From positions 1 through 42,479 of IMG/VR virus record IMGVR_UViG_3300021168_000052: a stretch of DNA of 42,479 nucleotides, one strand, 5' to 3'. The position numbers and the translations under genes were made by a program. Below the pieces are notes generated by a model. It had not been told where the DNA came from, searched no databases, and was given only the letters and a program-made list of their open reading frames with translations. Positions 1 to 42,479 of the stretch are shown here, one piece after another (position 1 is the stretch's first letter; the number at the start of each line of letters is the position of its first letter). Source of the stretch: a virus.

Positions 1-150
1 TGCGTACGTGCGGGGTGCGGACCAGGGCGGTGCGGACCTGGGCGGTGCGGACCTGGGCGGTGCGTACCTGGGCGGTGCGAACCTGCGCGGCGCGAACCTG
101 CACGGTGCGGACCTGCGCGGTGCGTACCTGTACGGTGCGGACCTGGGCGA
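1..150 (+). repeat. Tandem 15-bp coding repeat
   Basis: About ten imperfect copies of a 15-base unit (ggtgcggacctgggc and variants) are arranged head to tail. Each encodes one pentapeptide. The period and frame match the protein repeat exactly, so this is coding structure. It is also a likely site for copy-number slippage. Confidence 0.9.
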
Positions 151-412
151 TAAGAAGCTCCTCGGCGAGCGGCCATTCTTGCAGATGGGGCCGATCGGCT
201 CACGCTCTGACTACTTGCTGGCCTTCCTCACCGACAAGGGTATCTACATCAAAACCGGCTGCTTCGAAGGCACGCTGGAGGAATTCCAGAAAGCTGTACA
301 CGAGACTCACGGCGCCATCGGCACTCATGCCGAGGAATATGCAGCGGCGCTGGTACTGATCGGCATGCACGCAGAGCTTTGGATGCCAAAAGCGCAAGCG
401 GTGGCCGCATGA
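1..412 (+). CDS. Pentapeptide-repeat protein (continues from 42466 across the window ends)
   Basis: The first ~45 visible residues are uninterrupted A(D/N/Y)LxG pentapeptides, which fold as a right-handed quadrilateral beta-helix. A non-repetitive C-terminal domain of about 85 residues follows, with GSRSDYL, a Cys in the GCFEGT segment, and HAEEY. I recall this domain in other phage pentapeptide proteins; its function is unknown. The frame is open to the left edge (Ala-Tyr-Val before the GTG at 8). The last 14 bases of the window, joined to base 1, supply an ATG and Met-Asn-Phe-Ala-Asp, so the real start is 42466 rather than the GTG at 8. The stop overlaps the next start (ATGA at 409-412). 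Confidence 0.85.
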   Translation, partial: AYVRGADQGGADLGGADLGGAYLGGANLRGANLHGADLRGAYLYGADLGDKKLLGERPFLQMGPIGSRSDYLLAFLTDKGIYIKTGCFEGTLEEFQKAVHETHGAIGTHAEEYAAALVLIGMHAELWMPKAQAVAA

Positions 413-597
413 ACGCCACAAAAGATCTGCTATTCGAACAATTGACCATGACTACCGCGGTAGCGCAACAGGCCTATAAAACCGGGTTTGAGGACGGTTT
501 CGCTGAAGCCATGGCCCAGGTGCTGAAGCGCTTGGATGAGATGCTGGACAAGGATGGCAAGCCGGTGAGTTGCTTTCACAAAAGGCAGGCCGAGTAG
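409..597 (+). CDS. Small hypothetical phage protein, 62 aa
   Basis: Starts at an ATG overlapping the previous stop (ATGA), which I prefer to an upstream in-frame ATG at 379 inside the pentapeptide gene. The product is mostly helical and acidic (TAVAQQAYKTGFEDGFAEAMAQVLKRLDEML). There are no membrane segments or recognised motifs. It belongs to the coupled run of rightward early genes; function unknown. Confidence 0.6.
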   Translation: MNATKDLLFEQLTMTTAVAQQAYKTGFEDGFAEAMAQVLKRLDEMLDKDGKPVSCFHKRQAE

Positions 598-602
598 TAG
601 TT

Positions 603-770
603 ATGGATCCAATCGATGATAACAATGATTTTTGGTGGGCCTGGCAGGAATCGGACGAACGATTCCGCCAGCATCAAGAACTGAGAGACGAACTGACTGA
701 ACTAACCAAGGAGTTGAAAGACCATGAAAGTATCCGAACTGACAGCAGGCAAGTACCTGGCAAAGACTGA
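603..770 (+). CDS. Small hypothetical protein, 55 aa
   Basis: An ATG six bases after the preceding stop opens a 55-residue frame. The N-terminus is acidic and aromatic (DDNNDFWWAWQESDERF), followed by a charged helix (RDELTELTKELKDHE). The last 47 bases overlap the next gene in another frame, so the C-terminus may be incidental. No family recognised. Confidence 0.45.
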   Translation: MDPIDDNNDFWWAWQESDERFRQHQELRDELTELTKELKDHESIRTDSRQVPGKD

Positions 771-1107
771 CTTCGAGGACGATCAGACTTGCACCATCAA
801 AGGTATCAGAACTGAGGAATTGGATGATAACGGTACAAAGAAGGAAAAGACGGTTTGCTATTTCCGGGAACATGCGAAAGGCATGATCTTAAATGTCACT
901 TCGCTGCGGGTTTTGGCCCAAGTGTTCGGCGATGAGACAGACGATTGGAGGGGCAAGCAGGTGATCGTTTATACCGATCCTAATGTTTCCTTTGGCGGTA
1001 AAGTGGTGGGTGGCTTGCGTCTGCGTATTCCTAAGCAGAAAGCCGCTCCTGCACCTTCTCAAGCACCCAAGGAAGAGGATTTCGATAAAGACGAGGTTCC
1101 GTTTTGA
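724..1107 (+). CDS. Putative phage single-stranded-DNA-binding-like protein, 127 aa
   Basis: The body is a compact beta-rich domain (KYLAKTDFEDDQTCTIKGI; CYFREHAKGMILN; GKQVIVYTDPNVSFGGKVVGGLRLRI). A Pro/Ala/Gln-rich linker leads to an acidic tail ending Asp-Glu-Val-Pro-Phe. That ending closely matches the C-terminal acidic tip of bacterial SSB (Asp-Asp-Ile-Pro-Phe), which recruits replication and repair partners. I recall similar short phage proteins annotated as hypothetical. SSB-like function is inferred from the tail and size. A good ribosome site (AAGGAG at 709-714) precedes the ATG. The stop overlaps a possible TTG start of the next gene. Confidence 0.65.
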   Translation: MKVSELTAGKYLAKTDFEDDQTCTIKGIRTEELDDNGTKKEKTVCYFREHAKGMILNVTSLRVLAQVFGDETDDWRGKQVIVYTDPNVSFGGKVVGGLRLRIPKQKAAPAPSQAPKEEDFDKDEVPF

Positions 1108-1394
1108 AGGTTTCAGACATCATGAGCGGGGAGCCCGAGGACAACCTCGGGTACTCCGTCGATTACAAAACAGCTCCACGCATCTCAGGAGAGATTCGCA
1201 GGATTCTAAATCTGGACCTGGATGAGGTCGATATCGCCACCCAGGTCCAGATTTATGATTCTAGCTTGAGTACCGAGGATAAGCTGGCAGCAAGCCTGCT
1301 CTTAAGCCCAGGTGAACGTCGATCTTGGCAGATGTTTGTGAACTATGAAGATTGGCGGCTAAAAGAGGAAATGATGCGTGCTCGTAACCGATGA
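1104..1394 (+). CDS. Hypothetical early protein, ~96 aa
   Basis: Two starts are possible: TTG at 1104, which makes a TTGA overlap with the previous stop and has GAGG seven bases upstream, or ATG at 1122 with GAAGG eleven bases upstream. I chose TTG because 4-base overlaps are the rule in this unit. The product is acidic and helical (GEIRRILNLDLDEVDIATQVQIYDSSLSTEDKLAASLLL). No family recognised. Confidence 0.6.
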   Translation: MKVSDIMSGEPEDNLGYSVDYKTAPRISGEIRRILNLDLDEVDIATQVQIYDSSLSTEDKLAASLLLSPGERRSWQMFVNYEDWRLKEEMMRARNR

Positions 1395-1701
1395 AATCTT
1401 GGAAGCCGCTCTCAAGCGCTTGGCAGCGACAGATGATCTATCCGCCGAGCTGCACACAAAAGTTGAGCGGGCAGAGTTCAAGGCCAAGGCCATCAAAGAT
1501 GCCGTGTTCCTGCGCAGTGAGGGTACCGCTGGCAAACGTTCGGCACTGGCCGGTGCCTCAGCAGATTATCAGTCAGCAATGGACGAATACTTTACGGCTC
1601 TGCAAGCCCATGAAGCGCTCAAGAATGAGCGACAGAGAAAAATTATTGTAATAGACGTGTGGAGATCGTTAAATTCTGCACGAACCAAGGGAATTTTATG
1701 A
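1378..1701 (+). CDS. Conserved phage hypothetical protein, 107 aa
   Basis: The GTG start has AGAGGA eight bases upstream and lies inside the end of the previous gene. The product is a long helical hairpin (DEILEAALKRLAATDDLSAELHTKVERAEFKAKAIKDAVFL, then a helix ending in VWRSLNSARTKG). From memory, proteins with this layout (VTDEIL... LKNERxR..IIDVWR) recur in many proteobacterial phages as small early proteins of unknown role. The stop overlaps the next ATG (ATGA). Confidence 0.7.
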   Translation: MLVTDEILEAALKRLAATDDLSAELHTKVERAEFKAKAIKDAVFLRSEGTAGKRSALAGASADYQSAMDEYFTALQAHEALKNERQRKIIVIDVWRSLNSARTKGIL

Positions 1702-1916
1702 CTCAAGCCGATATGATCCTTCGCCACCTGGAGCACGGCCATACGCTGACCAGTTTTCAAGCTTTTAGAATGTTTGGGATAACCAGAATTTCTGATAGGT
1801 GCAGAGACCTCAGAAACAAAGGTCATCCAATCGAATCAGTAACCATCAAACTGCCGAGCGGCCGACGCTGCTCGCAATACTTTTTAGCGATACCGGTACT
1901 TTCGAGGACAGCATGA
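1698..1916 (+). CDS. Winged-helix/HTH protein, 72 aa
   Basis: Starts at the ATG in the ATGA overlap at 1698, with AAGGGA just upstream; a longer frame from 1659 is less likely. The sequence ILRHLEHGHTLTSFQAFRMFGITRISDRCRDLRNKGHPI has the layout of the small phage helix-turn-helix family (PF14090-like). In it, a helix set by 'TSFQA..MFGITRISDRCRDLR' is followed by a short beta wing. It is probably a DNA-binding early regulator; the target is unknown. Confidence 0.7.
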   Translation: MTQADMILRHLEHGHTLTSFQAFRMFGITRISDRCRDLRNKGHPIESVTIKLPSGRRCSQYFLAIPVLSRTA

Positions 1917-2104
1917 ATCTAGTCCATACCTGCCTTGGCTGTAGCCGCGAATTTCTATCAGGCATCTATCATAATTTCTGTCCCGACTGTCGAACTAACC
2001 AAAAGGAACAATCAAATGAAACCGATTCTCATTCTAGCTCTGACGCTCGCGTCGATGAGCGCCTTAGCCCGTGGATCCACAACTCACCCCGTCGCCTATC
2101 TTGA
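1913..2104 (+). CDS. Zinc-ribbon protein, 63 aa
   Basis: ATG overlaps the preceding stop (ATGA) with GAGGA upstream. Two CxxC knuckles (CLGC and CPDC, 17 residues between pairs) predict a single zinc ribbon. The C-terminal half is polar and shares DNA with the start of the next gene from 2016 in a different frame, so that part may not be conserved. Function unknown. Confidence 0.5.
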   Translation: MNLVHTCLGCSREFLSGIYHNFCPDCRTNQKEQSNETDSHSSSDARVDERLSPWIHNSPRRLS

Positions 2105-2357
2105 GGTCAAAGCCCCCACTGGCTGGACGGTATCGTACTGCACGATATCAGGGCCAGCAGGCGCTTACGCCTGGGCCACGCCATCGACGAATGAGACCTG
2201 CTACTTTGGCTATTTGAACTATTCTGGGACTTACACCGTCACCGTGTATGAGGAATCGCCGGTGCGCACCCAAGTCACGAGCGAGCAACTAGTGGTCAGT
2301 CCCTTATCCCCTGGCGAATCAGTGCCGGTGATCATTATCCAGATGGAAGCCGAGTAA
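2016..2357 (+). CDS. Secreted protein with signal peptide, 113 aa
   Basis: The ATG at 2016 has AAAAGGAA 8-10 bases upstream and is preferred to the earlier in-frame start at 1935. The N-terminus is a classic Sec signal peptide (MKPILILALTLASMSALA, cleavage after Ala-Leu-Ala). The mature part is about 95 residues, beta-rich, and has two Cys that could pair in the periplasm (SYC and TCYFGY). There is no C-terminal membrane helix, so it does not look like an exosortase substrate. It is one of two exported proteins in the rightward unit. Function unknown. Confidence 0.65.
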   Translation: MKPILILALTLASMSALARGSTTHPVAYLEVKAPTGWTVSYCTISGPAGAYAWATPSTNETCYFGYLNYSGTYTVTVYEESPVRTQVTSEQLVVSPLSPGESVPVIIIQMEAE

Positions 2358-2386
2358 CAGTCTGCAAAACGCCTCGAAGGATGACC

Positions 2387-2761
2387 ATGGTTAAGCGGTA
2401 TAGAGTGGGATATCACGACTATCTGAACGAAGATATGATTACCGCCAAGGATTACGACATCCTTGCCGCTGCGTTGGCAGAAGCCAAGATGACATTGCGC
2501 AAGTTTGAGTATCCGCCAGAGCATCGCGTCACCGTGGCCGAAGCCCGCGTCGAGCAGCTGGAGGCGGCGCTGCGAGCAATCAAAGAGCGCGGCGATACCG
2601 ACGATTCGGCCAAAGCGATGTACGCGATTGCACGCTCCGCACTGGAAACGTTCGCTGAGTCAAAACAGCCAGACGAGTATGCGGCACATAGCCCTGAGTG
2701 CTATCTGCGCAAGTACCGCGAAGGTTACTGCGATTGCGAACTTCCAAGGGAAACGGTTTGA
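2387..2761 (+). CDS. Hypothetical protein, 124 aa
   Basis: Start set at the ATG at 2387 (GAAGG six bases upstream) because the ATG at 2381 touches the ribosome site. The N-terminus reads YRVGYHDYLNEDMITAKDYDILAAALAEA, followed by a charged helix (VAEARVEQLEAALRAIKERG). The C-terminus is Cys-rich (CYLRKYREGYCDCE), suggesting a metal site. Its function is unknown. Confidence 0.65.
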   Translation: MVKRYRVGYHDYLNEDMITAKDYDILAAALAEAKMTLRKFEYPPEHRVTVAEARVEQLEAALRAIKERGDTDDSAKAMYAIARSALETFAESKQPDEYAAHSPECYLRKYREGYCDCELPRETV

Positions 2762-2767
2762 GAAGCC

Positions 2768-2872
2768 ATGAGTACATTCTGGTTTGAATTCACTGAGGGC
2801 GAGATTCGGCAAATAGAAAGCCACATCGAGCGCAGCCAGCGAGAAGGCGTCTATTACGGAAACCGGGAATAG
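2768..2872 (+). CDS. 34-aa ORF ended by an amber codon; N-terminal part of a split small gene
   Basis: ATG at 2768 gives FWFEFTEGEIRQIESHIERSQ... ending Tyr-Tyr-Gly-Asn-Arg-Glu before TAG (2870-2872). The same frame continues for 69 codons without a break (Tyr-Val-Lys-Arg-Asp-Thr-Arg-Ile-Met-Asn-Glu-Leu). From memory, small phage proteins of this type read YYGNRE-Q-Y..R..RI, so the amber appears to sit where Gln is expected. This could be a nonsense mutation, amber suppression or readthrough. Confidence 0.6.
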   Translation: MSTFWFEFTEGEIRQIESHIERSQREGVYYGNRE

Positions 2873-2875
2873 TAT

Positions 2876-3079
2876 GTGAAGCGTGACACGAGAATCATGA
2901 ACGAACTAATAAAGCGCCGCTCTAAGTCGAAAATCTCAGCGGAAACGCCAGTGGAGGCGCAAGCGCCCATGCCATGCCCAGGTTTCGATAGCGGCGCATG
3001 CATACCTGGTAGGTACTGCGGCAGAAGGCTTGGATATGCGTATCCATGCCCAGGGCAACCCACTTTGAAAATCAAATGA
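2876..3079 (+). CDS. Continuation of the amber-split gene (or GTG-initiated 67-aa ORF)
   Basis: It is in frame with 2768-2872, starting one codon after the TAG. If expressed independently it would use GTG at 2876, but no ribosome site is visible. The product begins with a basic helix (VKRDTRIMNELIKRRSKSK) and ends in a Cys/Gly/Pro-rich tail with four Cys (PCPG, ACIPG, RYCG, YPCPG). The stop overlaps the next ATG (ATGA at 3076-3079), so this segment is joined to the downstream coupled run. Confidence 0.5.
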   Translation: MKRDTRIMNELIKRRSKSKISAETPVEAQAPMPCPGFDSGACIPGRYCGRRLGYAYPCPGQPTLKIK

Positions 3080-3186
3080 GAACAGAATTTTACTCTCCCG
3101 TGGGTTGGTACCAAGCCCAAACGAGTATGGCCGCAAGAGCGGGACAAGGCACGGCCCCAAAAGGTATTTTGGTAATCGCGTCATGA
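3076..3186 (+). CDS. Micro-ORF, 36 aa, translationally coupled
   Basis: ATGA overlaps at both ends (3076-3079 and 3183-3186). Product: MRTEFYSPVGWYQAQ... rich in Ala/Gly. There is no strong ribosome site of its own, which fits re-initiation by a terminating ribosome. No homologue recognised. Confidence 0.4.
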   Translation: MRTEFYSPVGWYQAQTSMAARAGQGTAPKGILVIAS

Positions 3187-3272
3187 GAAAGCCTGGAGAC
3201 AGTAGTACCCGGAACGGCTTGACAGCTCGGAGAGACGGCACCACTTGGAATACTTCAGAGGCTGTCAAGTGA
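3183..3272 (+). CDS. Micro-ORF, 29 aa, translationally coupled
   Basis: ATGA overlap at its start and GTGA overlap at its end (3269-3272). The product is polar and basic (MRKPGDSSTRNGLTARRDG...). The support is positional: it fills the gap between coupled neighbours exactly. No family recognised. Confidence 0.35.
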   Translation: MRKPGDSSTRNGLTARRDGTTWNTSEAVK

Positions 3273-3427
3273 CACGGCGCGATCACATCCGCTGCGTTTG
3301 GTGCCAACGTATCGGCTGCGCTTCGTCGGCGTGTCGCATCGACTACCACAACGCGATGTTCGTTTTCGTGCTGTCACCTTTCGCAAAGAAGCGCGCATCA
3401 CAATCTCAATCCAAAGGTGAGTCATGA
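3269..3427 (+). CDS. Small Cys-containing protein, 52 aa
   Basis: The GTG at 3269 overlaps the previous stop and has AGAGG nine bases upstream. The product contains CVWCQRIGC and a further Cys (SSACR), compatible with a small zinc site, then a basic tail. The stop overlaps the RNA-ligase ATG at 3424. A TTG at 3245 is an alternative start. Confidence 0.45.
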   Translation: MTRRDHIRCVWCQRIGCASSACRIDYHNAMFVFVLSPFAKKRASQSQSKGES

Positions 3428-4047
3428 TTGAATTTACCGAGTTCGACAAGATCAGTCGCCTCAATCGTGAGGTCATTGTCACCGAGAAGATCGATGGCAC
3501 AAATGGGCAAGTGCATATCCGACTGGCCGAAGGCAGCGAACTTGAAATGGGCTATGACACTCAGATCGAGGTCGATGGGCTGCCGTGCTATATCCGCGCC
3601 GGATCGCGCAATCGATGGGTACTATATCTCGGCTCTGATGACAACAATGGCTTTGGTCGGTGGGTCCATCAGAACGCCCATGAATTGGCCGCATTGGGTG
3701 CTGGAGCGCACTTCGGCGAATGGTGGGGGATGGGCATCCAGCGCAAATACGCAGTCCCTGAAAAGCGCTGGAGCTTATTTAATGTATCTCGCTGGACGGA
3801 TGACACGAAGCCTGCCTGTTGCCATGTCGTGCCAATCATCACTCGCGGTATTGGATTCTCCTGCGTTTACGAAGCCATCGAGCTGCTGAAGAAATATGGA
3901 TCGGTTGCCGCGCCAGGATTTATGAAGCCTGAAGGCGTCGTGGCTTTCCATGTCCACAGCCGCGAGCTTTTCAAGATGACGATTGAAAAGGACCAGGAGC
4001 ATAAATGGGAAAGCTCGCAAGCCAAAACCAAAGGTGAGCATGAATGA
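3424..4047 (+). CDS. RNA ligase (nucleotidyltransferase superfamily), 207 aa
   Basis: ATP-dependent ligase fold. Motif I is EKIDGTNG at residues 21-28, with Lys22 as the residue that would be adenylated. A middle segment FGEWWGMG (98-105) and RWSLFN (115-120) match motif III/IIIa positions. KPEGVV (168-173) matches motif IV, and LFKMT (182-186) matches motif V with its Lys. The length is short for a ligase with an extra C-terminal domain. It resembles the Rnl2-like phage RNA ligases that reseal broken RNA such as host-cleaved tRNA. No polynucleotide kinase is visible elsewhere in the genome. The ATG overlaps the upstream stop and has AAGGTGA before it. Confidence 0.85.
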   Translation: MIEFTEFDKISRLNREVIVTEKIDGTNGQVHIRLAEGSELEMGYDTQIEVDGLPCYIRAGSRNRWVLYLGSDDNNGFGRWVHQNAHELAALGAGAHFGEWWGMGIQRKYAVPEKRWSLFNVSRWTDDTKPACCHVVPIITRGIGFSCVYEAIELLKKYGSVAAPGFMKPEGVVAFHVHSRELFKMTIEKDQEHKWESSQAKTKGEHE

Positions 4048-4801
4048 GTTGGCACTTTTCGCTGGCGCTGGTGGAGGCTTACTCGCGAGCCGCCTTATCG
4101 GCTGGCGAACTATCTGCGCAGTGGAGATCAATGAATTCTGCCGGTCAGTCCTTGAGCTCCGACAGTGTGATGGCTCTCTCGATCTATTCCCAATCTGGGA
4201 CGACATACGAACCTTCGATGGCACAGCTTGGCGAGGACGTGTTGACGTGGTTTCTGGCGGATTTCCCTGTCAGGACATCAGCAGCGCAGGTACCCGCACC
4301 GGCCTCGATGGCGAACGAAGCGGTCTGTGGGTGGAAATGGCCAGGGTCATTCGTGAAGTGGAACCGCCCTTCGCGTTCGTGGAAAACTCGGCAGATCTCG
4401 TTATTAGAGGACTCGACATTGTGTTATCCGACTTGGCCGAAATGGGGATGGATGCGCGATGGGGAGTGTTCAGCGCTGCCGATGTTGGAGCACGACACCA
4501 GCGTGAGAGGCTCTTTATCGTTGCCGACCGTGACGGCCAGTTGGGACCGCCGGGGGCCTGGTCTGAGCGGCAATTTAGACAACCGTCGAATGAGCGCTTC
4601 TGCAACGGACTCAACGCGCCAGATAGTCTCGCACTTTGGATGGAGATGGCCGACGCCCGTGCTCGAATGGATGATGATGTGGCCCATCGGCTGGTCCGCA
4701 CTCACGCCATTGGAAACGGACAATTACCAAGTGTGGCTGCAGGAGCATGGCGGATGTTGACTGGCTACGATTTTAATACAGGAGTGAAGTCTGATGGCTG
4801 A
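4040..4801 (+). CDS. C5-cytosine DNA methyltransferase, 253 aa
   Basis: SAM-binding motif I is LFAGAGGG (6-13). Catalytic motif IV is GGFPCQDIS (73-81) with Cys77 as the nucleophile. Motif VI is ENS (115-117, where ENV is usual), motif VIII is RHQRERLFI (152-160), and motif X-like GNGQLPSVAA is near the C-terminus. The target-recognition region between motifs VIII and X is very short, so specificity may be relaxed. This form is common in phages and probably protects the genome from restriction. I chose ATG 4040, eight bases inside the RNA-ligase end, with AAGGTGAGC upstream. A second open frame (4044-4760) is nested inside it. Confidence 0.85.
   Translation: MNELALFAGAGGGLLASRLIGWRTICAVEINEFCRSVLELRQCDGSLDLFPIWDDIRTFDGTAWRGRVDVVSGGFPCQDISSAGTRTGLDGERSGLWVEMARVIREVEPPFAFVENSADLVIRGLDIVLSDLAEMGMDARWGVFSAADVGARHQRERLFIVADRDGQLGPPGAWSERQFRQPSNERFCNGLNAPDSLALWMEMADARARMDDDVAHRLVRTHAIGNGQLPSVAAGAWRMLTGYDFNTGVKSDG
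4044..4760 (+). CDS. Nested +1-frame protein, 238 aa, overprinting the methyltransferase
   Basis: This ORF lies entirely inside the methyltransferase in the +1 frame. Its ATG overlaps the RNA-ligase stop (ATGA at 4044-4047). The product is Trp/Ser/Pro-rich: MSWHFSLALVEAYS at the start, WPGSFVKWNRPSRSWKTRQ and TWPKWGWMRDGECSALPM in the middle, and WPTPVLEWMMMWPIGW plus LETDNYQVWLQEHGG at the end. From memory, phage proteins starting MSWH(F/Y)S.ALVEAYS and carrying 'PRWG.MRDGE' and 'EWMMG.PIGW' motifs exist in databases. If so, both frames are conserved. I cannot confirm expression. The alternative is a chance open frame carrying conserved-looking words because the methyltransferase DNA itself is conserved. 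Confidence 0.5.
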   Translation: MSWHFSLALVEAYSRAALSAGELSAQWRSMNSAGQSLSSDSVMALSIYSQSGTTYEPSMAQLGEDVLTWFLADFPVRTSAAQVPAPASMANEAVCGWKWPGSFVKWNRPSRSWKTRQISLLEDSTLCYPTWPKWGWMRDGECSALPMLEHDTSVRGSLSLPTVTASWDRRGPGLSGNLDNRRMSASATDSTRQIVSHFGWRWPTPVLEWMMMWPIGWSALTPLETDNYQVWLQEHGGC

Positions 4802-4973
4802 GATCGGCAAGGAAATGATAATCGCTCTGCGCGGCACCGAATTTCCCATGAAGTGTGATTGGTGTGGCAAAGAGATCACGGAAGAGACCGCAGAGCCAGA
4901 GGAAGCTGGTCAGTGGGTTTGCTACGAATGCGCAACTGCGCCTGACCTGGACGATCCTCGTGCGCCTGGCTAA
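4794..4973 (+). CDS. Zinc-finger-like protein, 59 aa
   Basis: ATG at 4794 overlaps the methyltransferase end by eight bases and has AGGAG nine bases upstream. Product MAEIGKEMIIAL..., with two CxxC knuckles (CDWC and CYEC, 18 residues between pairs) forming a single predicted zinc ribbon, then an acidic tail. Function unknown. Confidence 0.65.
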   Translation: MAEIGKEMIIALRGTEFPMKCDWCGKEITEETAEPEEAGQWVCYECATAPDLDDPRAPG

Positions 4974-5154
4974 GGTCATTCGAGCGTATCGGAAGCACCA
5001 CGAGATCACATTGCGCGCTCTTGCTCAGGACATTGGGACCAGCGCCGCGACGCTGATGCGATTTGAGCATGGGGTGGCAATCGACGCCAAGACATTCGTT
5101 GCCATTTTAAATTGGCTAACGTCACCATCCGATGGAGAAGTGAATGCCCCTTGA
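4960..5154 (+). CDS. Cro/CI-type HTH protein, 64 aa
   Basis: The sequence VIRAYRKHHEITLRALAQDIGTSAATLMRFEHG fits the five-helix XRE fold: 'LRALAQDIG' is helix 2 and 'SAATLMRFE' the recognition helix. The best start is GTG at 4960, overlapping the previous gene by 14 bases. Its ribosome site is poor, so translation may depend on coupling. It is a second XRE-like regulator, distinct from the one at 41151, and lies late in the rightward unit. Confidence 0.65.
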   Translation: MRLAKVIRAYRKHHEITLRALAQDIGTSAATLMRFEHGVAIDAKTFVAILNWLTSPSDGEVNAP

Positions 5155-5365
5155 AAACCACGATGTGAAAGCGGCGCTGGCCGACAAGTACGGCTACAAA
5201 ATTATGGGCTGGGCCGTTGATCTGGATAACCCGGCAGGGATCACCTTGGAGTCCAAATGGGGCGGCTCTTTCTTGCGTCTCCAACACAAAGACTCGCTCA
5301 AAGTGTGGGAATGGGTAGTCAAAGAGCGCCACCACCATACAACCAATATCAAAAGACCGTCATGA
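5144..5365 (+). CDS. Hypothetical protein, 73 aa
   Basis: ATG at 5144 overlaps the upstream stop by 11 bases with GGAG upstream. The product (YGYKIMGWAVDLDNPAGITLESKWGGSFLRLQHKDSL) looks like a small beta-rich domain with a His-rich tail (ERHHHTTN). The stop overlaps the next micro-ORF (ATGA). Not recognised. Confidence 0.6.
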   Translation: MPLENHDVKAALADKYGYKIMGWAVDLDNPAGITLESKWGGSFLRLQHKDSLKVWEWVVKERHHHTTNIKRPS

Positions 5366-5424
5366 CCTTTAATAAAGATCAAAAGATCATGACTACTGCT
5401 GATGCCGCAAAGGAGCAACCATGA
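5362..5424 (+). CDS. 20-codon coupling/leader ORF
   Basis: MTFNKDQKIMTTADAAKEQP sits between two ATGA overlaps (5362-5365 with the preceding stop, 5421-5424 with the next start) and contains the AAGGAG ribosome site (5409-5414) of the exosortase substrate gene. It exactly bridges the gap, so it may couple translation of the cassette to the upstream genes. Confidence 0.4.
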   Translation: MTFNKDQKIMTTADAAKEQP

Positions 5425-5987
5425 AACAGCTACGCGAGCACTGGCCGCTTCTAGCAGCCGCTACCCTGCTCATTCTCGCCGCAACCCTGGCCCGTGCCCA
5501 GGAGTACGAGATTACCGGCACCATCACAGCGCAGGGTAATGTCCCAGTGAACTACCCGGCACAGATCGATGGTGCTGTGGGGGATCCGGCAACGTTTTAC
5601 CTTACCATCAGTGGCGCTCAAGTGACCGACTCAAGTATTCAGATCATCCCGGTCTGGTACAACGGGATTGCCACTGTAGCCAATGGCGCACTTGATTCGG
5701 CTAGCCAAAGCATCGTGCTATCGCGCGGGGATATGGGCTCAACTGCCGTGTACGAGTCCTTCACCTTCAATGATGCGCCGAACACGCTGGAGGTGACCTT
5801 GACCGAATACCCGCACAATGGCGCTGCGATAAGCTTTGTTACCGACATCGGTAATGCGGTGGCGAGCATGGTGACGCCTTCCGCGCATGCGCTCGCAGCT
5901 CCCGAACTTGACCCTAATTGGTGGGCACCGGCCTTGACGTTCCTAGGCTGTGCGATTGCGGTGATGATGGCCAAGAAATGGCCTTAA
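5421..5987 (+). CDS. Secreted protein with C-terminal exosortase sorting signal, 188 aa
   Basis: Residues 1-26 are a Sec signal peptide (basic start, LLAAATLLILAATLA core, cleavage after Ala-Arg-Ala). Residues 27-160 are a beta-rich Thr/Ser/Ala/Gly exported domain without Cys. The C-terminus has the three parts of a CTERM sorting signal: a short motif Pro-Glu-Leu-Asp (161-164), a hydrophobic helix (about 167-183) and a basic end (Lys185-Lys186). The motif resembles the VPEID type handled by exosortase E and, more loosely, PEP-CTERM. The overlapping next gene is an exosortase, so this is very probably its substrate. By family knowledge, such proteins are cleaved at the motif and released or transferred at the cell surface. 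Ribosome site AAGGAG is seven bases upstream. Confidence 0.8.
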   Translation: MKQLREHWPLLAAATLLILAATLARAQEYEITGTITAQGNVPVNYPAQIDGAVGDPATFYLTISGAQVTDSSIQIIPVWYNGIATVANGALDSASQSIVLSRGDMGSTAVYESFTFNDAPNTLEVTLTEYPHNGAAISFVTDIGNAVASMVTPSAHALAAPELDPNWWAPALTFLGCAIAVMMAKKWP

Positions 5988-6535
5988 TTCACCCCCTGCT
6001 ACATTGGGGCCTGCGCTTTGCTATTACTTACGCCTTCTGTTGGGCTATCCTGCGCAGGCCGCTCTACGCAGTTCTACCAGCGGCGTTCGCTGTGGTGGCT
6101 ATCAAGGCAGCCCAAGCGCTCTGGGAGCCACTAGCGGGGCTTACCTTCGCGCTGGTGAGCCTTTTGCTACGCCCCTTCATGGCGCTCTACAGTGATCCTG
6201 CCACCCGCACGCTAGGTACCCCGCACTTCATGGTGCAGATAGCCGATGCCTGTTCAGGACTTGAGGGAATAGGCCTGATGCTGGTCTTTTGTACAGCTTA
6301 CCTTTGGTTCTGCCGGACGCAGTACCGCTTCCCAAAGGTGCTCACTATCGTGCCGGTAGGTGTTCTCACCGTCTATGGCTTAAACGTCCTGCGCATAGCC
6401 ATCCTCGTGCTGATCGGAGATGCGGGATATACAAAAGCCGCAGTCTTGGGCTTTCACTCACTCGCCGGGTGGGTGGGGTTTAATGTGACAGCTTTGGGGG
6501 TTGTTATACTAGCGCGTCACCTGAAGACTGCCTGA
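5978..6535 (+). CDS. Exosortase (XrtE-like core, no protease domain), 185 aa
   Basis: A polytopic membrane protein with several hydrophobic segments. It has the catalytic triad pattern of exosortases: Cys92 in ADACSGLEGIGLML, Arg139 in YGLNVLRIAIL and His160 in LGFHSLAGWVGF. The CSG-EGIGL wording is closest, from memory, to exosortase E, which usually carries a C-terminal CPBP protease domain that is absent here. It would act in the inner membrane as a transpeptidase-like sorting enzyme. The ATG at 5978 overlaps the substrate gene by ten bases; the earlier in-frame start at 5918 would lie well inside that gene. The gene ends convergently with the leftward lysis unit, overlapping it by 19 bases. 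Confidence 0.85.
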   Translation: MALIHPLLHWGLRFAITYAFCWAILRRPLYAVLPAAFAVVAIKAAQALWEPLAGLTFALVSLLLRPFMALYSDPATRTLGTPHFMVQIADACSGLEGIGLMLVFCTAYLWFCRTQYRFPKVLTIVPVGVLTVYGLNVLRIAILVLIGDAGYTKAAVLGFHSLAGWVGFNVTALGVVILARHLKTA

Positions 6536-6687
6536 TGCAGCACGATACCGCTCACCATGAGCGAAAGCAGCCAAAGGAACATGCCAACCCAACCCCAACT
6601 CACACGTGATGTCGGAAACAGATTGAAGCCTGCAAATAGCAGGCACGCCAGGGCCACCAATTGCAGAAGCAGCGGCAGAATATTCAT
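6517..6687 (-). CDS. Small two-helix membrane protein, 56 aa (holin candidate)
   Basis: MNILPLLLQLVALACLLFAG starts a first membrane helix (3-22). A short loop with Arg follows, then a second helix (about 33-52). The ribosome site is the best in the region (AAGGAGGA). The ATG overlaps the upstream stop (ATGA). It is the last gene of the leftward unit, beside other lysis-type genes. Size and topology fit a class II holin, but the family is not recognised. Confidence 0.6.
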   Translation of the reverse strand: MNILPLLLQLVALACLLFAGFNLFPTSRVSWGWVGMFLWLLSLMVSGIVLHQAVFR

Positions 6688-6896
6688 AGATCGTCCTCCT
6701 TCATGAGCCTCACCGTCATGCCGACTTCGGGCAGTGTAATCTTTTTGCCGTACAGTGCTTCATCGCTCGATTGTCCATACTTCAGATTATCTACCGCCTC
6801 GTACCAATCGGTGAGTTTCTTCGCAGGCAAACGGCTCCAATCAGTTTTTTCCAGCCGGCGCAGTTGCCGCTTTACACTGAGCCAGTAGGAGCCCAT
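6684..6896 (-). CDS. Hypothetical protein, 70 aa
   Basis: The product is basic (MGSYWLSVKRQLRRLEKTDW...), with no membrane segment and an acidic end (KEDDL). It overlaps the alpha/beta-hydrolase gene by 25 bases and the next start by four. I do not recognise it. Its place in the lysis region is the only functional hint. Confidence 0.55.
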   Translation of the reverse strand: MGSYWLSVKRQLRRLEKTDWSRLPAKKLTDWYEAVDNLKYGQSSDEALYGKKITLPEVGMTVRLMKEDDL

Positions 6897-7456
6897 TGTG
6901 TCCGCAGCCGATTGACCAAGAAAGGCCCCCAGTCCGCCAAATGGTTGAAAAAGTCACTGTGTCCTGAGACTACCGAGAGTCCCGATGTGCTCCCGCAATT
7001 GATGTTTGTGATGGCAGAATCTGCTCCCTCGTAGCCCGCATGGCCAAGTTCGCCCCACACCGGATCATCCAACCCAAGTTCTGCACCGATCTTTGCGGCC
7101 TCGGTAATCAGATCGCCCTTGTTAAAATACACATCGATCCAGGGGCATGAGCCGGGACGCACAATATTCTGTTCAAGTGCCCCATTGATGAAGATCGCGC
7201 CACCTAGCTTCAAACCAGTGAGGGAGTGCATCAAGTCGTAGGCGATCGCGCAGCCGTTGGAATGGCAGATAAAGATATCGCCTGCGGCAATGTAAGGCTT
7301 TAATGTGCCGACTACGCACGGGTTGATGATGCGTGACTCGGCCCCCAAGATCCACCCGTAATCCGGATATGCGATGGCGTCCGGTGCAAGATACGGGATT
7401 AAGCCCTCGATATGACTAGGGCCGGAGGTGCGGATGCCATGCAACAGGTGGATCAA
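6872..7456 (-). CDS. Alpha/beta-hydrolase (serine esterase/lipase-like), 194 aa
   Basis: The start VIHLLHGIRTSG has the first strand and the HG oxyanion motif of alpha/beta hydrolases. The nucleophile elbow is CHSNGCAIAY (the GxSxG position reads His-Ser-Asn-Gly, Ser66). A candidate catalytic His is in VSGHSDFF and a candidate Asp in YFNKGDLI. The start is TTG at 7456, immediately after the upstream stop; this fixes the first beta strand at the N-terminus. No signal peptide. In mycobacteriophages a lysis-locus esterase (LysB) attacks envelope lipid; a similar envelope role here is inference from position. Confidence 0.7.
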   Translation of the reverse strand: MIHLLHGIRTSGPSHIEGLIPYLAPDAIAYPDYGWILGAESRIINPCVVGTLKPYIAAGDIFICHSNGCAIAYDLMHSLTGLKLGGAIFINGALEQNIVRPGSCPWIDVYFNKGDLITEAAKIGAELGLDDPVWGELGHAGYEGADSAITNINCGSTSGLSVVSGHSDFFNHLADWGPFLVNRLRTQWAPTGSV

Positions 7457-7714
7457 TTACTTAATTGCCTGCAAGGATGTGATCCACGCGGCGATCTTCG
7501 CATTCGCAGCCGTTTGCACCGCTCCAATCTCGCTATTGGCAAGCCCAGGCAGTTGTAGTTCAATGGTGCCCAAGAGCATAGCCAAGGCCCCAGGGAACTT
7601 AACCGCAATCTGCGCAGGATCAGTACCTAGATTGGCTATGAAGACTTCAACACCTTGCAGCACAGCAACCAAACTGGGGACTGCTGCTGCAAGAATGGGG
7701 TTTGGGGTGGACAT
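7457..7714 (-). CDS. Small Ala/Leu-rich phage protein, 85 aa
   Basis: Start set at the ATG at 7714, with GGAG upstream, rather than the longer frame overlapping the upstream gene. The sequence is amphipathic and Ala/Leu/Ile-rich (PILAAAVPSLVAVLQGVEVFIANLG... ALAMLLGTIELQLPGL). I recall similar small proteins near phage lysis genes. It lacks a clear 20-residue membrane helix. Role unknown. Confidence 0.6.
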   Translation of the reverse strand: MSTPNPILAAAVPSLVAVLQGVEVFIANLGTDPAQIAVKFPGALAMLLGTIELQLPGLANSEIGAVQTAANAKIAAWITSLQAIK

Positions 7715-7724
7715 AAAAGGCTCC

Positions 7725-8411
7725 TTAATTGTTTGGAATAAAGTACGCTGCCACAGCGTAACAGAGTGTGGTGACGGCTGCGGCGAGCTCTGGACTGAGG
7801 GGGGTTTTAAAATACTGATCGCAGATTGCCACAATGATCTGGGCGGCAGCTTGGCCGACGATACCGCCGGTAATGAGTTTGCGGCTTGGGATCCACTTAT
7901 TTGAGATTGGATCTGGTTCTGGCATAGGAATCACCTGTGGCGCCGCGGGTGCGGCAGTTGGTTCTGGCTGCGTGGTCGGTGCGATCGGCTCGGCAGGGGC
8001 CGCTACAGAAGGCTTAACGCCGTCTAACTCGATACCGGCAATGATCACACTATCATCATACGGGCAGAAGCCCAATTCCTGCACCGTAATGGCATGGAGC
8101 AGCGCCGACATTTGCGCAGGAAGCACTAAAGGGCCATTCTGGCCCATACGCGCCTCAACTGCGGCAATATAGGCCTTCGTATTGTTCTCAGCGGGGGGTG
8201 CCCAGTGCGAACAGACATCCGCCACGGTGGTTTTGCCCGCCACGTAATGGCGCATGATGATGTGATTGGATGCGCGGTAGCCATATTGCGGTGCCTGAAA
8301 CTCAACGAACTGCGCATCGGATTGCACCGGGGTTTGGCCCACCCACGTTTGATTCGGCTCGCGCCTGATATCGGTGGGGTTGTTCAACCGTTCGCCGCGC
8401 GGTTCAGTCAT
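7725..8411 (-). CDS. P5-like putative lysin fused to a holin-like membrane tail, 228 aa
   Basis: The N-terminal part (RGERLNNPTDIRREPNQTWVG... FVEFQAPQYGYRAS... VADVCSHWAPPAENNTKAYI) matches, from memory, the phage 'structural protein P5'-like family, often placed with peptidoglycan-degrading virion proteins. A Pro/Ala-rich linker (about residues 135-168) follows. The C-terminus then has two hydrophobic segments (SRKLITGGIVGQAAAQIIVAI and LSPELAAAVTTLCYAVAAYFI) resembling a small phage holin domain (PF16083-like). The combination suggests a membrane-anchored cell-wall enzyme or an enzyme-holin fusion. The active site is not certain. Confidence 0.65.
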   Translation of the reverse strand: MTEPRGERLNNPTDIRREPNQTWVGQTPVQSDAQFVEFQAPQYGYRASNHIIMRHYVAGKTTVADVCSHWAPPAENNTKAYIAAVEARMGQNGPLVLPAQMSALLHAITVQELGFCPYDDSVIIAGIELDGVKPSVAAPAEPIAPTTQPEPTAAPAAPQVIPMPEPDPISNKWIPSRKLITGGIVGQAAAQIIVAICDQYFKTPLSPELAAAVTTLCYAVAAYFIPNN

Positions 8412-8614
8412 TTAACCCGATCCTGTTCTTCTTTTACACCCTCTGCTTTCGAGGCCTCAGCGGTGAGTTTCAGCAACTTGTCCATCTTTGAGTTTGTGGC
8501 CGCGTGCACCGTTTCGACTTTGGTATCCACTTGTGCGACCTTGCGCGTAACCCTTAAAACTCCGATCAGCGTAGCTATTGAGGTGATAAATTGTGCAACT
8601 TCGGTAAGGTTCAT
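8408..8614 (-). CDS. Small membrane protein with coiled tail, 68 aa (lysis accessory)
   Basis: One N-terminal hydrophobic segment (VAQFITSIATLIGVLRV) is followed by a charged helix (VDTKVETVHAATNSKMDKLLKLTAEASKAEGVKEEQDR). This layout is common in phage lysis cassettes; inner-membrane spanin-like or antiholin-like roles are possible. There are 4-base overlaps with both neighbours. Confidence 0.6.
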   Translation of the reverse strand: MNLTEVAQFITSIATLIGVLRVTRKVAQVDTKVETVHAATNSKMDKLLKLTAEASKAEGVKEEQDRVK

Positions 8615-8913
8615 TTCACACGCCCCATGACGATAAGATTGACCTGAGCCTGAATGGCCTGCACCTGCCCGTACACGATGACCTCGCCCGTAATGGCACC
8701 AGCCACCAGGATGACCAGTATCGAGAGCATCGCATTGATGAACTTGGTCGAGCCGTTAAAGCCGCTCGAGGCCACAATGCGCTGGGCAGTTCTATGGACC
8801 CACGCATACTCGCGCGGGCTTAATGACTTGCCGTACTTGGCCTCCCACTCGGCACGCAAGCCAGCCCGGTCGTAGAGTTCCCGGTCAGTCATTTCGCGGG
8901 CATCGGTGCTCAC
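8611..8913 (-). CDS. Membrane protein, 100 aa (holin or lysis accessory candidate)
   Basis: The N-terminal half is soluble (MTDRELYDRAGLRAEWEAKYGKSLSPREYAWVHRT). One strong membrane helix follows at about residues 61-84 (INAMLSILVILVAGAITGEVIVYG), then a short tail. It is the first gene of the lysis group, after a ~50-base gap from the tail-spike gene. Holin identity is unproven. Confidence 0.55.
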   Translation of the reverse strand: MSTDAREMTDRELYDRAGLRAEWEAKYGKSLSPREYAWVHRTAQRIVASSGFNGSTKFINAMLSILVILVAGAITGEVIVYGQVQAIQAQVNLIVMGRVK

Positions 8914-8965
8914 AAAAGCACGCTATGCCACAAGAAATCAATGAAAGGGATGGAATTGCACATAA

Positions 8966-10546
8966 TCACATCCACGATACATCCACCGTAATATCCCTAG
9001 CGCTGCCAAGGTTGTTGGTGACAATGTAGGCAGTAGCGCCACCGCTCCAAGAGACGCTCAATTTCCCGGCAGTCACGGCTGCGACAAAATTGGTGCTACC
9101 TGATATCAAGAGCGTCGCCGACCCTGTAGCCAAGATAAGGCCTCCTTCTATAGCGCCACCACCAGCGGATGCGGCGACTGTCACGATAGCCGTACTTGTG
9201 GCCGATCCTGGAATGATGAAGTTTGCGGCATTGGCAACCGCAGTACGCTTACCGACCCACTTACGACCCTCGTAGAGCCGCATTCCGCGGTCTATCTGAT
9301 AATTCACATCCGTGTACTGATAGATGCAAGTCTGCGGGTTGCTGGTCGCGCCCAAGATTAGATCGTTACTGCCGAAGATCTTTTCCATGTTCGTAAGCGT
9401 AGTGGCGGCAGGGTCCAAATTCGTATTGATCGTGACTAATTGATCAGAGGTTCCGCCCGTGCGGGCCACCATCGTAATACCAACACCGCCAACCGAGAGA
9501 TTCACGTTCTCAAGTGTCACCCAGTGCACACCATCAAAGTGAAAGCCGCCAGAGGTTGTACCAATAAGTCCGAAGGTGCCATCGCGTATAGAGACGTTGG
9601 TCACATAGTCATTGGTCGGGCCACCGGAGCTGCCACCTGTTTTGATATAGATCGTCTCGCCAGCACTTGAACCGCTTGTTTGCTCGCGGCGGATGTTTTC
9701 AAAGACAAGATTACCGCCAACACCTAGCGTGGTTCCCGCACCCGTATCGCTCCAATAAAACCCATGTGTGCCTCCTAGCCAGACTTGCGTGCCGACAAAC
9801 TTTAAATTGCTGATGGAGGTCGATGCGGCGCCAACCAACACATTGATGAGCGGTTGTGTATCGTTGCTCGACTGCATCTCAAGGCCGCGAAATTCACTGT
9901 GATCGCAGCCATCGCCGGCAATGCCAGATGGATTGCCGAGAATGATTGGTTGTACATTGACGCACCAGACATTCTCAAAAGTATTGTTCTCATGCCCACG
10001 GTATTCGAGTGATACTCCACCAGTGGTCCCAGTATTGTCATAAAGCGTAATATCTCGATAGTGACTGTACTGGGTATAAATCACCTTCATCAAGGTGATG
10101 GCACCAGAACCAGAATTCCTCAAAATACCGATGCCCTCTACTTGAATGTTGGCGATGACTGTAGAGGTTGGAACATTATTGCCGATCTGTAGTACGGTGA
10201 AGGAAGAAGCGCCTCCAGCCACGCTCAATCGAGAAACGTCCGAACCATCCCCATAGATGCGTAATTTGCTATAGGTAATTGGCGGCAATGCGCCGCTAAT
10301 AAGATAAATACCACCTGGCAGATATGCTGCTCTAAAAGACTGTCCTGCAAGGGGACCGACTTGATTGATTGCATTTATCCAATTGGTGAGTGCAGTTGTG
10401 GAATCGGCCACCCCAGTAGGATCAGCTTTATAATACAACGCATTAATCGGCGCGCTAGTAAGTGGAGGAATGTCCTGACCAAGAGCTGTGCGAAGAGAAG
10501 CAGGACTTTGGTTTAAGTAATACTGATTGCCGGTATTGAGCGCCAT
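8966..10546 (-). CDS. Tail spike, pectate-lyase-like beta-helix, 526 aa
   Basis: The short N-terminal part (MALNTGNQYYLNQSPASLRTALGQ) is probably the virion-attachment segment. Residues ~35-75 (YYKADPTGVADSTTALTNWINAIN... AAYLPGGIYLISGAL) are the hallmark start of the Pectate_lyase_3 / right-handed beta-helix family. A long repetitive beta-helix with Asn/Gly/Thr turns follows, then a small C-terminal beta domain. Such spikes bind and often cleave host surface polysaccharide. I cannot assign catalytic residues. It sits in a fibre cluster with the two preceding genes. Confidence 0.8.
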   Translation of the reverse strand: MALNTGNQYYLNQSPASLRTALGQDIPPLTSAPINALYYKADPTGVADSTTALTNWINAINQVGPLAGQSFRAAYLPGGIYLISGALPPITYSKLRIYGDGSDVSRLSVAGGASSFTVLQIGNNVPTSTVIANIQVEGIGILRNSGSGAITLMKVIYTQYSHYRDITLYDNTGTTGGVSLEYRGHENNTFENVWCVNVQPIILGNPSGIAGDGCDHSEFRGLEMQSSNDTQPLINVLVGAASTSISNLKFVGTQVWLGGTHGFYWSDTGAGTTLGVGGNLVFENIRREQTSGSSAGETIYIKTGGSSGGPTNDYVTNVSIRDGTFGLIGTTSGGFHFDGVHWVTLENVNLSVGGVGITMVARTGGTSDQLVTINTNLDPAATTLTNMEKIFGSNDLILGATSNPQTCIYQYTDVNYQIDRGMRLYEGRKWVGKRTAVANAANFIIPGSATSTAIVTVAASAGGGAIEGGLILATGSATLLISGSTNFVAAVTAGKLSVSWSGGATAYIVTNNLGSARDITVDVSWM

Positions 10547-11133
10547 CAGGAGTAACTAAAAGAAACTTGCCCTGTCCCACCAGCAGTTGAACTTCCTGCT
10601 CCAGTCCCTGCCCCACCACCGCCCGGAATACCGCCTCCTGGGCTTCCCCCTCCAGTTCCATTGCCATTATTTCCGCCAGCCCCAGGACTTCCTGCCGTGC
10701 CATTTGCGCCGCTGTTATTCGCTGTTGTTCCTCCGCTTGCAGTGCCGCCGGTTCCACCAGCACCGCCTGCCACCCCACCTCCTCCACCATTGGCAGTCAT
10801 GGTGGTCAGTGCTTGGGTGCCAGCGCTCACAGAGCTCCCAGTGCCTGGATGGCCACCATTGGTAGGCGTTACCGAAATGCCTCCTGGCCCCACCGTAAAG
10901 ATAAAGGTTAGTCCTGGAGTGACAGAAATCGCATCACTTTCAGAATATCCGCCTCCCCCACCGCCGGCGGCATTCGTGACGTCCGCAGCCCCTGAGCCGC
11001 CGCCGCCCCATACTTTGATCGTGCAGAGTGTAGCGCCTAAGGGAATCGTCTCAGAGGCCCCCGTCCCACTCGTATAAGTATTGGTGATGGGCGTGAAAGG
11101 CACACCTGCTAGCAGCATCTGCTGAATGCTCAT
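10546..11133 (-). CDS. Glycine-rich receptor-binding/tail protein, 195 aa
   Basis: Start at the ATG overlapping the previous stop by one base (TGATG at 11135-11131); a longer frame from 11163 is less likely. Residues ~35-60 (ASETIPLGATLCTIKVWGGGGSG) are typical of the glycine-rich domain of phage tail adhesins, followed by >100 residues of Gly/Thr/Ala/Ser clusters. Poly-glycine-II sandwiches of this kind form the host-binding tips of T-even gp38-type adhesins. High variability of the Gly loops is expected. Confidence 0.7.
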   Translation of the reverse strand: MSIQQMLLAGVPFTPITNTYTSGTGASETIPLGATLCTIKVWGGGGSGAADVTNAAGGGGGGYSESDAISVTPGLTFIFTVGPGGISVTPTNGGHPGTGSSVSAGTQALTTMTANGGGGGVAGGAGGTGGTASGGTTANNSGANGTAGSPGAGGNNGNGTGGGSPGGGIPGGGGAGTGAGSSTAGGTGQVSFSYS

Positions 11134-12002
11134 CAGGTCAATCCAGTACCTGAAATGATCCAAGCAGTAGCTGCATATTTAAGCAGCGTTGCAACACCGG
11201 CCGCTGCAAGACTGCGTGTCCCTGTGCCGCCTCCTTGTGCCCAGGTCAAGGTATCTGAATTGATGGCAATCTGAGTACCGGTGACCCCAGGCTCTGCCAG
11301 TACCGTAATGGCTGTACCGATCGGATATGCCACACTGGCATTCGCTGCAATGGTGACGGTTTTGCTGTTGGTGCTGACCGCGATATGTTTATTGGCATCG
11401 GCAAGAACTGTGACGTAACTGACCGCCTGGAGATTCTGCGGAATGCCGGCATAGACCGGGTTGCCATTGGTAAAGAGAGTCTGCGCGTTGATTGAGCCTA
11501 AGCCTTGGGTGCCACCCGTGGGTGCCCCCACCGTAGCTCCCCCATCGCCGTAGACCACGAATAAGCCAGTTCCTGCATGGTTTTCAACCGCTAATGCAGC
11601 ATCGGCGCTGGTAAAGCCTGCCTGAATGATCAGGCCATATGAATTGCCGCTGCTATTAGCTCCTATGATCAGGGTCGCATAAGACCCTGCTACTGCGGTA
11701 ACCGTCCAAGCGGTCCCCGCAGCAGGAGGCCCTACAGCCCCGCTTAACGTGGTCACGCTCTGGGCTGTCATATTGAGCCAGGAGCGGGCCGCTGAGCCTA
11801 AGTTATAGGATAGAGTGGACCCAGGCAGGAAGTCGGCTGCCATTCGGCCCTGGCCGTCGCGGGTTACACAGATCGATAGAGCCGCGGCCTCCCCGTTCAT
11901 CTCCGTATCGAAGCGGGATGCGGTTATGGCAATACCGTTGCTGGCATCCTGAACCCAGGAGTAAGATCGGACGTAGTTGCCATTGCCATCATAGGCAGCC
12001 AT
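11133..12002 (-). CDS. Tail fibre protein, 289 aa
   Basis: MAAYDGNGNYVRSYSWVQDASNGIAITASRFDTEMN is a conserved N-terminal segment of phage tail/fibre proteins. The rest is Ala/Thr/Gly-rich beta structure, including an LGSAARSWLNMTAQ unit like fibre registration repeats. Start chosen at the ATG at 12002 with GGAG ten bases upstream; a TTG at 12011 lies too close to that site. The last base overlaps the next gene. Confidence 0.75.
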   Translation of the reverse strand: MAAYDGNGNYVRSYSWVQDASNGIAITASRFDTEMNGEAAALSICVTRDGQGRMAADFLPGSTLSYNLGSAARSWLNMTAQSVTTLSGAVGPPAAGTAWTVTAVAGSYATLIIGANSSGNSYGLIIQAGFTSADAALAVENHAGTGLFVVYGDGGATVGAPTGGTQGLGSINAQTLFTNGNPVYAGIPQNLQAVSYVTVLADANKHIAVSTNSKTVTIAANASVAYPIGTAITVLAEPGVTGTQIAINSDTLTWAQGGGTGTRSLAAAGVATLLKYAATAWIISGTGLT

Positions 12003-12005
12003 AAT

Positions 12006-12034
12006 TTGCAATCTCCATGCTCATTAAGTAATAT
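12006..12034 (+). promoter_or_regulatory. Candidate promoter for the HNH gene
   Basis: TTGCAA (12006-12011), a 17-base gap and TAATAT (12029-12034) place the expected transcription start at about the ATG at 12041, so the mRNA would be leaderless. Each box is a 4/6 match. Moderate support only. Confidence 0.4.
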
Positions 12035-12040
12035 TTAGAC

Positions 12041-12484
12041 ATGGCATACCAACCTAAAAAAATAGTGCTTTGCACGGTTTGTGGTCAATTAGCAATTGCA
12101 AGACGGCTTTGTCGATCGCATTACAATGCCGCCCAAGCAAGCAAAAGCCTTGTATTGCATTCAAAACTTGGGCCAGAGGATGTTTTTGATACACGGTATA
12201 AAATAATGCCGTCTGGTTGCTGGGAATGGATAGGTAGTAAAAATGATTTTGGCTATGGTTTACTTTTGATCGATAAAGTACAGATTCGTGCCCATCGCTA
12301 TTCCTATGAAAGATCAAAAGGACCAATCCCAAGAGGATTGGTTATCATGCACAGCTGCGATAATCCACCATGCGTGAATCCAGATCATTTAAGTCTTGGT
12401 ACTCGACTTGAAAATAATAGAGATGCCGCTCATAAAGGTCGCACACCAAGTGGTTCTAGACATTGGAATTACAAAGGGCCTTAA
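12041..12484 (+). CDS. HNH homing-type endonuclease, 147 aa
   Basis: The N-terminal zinc knuckle is C11-C14...C24-H27 (CTVCGQLAIARRLCRSHY). The HNH_3 core follows: GCWEWIGSKNDFGYG, then HRYSYERSKG, then MHSCDNPPCVNPDHLSLGT with the metal-binding His/Asn/His and Cys pairs. It is the only gene on the plus strand inside the leftward virion operon and is visibly AT-richer than its neighbours, both signs of a mobile homing gene. It sits between a fibre gene and an internal protein gene without disrupting either. It has no ribosome site, in line with a leaderless message. Confidence 0.85.
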   Translation: MAYQPKKIVLCTVCGQLAIARRLCRSHYNAAQASKSLVLHSKLGPEDVFDTRYKIMPSGCWEWIGSKNDFGYGLLLIDKVQIRAHRYSYERSKGPIPRGLVIMHSCDNPPCVNPDHLSLGTRLENNRDAAHKGRTPSGSRHWNYKGP

Positions 12485-12554
12485 ATATGTGGGCATTACA
12501 ATTATTTTTGCAGATTTTCCTCATCTATATAGCTATGCAATATTTAAGCGAAGA

Positions 12555-14078
12555 TCATTTCTGACTACCAAGCAAAGCCTGAGCTAACGCTGATCCGTAA
12601 AGCGTTGGCATTTTAGTCGATGGGAAAATGCCAGACTGTCCTGGTCCAAGAGCATATGCTTTAGAAAGCCTAGAACCAATTGGTACCGCAGCGCCTAATG
12701 CTGCACCAAATGCCCCCCCCTCTGCTCCATGACCAGCGCCCATTAATGACCCAATTAGTGGCGCCATACTTTCAAGCTTAGAAATACCTGCACTTCCGAT
12801 CTTTTCAGGATCCTGCATCGCCTTAGGAAACTTTCGCGCATAATCAGCCGCTAGTTTCAGACCGCCAGTCAATTGTCCATCATCGTTATTGGCCAGTGTT
12901 TTCGCTGATACATTGTTGGTGGCTGGATTGAAAGCTGCTTCCACATCATGGCTCTTAGCTATCATCTGGCGTGAATTGCGAAAATTGGCTACTACATCAG
13001 GCGAGATATTCGGATTGGTTGATACTGATCGCTCGATTTGATCTTCGAGATTCTTCGCCAGCGTCTTATAGTCTGCTCCCACGGAGTTATCGCCTGATTT
13101 GAAGGCTGCAGTGGCTTTGTCTCGCAGTGCAATGATCTTATCCACTGCTGGACTCGAGGGAAATTTTGACTGCGCCAGAGAATTTATATCATCCAATATC
13201 GGTGATTTTGGCGTACCAGGGAAAGCCTTTTGAACAGCCGTGTACTTGTCTTCCATATCCATCAGCGGTTGCCAATATTGCTCATCAGTGGTAATTGGTC
13301 CAACTTTGCGCACAGCTTGATAGCCCGCAACAGCATTCTGCCGCACTTGGCGAATCGAAGCGGTTGTTAGTGGCAAAGAAGGATCAAGGCCTAATTCAGT
13401 AGCAGCAAGCTTATTGACCGCCGGAGCATTCTTGACCGATGCACCTTGTTGAGTTGCTTCTTTGCCAGCATAAGTCTCAATCGCAGTATTCTTGAAGTTC
13501 GGATTCGTGGTGGCCGGCGGCGTTTTGAATCCTACCGCCGAACCACGCTGTAATAGATCGGCTGTCATCTGTGCCTGACTTTGCGCAGGAGATACGAAAT
13601 TAGCTGGGACTTTTGCATTTGCGCCTAATGCATTGGTATAGGAACTCGGCGTAAATGTACTGGGTAATGGATTCAATAATGATTGAGAAGCCCCAGGACC
13701 TGATGCGCCTGCAGTAGCCACCAATGGACCTATCGCTTGAATAAGCCGATCACCAGCGCTATTAGGAGCTAGCGCTCCACCATAAACCTGATTCTTGGCT
13801 TGTTCCCATGCTTTACTTGGCAGTTGCATATTCAGCGGATGACCCGCTGCAGCAGTGACTTTATCGGCTGCCGCGGTAATTGGATCTGCCACTAAATTCG
13901 CCATTCCCATGGCAGCATTCGCCGGCACCTGCGCAACTTGTCCACCTAGATGGAAAAGGTTGTGCAATTGAAGTTTTATATCATCTGGCGTGATCTTCAG
14001 AGACTGAGGGAAGCCAGGTCCTGGTGGCGGCCTATCTGGTACAAAGTCCGGTGCCGCATCGGGTACAAAGTCCGGCAT
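12555..14078 (-). CDS. Putative internal (ejection) virion protein, 507 aa
   Basis: Start at ATG 14078 in a TAATG overlap with the upstream stop; the TTG at 14087 is an alternative. The N-terminus has a repeat (PDFVPDAAPDFVPD). The middle is helical (NQVYGGALAP... LRDKATAAFKSGDNSVGADYKTLAKNLEDQIERS). Near the C-terminus is a Gly/Ala-rich hydrophobic stretch (MAPLIGSLMGAGHGAEGGAFGAALGAAVPI) that could enter a membrane. Its place after the tail hub, beside other large low-complexity proteins, fits the ejection proteins of podoviruses. Not confirmed by a named family. Confidence 0.6.
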   Translation of the reverse strand: MPDFVPDAAPDFVPDRPPPGPGFPQSLKITPDDIKLQLHNLFHLGGQVAQVPANAAMGMANLVADPITAAADKVTAAAGHPLNMQLPSKAWEQAKNQVYGGALAPNSAGDRLIQAIGPLVATAGASGPGASQSLLNPLPSTFTPSSYTNALGANAKVPANFVSPAQSQAQMTADLLQRGSAVGFKTPPATTNPNFKNTAIETYAGKEATQQGASVKNAPAVNKLAATELGLDPSLPLTTASIRQVRQNAVAGYQAVRKVGPITTDEQYWQPLMDMEDKYTAVQKAFPGTPKSPILDDINSLAQSKFPSSPAVDKIIALRDKATAAFKSGDNSVGADYKTLAKNLEDQIERSVSTNPNISPDVVANFRNSRQMIAKSHDVEAAFNPATNNVSAKTLANNDDGQLTGGLKLAADYARKFPKAMQDPEKIGSAGISKLESMAPLIGSLMGAGHGAEGGAFGAALGAAVPIGSRLSKAYALGPGQSGIFPSTKMPTLYGSALAQALLGSQK

Positions 14079-15649
14079 TATTTCCAAGTTCCGGTTTGGC
14101 TACCAATTTTTATCTTATCTCCTACTTTAACTTCCCCTCGTACGGCTGCAGCTTGCAATTCGGCTTTAGAATTATAGGATTTCACAGCATTCGGATTTGA
14201 CGAATTGGACTTTCCTGCCTCTATATCCTGATTCTGTTTATCCAGCCAATGAGCCGTATGACCGGTTTCCCATTCATCCGGTGAAACACCCTGTTTCCAG
14301 GTGGCAAAATCCTTCTGTTTGGCTATTTCTTGCTTGGCCTTATTGTCCATGTAATCGACTACACGATTGAATGCTGCCGGATCAGCCATGTTCAAATTTG
14401 GGTTATTGCGCATAAAGGTGCTTAGATCGAAATTCGTGCCTCGGCTCGTCATGCTATGAATGCTATTAACGGCCAATGTGCTGGTTTGCTTAGCGGCCGC
14501 TTGTAGTGCCCCCACATCAACGCCCAAGTACCCAGCAGCAGTCTGTGGATTTACTCCGGAGGCAATCATCATGGCACCAAAACGCATCTTGCTTTCATTC
14601 ATTGCGCTAGGTGTTGCCTGAGAAGCTAAATTTTTCATTTCTGCTAAACTTCGTCTTACTTCAGTCGCACCATTAGCGTTTTTTGACAACTCCCCGGCAT
14701 AAACCTGTCCCTGTTCCGCACCGCTTTTCTGTCCTTGGATCGTTGCGGGACTTGCCGGAGATCCACCGCCAGCAGTCGCACTCGGGAAATATTTCGATAT
14801 TGCACTCGGCGCAACAGGCGCTTGCTGTGGTTGATTGAGGGCTGGCGGCATTGGGAAGCCATATAACGTCTTGCCAGTAGCATCAACACCAATCGGCTTA
14901 GGCGTCTGACTTTCAGTACCAGCTGCCTTTGCTGCCGCTGTTCCGGTCTGCGCAGCCGTAGCTCCTGGAATCTCACTGACTTGAGTCGGCATTCCATTAG
15001 CGCCGAATGATGGCATCGTACCTTCTGGTACCTTTGGATTGTATGCGAGAGGAAGATGCGTTTTAGGATCTAGCGCTAGATTTTCTGATCTGATCTCGAC
15101 AGGGGGTATATTGGTGGCTTTTTCAACCGCAGCATTCGCTGCAGTTGCACGCTGCTGTGGCCCATAACCAGCCGCATTGAAATCTCCCTGCAAACTGGGC
15201 GGGGGATTGAACTTCATGATCTGATCAAGATAAGTCTTGCCTAATTCCTGCATGCCCTTATCACCCGATGCCATCATCATCTGTGCCCGCTGCTGCGTCA
15301 TTCCAGGCGGTAACCCTGGCGGCATTTGTGCTGATGGCTGAGAACTATCCTGGGGCTGTTGTGGGGTAGATAGATCTTGAAAATATTTCTGCTGCGCAGC
15401 TTGCGAGCCTTTCATGGCTTTGCCAGCTAATAGCCCTGATGCAAGTGTGGATAATCCTTGCAATGGACTGCGCCGCGGCACCAGACGCATTTGGTTCCAG
15501 TCGGATGGTGTTTGATTACTCTGCTGGGTATTTTGCATCAGCATTTGCGCCAGCATTTGCTGCCGTTGGGCATTAAAATAATCCGATGAGGTATTCGGAT
15601 CAGAGTTGCCCAATAGAGCCGCAAGATATGGCGAAGGAAGATCAGGCAT
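14078..15649 (-). CDS. Putative internal virion protein, Gln/Met/Pro-rich, 523 aa
   Basis: The N-terminal third is Gln/Met-rich (AQRQQMLAQMLMQNTQQSNQ). The centre is Pro/Ala-rich, and the C-terminal third is helical and charged (TSRGTNFDLSTFMRNNPNLNMADPAAFNRVVDYMDNKAKQEIAKQKDFATWKQ). There is no enzymatic motif. Position and composition suggest an internal or ejection protein. The upstream stop and this start overlap by one base. Confidence 0.6.
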   Translation of the reverse strand: MPDLPSPYLAALLGNSDPNTSSDYFNAQRQQMLAQMLMQNTQQSNQTPSDWNQMRLVPRRSPLQGLSTLASGLLAGKAMKGSQAAQQKYFQDLSTPQQPQDSSQPSAQMPPGLPPGMTQQRAQMMMASGDKGMQELGKTYLDQIMKFNPPPSLQGDFNAAGYGPQQRATAANAAVEKATNIPPVEIRSENLALDPKTHLPLAYNPKVPEGTMPSFGANGMPTQVSEIPGATAAQTGTAAAKAAGTESQTPKPIGVDATGKTLYGFPMPPALNQPQQAPVAPSAISKYFPSATAGGGSPASPATIQGQKSGAEQGQVYAGELSKNANGATEVRRSLAEMKNLASQATPSAMNESKMRFGAMMIASGVNPQTAAGYLGVDVGALQAAAKQTSTLAVNSIHSMTSRGTNFDLSTFMRNNPNLNMADPAAFNRVVDYMDNKAKQEIAKQKDFATWKQGVSPDEWETGHTAHWLDKQNQDIEAGKSNSSNPNAVKSYNSKAELQAAAVRGEVKVGDKIKIGSQTGTWK

Positions 15650-15906
15650 TACTGCTGCGGCGGTTGAATCGCGTTGGCCATTCCTGGCATCTGATTCTGC
15701 ATCATCTGATTGGTCCCCGGCAGCATGGTATTAGCCTGCTGGCCTTGCATCAGTTTCTGCATCATCAGGGCTTTCATAAGATCAGTACCGCCTTGCATGG
15801 CGGTCCCTCCGGCATTAGGTTTTGGCTGTATGCCGCCGACCGGTTGGCCTTGACCGCCTCCCTGCTGCATCAGCATGGCCGCTAACATCTGTGGGTCCAT
15901 CGCCAT
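15649..15906 (-). CDS. Small Met/Gln/Gly-rich virion-associated protein, 85 aa
   Basis: MAMDPQMLAAMLMQQGGGQGQ... is low-complexity (Met, Gln and Gly dominate), with a helical middle (DLMKALMMQKLMQ). GGAGGG nine bases upstream supports the ATG. It lies between two putative internal proteins and shares their composition. No known function. Confidence 0.6.
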   Translation of the reverse strand: MAMDPQMLAAMLMQQGGGQGQPVGGIQPKPNAGGTAMQGGTDLMKALMMQKLMQGQQANTMLPGTNQMMQNQMPGMANAIQPPQQ

Positions 15907-15911
15907 AAATT

Positions 15912-16688
15912 TTACCCTCCGGCTAGCGCCAGATACATAAGATACGAAGAAGCGAGGCCAGCCGCATCGCCGCCTAACTGATTATTACTCGCATTCTGCG
16001 CATTCGAGGCATTCAACTGCCCCTGGTACTGATTATTGAAGGCACTCATGATATCGGGTGATGCGGCACTTCCCCCGCCACCCCCGCCAGAAAGCGCGTT
16101 AAACAAGCTAATGGGTTCCTGTTGTGCGAGCTGCTGGGCATTTAGGCCCTGCATCGCCATATTCTGCATCTGGCCCTGCTGTGCGGTGGCTCCCGTGATC
16201 GCGGAATTAGCCGCCTGATTCTCACCGAACGTTTGATTGCGGGCTAAATTGCCCTGTGCGTTGTTCCAGGCTTCTGATCCAGGAGTTGCCCCCTCGGCGG
16301 CAAGTTGTGCATTCTGGGATGTCTGCTGCTGAGCGTACTGCGGAGCTAAGTAGCCCATCTGTTCATTGAACAAGGAATTGCGTACCTGATCATTGCCCAT
16401 ACCCACGCTGGGGCTTCCAGCGCCCCCGCCAAAGATTTGGGAGGTATCGAGAGGCTGAGAGATCGACTGTTCCGCCTGTGGGTTTAGCTGCGTCGAGAAA
16501 TCATAGAGCGGTGCACCGGTCTTAGGATCCGTTCCGGTGATCTTCCAACCGCTCGAGCCCAATGCATTGGAATTACCCGTGCGGCTCAACGCTGCATTGT
16601 AAGCCGCAGTGCCTTGATTTAAGCCTTGCTGGGCGTTCGCCTGGATATAAGGATTCGTCGGCTGCGGAGAATTGCCACCCTTGCTCAT
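15912..16688 (-). CDS. Putative internal/tail-associated protein, 258 aa
   Basis: The start MSKGGNSPQPTNPYIQANAQQGLNQGTAAYN and the helical Gln/Asn/Ala-rich body (YAQQQTSQNAQLAAEGATPGSEAWNNAQGNLARNQTFGENQAAN) resemble, from memory, podovirus DNA-transfer or internal proteins encoded next to the tail hub. The C-terminus is a short hydrophobic segment (LASSYLMYLALAGG). Confidence 0.6.
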   Translation of the reverse strand: MSKGGNSPQPTNPYIQANAQQGLNQGTAAYNAALSRTGNSNALGSSGWKITGTDPKTGAPLYDFSTQLNPQAEQSISQPLDTSQIFGGGAGSPSVGMGNDQVRNSLFNEQMGYLAPQYAQQQTSQNAQLAAEGATPGSEAWNNAQGNLARNQTFGENQAANSAITGATAQQGQMQNMAMQGLNAQQLAQQEPISLFNALSGGGGGGSAASPDIMSAFNNQYQGQLNASNAQNASNNQLGGDAAGLASSYLMYLALAGG

Positions 16689-17183
16689 TTAAAGCCACCT
16701 GCATTCATGCTTTAGCATACCCATGATAATGATGTCCTCGCCATTGAATGCGGCTTGCCTTAAACGCCCGCATTCGGTGAATCCTAAGTGACTACAGAGT
16801 TTGAGCGATTTGGTATTGTCTTCATCGATGGTGCAGCCGATATGGCGCACTCTCCAAGCAATGAACGGATTATAGAAAATCGCATGCAGGAACTTCTCAT
16901 TCATGCGCCCCTCGATCGCAATAGACGCAAAGACGTTCCCACCGCTATAGTTGGTATAGATGACCCCGGCCCGGAGAGCCCCACTTACTTCCAAGCCAAT
17001 CCCTCGAGGTTCACTCCCCCAGCCGTAGAAATGCGGCATCAGACTCGCGCACCAGTCGGCAATCCGCTGATGTTCATCGAAAACAAGCCTAGAGGGGGCC
17101 TCCAGGCTCGAACATATAGTCGGTTGAGAACCAGTTGGCGGCCACTCCGTTGGTTTGCAGTGTGATTCGACCGGATGCGACAT
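16689..17183 (-). CDS. GNAT-type acetyltransferase, ~164 aa
   Basis: The C-terminal two thirds (AGVIYTNYSGGNVFASIAIEGRMNEKFLHAIFYNPFIAWRVRHIGCTIDEDNTKSLKLCSHLGFTECGRLRQA) match the GNAT fold: a beta strand, then an N..SLKL..HLGF signature typical of acetyl-CoA-dependent acetyltransferases in phage virion clusters. The ATG at 17183 overlaps the tail-hub gene by 94 bases and has AGGA upstream. A later start after the hub stop is possible, but no good codon is visible. The substrate is unknown; modification of a virion or host protein is possible. Confidence 0.7.
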   Translation of the reverse strand: MSHPVESHCKPTEWPPTGSQPTICSSLEAPSRLVFDEHQRIADWCASLMPHFYGWGSEPRGIGLEVSGALRAGVIYTNYSGGNVFASIAIEGRMNEKFLHAIFYNPFIAWRVRHIGCTIDEDNTKSLKLCSHLGFTECGRLRQAAFNGEDIIIMGMLKHECRWL

Positions 17184-18591
17184 AGCCTAGTCCTGCGATA
17201 CCCTGCCAATTGGAGATGAAGATATTGCCCGTAGCCCAGGGAGATGTGTTCCAGGGGCTTGAATTCCACGGACTCCCTGCAGCTGAATTGACCGTTGTCG
17301 GCGAGCCTTGTATATCTCGCCAGTCCACATTAAGCGTCACCGTGGGCACAAGGTTGGAATTGCTTTGAAAGATCGGCCGCGCCATCACAAAGCGTTTTTC
17401 CACCCCAGGCTTCTCAAAATACGAAAATGCCGGCTTGCAATCCTCAAGAATTGCCATGCCCGCATCCGATTGGCCCTGATCGGCTAAAAATACTTGGGTA
17501 TTCTCGCCGTAATAGAGGGAATCCTGTTGTAGTTCCCAGCAATTGGCATTCCAGTTCCTAAAGCGGCACCAAGCGCGAGAGATGGGGTTTTGCACCCATT
17601 GATGTGCAGTGGTATTGGTGACTTCCGGCACGTTGACAATAATCTTGTTGCCTAGCGGGTAGTCAATGACCTGCCATCCGAAGTTCGCATTGTAGTTCTG
17701 CACATCGGCATTAATCGCGTTCAAAATCTTGAAGGTCAGCTGCTTGTCCGCATCGACCCGGTCGGTTAAGACTGCGGCATTCAATGAGGTGAGTCCATCG
17801 GCAGTAATGACCGCGATATCGGAAGCAAGTTTCGTATAGCAGCGCCGGCCGATAGGACGGCCTATCCTAAAGATTCCCACCAATGACCAGGTGGAGACTT
17901 GGGAGGGGTCATAGCCCTGATACAGAGCTACCTCGCCCTCGGTCGTGATGAAGGCGGCATAATCACTGATACCGGCCACGTTCTGAATGGTCCAGGACGC
18001 CATCTGCATCAAATAGCCGCCCATCTTAAACAAGGTTCCTAGTGGCAGCAGCGTGAGTGCCCCTTGAAAGCCGGTAATGGGCGCATACCAGACATTCATG
18101 GTATTGTTTTCGATATACCAGCAGCGCTGCTGATGCACAGTGATCGTGATCAGATTCGCAGGCGATCCAGGCCCTGTCATCACACAGGCGTGCCAGCTAG
18201 TTCCATCGAAGTATTGCGGCGTATCGAGCCCGTTGACCCAGATCAGAAAATTTCCACCCCCCGCATTGAACATTGCATGCTGCAACTTATCGGTGGAAAG
18301 GCCGGTGACTACTGCAGCCCCTACCGCCCCTTGCGCGGTAATATCGTAAATCGCGGTCCCAGAGGCTGCCATCAACTTGCGCGTCGGCAAGCCGTTATAG
18401 GCCATCACCGTATTGACATGGGTCGGAAGCCCCGAGGCCCAGAGCTGCTTGCCATTGCGCAAAGACACATAGGATGGCTGGGGGAACCAGTTATCCATGA
18501 TGATCGCATCGGTAGGCGGCATGGCGGCCAAACTATCGCGAGCATTGACGCCACCGACACACGCCGGAACACTCACGGTTATGGATTTCAC
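17089..18591 (-). CDS. Tail hub / packaged-DNA stabilisation-like protein (P22 gp10-like), 500 aa
   Basis: The N-terminus (VNARDSLAAMPPTDAIIMDNWFPQPSYVSLRNGKQLWASGL) and the repeated short beta motifs (GTSWHACV, GGYLMQMASW, AAFITTEGEVALYQG) fit the beta-propeller-like podovirus tail proteins that close the portal after DNA packaging. The C-terminal region holds WNSSPWNTSPWATG. Its place downstream of the adaptor supports this. The assignment rests on layout and N-terminal pattern, not on a search. Confidence 0.7.
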   Translation of the reverse strand: MKSITVSVPACVGGVNARDSLAAMPPTDAIIMDNWFPQPSYVSLRNGKQLWASGLPTHVNTVMAYNGLPTRKLMAASGTAIYDITAQGAVGAAVVTGLSTDKLQHAMFNAGGGNFLIWVNGLDTPQYFDGTSWHACVMTGPGSPANLITITVHQQRCWYIENNTMNVWYAPITGFQGALTLLPLGTLFKMGGYLMQMASWTIQNVAGISDYAAFITTEGEVALYQGYDPSQVSTWSLVGIFRIGRPIGRRCYTKLASDIAVITADGLTSLNAAVLTDRVDADKQLTFKILNAINADVQNYNANFGWQVIDYPLGNKIIVNVPEVTNTTAHQWVQNPISRAWCRFRNWNANCWELQQDSLYYGENTQVFLADQGQSDAGMAILEDCKPAFSYFEKPGVEKRFVMARPIFQSNSNLVPTVTLNVDWRDIQGSPTTVNSAAGSPWNSSPWNTSPWATGNIFISNWQGIAGLGYVASGRITLQTNGVAANWFSTDYMFEPGGPL

Positions 18592-19169
18592 TTCGTTTTC
18601 TCCAAGATAGCGCGGGCTATATCTATCATTACGGCGTCAGAATCTTCGCCTTTGAAACGATTTACAATCCACAATACGAAGCGACTATTTCCCTGCGTAT
18701 AACCTTTAGTTGGGTCAATTCGATCAAGTGATATTGAATATGGATTCGTTTTCCCATTGGAAACGAACTCCAATCCGGTGAATTCGCAACGTCCTGTAAA
18801 TCGCGATTTGGCCCAGTCGTGAGTAAGAGAACATTCAATAGAAGCCTCTTTTGCGCGACGCCGTGCTTTTTCTATTGCTCTTACCCATGGTCGTTCAGCT
18901 CTATAAAGCCGATCATATTGAGCGAGTTTCAATTTATTATTATCGCGCCACTGCTTATGCCGTTTTTTATAAGCGGCAAGAGATTCAGGACTACGTTTGT
19001 ACAGTTCTCGTATCTTAGAATTACGCCTCGTTCTAATCTCTGGATCAATTTGCAGATTAAGCCGCTGGCGCAATTTATCTCGTTCTCGATATTCCCTGAC
19101 CTTCTCAGGATTGGCCGCTAGCCATTTTCTATGATGTTCTCGCTGTCGTTCTGATGTAATGTATTCCAT
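18588..19169 (-). CDS. HNH-type homing endonuclease, 193 aa
   Basis: The N-terminal half is a long basic helical region (REHHRKWLAANPEKVREYRERDKLRQRLN... AAYKKRHKQWRDNNKLKLAQYD) that probably wraps DNA. The C-terminal nuclease part reads CEFTGLEF, then SISLDRIDPTKGYTQGNSRFVLWIVNRFKG. That SLDRID..KGYT..N signature is a known HNH-like endonuclease pattern. Low-GC DNA compared with its neighbours, its own promoter and insertion between two virion genes mark it as a mobile gene. Its stop overlaps the tail-hub start by four bases. Confidence 0.75.
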   Translation of the reverse strand: MEYITSERQREHHRKWLAANPEKVREYRERDKLRQRLNLQIDPEIRTRRNSKIRELYKRSPESLAAYKKRHKQWRDNNKLKLAQYDRLYRAERPWVRAIEKARRRAKEASIECSLTHDWAKSRFTGRCEFTGLEFVSNGKTNPYSISLDRIDPTKGYTQGNSRFVLWIVNRFKGEDSDAVMIDIARAILEKTK

Positions 19170-19176
19170 TGACTTT

Positions 19177-19204
19177 ATTATACCGTATTGGTATAAAACT
19201 TCAA
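19177..19204 (-). promoter_or_regulatory. Promoter for the 18588-19169 endonuclease gene
   Basis: On the minus strand, TTGAAG (19204-19199), a 16-base gap and a perfect TATAAT (19182-19177). The expected start falls at or next to the ATG at 19169, giving a leaderless or nearly leaderless mRNA. The -10 overlaps a perfect 7-bp inverted repeat (TTATACC / GGTATAA, 19178-19196), a possible operator. Confidence 0.55.
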
Positions 19205-19213
19205 TAAAATCAA

Positions 19214-20161
19214 TTAGCTACCAAACCCTGTATCGGGCACATTCTGGCTATTCAGCAGCCGTATACCGCTCGCTCGAGCATTTAAGGGCAGATTACGAGC
19301 TGAAGCCGCACGCCCTGCAATGCGGTCGAACTTGACCATGTAGTCTTTTTCTTCCTTCTCCCAGTCCAAGCCCTTGGCCTTCAAGAACCGCCATTTGAGA
19401 CTCATCACCATCAAATCTTCGGATATCAGCGATACATCGGTATCGTTCTGCCAGGTATTGCTCACGCCAACTGTGGGAGCGCCGCTTAAGGCCGTCCACC
19501 AGCTGCTGACATACTCATAAGCAATGGTATCGGTAAACAGACTGGTGGATGAGCCCACCGGATTGATATAGAACATTCCTTGCATGATGCGAAAGCGCAT
19601 GCGAGGGCCTACCGGACTGATGCCTGACTTGATGACTTGCCATTCCTGCGCATCCAAAGGGCCCAACAACTGCCATCTGAAATTGCGGTCCCACTCGGTC
19701 TGTACGATCAAATGGCCTAAATCGGATGGCAGCGCGTAACTCTCAGTCGCGAATGTCACCGATTGCCCAGACAGTGCAATGGTGGCCGTGGGGGCTTGGG
19801 AGATGCTGACTGATGTTCCAACCACCCCAGGCGGCACTACCAGCGTGTCATTCACTAACCCGGTCGAATAGACATTCTGCCCTATCGTGATCCCGACCGT
19901 GCTCGATAGATTGGTGAGTGTGCTAGATCCTGGGGTCACCGTGCAGGTATAGGGGCCCACACCTGAGGTCTGAAACGTATATTGCTTGCGCAGTTGCTGC
20001 CAGTAGCCGGCAGAGCGTGGATCCCCGGCCATCTCTTTGCCAGCACGATTGGCGAGCGCTAGGGTTTGAACCGCCTGTGCATCAGGATTTCCAATGATCG
20101 TCGGCAGCGCGGGTAACCCGATTTCGGTCAACGCCGCCGTACAGATCGAAAGCAAGCTCAT
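19214..20161 (-). CDS. Head-tail adaptor protein, 315 aa
   Basis: The N-terminus (LLSICTAALTEIGLPALPTIIGNPDAQAVQTLALANRAGKEMAG... YWQQLRKQYTF) and the C-terminal helical part (TDTIAYEYVSSWW... DVSLISEDLMVMSLKWRFLKAKGLDWEKEEKDYMVKFDRI) match podovirus adaptor (gp4/gp11-type) proteins that bind under the portal. A beta-rich Ser/Thr/Val insert (about 68-140) interrupts the domain and may project from the tail. The start overlaps the upstream stop by four bases. Confidence 0.75.
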   Translation of the reverse strand: MSLLSICTAALTEIGLPALPTIIGNPDAQAVQTLALANRAGKEMAGDPRSAGYWQQLRKQYTFQTSGVGPYTCTVTPGSSTLTNLSSTVGITIGQNVYSTGLVNDTLVVPPGVVGTSVSISQAPTATIALSGQSVTFATESYALPSDLGHLIVQTEWDRNFRWQLLGPLDAQEWQVIKSGISPVGPRMRFRIMQGMFYINPVGSSTSLFTDTIAYEYVSSWWTALSGAPTVGVSNTWQNDTDVSLISEDLMVMSLKWRFLKAKGLDWEKEEKDYMVKFDRIAGRAASARNLPLNARASGIRLLNSQNVPDTGFGS

Positions 20162-20820
20162 GCCGCATCTTTCTTCTTATGCATGGAGTTGATCTGCGCC
20201 TGCATGCCCTCGATCTGCTTTTCGAGGGCTTTGACCCGCTCCTCAGCCTTACTCGCCTTTTCCTGCTCCTTGGTGGCTAGGCTCATCAGTTCCGATTCAT
20301 CCAAAGCAGCTTTTGCCATGTCCCGAAACTTTCTGCCCCCCATGATATTGGAGGCGGCCTGATCGGAAAGCCCAGCGAGGGCTTCCACGGTGGGAATGTT
20401 CAGCCCTTTGAGGCTTTCAGCAAAAGAGCGTGTAATAGCGCCCCACTCAGAGATATCCCAGCCCTTATCGATTTTCTCGCCCTTTTTAACAAAAAGTGCC
20501 CAAGCTTCCGGATACTTGGTAGGATCTGATTCCCCTTCCGCATCATCGATTTCCCAGCCATCTTGCTCGTACTCCTCCTCGGAAATCTTTTTATACTTAG
20601 GGGTTACCCCGCGGGCGAGCATGTCCCAAACCGTTTTGGTATTGCCGGGAGAGACGATATTTACATAGACGCGATCCTCATAGTATGGGTACCCCTGCTC
20701 CTTTGAGATGGCTTCCATGAGGACTGGCTTTGCGTAGAAGCGCACCAGCAAGCCTTTCTCCGTGCCATAGATGACCTTGCCGCCGACGCCCAACGTCTGG
20801 GGTGATGCAAATTCGCTCAT
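20158..20820 (-). CDS. Hypothetical head-associated protein, 220 aa
   Basis: Start at the ATG overlapping the upstream stop (ATGA), with GAAGG upstream, rather than the in-frame codon at 20835. The N-terminal domain is soluble and beta-rich (FASPQTLGVGGKVIYGTEKGLLVRFYAKPVLMEAI). The middle has a short helix-hairpin-helix-like stretch (NIPTVEALAGLSDQAASNIMGGRKFRDMA). The C-terminus is a coiled coil (ATKEQEKASKAEERVKALEKQIEGMQAQINSMHKKK). Its place between coat-type and adaptor genes suggests a head role. Confidence 0.6.
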   Translation of the reverse strand: MSEFASPQTLGVGGKVIYGTEKGLLVRFYAKPVLMEAISKEQGYPYYEDRVYVNIVSPGNTKTVWDMLARGVTPKYKKISEEEYEQDGWEIDDAEGESDPTKYPEAWALFVKKGEKIDKGWDISEWGAITRSFAESLKGLNIPTVEALAGLSDQAASNIMGGRKFRDMAKAALDESELMSLATKEQEKASKAEERVKALEKQIEGMQAQINSMHKKKDAA

Positions 20821-22760
20821 AAATTCACCTTCCAAGTGTAATTTTCACCTAATTCAGGTAACCCAAAAGCTTCTTCAACTGCCTTCTTGACTCCCCAGCA
20901 GGGGAATTCCGTATTCTCGTAGTCATGGCCCGAGATAAAGCCGCCTGCTTTGATCTTAGGCCGCCACGCTTCAATGTCTGCCTTGCACCCTTGGTAAGAA
21001 TGATCTGCATCGATAAAAACGAAGTCCAGGCTCTTATCTGGGATCTCTTTGGCTGCATCTTGAGAATCCTTGCGCAAAATCTTAGCCCGCGGGCCTGCAA
21101 AATAGATCATCTGATGGGTGATCCGGTAATAGCGCTCTTGCTGCTCTTGGGTGAGGCTCGCATGAAAATCACCGGATTCAACGTACTGCGGCTTATGATC
21201 CGCACTCCAGGAATCGACTAGGTATAAAGTCAAATCCTGACGGCTTAGGAGGCGCCTGGACAGCTCCCCGGCGAATACCCCTATCTCAGCCCCCACGGGG
21301 TCACTTTTGCCCTCAAGCCACGTGAGAAGCGCTTTAGCGCGTAGATCCGCGGCACTCGAGGCAGGCTCAAAGTGATTGGCGAGTGTCGGAATCAATCCCT
21401 TGCCATAGACCGTAATCTCACAGCCTAGCTGGGCAAGTTGGCTAACCAGCGGGATGAACTGCTGGCTCTGCTGGATCATCCAGGGGGCGCATTTGAAAGT
21501 CTCGCCATGGGCCTGCACATCAAGTACAAGTTCGCCGTCGTTCAAGGCTTGGTGGTAGGCGTGATGTTCGCCGTCCTGATAGCAGGAATCGAAGCCAAAA
21601 AGAAAGAACTGCCGATGTCCTAGGATATAAGCCAAGGACAGGGCATTAAGCCCGATGGTCGAACCCCCCGATACCATCGTCATGCCCTTATCGTTATCGC
21701 CAATGGCATCAATGACCGTCTCGCTGTGCGGATGCCAGCAAATGAGCCGACCTTCCGCTGCATCCAATACCTCCGGGTGACACTGCGAGGCGTAATAGCA
21801 GATCGTATCGACTTTGGGCACAAAGCTTAAATTGCCAAGCCGTGCATCGTGCATCACATGCGCATCGGGAGTCACCCCGCGTTCGCGCAGGTAATCAAAC
21901 GTGTTGTTCGTGGCAAAGACCACGGCCCCGGATAGCTGCCAGCCGCGGATACGCCAGATATCATGCTCTAAGCTTGGGCCACCACCCACGATGATCGCAG
22001 GGTATGGCGTGCCATCCCGCATTTCGATCCATCGAGGCTTACTTAAGGCATATTTGATGTTCTTGCGCAGTTCTTGCTCCTTCACATTCATCGCAAAGAA
22101 CATCGTTTCATTGGAGACTTTCCAGACATCCTTCACCCAGTTAAAACATTGGTGAGGCGAGGGAAAGCCATGAAAGAACACCACAGAGGTGCCTTTCGGT
22201 ACAAATTCGGTGCAATCGACCTTGTAGGAGCGAAATGCACCAGGATATAGCTTCTGCCAAAGATCAGCCTGAGGATAGAATTGCTCTATCCAGATTTGAT
22301 CACCGCCTTCAATATCAGGGAATCCCGCGTTCTCAAACCCTACCCACAGATCCGTCATTGTGCCTGCTTCCCACGCCATCACCGAGGACTGTAAGCCATC
22401 GGGTCGATAGACATCCCGCAGGATTGCAAAGGGACCGGCATAAGCCGCAATATCATCCAAGGGACCGGTTATTACCGTGTCTAAATCGAAATAGAGTACG
22501 CGCTCACCTTGTCTGAAAGCGTGTTCGCTGAATAAGTACAGCTTATTCCACCAACCTTCTAACCCTTCAGGCAGAAGCTTGGTCTGAACGCCGGCCATAT
22601 GGTCAAAATCCGCGGGGTTATCCGTGAACACCGTAAAGCGTCCACGAAGCCCCGCGGCCAAATTGCGTCTGACCATCGAATACAAAATCTCCACTGCTTC
22701 CACCGCTCTACCGTCCATATAGGTGTCGGCATTGACGCAAACGCAGCAGATATTGAGCAT
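20817..22760 (-). CDS. Three-domain glycosyltransferase-DUF115-methyltransferase fusion, 647 aa
   Basis: Residues 1-215 form a GT-A type glycosyltransferase with the metal-binding DxD in LYFDLDTVITG (Asp92, Asp94) and a late FFHGFPSPH. Residues ~250-460 match the DUF115 / MptE-like family (AIIVGGGPSLEHD at 255-267, VFATNNT, FFLFGFDSCY), often found with surface-glycan and flagellin glycosylation. Residues ~485-647 are a class I SAM methyltransferase (GAEIGVFAGE, 490-499; DFVFIDADHSYQG, 579-591; GGFISGHDY). ATG at 22760 overlaps the decoration-gene stop. Location among head genes suggests sugar decoration of the virion, or of a host glycan receptor. The acceptor is not known. Confidence 0.8.
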   Translation of the reverse strand: MLNICCVCVNADTYMDGRAVEAVEILYSMVRRNLAAGLRGRFTVFTDNPADFDHMAGVQTKLLPEGLEGWWNKLYLFSEHAFRQGERVLYFDLDTVITGPLDDIAAYAGPFAILRDVYRPDGLQSSVMAWEAGTMTDLWVGFENAGFPDIEGGDQIWIEQFYPQADLWQKLYPGAFRSYKVDCTEFVPKGTSVVFFHGFPSPHQCFNWVKDVWKVSNETMFFAMNVKEQELRKNIKYALSKPRWIEMRDGTPYPAIIVGGGPSLEHDIWRIRGWQLSGAVVFATNNTFDYLRERGVTPDAHVMHDARLGNLSFVPKVDTICYYASQCHPEVLDAAEGRLICWHPHSETVIDAIGDNDKGMTMVSGGSTIGLNALSLAYILGHRQFFLFGFDSCYQDGEHHAYHQALNDGELVLDVQAHGETFKCAPWMIQQSQQFIPLVSQLAQLGCEITVYGKGLIPTLANHFEPASSAADLRAKALLTWLEGKSDPVGAEIGVFAGELSRRLLSRQDLTLYLVDSWSADHKPQYVESGDFHASLTQEQQERYYRITHQMIYFAGPRAKILRKDSQDAAKEIPDKSLDFVFIDADHSYQGCKADIEAWRPKIKAGGFISGHDYENTEFPCWGVKKAVEEAFGLPELGENYTWKVNL

Positions 22761-23413
22761 CAAATAGCCGTGATCTTATTGGGCCGATCGTACCAGACCA
22801 ATGCGCAACTGATGGTTGCACTATTGGATGAGGCAAAGCGGGCACCAATGAGTTCCGTTCCAACCGCAGATGTGACCATGACCCGCCCAGCAGTCGCCGA
22901 TACGAATACACGGCCATTCAGGGTGTGAATAACGGCAGTCTTTAAGGTCTGCGCGATACCCACCAATTGGAACCAGGCGTATTGGATCGAAGTGGCATTG
23001 CTCGTGATACCACCGGTTGCACCCGTGGTATTCGATACACACACCGCCCCGGGTTCACCACCCTTAGCGGTTGTCGGCATCACCGCCACCGTATAGTTAG
23101 CGAGTGACCCTGTAAACCAGGTCACCAGCGTCCCTAAGGGCACTGCAGTCGATAACGGCACAGCAAGGTAGATGAACTCGCCATAGCCCAAGGTAGGCTC
23201 CCAGCCGGCCACAATCTGCCCCAACACGGGCTGAAAGATAGGCCGCGGCGCAATGGAGGTTGTAATGGTATTGATGCCAGAGCCTGGACCAACTCCAGGT
23301 GCATCGAGGGATACCACGCACAGATCCAGATCGCCAATGAGCGGGGTGAAAGTACTCCAGTTGTACGTAACCGCAGCATTGACTTGCGGGCTTGCAAAAG
23401 TAAGTTTAGCCAT
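22760..23413 (-). CDS. Head decoration protein-like, 217 aa
   Basis: A beta-rich, Ala/Thr/Gly-rich protein directly downstream of the coat gene, the usual place for decoration or head-fibre proteins. Segments such as NGRVFVSATAGRVMVTSAVGTELIGARFASS resemble the small beta domains of such proteins. AAAGGAG precedes the ATG. No catalytic motif. Confidence 0.6.
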   Translation of the reverse strand: MAKLTFASPQVNAAVTYNWSTFTPLIGDLDLCVVSLDAPGVGPGSGINTITTSIAPRPIFQPVLGQIVAGWEPTLGYGEFIYLAVPLSTAVPLGTLVTWFTGSLANYTVAVMPTTAKGGEPGAVCVSNTTGATGGITSNATSIQYAWFQLVGIAQTLKTAVIHTLNGRVFVSATAGRVMVTSAVGTELIGARFASSNSATISCALVWYDRPNKITAI

Positions 23414-23430
23414 TGTCTTTGCTCCTTTGG

Positions 23431-24414
23431 TTACGCGCTTAGAACGCCCTGCAAGAACCGATTGCTCAAGGTCAAATTACCGGCGAAACCGATCAATTTA
23501 ACCATCGCATCTTGGTTCACTGCAAATCGTTCATCACCCAGCGGAGCAAAGTTGCGGTCCGCATGGGGCCTGAAGAAAATGTACTTGGTATTCAAGAAGT
23601 ACATCGTGCTCACCGGCGCACCACCACCGAATCCACCGTCCAAGACCACATCGGCGTTCATATATTTCAGTGACTGAAAGCCAACTTCTGCCATCTCGTC
23701 ACTCGTGATACGCTGAATCGCCTGCAAGGACTCCAAGTAGAACCGATAGTAGTTATTATCCGCCACGATCAAATCGGGTGCATCAGCGCCCCTAACGAGC
23801 TGCAAGTACACACGATTCATGTAGGACTGGATATTCGCCGTGCTCGTAGCAGCACCACCATTGGTGACACCCGAGAAGGCGACATTTCGCCAGAAGCTCC
23901 AAATGCTCGAATCGATACCGCCAATCACACCGCTGTTGTTGGTCGTCCCAATCAAAAGCTGGATACCGCCAATCTGCCGGCCGCCATCAGCCGTGCCATT
24001 GGAATAGGTATCAAGCGCGATATTATTGGTTAAGGTCTGCTCAGCGTTCTCGATGCGACCTTCGAGCAAGTCGATGATCGCGTTCTCGCCTGAGTTTTGC
24101 AGCATTTCAAGGCCGGAGATCGATACTGCTACCGCTGCCTGCGCATAGTTGTATTCAGCCCCGGTGAAGACATCGGAAGGCGAGATATTCAAGGCTTCGT
24201 AGCCCGAGTACCGCTTGAAAGTGCCGTTTTCTTGATAGTTGAGTTCCTGAACGATCGTTCGGCCCCCGGAGACAGGTTTTACCTTCCCCTTGGCGCGTAA
24301 TCGATAGAGCAGGGCATTGTTTTTTGTGACGTTATCTGCAAGTTTTCCTGTTCGGTTTCGCAGAGTCGTCGTCACGATTTCCGTCAAGGCTGTTGACGGA
24401 TTAATCAGTGCCAT
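23431..24414 (-). CDS. Major capsid protein, 327 aa
   Basis: Order (portal, scaffold, this gene, decoration) and composition identify the coat. The start MALINPSTALTEIVTTTLRNRTGKLADNVTKNNALLYRLRAKGKVKPVSGG and the segments FKRYSGYEALN, AQAAVAVSISGLEML and FFRPHADRNFAPLGDERFAVNQDAMV fit a compact HK97-fold coat family of podoviruses. No protease gene precedes it, so maturation may not involve cleavage; a separate scaffold is present. Family placement is from memory. Confidence 0.8.
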   Translation of the reverse strand: MALINPSTALTEIVTTTLRNRTGKLADNVTKNNALLYRLRAKGKVKPVSGGRTIVQELNYQENGTFKRYSGYEALNISPSDVFTGAEYNYAQAAVAVSISGLEMLQNSGENAIIDLLEGRIENAEQTLTNNIALDTYSNGTADGGRQIGGIQLLIGTTNNSGVIGGIDSSIWSFWRNVAFSGVTNGGAATSTANIQSYMNRVYLQLVRGADAPDLIVADNNYYRFYLESLQAIQRITSDEMAEVGFQSLKYMNADVVLDGGFGGGAPVSTMYFLNTKYIFFRPHADRNFAPLGDERFAVNQDAMVKLIGFAGNLTLSNRFLQGVLSA

Positions 24415-24428
24415 ACAAGACTCCTAGT

Positions 24429-25484
24429 TTAGATACGTCCTCGAACCTCCGCAAAGGCTGATTCAAGGTCCTCGCGTACTGAAGAATTGGGGTTGACGGT
24501 GGGGGCGGCTGATCCGCCTGGGCCTCCGCGAACACTCTTTCCTTTGATACGCGCCCGTTGTGCTTTGGCCTCGGCCTCTTGTTTCGCTTTCGCTTCTGCC
24601 TGTTGATCAGAGAGTTGCTGTGCGCGAATGTCAGGGCGTGCCCAGATGGCGGCTTCATACGCTTGCTCGAGGGTACCCGCATAACCACTTCCTATGAGCT
24701 GTCCCATATCGGCCTGGACAGCGTGGAAGTATTTATGCTGTGGATCTTTCCCAAACGCATCGATAGCGGCCATCACTTGTTGCTCCTGCTCTTGGCGTTG
24801 GAGCTGTGTTTGCTGCAAGGTTTGGTTGCGAAGTTGGGCTACCTCTTGTTGGAGTGCAGCTACTTGCGGATTAACCTCTTGCGGCGAACCTAATAGATTT
24901 AAATCGATTCCATACTGGCGGATCACTTGTGCTATGGCATTGGCCTTAGTGACAGGATCCGCAGTCTGGAGGATATAAGCGGTGTTGAGCACTGAGGCTA
25001 TGGCTGCAGGAACTGTGGTTCCAGCAGCCCTGATTGATGCCTCATAAGGCGCTGTGATTTTCTGGATTTCCTTGGCGAAGGAACGCTCTTCATCGACCTT
25101 GCTGAAGCCCTTGGCCATATCGGCCTCGCGCTTCGCGATTTCGGCCCTAATCTCAGGGTCAATCGCTGCCCACTTGGCCTTCGCAGCATTGCTCCAGCTA
25201 TTGGGTGCCGGAATAAAGGAAGGAGCGGCGGAAGCTTCCGGAGTGGGGATGATTTCCGGTTTAGGTTCAGGTGGCCGCTCCTTCGCAGCCTCTACAATGG
25301 GTTCCTCTTTGGCTTCCTTCGGCGCGAACTTGCCGTGTTCATCCCGTACCGGGTCGGGTTTCTCGACTTTAACCGGCTCGGGCTTTACTTCCGGCTCCTG
25401 GCGGCTCTCTACCTCATCGCGGGCAGCGAGCAGTTCATCACGCAAAGAGCGTTCCGGGATCACTTCAGATTCTGCCGCAGCCAT
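24429..25484 (-). CDS. Scaffolding protein, 351 aa
   Basis: Typical scaffold composition: Glu/Lys/Pro-rich N-terminus (PEVKPEPVKVEKPDPVRDEHGKFAPKEA), helical centre, and a long Gln/Glu coiled coil (ALQQEVAQLRNQTLQQTQLQRQEQEQQ). It ends in a basic tail (QRARIKGKSVRGG) before an acidic tip. Located between portal and coat. It is expected to guide procapsid assembly and leave the head. Its start overlaps the upstream stop. Confidence 0.8.
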   Translation of the reverse strand: MAAAESEVIPERSLRDELLAARDEVESRQEPEVKPEPVKVEKPDPVRDEHGKFAPKEAKEEPIVEAAKERPPEPKPEIIPTPEASAAPSFIPAPNSWSNAAKAKWAAIDPEIRAEIAKREADMAKGFSKVDEERSFAKEIQKITAPYEASIRAAGTTVPAAIASVLNTAYILQTADPVTKANAIAQVIRQYGIDLNLLGSPQEVNPQVAALQQEVAQLRNQTLQQTQLQRQEQEQQVMAAIDAFGKDPQHKYFHAVQADMGQLIGSGYAGTLEQAYEAAIWARPDIRAQQLSDQQAEAKAKQEAEAKAQRARIKGKSVRGGPGGSAAPTVNPNSSVREDLESAFAEVRGRI

Positions 25485-25822
25485 TAGCGCTTCCCCTGTA
25501 AGACAGTTTTCAATTCTCGAGCCACTTCACCCTTCTTAGGCCTAAAGTCATTGCGTATCGGCTTAATCGGCTCATTGCCGACCTCCACAAAGCGGTTGCG
25601 CTTCAAGAACTCGCGATGATCTTTGCGCGAGGTTATCCATTCCCCAGCCCTATCACCGGCTACCGCCCTGTAGGGGGCGATATCGGGCGTGACCATGGCT
25701 GCGGATATTACCTGCACCATCTTAGCCCCACAGCCACAGGGGTGAGTTATAGCGTGATCACGCACCAAGCCCACAATGCTTTTAACCTCGCCACAAGTCG
25801 GACATTCATAGTCGTAGATCAT
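25484..25822 (-). CDS. FmdB-type zinc-ribbon protein, 112 aa
   Basis: MIYDYECPTCGEVKSI... HPCGCGAKMVQV has the FmdB zinc-ribbon pattern (C7-C10 and C29-C31). A basic C-terminal region follows. Such proteins are often encoded between portal and scaffold in phages with this head layout; the role is unknown. It overlaps the portal stop by one base (TAATG). Confidence 0.75.
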   Translation of the reverse strand: MIYDYECPTCGEVKSIVGLVRDHAITHPCGCGAKMVQVISAAMVTPDIAPYRAVAGDRAGEWITSRKDHREFLKRNRFVEVGNEPIKPIRNDFRPKKGEVARELKTVLQGKR

Positions 25823-28455
25823 TAGTGAATACCTACTATCTGGCCCTTCTCATCGCGTACCACTTTGCGGGGCTTGCGAGCCTCTTTTAAGGCTTCGGTC
25901 AGCTTAGCGATCGCCTGAACAGTTGGTTCATGCTCTTTAGCCTTTGCCTCGCCTTCCGCATCCGCTTTGACCTTAGGTTTAAGCTTCGCCACCTTTTCAG
26001 CATTCTCGCCCCTCACCCCTTCGATCTCTTTGGCTTGCTTGCCCTTAACTCCCTCTATTTCCTTGGCCTTATCGGCTTTCAAGGACTCAACCCCGACCTG
26101 AGTCTGACGTTCATGCTCAGCCATGCGGCCTTCGTGTTCCTGGGTCATGGAGGTGATCTTTTGCTCATGAGCCTGCTTGGAGCCCTCGAGCTGCATCTCG
26201 TGCTGATGCTCCATCTGGGCGATTTGGATCTTGGTAGCATTGTCCTTATCGGCTATTTCCTTCTTAGCTGCGGTTTCGAATTGGGCCTTTTCGGCCTCGA
26301 ACCGTTGCTTGACTTCGGCAACCTCTTTATCACGCTGTGTTTCGAGCTGTGTCTTATGCGCTGCGACCTGGATATCAGCCTGGGCACGGGCCTGATCGGA
26401 CTTGGCATCGGCTGCCGCTTTGGCCTGCGCGATCTGAATATCAGCCTTGGCCTTGATCTGCGCAACCTGGGCATCGGACTGAGCTTGTGCCTGCTGCTTC
26501 ATCACCTCAGGATTCGGCGGTGGCGGAGTATTCGCTAACTTATCGATCGCATCCTCAAAGACGCGTTCTAAGCTTCGGGCCACCTTAAAGCCGCGGATAC
26601 CGAATAGGATCAGTTCACCGGCTGCCGGAATCATGCTCTGCGGTACGCTCGAGGCTTCCCCTATCAGTTGCGACACCGCAGTGATGAAGGCCATTCGTGC
26701 CTCCCGCTCGTTATCCTCATCAAGCCTGATGGTCGAGTCCGTCTCCACATCGATGCGAAACTCGCGCAGTACCGGGTTTTCAAGTAAGGCCGCGACCTCT
26801 TCCCAAGTCGGCTCTTTGAGCAGGCTTAACTTGTCGGCTCCGGGCATTTGAACGCCTGGCGCTGGGGCAGATGCGCCTCCAAGACCTGGCGGCGGTTGGG
26901 CGCCTCCACCGGGGGCAGCTTGGCCCGGTTGTCCTGGCACGGGTGGTCCGGGAGCAGCCTGAGGTGGTCCACCACCAGGTGCGCCTTGCATAGGGGGCAT
27001 TGGATGCTGTGCGGCACTAATGATTGCATTTAATTGGGCTTTCTCGGCTTGAGTTAGGAGCTTGACGCCTGAAATCTTCTTGATCGTCTCGATATCATAG
27101 TCGGCGATGATCTCTGACATGATCCGAATGGTATCGCGGCAGAAGCGCTGTACCTCACGCTGGGCATCGGATAGCCGCAATACCGCAAACTGGCCCTTGA
27201 TCTGCTGTGCGGTGGCCGTCTCATTAGGCTCACTAAGTCCACGGATGATGTCCGACATGCCGGTAATCTGATATACATCGTCAATCATCATCTGGCGCTG
27301 CTCGCGCAAGAAGCCCAAAGCCTCGGCAATCTCTTTTAAGGGCAGTAGTTCCATGACGCCGGCTAGGCCGCCCTTCTCTTTTAAGGCTATCCAGCCGTCC
27401 ACTGGCACTAAAGCGTTCTCCGTGCCCTCAGACAAGAGGCGATCTAGACCCTCGGCAGAGCTGTCCCTGACACCGGCCACCTTAAGGGCTTTACCGATGG
27501 CTGTGATACGGCTCGATAGTTCATCTATCTCATTCGCTTGGTCCTGATAGAACGTGAAGTTGGGTGTCGGGACCAGTTCTTCAGATGTTAGGTTCGCAAA
27601 CATCGGCGGCGGGCAGGGGAAGAAGCCCTCAAGCTTCAAGGGGTCATCTTGTTCATCCAGCAACTTAGGATGGTTCTTACAGACCCACAGCGCTTTACGG
27701 TCCTGTTTGTCCCAAATCTCGTAAATGATCGCTTTCTTCTGTTCGCGATTGTCCTGCTTAACCTGTGCGTCTTTCAAGGTCTTCGGCTGCCAGTCCAATG
27801 GAACGTCCGTAAACTCCTTCCCGAACCGCTCTAAACCCTCCTCACGGGTCAAATAGATGATGCGCCAGACTGCCCGGACTTCCTCCCAGGTTCTCGCCCA
27901 GGTGTGGCCGAAGTCCTCCCAGTACACGTAATCCACCATCGTCTCTTCGTACTTCAGGCGCTCTGAAGCTGCATCCTCGGCCTCGTTGGTGACCTCTTCA
28001 CCCTCAACAGTCTCTTCAGGCTTGTTCTCATCGGCTGGGTTTAGCTGCTTATGGAAGTGCGGCACATAGCGCACCCAAACCGTACCGCGGCCTGGCAACT
28101 CGTAATCAAGCACCGCCTGACGGATGACTGAGCCAAAGGGGTTGGTGCACTGAATCGTATAGTCCAAACACCGCTCGAGCACTTCGGCTACCTGACGGCC
28201 TACCGGGTCTTTATCCTTGAACCGCCGCTCAACCTCAGGCTTTGGATCCCGTGCGTATAGCGCCGGCACACGGGTCTGCACATTGGACCAGAGGATATTA
28301 AGCCGTGTGACCGCATCCTCACGGGGCGTGCGTACATCCTTGTAGCGCTTCATGATCTTGCGTCCGCGCTTCAGCCACTTATCGGCCGTGCGCTCCCAGA
28401 GCTGGATTTCATTCTTCCAAAAAGCGACGACTGGCGTAGCGGGTTCAAGGCTCAT
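25822..28455 (-). CDS. Portal protein, P22-like, 877 aa
   Basis: The N-terminal two thirds (FWKNEIQLWERTADKWLKRGRKIMKRYKDVR... RLNILWSNVQTRVPALYARDPKPEV... LDYELPGRGTVWVRYVP) are typical of large podovirus portals. The middle contains a Pro/Gly/Ala-rich linker (PMPPMQGAPGGGPPQAAPGPP). The C-terminal ~230 residues are a Lys/Glu/Gln/Ala coiled coil (QAQAQSDAQVAQIKAKADIQIAQAK...), which would extend into the head as a long barrel. It forms the DNA entry ring with the terminase. Long for a portal, mainly because of the coiled coil. Confidence 0.85.
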   Translation of the reverse strand: MSLEPATPVVAFWKNEIQLWERTADKWLKRGRKIMKRYKDVRTPREDAVTRLNILWSNVQTRVPALYARDPKPEVERRFKDKDPVGRQVAEVLERCLDYTIQCTNPFGSVIRQAVLDYELPGRGTVWVRYVPHFHKQLNPADENKPEETVEGEEVTNEAEDAASERLKYEETMVDYVYWEDFGHTWARTWEEVRAVWRIIYLTREEGLERFGKEFTDVPLDWQPKTLKDAQVKQDNREQKKAIIYEIWDKQDRKALWVCKNHPKLLDEQDDPLKLEGFFPCPPPMFANLTSEELVPTPNFTFYQDQANEIDELSSRITAIGKALKVAGVRDSSAEGLDRLLSEGTENALVPVDGWIALKEKGGLAGVMELLPLKEIAEALGFLREQRQMMIDDVYQITGMSDIIRGLSEPNETATAQQIKGQFAVLRLSDAQREVQRFCRDTIRIMSEIIADYDIETIKKISGVKLLTQAEKAQLNAIISAAQHPMPPMQGAPGGGPPQAAPGPPVPGQPGQAAPGGGAQPPPGLGGASAPAPGVQMPGADKLSLLKEPTWEEVAALLENPVLREFRIDVETDSTIRLDEDNEREARMAFITAVSQLIGEASSVPQSMIPAAGELILFGIRGFKVARSLERVFEDAIDKLANTPPPPNPEVMKQQAQAQSDAQVAQIKAKADIQIAQAKAAADAKSDQARAQADIQVAAHKTQLETQRDKEVAEVKQRFEAEKAQFETAAKKEIADKDNATKIQIAQMEHQHEMQLEGSKQAHEQKITSMTQEHEGRMAEHERQTQVGVESLKADKAKEIEGVKGKQAKEIEGVRGENAEKVAKLKPKVKADAEGEAKAKEHEPTVQAIAKLTEALKEARKPRKVVRDEKGQIVGIH

Positions 28456-28485
28456 CGGTTCTACTACGGCCGTGGGGGTGGATCA

Positions 28486-29973
28486 CTAGTGATGCTGCCG
28501 TTTAATTTCCCGTTTCAATTGATCGATCTCCTGCTGTTGCTCCTGGATCGCCTTGACCAAGAGCGCCACCATTTGTTCATACCGCACACCGCTTGGGGTG
28601 CCCTCGTCGGGACCGCTCTGATACACGGATGCAAGCCGAGGGTCGACCTTTATCACATCCTGCGCGATGAGTCCGACTTGGCGGCCGATGTGCGTTGGAT
28701 CTGATTTAAGCTCGTAGCTCACGGGCTTTAGTTTCATGACTTCGTTCAGCCCCACATCTAATGGGTCGACGTTCTTTTTCAAGCGACCATCGGAGGCGAG
28801 ACAGGTGGTTGTAGTGTCGACAGTGAGATTATTGGCGCCTGTAGTCCAGCACACAGTACCAGTGGTTGACGCGCTTGATGAACCAAGACCTGTTAATCGG
28901 ATGGCTGCGTTAGATAATGTGACTGGCGAAGTTGATGTTACAAGCGTACTGCCACCTAAAGTTAATGTTGTAGCATTTATTGTCACGGCATTTGAACCGC
29001 CACCTATATTTACCGGAGATGTCGTTGTACCAGTTCCTATAAAAGTTGTAAAATTGCTGCTGTTGTTTATTGCAACTGTGGCGCCAGAAAGTCCCGCTCC
29101 GGCATTTGCGTTTAAAGGCCCTGTCTGAATTAGTACTTGGCCGTCATCTCCTACTAATAAGAGATTGCTGGTTGAACTTTTTACTGCCAGTGGGAATGTG
29201 CTGCCAGATGTATCTGGACCCTGAACATATAATTTATTTGACTGTGGACTTATTGTTCCAATTGTTATATTACCGAGAAAAACAGAAGATGCATTAGCAT
29301 CTCTTTCGGAAATAAATTCATAATTCGTAGGTAATGATCCCCCTCCGGCCATTGCCTCAAGATCAAGCGCTATGTATTGGGCAATTGATCCTGCTGTACT
29401 ATTGGCATTTGTGAGTTGATATTTCGTACCCACTAACTGTGATGTTACAGTGCCAGCAGATTCGTTTATTGGAATATTTAGCTGACCATTCCAAGCTCCT
29501 ATTGTGCCGAAATTAAGCATTTGAGTTTCATTATTTTCCACTTGAGCCGCTGTACTTCCGGCGAATGTGTAGAAAACGGAATGTGTTACGTTGATTTCTC
29601 CGGTGTGAGTACCGGAGCCATTCAAATAGACATATGAATTATCGTTTTGCCATATGTTCGTTGTTGCACTGGATGGAGTCAGTGTGGTTTGTTTTATCGT
29701 CCAATAATTAGGTGGAGTAACTAAAAAATCGTCGGTGGTTGTTACCGCCGACATGATCGGCGTTCCAGTTCCAGGAGCGGCCCCCCCAAGGGCAAAAAAG
29801 GCATTCGCTGACGGCGCCGCAGGTGAGCCTGAGGAATTGCCAAGGACGGTGCCCGAGGCAATTTGAGGTAAATTAGCGAGACTTGTGATGGTCGGATTGA
29901 CGCCTTTAAGGTCCGCTAAAACCGATGAGGATAGGCAACAAAGTCCCAGCAGTAAAACTAATAGGCGCTTCAT
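28486..29973 (-). CDS. Tail fibre with signal peptide and S74 chaperone domain, 495 aa
   Basis: The N-terminus MKRLLVLLLGLCCLSSSVLAD is a convincing Sec signal peptide, unusual for a cytoplasmically assembled fibre. The body is Asn/Ser/Thr/Gly-rich beta structure. The last ~100 residues begin SDGRLKKNVDPL (from 394) and include GLIAQDV and a C-terminal coiled coil (QEQQQEIDQLKREIKRQ). This is the Peptidase_S74 intramolecular chaperone that trimerises and self-cleaves at the Ser-Asp dyad. Encoded between portal and terminase, away from the main fibre cluster. It overlaps its upstream neighbour by four bases. Confidence 0.75.
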   Translation of the reverse strand: MKRLLVLLLGLCCLSSSVLADLKGVNPTITSLANLPQIASGTVLGNSSGSPAAPSANAFFALGGAAPGTGTPIMSAVTTTDDFLVTPPNYWTIKQTTLTPSSATTNIWQNDNSYVYLNGSGTHTGEINVTHSVFYTFAGSTAAQVENNETQMLNFGTIGAWNGQLNIPINESAGTVTSQLVGTKYQLTNANSTAGSIAQYIALDLEAMAGGGSLPTNYEFISERDANASSVFLGNITIGTISPQSNKLYVQGPDTSGSTFPLAVKSSTSNLLLVGDDGQVLIQTGPLNANAGAGLSGATVAINNSSNFTTFIGTGTTTSPVNIGGGSNAVTINATTLTLGGSTLVTSTSPVTLSNAAIRLTGLGSSSASTTGTVCWTTGANNLTVDTTTTCLASDGRLKKNVDPLDVGLNEVMKLKPVSYELKSDPTHIGRQVGLIAQDVIKVDPRLASVYQSGPDEGTPSGVRYEQMVALLVKAIQEQQQEIDQLKREIKRQHH

Positions 29974-30314
29974 ATTCCCTGCCCATTGATAAAATAGAGC
30001 ACCGCAGTGCTTGAGGCGGTGATAGCTGCCACATAATCCAGATCAGGACTAATAGTGATGATCTTATCCGTCCCTGGAGGCAACGGATAATTGCTCGTGG
30101 TTGCCGTCACTCCGGAACCGCCAAAGTTGATAAAGGCAGTCACGGTTCCTGTATTGATCACCTCCACCTGATCAAACCCTATGGGAACCTCATTGCCGCC
30201 AGCTGCAATCAGTTCAGCAAGAGCCGTATTCGGGAGTGCCACATTGCTCGAGACAACACCGGCAGTGAGGGTAGCTGAGGTTAAATTAGGTCCAAATGCA
30301 CCAATCCATGCCAT
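29970..30314 (-). CDS. Small beta-rich virion protein, 114 aa
   Basis: MAWIGAFGPNLTSATLTAGVVSSNVALPNTALAELIAAGG... is beta-rich and Thr/Gly/Asn-rich without Cys. FINFGGSGVTATTSNYPLPPGTDKIITI resembles small head or fibre adaptor domains found in multiple copies near phage tail genes. It directly follows the terminase stop. Function inferred from context only. Confidence 0.55.
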   Translation of the reverse strand: MAWIGAFGPNLTSATLTAGVVSSNVALPNTALAELIAAGGNEVPIGFDQVEVINTGTVTAFINFGGSGVTATTSNYPLPPGTDKIITISPDLDYVAAITASSTAVLYFINGQGI

Positions 30315-31691
30315 TTAAATTCGCTCCTGTCTTACCTTGTTTCGGTCTTTCGGCCAAAAGAGTTGATCGGCTGTCATATCCTCAAGGAATATCGGTTTGG
30401 GCTTCGGCTTCTCGGTCGAAGGGTTCTGCCACACCTGCCCAATGATCTCAAAGGCATCAGAGCCATGGCTTGCCCAGTCATGCCGCGGCTTAGACTTAAA
30501 CGCCTTCTTGTCCTCATCGAACTCAAACTGATACTGACGCAACGCCTCTATGCCATCGTGGCACTTTTCAAGATCGAACCAGCAGCGCTCAATGGTCTTG
30601 CGGCTGGCCTCGATGCTGTTCTGCTGGCTGGTTGCCGGGATCACCGACATTTTAACGCCCGCATTCCAGGCCTGATTGACGATGGATCGGCCCCCAGCCG
30701 CCATTAACTCATGCGCTGCATCATGCGGTACCCAGTGCCGCCCATAATTGTTATTATTGGCATATGGCTTGGCTTTCAGCACATCACAATAATGTTCGGT
30801 GCCTTGGCCGTTGTTCTCGTAATAATCAATCAGCCGTATCTCGCCATGCGTGATCTGCCAGAACCAAATAGCCGTCGAATCATCAAAACCCAAGTCCCAA
30901 GCTGTGTGTACAGGAAGAGCAGCATCATAAGGCACACTCCCGATGCGACCAGCATCAAGAGCAAGACGCATAGGAAGGCCATACACAGCCCCATGAATAG
31001 CCGCCTCAAAGCTGCATTCAAACTCCTGGGCATACTGATCCTCAGTCATCGATTGCCGGGCCGCTGCGAGCTCTTCATCAGGCAGTATCTTCGTGCGGCT
31101 GGCTTTTAGCATCACCGCAAACCAGTCCTGAGCCTTGGATGAGTGGTCCCAAATCTCCCAAAAGGCGTTCTTGCCCTTAGGGGTGCCAATGAAAACTGCC
31201 CAGCCTTTGCGATCAGTAAGGGCCGGTCTTATGACCTCAGACCATACCGAGGGCTTCATATCGGCGTACTCATCCATAATCACGCCATCGAAGTATAGGC
31301 CTCGGAGCGTATTGGGATTATCTGCGCCATAAAGCCGTATGGTCGCATCATTGAGCAATTTGACCGACAAGTCAGACTCTCTAGGTTCCTCTACCATGAT
31401 CGGGGCTGCAAAGTACTTCAAATACTCCCATGCCACCTGCTTAGCCTGTCCATAGAATGGGGCGATATAGGCATATCTGCCCCGTTCTTTCTTATCCGTG
31501 ATGGCACGCTTGATCAGTTCATTGATACAGGCCACCGTCTTACCTGCTCGCCGGTGAGCGACGATACAGCCCCATCGATGAGTACGGGCATGAAAGCCTT
31601 TGAAGTGCTCCCGAGGCGTATACGGGATGACTATCCGTCTAGGTGCCCCAGGTGATAAGGACGGGGCCTGTTGCAGTCTTGCCGTCGTCAT
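30315..31691 (-). CDS. terL: Terminase large subunit, 458 aa
   Basis: N-terminal ATPase: Walker A AHRRAGKT (45-52), Walker B GVIMDEYAD (136-144) with catalytic Glu141, and coupling motif FIGTPKG (168-174). C-terminal RNase H-like nuclease: TAWDLGFDDST (263-273) with Asp266 and a downstream Asp in DWASHGSDAFE. All parts are present and the length is usual. It packages DNA through the portal. It overlaps the small-subunit candidate by 53 bases. Confidence 0.93.
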   Translation of the reverse strand: MTTARLQQAPSLSPGAPRRIVIPYTPREHFKGFHARTHRWGCIVAHRRAGKTVACINELIKRAITDKKERGRYAYIAPFYGQAKQVAWEYLKYFAAPIMVEEPRESDLSVKLLNDATIRLYGADNPNTLRGLYFDGVIMDEYADMKPSVWSEVIRPALTDRKGWAVFIGTPKGKNAFWEIWDHSSKAQDWFAVMLKASRTKILPDEELAAARQSMTEDQYAQEFECSFEAAIHGAVYGLPMRLALDAGRIGSVPYDAALPVHTAWDLGFDDSTAIWFWQITHGEIRLIDYYENNGQGTEHYCDVLKAKPYANNNNYGRHWVPHDAAHELMAAGGRSIVNQAWNAGVKMSVIPATSQQNSIEASRKTIERCWFDLEKCHDGIEALRQYQFEFDEDKKAFKSKPRHDWASHGSDAFEIIGQVWQNPSTEKPKPKPIFLEDMTADQLFWPKDRNKVRQERI

Positions 31692-31872
31692 CTTTAGGTA
31701 CCGGCGGGCTAATTGCGCGGGTTAACAGGAACTTAGCCGATTCTCTCTGACCATCAGTCAGTTCAATTTTACCAAGTGCATCATCTTGCAAGCGTTTGGC
31801 AAGTACTGTCCCTTGGATACGCCGGCGTATCGCCTCTTGGCCTTTGGGATTAACACTGCGACGTATTGCCAT
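31639..31872 (-). CDS. Terminase small-subunit-like protein, 77 aa
   Basis: It lies immediately upstream of terL with an overlap. RRRIQGTVLAKRLQDDALGKIELTDGQRESAKFLLTRAI matches, from memory, short phage proteins with 'LQDHALGK.EMT..Q..SA..LL.KV.P' seen upstream of terminase genes and probably acting as the small subunit. At 77 residues it is short, so it may be a minimal DNA-binding domain. Confidence 0.6.
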   Translation of the reverse strand: MAIRRSVNPKGQEAIRRRIQGTVLAKRLQDDALGKIELTDGQRESAKFLLTRAISPPVPKDDDGKTATGPVLITWGT

Positions 31873-31878
31873 ACAGCA

Positions 31879-32274
31879 TTAAGCAACTAGGCTCGAGGTG
31901 AAAGTACTTGCACCCGATGCCACACCAGTGACAAATACCTCAAGGCTTTGGCTCGCTGTCATCACAATGGATGAGTTAGCCCCCGCTCCGTTGATATTGC
32001 CCCCGGTGGGCGGGAATATGACGCAGGCTTGGGTACTCGCATTGACGATTTTGTAAGAATCGCCCACATTCCAGTTCTGAAGGTAGGGGTCAGGCAGCGT
32101 GACAGCGGTGTTTGAGCCATTGGCAGCCGTTATGACCACAAAGTCTGTGGGCATCTTGTAGCCGTTCTGAGCGGTTCCAGAGGCTGCCGTGATGAGGCTT
32201 ACCGCAGTGACTGCGCCCAGAATGGCATTCATATTGCCGATTGGCAGTCCGACTAAGGCAGATCGTGATGGCAT
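31879..32274 (-). CDS. Hypothetical virion-type protein, 131 aa
   Basis: Ala/Thr/Ser/Gly-rich, beta-strand pattern (DFVVITAANGSNTAVTLPDPYLQNWNVGDSYKIVNAS... CVIFPPTGGNINGAGANSS). This is the repeating 'xNxGxxxxVxNAS' style of phage head-fibre or decoration domains. It is between terminase and a basic protein. No catalytic features. Confidence 0.5.
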   Translation of the reverse strand: MPSRSALVGLPIGNMNAILGAVTAVSLITAASGTAQNGYKMPTDFVVITAANGSNTAVTLPDPYLQNWNVGDSYKIVNASTQACVIFPPTGGNINGAGANSSIVMTASQSLEVFVTGVASGASTFTSSLVA

Positions 32275-32730
32275 TTAACGCTCCCAACTTGTTTTGGCGC
32301 GGCCCCTTAAGGATTCCATACGCCCAGGATGGCCGCGACTGACTGATTGATGAAACCCTGACTTTGGCTTACCCCGCGCCGGCCCTTCTTTCTCAGAAGA
32401 TCCGCGCTTTTCAGGTTCGCCCTTATTCGATGCTATGCGCCCGGCTGGACCGGTGGATGTGGCGCGATAGGACTTATCGCTTGAGCCGCGAAACTTACCC
32501 GCATCCATATCGGGATTGCCAGAGCCTCCGCGTTTGCCAATTGGGCCTTCCCGATGTGGGCCAATGCCCTTGCCATCGACCAAGCCGCCAGAGGATTTAT
32601 CCTGACCTGTTTTGATGAATCCGGGTAGGCCTTTCATAGAATTACTCTGTACTGCGGGCGATTTGCCCTGTTGAGATAGCATACGCGTCGATTTGATCGA
32701 GGCGCCATCATAGAACTTTGCGGCCATCAT
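32275..32730 (-). CDS. Basic low-complexity protein, 151 aa
   Basis: Lys/Gly/Ser/Arg-rich and probably disordered (KGIGPHREGPIGKRGGSG...). Its C-terminus (HPGRMESLRGRAKTSWER) shares a motif with the end of the upstream gene (HPGKMERLKGRAKMSTER), so the two carry a common short domain. Nucleic-acid binding is likely from charge but unproven. The start overlaps the upstream stop. Confidence 0.5.
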   Translation of the reverse strand: MMAAKFYDGASIKSTRMLSQQGKSPAVQSNSMKGLPGFIKTGQDKSSGGLVDGKGIGPHREGPIGKRGGSGNPDMDAGKFRGSSDKSYRATSTGPAGRIASNKGEPEKRGSSEKEGPARGKPKSGFHQSVSRGHPGRMESLRGRAKTSWER

Positions 32731-32927
32731 TTGCTCCTTTCTGTAGACATTTTAGCGCGGCCTTTTAAGCGTTCCATTTTGCCGGGATGTTCCCACTTGC
32801 CTTTGGCTTTATCCGCACTATGAAATTCTTTGGCCACTTTAACCGGGATATGTTTACCTGGCGGCTGCCATCCATGACTAACTGCGGCCATCAAGTGGGC
32901 TTGAGCTTTTGAAGTACTGGGCATCAT
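32727..32927 (-). CDS. Small basic phage protein, 66 aa
   Basis: MMPSTSKAQAHLMAAVSHGW... IPVKVAKEFHSADK fits a common small phage family (MPSxSKAQ...A..H... IPxxVAKEFxxAD), usually annotated hypothetical and near virion genes. The C-terminal HPGKMERLKGRAKMSTER is shared with the downstream gene. 4-base overlaps on both sides. Confidence 0.65.
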   Translation of the reverse strand: MMPSTSKAQAHLMAAVSHGWQPPGKHIPVKVAKEFHSADKAKGKWEHPGKMERLKGRAKMSTERSK

Positions 32928-34444
32928 TTCACCAATTTGGTTAGTTCCTGGGCAATATCCGCCAAATGATCGATTTCGGCAGTTTCCGTGGTCAGATAAA
33001 TAGTAATCGCCTCATCATCATCCGTGACCGCATTCTGAATGACCTTGTGCGGCATCTTGTTGGCGGTAAGCGGCATAACCGCCTCTGCCACCAAATCAGC
33101 TCGCTCAATCACCTGACCTTTTAGCTTCTTCGGCCTTAGGATCTTCTTGTAATGGCTTTCGCGGACTACTTGGGTGCCGCCATCATGGGTATCTTTCAGC
33201 GAAACAACGGGCGGTGTGGGTATTCCAAGAACGGTGACATTCTGGAAATAATCTACCTGCGTCTGATACTTCGTGATCGGAGCAGATTGCGTAATCGTCA
33301 ATACTGTCTGCGGTGGTGGCGGGAAGGCCACGAACTGCAGCGTATTGCTTAAATTCTGGAAATAGTCGTTCTGTACTTGGTACGGCGGATACGGCGCACT
33401 TGCGCTGATCTGCACTGGAGCCGGATTAACCTGTATCCCTAAGGTTATAGGTCTGGGTGGTGGCTCAGTCTGATTCTGAAAGGCTACCTGCGGGGCCGAG
33501 GCGCTGAGCTGTACAACAGCCGGATTAGGCTGAATACCAAGAGTTATCGGCCTGACCGGCTGATCGACATTGGCCTGCCACTTAATAGCAGGGGCCGATA
33601 CGGTGAGTTGCAGCGTCGTGACCGAGGGCGCAGGAGGAGCCCCAAGGAGCGGCAATCGATTGATCTGCTGCTCAGCGGATGGCTGGTACTTGGCTTGCGG
33701 TACCTGCTCGAAATCGATCCAGCCAGGCATCAACAGCGGGTACCCCAGTACCAGCGTATTGACGAACTGATCCGCTATCACCTGAAACTTAGGCTGCAGC
33801 GAGGTATAGATCGTATTGCGCGGCTCTATAACCGTCGCTTGAGCCGCTAGCGTGGTCCCAGACAGGTTCTGGAAGAAATCTGTTTGTACCTGCGCCTTGA
33901 TGGCTGGCGCGGATCCTGTGACCTGTAGGACCGTCTGAGGCGGCGCAGGCGGACTCGGTATCCCAAGCGCTATCGATCGCTGTTGAGGCTCAACTTGGAC
34001 GTTGTACTTGAACTCAGGGGCCGAAGCGAAAAGAGCTACCGGATTAGGCGCTGATTGTATGCCTAAAGTCAGCGGCCGGACTGGCAACTCAGCGTAAACA
34101 TTGTACTTAAGCTGCGGCTGCGTCGTGTCGTGAGCCAAAAACCGCGGCTGCGGCTGCTGGCTTGCAGGCAGCGTATTGATTTTCTGCTCAGCACTTGGGC
34201 TATACTTAACCTGCGGGGCGGAGGCCTGGACTTGTTGTCCTGGCGGGAACATCGCCACCGCAGCCAATGTGCTAACCAAAAGATTAGCAACAATACTGGC
34301 GCCAATCGAATCAACACGGCCCGCTATGGGAGCGGGGGTGAGAATCGGTGCTCTGAGGGCTTGCGGCTGATCAGTTGTCGGGATGATTGGGGCGTAGAGT
34401 GCCCCGACTCCAACAGGACCCGCACCAGGCCCGACTATGCGCAT
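32924..34444 (-). CDS. Repeat-containing virion protein, 506 aa
   Basis: From ~70 to ~420 the protein is built of degenerate repeats (period about 35-45 residues) alternating 'SAP.(I/V)KYQ.Q.D', then 'F.QN' or 'RPITLGIQ', then Pro/Val linkers. The C-terminal ~85 residues are a different, charged helical domain (VVRESHYKKILRPKKLKGQVIERADLVAEAVMPLT... EIDHLADIAQELTKLV). I recognise no family. The repeats look like beta-strand or extended spacers and may form a fibre or head decoration; inference only. Confidence 0.55.
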   Translation of the reverse strand: MRIVGPGAGPVGVGALYAPIIPTTDQPQALRAPILTPAPIAGRVDSIGASIVANLLVSTLAAVAMFPPGQQVQASAPQVKYSPSAEQKINTLPASQQPQPRFLAHDTTQPQLKYNVYAELPVRPLTLGIQSAPNPVALFASAPEFKYNVQVEPQQRSIALGIPSPPAPPQTVLQVTGSAPAIKAQVQTDFFQNLSGTTLAAQATVIEPRNTIYTSLQPKFQVIADQFVNTLVLGYPLLMPGWIDFEQVPQAKYQPSAEQQINRLPLLGAPPAPSVTTLQLTVSAPAIKWQANVDQPVRPITLGIQPNPAVVQLSASAPQVAFQNQTEPPPRPITLGIQVNPAPVQISASAPYPPYQVQNDYFQNLSNTLQFVAFPPPPQTVLTITQSAPITKYQTQVDYFQNVTVLGIPTPPVVSLKDTHDGGTQVVRESHYKKILRPKKLKGQVIERADLVAEAVMPLTANKMPHKVIQNAVTDDDEAITIYLTTETAEIDHLADIAQELTKLVK

Positions 34445-34445
34445 T

Positions 34446-34988
34446 TTAGTTCAACGACTGCCAGAATACATTTTGCGGAGTGCAGGAGCCGGCAACCGAT
34501 AGCGTCCAGCCAATCCAAAGACCTGCTGCCACCGTAGTATCGACAGTTCCAGAAGTACCCCCAAAGGCGATAACTCCGCTTGATGCAGCGGTCGCTGCCG
34601 CGCCACTTCCCCAAAAGGCGCCATTAAGCATCGCGGTCGATTGGGTAGCCGTGCCATTATTTACAGTGCGCATCACTAAAATGGCTTCCATAAACCATGC
34701 TTCATTGGTGAGCGATACCGGGACTGTCTGGGCCGTGGATGCGCCAAGGGTTACCCCACCAATGACATTGCCAAATCGTGGCGTAATGGTGAGGGTACCG
34801 GATGCCCCGGTTGAATAGATCCCACCAGCAGTAAGTTTATAGGCTTTACCAGCACGAGCATCACTAGCCGGAATTGGTGTGTACTGGAATGGCGTCCATA
34901 GCGCTGTTTCCGTCGTTGCAACGATCGCCGAGGGACTTGCAATCATTGGATCTGAATAAGGAGCATCAGCAAAATATTGACGTGACAT
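34446..34988 (-). CDS. Beta-rich virion protein, 180 aa
   Basis: Ala/Thr/Gly-rich with the wording YKLTAGGIYSTGASGTLTITPRFGNVIGGVTLGAS typical of small phage coat-accessory beta-sandwich proteins. No catalytic motif. It belongs to the set 34446-38089 of similar proteins that surround the hydrolase. Confidence 0.55.
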   Translation of the reverse strand: MSRQYFADAPYSDPMIASPSAIVATTETALWTPFQYTPIPASDARAGKAYKLTAGGIYSTGASGTLTITPRFGNVIGGVTLGASTAQTVPVSLTNEAWFMEAILVMRTVNNGTATQSTAMLNGAFWGSGAAATAASSGVIAFGGTSGTVDTTVAAGLWIGWTLSVAGSCTPQNVFWQSLN

Positions 34989-34997
34989 GATGATCCT

Positions 34998-35663
34998 TTA
35001 AGAGAGGATTTGTCCCATTAGTGTAGCACCACCCCCAGTAGCTGCAGGCGCATAGGCCCAAGTAAACACACCCGCTCGATCACTCACCGTTTGTCCTGCC
35101 GTCGGTGCAATGGCCGCCGCTGCGCCCTGCACAAAATATTCGGCGAAGTTGCCGGCGAAGGTAAGCCCCACGCTCGTGAAGGCATTGGGGCTCGTGCCGG
35201 CCGTCATGGTGTTGGTCGCATCATTAGATGAGCCTGCGCACAGCACCAATGCCCCGGCAACAAGCGGAGTAATCGAATTGGCGACAATGATATTGGCGCC
35301 GGTTCCAGGAAATCCGGTATCAAGACCCGAAGGCGTGCCAGTGAGTGCTCCAGTTCCTGTGATGTACCAGGCAGCCACATAAAAGAAGGCCCCGCCACCG
35401 GTGATGGTCACGGTAATCACATGACTACCGGCGGTAACATTCTGCAATTGATAGAGATCTTCGTTAAAACTCGATCCCGTAACAACCTGGCTGGCCACTG
35501 CACTGTAGGCAGTCCCATCGGAAACACTCACCAATGGGCCATCGGCCGCGCCGTATCTCACCAGCACATTGATCGTGGCACCCGCAGGAACACCAGTCAG
35601 AGTCACTGCTCCGGTAGTAGCCCCAGCATTATTCTCAACCGGTGCGCTGACTGTAAAGCTCAT
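34998..35663 (-). CDS. Beta-sandwich virion protein, 221 aa
   Basis: Thr/Ala/Gly-rich beta strands (SAPVENNAGATTGAVTLTGVPAGATINVLVRYG... VITVTITGGGAFFYVAAWYITG... WAYAPAATGG), an Ig-like or fibre-type layout often found in phage tail-tip and fibre proteins. The ATG overlaps the hydrolase stop by four bases, so it is tightly coupled to it and may be its partner or carrier. Confidence 0.55.
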   Translation of the reverse strand: MSFTVSAPVENNAGATTGAVTLTGVPAGATINVLVRYGAADGPLVSVSDGTAYSAVASQVVTGSSFNEDLYQLQNVTAGSHVITVTITGGGAFFYVAAWYITGTGALTGTPSGLDTGFPGTGANIIVANSITPLVAGALVLCAGSSNDATNTMTAGTSPNAFTSVGLTFAGNFAEYFVQGAAAAIAPTAGQTVSDRAGVFTWAYAPAATGGGATLMGQILS

Positions 35664-37588
35664 GGCGCGTGATTAACAAACCAAGGGAACATCAACTGTC
35701 CGTAGCCTGGGCTAGGTGTGCGATAACCGCTTGTGGCCGTGGATAGGGCACAACTGAAGTCATATCCATGCACATCGTACCAGCCGGCATTCGGTGTATA
35801 GGCATAGGCCACTAAGGAGGCTCCGTTAGCATCACACCATGCGGTCAGGGCTGACATCATAGGTGCCCCAACGATGCCCGTTCCGGTATGCTCCCCTGTC
35901 TCTGTGATGATGATCGGTACCTGCGGGCTTGTGGTCTTGATGGGCAAAAAGACCGAATTCCAGTTCGCTTGCACCGACTCGTTATTACCTTCGATCGTAA
36001 AGGTGACATTGAATGTAGCCCCTGTGCCTGAGCCTGAACTTGAGTATTGTGGAATCGGATTTGAGGGCAGATGATCGTATGCCCATACCCCCCCAACACC
36101 CACATTGAACTGACTGGTATTGCCGCCGGAAACCCCTGGCGTGCCTCCGACATAGCTGTTAATGCTGACGCCGCTCACCGCAGTACCACTGACGCTCGTG
36201 ACTTTAAGTTGTGCCTGCCAGTAGCAGTTTCCCGAAAGTGCCCCACCTGATTCATCCATCGCCAGCAAGATCGTATCGTTCACCGCGTAATTAGCACCTC
36301 CAGAGGCGACAGAGGTGACCGCAGTAATGCTCGAATACGCAGGATAGGGATGCCAGCAGCAGGCCATTTGCGAAGTCCACCCCGGGCCTGAATAACCCGT
36401 GGGGGCTACATTGTCGGTGGGCGCATTCGCCGCCCAGCTCGATAAGTCCTTGTTGTAGTCAAGCCCTGAAAGCAGACACGGATTCCAAGCCCCCGCAGTG
36501 CGAATGGCAGCCATCATCTGGGCGTGCCCTGCTACATACCAGCCATACTGGCCAGAATTCACATTTGCTATGGCAGCGGTGGCACCTGAGCTGCTTCCCG
36601 TAATCGTTGTCCCCACCGGGATAGGGATTGCGGTTGTAAATAAGTTCCCACTCGTATTCGTGCCCGTGACATTGAATACATGCAAGTATCGAGTGCCACT
36701 CGAGGCTAGCCCCGTAGTCGTATTCGTATAATCGCAGACTAATGTGCCGGCTGTACCATTAGTCGCCGTCCATGCCTCCCCAGGGGTAAAGGTGCCTGAC
36801 CCCCCAGTAATGGGAAGACCTGTCAGGTGAGTAAACGGGAAATTGCGCTGATAATAGCCGTTCCAGAAGCCGCCATTCATCAGCAGCGACCATGCTGAGC
36901 CACCGAACACAAATGGCTCATTGAAGAGCTCAAAGAGTACCGAACGATCGTCGATGGGGCCGCCGTTGCGCTTCAATTTCGTGCCATTCGGATATCCGTA
37001 CAGGTTTGCTATCGAGGTCCAGCACTGAATGCTGTGATCCTGATCGGCCATTGCATCCTGCCCATCGGTGATCAGAAGTCCAGGATGCGTGAATGCGAGG
37101 GTAAGAATCACGTAGCAATTAATGACATTCAGTTCCCGAATCTGCTCCGTAATCTGGTCCTGATACCCGCAGTGGGTGAAGGCCCCGAAGTTATTAGGAT
37201 TCGTGGCCACCCCCGCCATGTCATATTCGGTATATCCTAGCCAGCTGCCCTCATTGATCCCAATGCGCACACAATTAAATTTCCACCCCATCATAAAGGC
37301 AGGATCAGGCCCCACTGCCGTGACCCTGGCGGCAGCCCCTGCAAGGCCATTATCGGTGGCTTGCCGGTCATTGGGGCCCTGCCCGCCTGCCGCATCGGGA
37401 ACCCCCGAGGGGCTTAATGTGGCAGCCCCGCTTAGCATGCCGTAGGCGTGCTGCTGGATATTCATGCCACGAAGCTGGATAGGGGTATTGTGGCCGTTGA
37501 CGAAGCCCTGGCCATTGATCGCTACTGTGCCGTCATAGCCATAGACAGTGGTGCTCGGAACTAAACGTAAACTCTGACTCGCTCCCAC
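35660..37588 (-). CDS. GH5-like glycoside hydrolase (virion depolymerase candidate), 642 aa
   Basis: TIM-barrel endoglucanase pattern: LRGMNIQQHAYG (39-50), FNCVRIGIN (104-112) with Arg108, LFELFNEPF (218-226) with acid/base Glu224, WHPYP (412-416) as the conserved His/Tyr motif, and IITETGEH (560-567) with nucleophile Glu564. Two beta-rich inserts (about 250-345 and 420-540) interrupt the barrel and are probably substrate or anchoring modules. No signal peptide, so it is likely part of the virion. GTG start directly after the upstream stop. Substrate probably a beta-linked host or biofilm glucan-type polysaccharide; not proven. Confidence 0.75.
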   Translation of the reverse strand: MGASQSLRLVPSTTVYGYDGTVAINGQGFVNGHNTPIQLRGMNIQQHAYGMLSGAATLSPSGVPDAAGGQGPNDRQATDNGLAGAAARVTAVGPDPAFMMGWKFNCVRIGINEGSWLGYTEYDMAGVATNPNNFGAFTHCGYQDQITEQIRELNVINCYVILTLAFTHPGLLITDGQDAMADQDHSIQCWTSIANLYGYPNGTKLKRNGGPIDDRSVLFELFNEPFVFGGSAWSLLMNGGFWNGYYQRNFPFTHLTGLPITGGSGTFTPGEAWTATNGTAGTLVCDYTNTTTGLASSGTRYLHVFNVTGTNTSGNLFTTAIPIPVGTTITGSSSGATAAIANVNSGQYGWYVAGHAQMMAAIRTAGAWNPCLLSGLDYNKDLSSWAANAPTDNVAPTGYSGPGWTSQMACCWHPYPAYSSITAVTSVASGGANYAVNDTILLAMDESGGALSGNCYWQAQLKVTSVSGTAVSGVSINSYVGGTPGVSGGNTSQFNVGVGGVWAYDHLPSNPIPQYSSSGSGTGATFNVTFTIEGNNESVQANWNSVFLPIKTTSPQVPIIITETGEHTGTGIVGAPMMSALTAWCDANGASLVAYAYTPNAGWYDVHGYDFSCALSTATSGYRTPSPGYGQLMFPWFVNHAP

Positions 37589-38089
37589 TCACACGAGCTC
37601 ATAAATGATATGGCCTGAAACCGCACTTGCCACAGTTCCGGTATTGCCTGAATAGCTGCATTCGCCCAAGGAGGCGGTATTGCCGATAATCGTGATTTCC
37701 TCGTTCTGCCTCGCTTGCCAGCGCAACGCCCCGCCGAAGGCGTTGAAGCTGTGGTTGATCAAGTGCAAGGTCGCCGAACGCTGTGGGAAGGTCGTGGAAC
37801 TATTCGAGAATAGCGCCAGTGTACCGGGAGCCGTAGCAGTGGCATCCATGAGAGCATTATTCAGGCCTACACTGGTTAATGCAGTAGCGGCCACCGTACT
37901 ATCTCTGGCAAAATCATAGACCGTGACTGCCCCAGATGAAGCCTCGCCACCGATCTCGACTTCATTCACTTTAAGCTGCATGGTGCCAGAATTGCCGCCT
38001 AGGGCTGTATATTTGAGCGTGGTGAGCGCATTGGCATCGGCTGTAGCCACGGTCGCCTGCGATTGAAAAGACAGAGAATATCGAGCCAT
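37589..38089 (-). CDS. Beta-rich virion protein, 166 aa
   Basis: MARYSLSFQSQATVATADANALTTLKYTALGGNSG... Ala/Thr/Ser-rich with several beta strands and one conserved-looking RWQARQNEEITI strand, typical of minor head/tail proteins. Immediately upstream of the hydrolase. Confidence 0.55.
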   Translation of the reverse strand: MARYSLSFQSQATVATADANALTTLKYTALGGNSGTMQLKVNEVEIGGEASSGAVTVYDFARDSTVAATALTSVGLNNALMDATATAPGTLALFSNSSTTFPQRSATLHLINHSFNAFGGALRWQARQNEEITIIGNTASLGECSYSGNTGTVASAVSGHIIYELV

Positions 38090-38098
38090 TTTAACTCC

Positions 38099-38482
38099 TT
38101 AAGGGACGATGATGGTCGCCGCCGTACAAAGCGGTGACGAAAAGTTTTCAATCACAGGATTGACAGGGGATTTTTGCAAGAATCGATCCACCCGAAGCTT
38201 GAAGTTTCGGCACTCCCCGCCCGACTTGACCCGTACCGTTTCGCAGTCATCACACAGGTAGTGATTGCACTTAGGGCAGTAGCCGCGGGCGCGTGAGCGA
38301 TCCGGGTTCATGATGACCACCCGTTCGCAGTCCGCACAGGTGAAGGTAGCGGACTCAAAGATGGTATCCGGATGCGCGGCCCCTGCAGGGTAGCCGCCTT
38401 TGACCATCAGTTCATCGGGGACGCCGGGGGAGTACTTATGAGTCATCCATAAATACCCTTCGGTTGAGCGTAAAGACGACAT
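38099..38482 (-). CDS. Cys-rich zinc-ribbon protein, 127 aa
   Basis: Metal knuckles C49xxC52, C69xxC72 and C77xxC80 (TFTCADCERVV, YCPKCNHYLCDDC) predict two zinc sites. It is the first gene after the late promoter/terminator region and so would be the first late product. N-terminal segment MTHKYSPGVPDELMVKGGYPAGAAHPDT is polar. No known family named; a role in virion assembly or transcription is possible. Confidence 0.65.
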   Translation of the reverse strand: MSSLRSTEGYLWMTHKYSPGVPDELMVKGGYPAGAAHPDTIFESATFTCADCERVVIMNPDRSRARGYCPKCNHYLCDDCETVRVKSGGECRNFKLRVDRFLQKSPVNPVIENFSSPLCTAATIIVP

Positions 38483-38500
38483 TTTTTACCCCTAAAAATG

Positions 38501-38527
38501 CAAAAACCCGCATGAATTTGCGGGTTT
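38501..38527 (-). terminator. Rho-independent terminator, leftward
   Basis: A perfect 9-bp stem (AAACCCGCA at 38504-38512, TGCGGGTTT at 38519-38527) with a 6-base loop. In the leftward direction it is followed by a T-rich run (GGGTTTTTGCATTTTTAGG). It separates the antiterminator-side genes from the late operon, so it must be read through for late genes to be expressed, unless a further promoter exists. Confidence 0.8.
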
Positions 38528-38553
38528 CGGTGACAATTATTGAGCGGACCTGA

Positions 38554-38582
38554 TTTCTAGCACAAACTTAAAATAGATTCAA
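38554..38582 (-). promoter_or_regulatory. Candidate late promoter with extended -10
   Basis: On the minus strand: TTGAAT (38582-38577), a 17-base spacer, and TGCTAGAAA (38562-38554), an extended -10 with TG one base upstream of TAGAAA. It lies at the end of the GIY-YIG gene and ~25 bases upstream of the terminator hairpin, which resembles the promoter/terminator pair controlled by lambda-type Q proteins. Confidence 0.45.
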
Positions 38583-38989
38583 CTCAATAGGCGTTTTCCT
38601 GAGGCTATCGTATGAATAGTTCTCATATGGCCAGCCTTTAACGCGCTATAGCGATCATCATGAGCAGCCCAACCAGACACTATTTCATAAAGACGTTCCG
38701 CTGACTGATTTTTCATCAATTTTGCAAAAGCAATAGTCTTTGGACAACATTTAAACCATTCAAGTCGAACATGGAAGTCAGCCAATGCAATGTGCGTTAG
38801 TCGTTCTAATTCATATGCGGCAACCCGATCCAAAAGACCCGAAAAACTCAATGGAGTGATCAAAAATGGAGAACACATCTGTACGTGTTTAAGCCTATCT
38901 ATAGGGTTAGAACTAACACCAAATTTTATAAACTTTGTATTAGCTTCAAGACAAAAAGCATACAAATACATATGTGTTTTAACAGACAC
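38579..38989 (-). CDS. GIY-YIG-like (T5orf172/Mug113) nuclease, 136 aa
   Basis: MYLYAFCLEANTKFIKFGVSSNPIDRLKHVQMCSPFLITPLSFSG is the YLY...IKFGVSxNPxxRL pattern of the T5orf172 branch of GIY-YIG nucleases, followed by the usual YELERLTHIALADFHVRLEWFKCC. It is AT-richer than its neighbours and intrudes between the antiterminator-like gene and the late promoter, so it may be a selfish endonuclease. It overlaps the upstream gene by 11 bases. Confidence 0.75.
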   Translation of the reverse strand: MSVKTHMYLYAFCLEANTKFIKFGVSSNPIDRLKHVQMCSPFLITPLSFSGLLDRVAAYELERLTHIALADFHVRLEWFKCCPKTIAFAKLMKNQSAERLYEIVSGWAAHDDRYSALKAGHMRTIHTIASGKRLLS

Positions 38990-39341
38990 TTAGCCATCCT
39001 TTTAACTCAAAAACTAACTCATACTGGCGATGAACCTCCGCTTCCGCGGCTTTGAGCATCCGATGGATGCGAAAACGGCTGACCCCCACCTGTTCGGCTA
39101 GCTGCCCAAAGGTGCGGCGGCGGCACCAATACTGCACGATAAGATACCGCTGATCGTAGGAAAGCATGCACACCGCATGCTCCATCTCGGCGATACCATC
39201 GGGACAGTGAGTTTTACCATAAAGCGGGGTTTTAAGCGCACGTTCGCCGAACATCGGCGAAAATGAGGGATAATCGATCGACAGGCTTTCCCCCCAGCGG
39301 GACCAGGCGCGAAGGGCCTTAATGGTGCCTATGGGTATCAC
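38979..39341 (-). CDS. Antiterminator Q-like / late regulator, 120 aa
   Basis: The C-terminal part (MLSYDQRYLIVQYWCRRRTFGQLAEQVGVSRFRIHRMLKAAEAEVHRQYELVFELKGWL) has the sigma-70 region 4-like helix-turn-helix of several phage late regulators. GTG start in a GTGA overlap with the next micro-gene. Its position just before a promoter-terminator module and the virion genes is where Q acts in lambdoid phages. I call it Q-like, not Q, because sequence identity to a Q family is not established. Confidence 0.6.
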   Translation of the reverse strand: MIPIGTIKALRAWSRWGESLSIDYPSFSPMFGERALKTPLYGKTHCPDGIAEMEHAVCMLSYDQRYLIVQYWCRRRTFGQLAEQVGVSRFRIHRMLKAAEAEVHRQYELVFELKGWLSVC

Positions 39342-39445
39342 TGATCACCATCAAAATCGATCTTATCCTTTTGCTCTATCGCCCAGATCAGGCCCCACAC
39401 GGCGGCGTGCGCGACAACGGCAATTGCGAGGATGGCGCAGATCAT
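39338..39445 (-). CDS. Micro-membrane protein, 35 aa
   Basis: MICAILAIAVVAHAAVWGLIWAIEQKDKIDFDGDQ has one membrane helix and an acidic tail. It is coupled to both neighbours (ATGA overlap at the start with the nuclease stop, GTGA at its stop with the antiterminator start). Function unknown; the fit to the coupled run supports it. Confidence 0.55.
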   Translation of the reverse strand: MICAILAIAVVAHAAVWGLIWAIEQKDKIDFDGDQ

Positions 39446-39741
39446 TTAACCCACCCTTTGCGCTTTAAACGCATGCTAAAGGCCCACAGCACGTCTTCGA
39501 TAGAAAAGGCTGTGATGATGCCGCTACCCTTCCAGTCCTCCCTCAATCGTTTCTGGCGCCTCCCAGTGGCACTATTGGACCTGACATTACCTTTGGTCTT
39601 ACATTCGATCAGTAAATCCTCGCCGCACTTACCGGCCACAAGGTCAAAATCCCCTCGGACCTCGACCACGCTAAAGCCGGCTTCGCGTAAGCCATCACGA
39701 ATTGGACCGTGAGATTTGTCAACTCTCCTGGCGTATTGCAT
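39442..39741 (-). CDS. Nuclease-like protein (VRR-NUC / resolvase type), 99 aa
   Basis: GLREAGFSVVEVRGDFDLVAGKCGEDLLIECKTKGNVRS has the restriction-enzyme-like PD-(D/E)xK core (Asp32 in FDLV, ECK about 14 residues later), typical of phage Holliday-junction or VRR-NUC-type nucleases. It overlaps the upstream gene by 23 bases. It could process replication or packaging intermediates. Confidence 0.65.
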   Translation of the reverse strand: MQYARRVDKSHGPIRDGLREAGFSVVEVRGDFDLVAGKCGEDLLIECKTKGNVRSNSATGRRQKRLREDWKGSGIITAFSIEDVLWAFSMRLKRKGWVK

Positions 39742-39919
39742 CTTGTTTCGCCAATTCCATCGCTTTGGATATCAAATCCGCTTGCCCCACCCTACGGCTG
39801 TGATCCCCCCAGTGCCAGACCGTCCAACCGTGAATGGAACGGAACAGCTTGTAGTCACCCCACTGGTAGGTATTTTCGTTAATGGCTTTCCAGACGCCGA
39901 TTGATCGATCCTTTTTCAT
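39719..39919 (-). CDS. Hypothetical protein, 66 aa
   Basis: MKKDRSIGVWKAINENTYQWGDYKLFRSIHGWTVWHWGDHSRRVGQADLISKAMELAKQ: a Trp-rich beta-hairpin followed by a helix. ATG overlaps the upstream stop (ATGA). No family recognised. Confidence 0.6.
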   Translation of the reverse strand: MKKDRSIGVWKAINENTYQWGDYKLFRSIHGWTVWHWGDHSRRVGQADLISKAMELAKQDAIRQES

Positions 39920-40071
39920 TCGAAGCAGCCCATGCGTGGGTCACTGCCAATGGAACCACGACGATGAGGAAACCACCAGCCGCCGCACAAGCACTTCTGC
40001 CGTTTATTACGCTTTTTCCTATTCACAATCCACTTCTTTGGGGGGGGCTTCCAACCGCGGCATACAGGCAT
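39916..40071 (-). CDS. Small basic Cys/His protein, 51 aa
   Basis: MPVCRGWKPPPKKWIVNRKKRNKRQKC..., then CLCGGWWFPHRRGSIGSDPRMGC. The C.CG..FPHR.GS pattern recurs, from memory, in small zinc-type phage proteins. The start overlaps the replication-gene stop (TGATG) and the stop overlaps the next ATG (ATGA), so it fills the gap exactly. A homopolymer run of eight G (plus strand, 40040-40047) lies inside. Confidence 0.55.
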   Translation of the reverse strand: MPVCRGWKPPPKKWIVNRKKRNKRQKCLCGGWWFPHRRGSIGSDPRMGCFE

Positions 40072-40628
40072 CACGAACGCCTCGCAAGCACTCTTTGCAT
40101 GGCTTCATGACTTTCAACTCTTTCCGCTGCCGACTCTTGAGGTTTCTCCGAAGAACCGTTATTTAACGGTCTCTGATTCTGAGTTTTAGTGTTAGTATCT
40201 GTCTGAGTATGAGTAGGTGTTGAGCGGTGTCCACCGGTGTCTGCCGGTGTCTTTCTTGCTTTATACCGTCGTACCTTTTCTGTGTTCCTACCATCTTCGA
40301 CCTGATCTTTACCGCTGGCTTTATCTCGATATTTTTGGATATTGACCACGCGCCAGCCCCAATTGCGGTCCGGATCGATTAGTACAAGCCTTGCGCCACC
40401 CTCAGCCTGCGAACGGCTTACAGGATCTGGTTGGCAAAATCGTTCAATACAGGCAGTTACATCTGCCAATGGCAAGCCGGTAACGGTGGCGATGTACTGT
40501 TGCGTTGCATCTATCTCACCGCGCCAATCAGCCATGCAAAGTAGCACAGGCCAGAGCCCTATATCCGGCCATTTCCCACAGAGAGTTCCGCGGACCAATG
40601 AACTGAAAAGAGGGGTATATCCGCTCAA
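40071..40628 (-). CDS. Replication-initiation-type winged-helix protein, 185 aa
   Basis: I start it at the TTG at 40628, which makes a TTGA overlap with the upstream stop; the longer frame to 40829 is implausible over the ribbon-helix-helix gene. SGYTPLFSSLVRGTLCGKWPDIGLWPVLLCMADWRGEIDATQQYIATVTGLPLADVTACIERFCQPDPVSRSQAEGGARLVLI... GWRVVNIQKYRDKA matches the small HTH domain of phage replication (O-type/replisome-organizer) proteins. The C-terminus is Thr/Asn/Gln-rich and probably disordered. No helicase or helicase loader was seen nearby. Confidence 0.7.
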   Translation of the reverse strand: MSGYTPLFSSLVRGTLCGKWPDIGLWPVLLCMADWRGEIDATQQYIATVTGLPLADVTACIERFCQPDPVSRSQAEGGARLVLIDPDRNWGWRVVNIQKYRDKASGKDQVEDGRNTEKVRRYKARKTPADTGGHRSTPTHTQTDTNTKTQNQRPLNNGSSEKPQESAAERVESHEAMQRVLARRS

Positions 40629-40822
40629 GTAAGATCCGGCGGATGCTCGCGCCGATAGCGCAAAGTGCGTAAATCTTCGTCCAGCTGCTCCGATCCGAGC
40701 AGTACACGTTCGAGATAATTGGCAACCGAACGGCTGTCCATCTCGGCGATTTCTTTGATATCGGTGAGTAAATCTCTGTCGACGTAAATGGTAGCCCGCG
40801 CTCTGTTTATTCCAACGGTCAT
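40625..40822 (-). CDS. Ribbon-helix-helix regulator, 65 aa
   Basis: ARATIYVDRDLLTDIKEIAEMDSRSVANYLERVLLG is a compact Arc/CopG-type ribbon-helix-helix: a strand (TIYVDRD), helix (LLTDIKEIAEM), turn and helix (SVANYLERVLL). Start taken at ATG 40822; a GTG at 40837 is possible. A 9-bp inverted repeat (40807-40859) spans this start, a likely auto-operator. Confidence 0.75.
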   Translation of the reverse strand: MTVGINRARATIYVDRDLLTDIKEIAEMDSRSVANYLERVLLGSEQLDEDLRTLRYRREHPPDLT

Positions 40823-40859
40823 ACCGCATTTTCGCACAGCTTACGACAGATTGGAATAA
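40807..40859. promoter_or_regulatory. Inverted repeat around the RHH gene start
   Basis: TTATTCCAA (40807-40815) and TTGGAATAA (40851-40859) form a perfect 9-bp inverted repeat with a 35-base spacer, spanning the start of the ribbon-helix-helix gene. This is a natural autoregulatory operator. Confidence 0.45.
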
Positions 40860-40863
40860 GGTG

Positions 40864-41058
40864 TTACGGCGGGCGGCAAGAGCAAGGTGGTGCCTTACTC
40901 AGCACGCTCCACACCGCCTTATTGCCTGATACGGTGCGGTAGGTGATGCTGGGATAGTTCCCGCTGCGGTTCATGCTCGTTTTCACGATCTTGCAGCGCT
41001 CACACTTCCAGCGGGCACTGAAGCCATCAGCCGCCGTGAGTTTCCACTTATGCTGCAT
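40864..41058 (-). CDS. Zinc-ribbon protein, 64 aa
   Basis: WKLTAADGFSARWKCERCKIVKTSMNRSGNYPSITYRTVSGN... ends in a CSC motif. The first CxxC and the final CxC form a single zinc site; small phage proteins with W-K..CxxC..Y..CxC occur near early regulatory genes. The start overlaps the upstream micro-gene by 11 bases. Confidence 0.6.
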   Translation of the reverse strand: MQHKWKLTAADGFSARWKCERCKIVKTSMNRSGNYPSITYRTVSGNKAVWSVLSKAPPCSCRPP

Positions 41059-41194
41059 CTTTGCGTCTTAAGTGCTCGAGCCAGTCAGCGCCACGCAGCC
41101 AGCAATACCAGAACTGCGCGAGCATGCACGGCAATACGGCAGGGTCGTGATCAACCACGGCCATTTCTGGTGCCTCTTTTTGCTGCTGATCCAT
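41048..41194 (-). CDS. Micro-ORF, 48 aa
   Basis: MDQQQKEAPEMAVVDHDPAVLPCMLAQFWYCWLRGADWLEHLRRKDAA: Trp- and Cys-containing, helical. The ATG lies inside the end of the repressor gene and the stop inside the zinc-ribbon gene. No family recognised, but it keeps the operon without gaps. Confidence 0.5.
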   Translation of the reverse strand: MDQQQKEAPEMAVVDHDPAVLPCMLAQFWYCWLRGADWLEHLRRKDAA

Positions 41195-41381
41195 TTAAGC
41201 TCTTGACCAATGCCTCTAACTTAATTCCTGTACGCCAACTAATATGTTCCAAAGTCTCTAGTCTTGGCTTCTTTTTGCCACTGAGCCATTTACTTACTGC
41301 AAATCGATCAACCCATAAATGCTTGGCTAAATCGCTCTGGTTGTAGCCCTGCTTTACCATGTAATCGCGCAATATTTGCAT
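41151..41381 (-). CDS. Cro/CI-family repressor, 76 aa
   Basis: ILRDYMVKQGYNQSDLAKHLWVDRFAVSKWLSGKKKPRLETLEHISWRTGIKLEALVK is a textbook XRE helix-turn-helix (NQSDLAKHLWVDRFAVSKWLSG). Start at ATG 41381; a TTG at 41411 is an alternative. It is the first gene of the leftward unit, facing a divergent region with two operator-like palindromes. It has no C-terminal cleavage or dimerisation domain, so it is Cro-sized rather than CI-sized. Confidence 0.75.
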   Translation of the reverse strand: MQILRDYMVKQGYNQSDLAKHLWVDRFAVSKWLSGKKKPRLETLEHISWRTGIKLEALVKSLNGSAAKRGTRNGRG

Positions 41382-41400
41382 ACTCTTGAGCGTACCATAG

Positions 41401-41420
41401 TGTGGTTTCAACGTGCAACA
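41401..41420. promoter_or_regulatory. Operator-like 20-bp palindrome O2
   Basis: Half-sites TGTGGT and GCAACA separated by 8 bases. It is nearly identical in layout to O1 at 41460. It lies just upstream of the repressor ATG, where it could control the leftward promoter. Confidence 0.5.
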
Positions 41421-41459
41421 AACTTTATTTCTCTTGGACTATTGCAATGGACAACAGAC

Positions 41460-41479
41460 TGTGGTCTTATGATGCCACA
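41460..41479. promoter_or_regulatory. Operator-like 20-bp palindrome O1 over a candidate -10
   Basis: TGTGGT-N8-GCCACA, with TATGAT (41468-41473) in its centre as a candidate rightward -10 for the gene at 41497. A weak -35 is not certain (TTGCAA at 41442 is 20 bases upstream). Repressor binding would block the rightward promoter. Confidence 0.5.
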
Positions 41480-41496
41480 CAAGTTAGGAGCCGCCA

Positions 41497-41688
41497 ATGG
41501 AACGAAACTACGAAGCCGAAGCCGACGCATCCGACCGCGCAGCCGCCGAGATCGAGCGCTTGGAAGACCTAGCCGACACACAGCGCATGGAGCTGCCTAG
41601 CGAGGCTGACATTCAAGCCAAAGTGGACGCGCAGGTGGATAAGTATATTGCACTGTACTGGGTCGACAGAGCTTTGGGGGCGAAATGA
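41497..41688 (+). CDS. First rightward early protein, 63 aa
   Basis: MERNYEAEADASDRAAAEIERLEDLADTQRMELPSEADIQAKVDAQVDKYIALYWVDRALGAK: acidic helical protein. AGGAG six bases upstream. Immediately after the operator region, so the earliest rightward product. Function unknown. Confidence 0.65.
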   Translation: MERNYEAEADASDRAAAEIERLEDLADTQRMELPSEADIQAKVDAQVDKYIALYWVDRALGAK

Positions 41689-41897
41689 GCGAAAGATATG
41701 CTTATCGAGTCATCGATTCACTGACCAAAGCCATGGCCACACTACCTGCAGGTGATCGCCCAAAAATTTGGTTTGCCGCTCTCGATATGGCAGAGGACTA
41801 TTTAAGCAACTACGATCCCACGCCCTGGTGCAATGTCTGCGGGGGCAATAACCCGGCAGCAGCGTGCAAGTGCGGCCCAACAGCGGAGAACGAATGA
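41685..41897 (+). CDS. Hypothetical protein with Cys knuckles, 70 aa
   Basis: Overlaps the previous stop (ATGA). A soluble helical start (YRVIDSLTKAMATLPAGDRPKIWFAALDMAEDYLSNYD) then CNVCGGNNPAAACKCG with CxxC and CxC, a probable zinc site. Not recognised. Confidence 0.65.
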   Translation: MSERYAYRVIDSLTKAMATLPAGDRPKIWFAALDMAEDYLSNYDPTPWCNVCGGNNPAAACKCGPTAENE

Positions 41898-42469
41898 TGA
41901 AAATCACTCAAGCACACGTCGATAAGATCCACACACTGCTCGATGCCGGCCTTGTCATCGGCGTAGGCAATCCTAAGCCCGGTGAGGCTTGCGTCGAAGC
42001 TGTCATTTGCATGGCTTTAGGCTTGCCTCACGGCGATAATCCTAAGTGCGTGCTGCCGTGTTTGCGCACACTCAAGATCAACTTGAATGACCGGAATTGG
42101 AGCTCTAACAAAGCTCGTGCGGAAGCCCTGCGCCGTCTTGCGATCGCACAATTGGGTAGCGATACCCTCGATGCCAAGGATTTCGTGACGCGCTTAGCGC
42201 GTATGACAATCCAAACCGTGGTTCCCGCAGCGCTGCGTTCTGCCGCCAAAGTACTCACGGGCGAGCATCCGACAAAACTCTTAGTCCTTGCCACAAAGTG
42301 TGAAAAGGAGCCCACGGAAGCGAATGCGAGAGAGGCACAAAAAGCCGCCGCCAACGCCGCCGCCTACGCCGCCACCAAAGACGAAGTGCTAGCTACCTTC
42401 GCTGAAAATGTGGTGCAAATCCTGATCGAAATGAAAGCACCCGGTTGTCAGTGGCTGGAGGCTGCATGA
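41894..42469 (+). CDS. Conserved phage hypothetical protein, 191 aa
   Basis: Start at ATG 41894 (ATGA overlap, GGAG six bases upstream). IHTLLDAGLVIGVGNPKPGEACVEAVICMALGLPHGDNPKCVLPCLRTLKINLNDRNWSSNKARAEALRRLAIAQLGS matches, from memory, a widely spread phage protein usually beside a pentapeptide-repeat gene. The last ~70 residues are Ala-rich (AREAQKAAANAAAYAATKDEV). Function unknown. It overlaps the pentapeptide start by four bases. Confidence 0.7.
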   Translation: MMKITQAHVDKIHTLLDAGLVIGVGNPKPGEACVEAVICMALGLPHGDNPKCVLPCLRTLKINLNDRNWSSNKARAEALRRLAIAQLGSDTLDAKDFVTRLARMTIQTVVPAALRSAAKVLTGEHPTKLLVLATKCEKEPTEANAREAQKAAANAAAYAATKDEVLATFAENVVQILIEMKAPGCQWLEAA

Positions 42470-42479
42470 ACTTTGCCGA
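42466..42479 (+). CDS. Start of the pentapeptide-repeat gene (continues at base 1)
   Basis: ATG AAC TTT GCC GA| joins T GCG TAC GTG at base 1, giving Met-Asn-Phe-Ala-Asp-Ala-Tyr-Val-Arg-Gly-Ala-Asp in frame with the repeats. The ATG overlaps the preceding stop (ATGA). Together with 1-412 this is one gene of about 141 aa. Confidence 0.85.

Follow-up and report, generated by a model that had tools for sequence, protein, structure and literature searches.

The gene pair and its phage

Two overlapping genes lie on the plus strand of the stretch of viral DNA analysed here, which is IMG/VR record IMGVR_UViG_3300021168_000052, positions 1 to 42,479 (42,479 nt, hereafter the window). The first, at 5421-5987 (+), encodes P0001, a secreted, putative sorting substrate of 188 amino acids, consisting of a signal peptide (residues 1-26), an ectodomain (about 27-160) and a C-terminal tail. 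The second, at 5978-6535 (+), encodes P0002, a compact, XrtE-like exosortase of 185 amino acids. The two genes share 10 nt (ATGGCCTTAA) and both frames are intact, that is, the coordinates, frames and overlap given in an earlier, sequence-only reading of this DNA all were correct upon re-checking. A strong Shine-Dalgarno sequence (AAAGGAGCAACCATG) serves the P0001 gene, and a promoter scan upstream of the pair found none. The GC content of the pair is 57%, vs 52.9% for the phage.

That the pair is carried by a phage, as also had been claimed, is borne out by the remainder of the contig. Encoded there, all on the minus strand, are a large terminase (30315-31691; phrog_2), a portal protein (25822-28455; phrog_12082), a major head protein (23431-24414; phrog_9953) and, in a convergent lysis/structural row, an endolysin-like gene (7725-8411), and the window carries as well tail proteins, an amidase and a tail fibre with an endosialidase chaperone. 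The source contig is that of a genuine tailed phage. No tyrosine integrase was found on the window. The capsid's relatives, at 66% to a Bradyrhizobium phage and 70% to prophages, suggest a host among Pseudomonadota, with terminase relatives among isolates being distant (45%). The prophages nearest in capsid belong to a genus of which 60 genomes yielded no exosortase, and which may not be that of the host.

The pair is found at the end of a plus-strand row of genes, with a C5-cytosine DNA methyltransferase (3983-4801, +), an RNA ligase and, upstream of the pair, an HTH_3 (Cro/CI-type) regulator (4855-5154, +) in that same row. This placement suggests expression of the pair apart from the minus-strand lysis/structural row. 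The RNA ligase and methyltransferase frames themselves overlap (3424-4801, +).

A compact exosortase

An exosortase with a Cys92-Arg139-His160 set had been proposed for 5978-6535, along with a search of that gene against exosortase/archaeosortase models. P0002 in fact exceeds the curated cut-offs of both PF09721 (E=4.6e-13; 49.6 bits, cut-off 25.7) and TIGR04178 (E=7.4e-16; 58.2 bits, cut-off 23). Six positions are invariant among EpsH/exosortases, i.e., those of Cys-x-Gly, Asn-x-x-Arg and His-x-x-x-Gly (Haft 2006, PMC1569441), and all six are filled in P0002, as C92-x-G94, N136-x-x-R139 and H160-x-x-x-G164. The catalytic set of Cys92, Arg139 and His160 furthermore is invariant across 35 aligned sequences, namely P0002 and 34 relatives. 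An AlphaFold2 model (pLDDT 88.3, pTM 0.78) is mainly helical, apart from a small element of three strands which precedes Cys92, and with this model Foldseek found no PDB or BFVD match at E<=0.001; no solved exosortase structure was found. From family models, invariant residues and predicted fold, P0002 can be assigned firmly to the exosortases.

The best subfamily model is TIGR04162 (XrtE, exosortase E/protease; E=1.7e-26), with P0002's 93.3 bits falling below that family's cut-off of 150 bits. Such a score is consistent with an absent protease half, and the absence of XrtE's CPBP protease domain, as had been read from the DNA, indeed is seen: a stop codon follows residue 185, leaving P0002 without a C-terminal CPBP-type protease domain. 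Judged by its sequence, P0002 thus is an exosortase family member which falls outside of XrtE by two tested criteria, those of score and of protease domain.

A putative sorting substrate

P0001 begins with what by inspection is a signal-peptide-like N-terminus (MKQLREHWPLLAAATLLILAATLARA, followed by QEYE) and its C-terminal end is APELDPNWWAPALTFLGCAIAVMMAKKWP. The tail consists of APELDP, then a transmembrane helix, and then AKKWP. P0001 displays this signal-like N-terminus along with the tripartite, PEP-CTERM-like pattern of motif, transmembrane helix and basic end, and to this extent its earlier description as an exported 188-aa protein with a PELD/membrane helix/Lys-Lys tail stands. The putative sorting signal (PELDPNWWAPALTFLGCAIAVMMAKKWP) corresponds to residues 161-188 (5901-5984, +).

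The ectodomain, of about 130 residues, is Ser/Thr-rich and Cys-free. Its composition (0% Cys, 0.7% Arg, 0% Lys, 10.4% Thr, 9.0% Ser, 6.0% Asn) agrees with that published for PEP-CTERM proteins (PMC1569441). AlphaFold2, run on two sequences, gave no reliable fold for the ectodomain (pLDDT 39), and no family was found for it. Residues 25-89 (window positions 5493-5687) are weakly similar to antibody lambda light-chain V domains in a PDB sequence search (best E=7e-4), such that the displayed domain perhaps has an Ig-like fold, although this is to be taken as a lead only.

P0001 also had been claimed to be the enzyme's own substrate, and here tail pattern and adjacency to the enzyme gene speak for the claim whereas profile HMMs do not. 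The combination of PE[ILVM][DSNG], transmembrane helix and basic end is seen in just two of 4,195 viral six-frame ORFs, P0001 and its orthologue in the second phage described below, a count which is supportive rather than an independent test as this pattern was composed after the cellular and phage tails had been seen. Comparison of the tail with CTERM models, as the sequence-only reading had suggested, gave no match to TIGR04161 (VPEID-CTERM) up to E=10, and home-made HMMs likewise yielded noise, whether built from cellular tails (E=4200) or from nine non-Rhodobacterales tails (E=25). Placement of the motif between VPEID and PEP was somewhat loose: PELD is instead of VPEID type, i.e., PE[IL]D, with one cellular XrtE neighbour possessing VPELD. 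The APELDP with which the phage tail starts resembles, in addition, the APEIDP tails adjoining acidobacterial and planctomycete XrtE. The pairing of P0001 with P0002 rests, then, on pattern, adjacency, gene overlap and the limits of a cassette which the two genes share.

The same cassette in a second phage

A search of other viral contigs for the pair, another suggestion of the earlier reading, located it in an otherwise different phage, IMGVR_UViG_3300050821_009403 (42,498 bp), here called G001. The best terminase family is phrog_979 in G001 vs phrog_2 in the window, and the major head protein belongs to phrog_283 vs phrog_9953. Early genes as well as lysis genes also are common to the two, with the lysis genes (7725-8913) directly adjoining the pair in both phages. 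The common cassette (5439-6523, +) displays 88.6% nucleotide identity, with homology beginning 18 nt into the first gene and ceasing 12 nt short of where the second ends. Between window and G001, dN/dS is 0.16 for P0001 by both the Nei-Gojobori and the Yang-Nielsen method, and for P0002 is 0.14 and 0.23, respectively. Both genes are under purifying selection, that is, with a dN/dS of about 0.15. Homology limits at the edges of the pair, in combination with low dN/dS, indicate one functional cassette which is exchanged among phages rather than a chimera. The pair travels as a unit in two phages whose capsid modules differ, and these two, both metagenomic, are the only carriers known so far.

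Two neighbouring genes can be mentioned here. At 1935-2357 (+), in the pair's own row, is a 140-aa protein, probably exported, which is 85% identical in G001 and for which no family match was seen. At 6536-6686 (-), between the exosortase and lysis genes, is a small ORF with two hydrophobic stretches (MNILPLLLQLVALACLLFAGF...), a candidate holin, which is missing at that place in G001.

Cellular relatives

The closest cellular enzymes to P0002 are XrtE proteins, with 50% identity over residues 45-183 to one from a Bryobacterales (Acidobacteriota) genome and 36-45% identity to most others. Frames of these relatives are about 450-680 aa, except for two cut by contig ends, such that a length of 185 aa is peculiar to the phage form. 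With a simple pattern, EEL.FRG or close, a CPBP-type motif is found in about half of them, with the others being equally long. Phylogenetically, the two phage enzymes fall with the non-Rhodobacterales XrtE, in a supported clade (97/96) that also contains Acidobacteriota, Planctomycetota and a Burkholderiales MAG, and are nearest to Acidobacteriota, there with moderate support (86/64) and on a long branch. XrtE-like matches with E below 1e-40 were found in three of 396 Acidobacteriota genomes, all as long frames.

A short VPEID-CTERM gene usually adjoins the cellular XrtE gene. A gene for a PE[ILMV][DS]/transmembrane/basic tail is found near xrtE in 66 of 82 cellular loci and, in 40 of those 66, is directly upstream and on the same strand. 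It is judged from these sequences that the phage would have retained the enzyme core and neighbouring substrate, but without the protease half.

The known system most like the phage pair is XrtE/VPEID-CTERM (TIGR04162/TIGR04161) of Rhodobacterales, Acidobacteriota, Planctomycetota and Burkholderiales. This is P0002's best family match, with core and catalytic residues conserved, and there too a short PE[IL]D-tailed gene commonly lies just upstream of that of the enzyme. P0002 nevertheless differs from XrtE in its 185-aa length, its lack of a CPBP half and its shortened N-terminus, while P0001 differs from VPEID-CTERM proteins in possessing a larger ectodomain and a tail which falls outside of the VPEID model; the pair also is phage-borne rather than belonging to an EPS locus or a plasmid. 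With the broader EpsH/XrtA superfamily (PF09721, TIGR04178) the pair has in common the six invariant residues, a polytopic membrane protein, and a partner tail consisting of PE-x, transmembrane helix and basic end, but there is one dedicated candidate partner rather than many and no EPS genes are nearby. Compact, stand-alone NCBIfam types (XrtH, XrtG, XrtF and ArtE) are similar to P0002 in their small size and in consisting of an exosortase core only, but P0002's matches to their models, at E=6e-5 or worse, fall far short of that to the XrtE model.

Outside of the exosortases, phage surface or superinfection-exclusion morons resemble the pair as small accessory cassettes, found at a module boundary, with a product predicted to be envelope-bound. 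Such morons, as far as they are known, rely on lipoprotein or simple membrane anchors, and none is known to be accompanied by a dedicated sorting enzyme.

Possible roles of the pair

The pair probably represents a minimal, phage-borne protein-sorting module which was derived from a cellular XrtE/VPEID-CTERM system. By analogy with the reaction proposed for exosortases and archaeosortases (PMC1569441, PMC7157517), the signal peptide would export P0001, and the C-terminal helix would keep it in the inner membrane with PELD at the periplasmic face. Production of P0002 probably is translationally coupled to that of P0001. Cys92 then would attack at PELD, freeing the helix and Lys-Lys tail and forming a thioester, from which the P0001 ectodomain would be released or instead handed to an acceptor (lipid, sugar or water). 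In this way the ectodomain of 130 aa would come to lie on the infected cell's envelope or outside of it. As to what the phage gains, one may speculate that, most likely, the envelope is altered in the resident phage's favour, e.g., by superinfection exclusion or changed adhesion. Should the host be like the bacteria with the nearest capsid prophages, in which exosortases were not found (0/60), then a self-contained pair would be necessary. It is conceivable, as a more tentative and more specific proposal, that some phages carry a miniature system, i.e., one exosortase and one dedicated substrate, which works in exosortase-less hosts and coats or otherwise modifies the infected cell, e.g., toward phage exclusion.

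P0002 might act instead mainly on host proteins with PE[IL]D or PEP tails, such as EPS-linked adhesins, with P0001 an ordinary membrane-anchored, secreted moron that happens to lie alongside. Cellular exosortases do serve many proteins (PMC12188702), and the P0001 tail fails all CTERM profiles. This reading nonetheless seems unlikely given that the two genes overlap and are exchanged between different phages as a single block, that the tripartite tail of P0001 and its G001 orthologue is unique among the viral ORFs surveyed, and that exosortases were not found in the 60 genomes of what is, maybe, not the host's genus. Somewhat less probable still is that the two are membrane proteins which act upon the envelope late in infection, toward lysis or host takeover, rather than in sorting. 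Here it is the immediate adjacency of the lysis genes in both phages that is suggestive, as too is the small hydrophobic ORF lying in between, but the pair is found on the plus strand with DNA-metabolism genes, opposite the lysis/structural row, and a complete exosortase catalytic set has been retained under purifying selection.

That the pair is host sequence joined by chimeric assembly, or instead consists of decaying passenger genes, is very improbable. The higher GC content suggests import at some time, but the cassette is found within G001 with phage genes on both sides, which rules out the host-sequence chimera that had been named earlier as a potential refutation, and identity to cellular enzymes does not exceed 50%. 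The frames, in turn, are intact and selected. Both chimeric assembly and pseudogenes consequently were rejected.

A phage-borne exosortase

The exosortases studied so far are enzymes of chromosomes or plasmids and serve EPS and many host proteins. The earlier reading was aware of no described phage exosortase system, in agreement with what was found here. Four exosortase queries found none in 50,697 GenBank phage records, a fold-based search found none in BFVD, and no description of a phage exosortase was found in the literature searched. Scans of viral contigs with XrtE and XrtA-type alignments returned G001 alone or nothing, these being weak negatives since short exact peptide patterns were used. 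Virus proteins with the TIGR03118 exosortase-interaction domain have been published (PMC11003980), which means that substrates by themselves may already have been observed. What appears to be new here, as read from sequence, is an exosortase family member in a phage setting along with one candidate partner.

The chemistry of exosortases is hard to test given that an enzyme usually has many substrates and a larger body. Cleavage, acceptor and structure would be most simply approached with a self-contained, 1.1-kb cassette in which an enzyme of only 185 aa is accompanied by a single candidate substrate. The pair has the look of a portable kit with which the infected cell's surface would be altered and, if it truly is a sorting module, then this would add a protein-sorting step to known phage ways of changing the host envelope. 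If the miniature-system proposal holds as well, then no exosortase system would have been known from a phage before this one, and probably no enzyme-substrate set would be smaller.

Other features of the two genomes

Within the structural module, at 20817-22763 (-), is a 648-aa gene that matches glycosyltransferase-like, MptE-like (PF01973) and Methyltransf_24 families, an unusual multi-domain enzyme among head and tail genes. A 642-aa protein with a cellulase match (GH5, PF00150), possibly a virion or host-recognition enzyme, is encoded at 35660-37588 (-), and is 77% identical in G001 despite the different capsid modules. A pentapeptide-repeat gene straddles the ends of the window (1-412 and 42341-42479). 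In G001 the sequences of these two ends are joined by a longer pentapeptide-repeat array, and the window therefore probably is a circularly permuted, near-complete genome which has been broken in the repeat.

Follow-up and report, generated by a model that had tools for sequence, protein, structure and literature searches.

How does an uncultured bacterial virus switch on its virion genes, and how did a nuclease-like gene come to lie between the presumed regulator of that switch and the promoter it would serve? We addressed this in the virus record IMGVR_UViG_3300021168_000052, analyzed over its whole length (42,479 nt; hereafter the window). An initial annotation had described a sigma-4-like HTH protein, a promoter, a leftward terminator and the virion genes in an arrangement that mirrors lambda Q, pR' and tR', with a GIY-YIG gene wedged between regulator and promoter. 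Every part of this layout is present, and the coordinates and roles assigned to the parts were right:

From 41411 downwards, minus strand: early genes, leftward, before the regulator.
38979-39341, minus strand: Q-like regulator, 120 aa, GTG start, named from Pfam matches below the cut-off and from the predicted fold.
38579-38989, minus strand: GIY-YIG (MUG113/T5orf172) gene, 136 aa, GTG start, named from its domain matches.
38577-38582, minus strand: candidate -35 element TTGAAT, read from the sequence, which holds the GIY-YIG stop codon.
38554-38559, minus strand: candidate -10 element TAGAAA, with TGC directly before it and a predicted start at 38547.
38529-38545, minus strand: 17-nt leader block, identical in the relative L002, which holds AATAAT (38541-38536), a candidate -10-like pause element.
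38503-38528, minus strand: terminator hairpin with a stem of 10 pairs; a T-rich tract follows, to about 38495.
38099-38482, minus strand: first late gene, its product Zn-ribbon-like by eye, with its start codon 20 nt past the hairpin.
From 38482 on, minus strand: long run of virion genes, including terminase, portal and major head protein.
30315-31691, minus strand: terminase large subunit (phrog_2, 2e-40), in the same operon, downstream of the switch.

The best explanation, and on balance probably the right one, is a Q switch like that of phage 21 into which a free-standing homing-endonuclease gene has been inserted. The layout is confirmed as an observation, and its interpretation as a Q switch plus insert is partly supported by the evidence below.

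The regulator resembles both antitermination and sigma-4 families, at scores below or just over the cut-offs. With Phage_antitermQ (PF06530) it scored 22.3 bits against a cut-off of 26 (E 1.3e-4), and with Sigma70_r4 19.5 bits against 24.1 (E 7e-4). The regulator of L002, a contig of the related record G001, reached 24.1 bits with PF06530, again below 26, and 24.5 bits with Sigma70_r4, just over 24.1; phage 21 Q itself scored 67.3 bits with PF06530. As both regulators lie below the PF06530 gathering cut-off, we do not claim membership of that family. The sigma70-ECF model TIGR02937 matched the two proteins below its cut-off (E 4.4e-5 for the window, 3.5e-6 for L002). PHROG 79, an anti-termination protein Q-like family, matched the window regulator at E 0.0026 and phage 21 Q at 8.1e-6, the latter being a far better match to its own PHROG 943. 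Direct sequence comparison yielded little: tblastn of the regulator against 50,697 phage records found nothing at E 0.01 and, at E 10, 29 records with a best value of about E 1; phmmer against PDB returned no Q among its matches; hhalign with phage 21 Q gave a non-significant probability of 0.75 on a scale of 0-100; and scans of genome contigs with the regulator found no relative. L002 is the only relative found to carry this regulator.

The predicted structure points more specifically to phage 21. Five models were built on an alignment of the two sequences, with mean pLDDT values of 71 (70.9), 54, 45, 40 and 34, and residues 25-45 under 50. In VIA-align, entries of phage 21 Q took ranks 1-4 and 6, that is five of the top six rows, with Z-scores of 11.1 over 100 residues (6jny), 10.7 (6p18 and 6p1c), 10.3 (6p1a) and 9.1 (6p19). 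Their alignments cover 96-102 residues, and those of 6jny, 6p18, 6p1c and 6p1a span the model from residue 1 to 118 or 120. The best sigma-4 row has a Z-score of 9.4 over 70 residues, and the rows after the Q entries are mostly sigma-4 domains, mostly aligned over 60-80 residues. For mostly helical models such as these, Z-scores under about 13 may reflect only a common arrangement. With Foldseek alone, phage 21 Q came tenth (E 0.24; TM-score, on the model, 0.61), and nothing matched at E 0.001. In published work, phage 21 Q is a sigma-4-like protein to which an N-terminal helix is added (PMC6606751), and the regulator model shows, at modest confidence, the same succession of N-terminal helix, flexible part and sigma-4-like HTH. 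On the strength of this fold, the regulator would work most like the antiterminator Q of phage 21.

We then examined the DNA between the regulator and the virion genes. The pair TTGAAT-17-TAGAAA (38582-38554), which the initial annotation had named as the promoter before the terminator, is there in the sequence, with a predicted start near 38547. It has a matrix score of 9.1, as high as only seven of 42,453 minus-strand positions, itself included; locally, 11% of mononucleotide shuffles of its 87 nt reach the same best score. The pair was missing from the output of a stricter consensus scan, which found two promoter-like sites, against a shuffle mean of 6.0. The L002 counterpart, TTGCAC-17-TAATAA, is weak (score 4.6, with 94% of shuffles equal or better). 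With the same matrix, Q-late regions scored 8.1 in phage 21, 9.7 in HK639, 10.8 in Hafnia yong1 and 12.7 in HK75, with shuffle fractions of 0.18, 0.11, 0.02 and 0.01, respectively.

Downstream of the predicted start, AATAAT occupies the predicted positions +7 to +12 of the leader and may act as a -10-like pause element. Since the modules shared with L002 are about 80% identical, the identity of the leader block by itself is modest evidence for such an element; a scan of viral contigs with 16 nt of the block gave seven stretches, one of them the known relative (L008). The hairpin at 38528-38503 has a predicted energy of -14.8 kcal/mol (z -3.9, with none of 200 shuffles as good) and ranks third in stability among the 102 minus-strand sites scanned that combine a hairpin with a U-tract. 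Its L002 counterpart has -10.8 kcal/mol (z -2.8, four of 200 shuffles as good). The region 36000-42479 holds six terminator-like sites, which is not above chance (mean 7.5), so the case for the hairpin rests on its position and on its counterpart in L002. The virion operon begins after it, as had been proposed: the first start codon follows at 20 nt, a gap in which no predicted start has a promoter score above 2.4. Since no promoter-like site lies between hairpin and virion gene, transcription from upstream must pass the terminator, unless it starts inside the operon. For phage 21, a direct-repeat Q site is reported (PMC6606751). A test for a period-8 repeat, as a Q-binding element between -35 and -10, reached at best 3/7 in the window and 4/7 in L002; the test finds 6-7 of 7 in eight of ten named loci of the phage 21 type and is insensitive, since phage 21 itself scores only 4/7. 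No Rfam family reached its gathering threshold in the window.

These ten loci, hand-picked from 60 listed of 92 records, are phage 21, HK639, HK75, Hafnia yong1, Edwardsiella GF-2, Proteus Pm34, Providencia PSTCR7lys, Enterobacter MII_001, Pasteurella Pmp4 and Salmonella L. HK97 and N15 were considered and left outside the count, as their loci carry other Q families. A hairpin was found in nine of the ten, beginning 16-78 nt past the Q stop codon, with no annotated gene between Q and hairpin in any of the nine. L002 shows this order as well: its regulator gene lies directly upstream of the candidate late promoter and the terminator, with 46 nt from regulator stop to hairpin. The GIY-YIG insert lengthens this distance to 451 nt in the window.

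L002 offers a natural comparison for this insert. It holds the regulator, the leader block, the core of the hairpin stem and the first virion gene, and the GIY-YIG gene is missing. The two regulators are both 120 aa long and 87% identical, with only two of the last nine residues in agreement; the first virion gene is 97% identical in L010, on the same contig. In BLASTN, homology ends at 39007 and restarts at 38545, so that 461 nt of the window stand against 51 nt of L002. The net difference of 410 nt is about the size of the GIY-YIG gene. As the 51 nt of L002 hold the last codons of its regulator and its promoter, these were replaced too.

The gene between regulator and promoter is of the GIY-YIG type, as the initial annotation had read it, with matches to MUG113 (PF13455) at 31.9 bits against a cut-off of 22.3 and T5orf172 (PF10544) at 30.1 bits against 20. 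Its frame overlaps the 3' end of the regulator by 11 nt. R32 and E62 are identical in all three aligned proteins; by our own assignment they would be the motif B Arg and the motif D Glu, and hence candidate catalytic residues. Pfam recognized no DNA-binding module in residues 88-136, and the structure model of the protein has a mean pLDDT of only 37. At 38.4% GC the gene is the lowest of the 54 genes (mean 52.7%), and the three lowest GC3 values belong to it and to the nuclease genes at 12041-12484 and 18588-19169. PF13455 was found in one of the three kin records, the window's own, and G001 gave no MUG113 match. The relative without the gene and the low GC mark it as an insertion. A scan with the single window protein found no relative; the three-protein alignment led to four (L037-L040), in whose records PF06530 was found in 0/4 cases, so these give no second case of a Q/GIY-YIG pairing. 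Judged from its sequence, the gene is best read as a free-standing homing-endonuclease gene, predicted and probably selfish.

Other differences between the window and its kin concern nuclease genes and module borders. The endonuclease gene at 18588-19169 on the minus strand, between virion genes (phrog_3322, 4.6e-24), is absent in G001, which has at that site (L036, about 11932-12113) a short stretch with, by eye, an HTH-like tail. G001 in turn carries an HNH_3 gene (L002 1839-2309) inside the orthologue of 39719-39919 (window about 39829-39845); after it comes a diverged start of the interrupted gene with the frame restored, the start apparently having been supplied anew. The G001 orthologue of 17089-18591 has an in-frame, Gly-rich insertion of 88 codons (L036 12511-12774), in a stretch of G001 where Rfam gave no match.

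Another relative, L014, is 97% identical across the early region up to window position 39357 (L014 6563), 16 nt before the regulator start. Past this point its late module is another one, and PF06530 is unmatched in its record; regulator and late module appear to have been exchanged together. The loci that share the first or second virion gene (L011, L012, L013, L017 and L019) have other reading frames upstream, and L018 ends within the first virion gene. PF06530 matched in two of the eight records searched, those of the window and L002; the record of L013 is outside the eight. These loci are therefore unusable for footprinting the switch.

Several further features of the window were noted. 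L014 continues across both window ends (1 and 42479), which join near a stretch of tandem repeats; the record may therefore represent a circular or permuted genome that was opened within the repeat. An exosortase gene at 5918-6535 on the plus strand matches TIGR04178 and PF09721 over their cut-offs and TIGR04162 at E 3.7e-26, below its cut-off. Just upstream of it and overlapping it, the plus-strand frame 5421-5987 ends in PELDP, a hydrophobic stretch and KK, and by eye looks like a sorting substrate. The window also holds an RNA ligase-like gene at 3424-4047 on the plus strand (PF09414, 4.6e-7) and, among the virion genes, a 648-aa protein with MptE-like and Methyltransf_24 domains (20817-22763, minus strand).

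In the mechanism that we propose, early leftward transcription would make the Q-like protein and, from the overlapping frame, the GIY-YIG protein, and would end at the hairpin. RNA polymerase would also start near 38547 and pause in the leader at the candidate AATAAT element, and the leader RNA begun there would end at the hairpin after about 49 nt. Once enough Q-like protein had accumulated, it would load on the paused polymerase, which would then pass the hairpin and transcribe the virion operon. The GIY-YIG gene would have entered as a selfish element, which left the length of the regulator unchanged and its last codons different. Because the stop codon of the gene lies inside the -35 element, its clean loss would endanger a promoter that is essential in this scheme.

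Two parts of the earlier interpretation need to be adjusted. The reading as Q, late promoter and terminator stands, on the basis of the fold match to phage 21 Q, the layout in the relative and the promoterless gap between hairpin and virion gene, but phage 21 is a closer model than lambda. For the GIY-YIG gene, described as a homing element tied to late control, the insertion is borne out by the relative without the gene and by the low GC, but homing and a tie to late control go beyond the data. Its place upstream of the late promoter, in line with the regulator, makes expression together with the early genes most likely.

The regulator could also be a sigma-like protein or an activator that recruits or replaces the sigma factor at the late promoter, with a hairpin that does no more than end the early operon. 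Such a protein would fit the L002 score just over the Sigma70_r4 cut-off, the TIGR02937 matches of both regulators below theirs, and the sigma-4 domains that make up most of the fold rows after the Q entries. The 120 aa leave no sigma-2-like part, however, and phage 21 Q is itself built as a sigma-4-like domain with an extra N-terminal helix (PMC6606751). The Q entries also align over the whole model, the sigma domains mostly over a part of it, and in both phages the hairpin stands between promoter and first virion gene; we consider a sigma-like role rather doubtful. It is unlikely that 38500-38582 holds no regulated switch at all and that the early operon simply ends there, at an ordinary or leaky hairpin, with virion genes served by promoters inside their operon. 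The promoter evidence is modest, and minus-strand pairs with like scores do occur within the operon, for example with a start at 37598 (score 9.1), but this account has to face the first virion gene lying 20 nt past the hairpin with no promoter-like site between, and a layout that is kept in L002.

For the inserted gene, one alternative to homing is a conflict nuclease, directed at the host, at satellites or at other phages and kept because it benefits the phage. Phage ICP1 has a nuclease related to GIY-YIG/T5orf172 that reportedly targets a satellite (PMC8263062), and such a role would suit a protein in which Pfam recognized no DNA-binding module. We nevertheless regard it as fairly unlikely, given that the one relative lacks the gene, that nuclease genes were gained or lost at several places between the window phage and G001, and that its place at the junction and its low GC are in keeping with a mobile gene. 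The gene might also be an inactive relic, kept since the late promoter overlaps its end; the overlap of the -35 element with the stop codon and a length of only 136 aa agree with this, but the intact frame, the domains over cut-off and the identity of R32 and E62 in all three aligned proteins make a relic improbable. A more ambitious reading holds that the nuclease gene forms a transferable late-switch cassette and that its protein, acting at the -35 element, tunes late onset. A cut at the empty Q/promoter junction would then lead to co-conversion of the regulator's last codons and the upstream late promoter, and GIY-YIG protein bound beside the insertion site at the -35 element would adjust late onset, much as I-TevI acts as a repressor of the T4 late promoter from which it is expressed (PMC2988022). 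The cassette half is in line with the 461 nt replaced, which run from the last codons of the regulator through the gene and promoter as far as the leader block, and with the different late module that L014 has from just upstream of the regulator. Taken as a whole, we judge this reading quite improbable.

A phage-21-like Q switch with an inserted homing-endonuclease gene would mean that late switching of the phage 21 kind reaches a distant group of uncultured phages, whose regulator profile libraries scored below their cut-offs. As a natural pair, one with the insert and one lacking it, the window and L002 make it possible to ask in what way a selfish nuclease gene comes to lie between an antiterminator gene and its loading site while the phage stays viable. 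Should homing be borne out, the homing gene would carry an essential regulatory junction along with it.

The closest known switch is that of phage 21, whose record annotates Q at 4126-4611, the promoter at 4616-4641 and a 50-nt RNA at 4652-4701. Shared with it are the predicted N-terminal helix and sigma-4-like HTH, a regulator gene that, in L002, immediately precedes promoter and terminator, and a short terminated leader, 50 nt as annotated there and about 49 nt as predicted here. Unlike phage 21 Q, the window regulator has 120 rather than 161 aa, is 12-14% identical to it in structural alignments and falls below the PF06530 cut-off. No period-8 repeat was detected in the window, in a test that is weak given the 4/7 of phage 21, the GIY-YIG gene intervenes, and the hairpin is predicted at +20, compared with about +3 in phage 21 (from its record and a hairpin scan). 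AlpA of Pseudomonas aeruginosa is likewise a small HTH antiterminator with an intrinsic terminator nearby, 26 bp after the PA0807 start (PMC7969949), and works as one molecule on one site (PMC9371919). It differs in belonging to a chromosomal cell-death system, has no reported sequence homology to other antiterminators and was absent among the fold matches listed for the regulator model by Foldseek and VIA-align, an absence that is uninformative in itself.

The inserted gene, in turn, recalls the free-standing endonuclease genes of T4, which lie between genes, several of them using upstream promoters, and some of which contain promoters of the downstream gene (PMC2988022). Like T4 seg and mob genes, such as segG before gene 32, many of which are promoterless, it is inserted between genes and overlaps the promoter of the next one; the junction differs in consisting of an antiterminator gene and its target promoter, and cleavage is here a prediction. 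T5orf172/MUG113 homing genes of ICP1 and other phages have the same domain pair; T5orf172 genes often lie near essential genes, exchanged regions are flanked by nuclease genes, and related exchange regions differ in the nuclease genes they hold (PMC10448857). There the markers are terminase, ribonucleotide reductase, capsid and replisome genes, unlike here, and the terms "antiterminat" and "promoter" are absent from the main text of that paper. Among the open-licence papers listed, judged by title and start of abstract, none reported a GIY-YIG, homing or HNH endonuclease paired with an antiterminator or late promoter as here. The nearest layout in the literature found is that of the Variovorax phage VarioGold, in which a Q-like protein (PF06530 by HHpred) is followed shortly downstream, before the terminase genes, by an HNH gene; this is HNH rather than GIY-YIG, a 61-aa gene lies between, and the authors suggest a role in packaging (PMC9658991). 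Both parts of the locus described here are of known kinds, and their combination is new as far as the literature searched goes.
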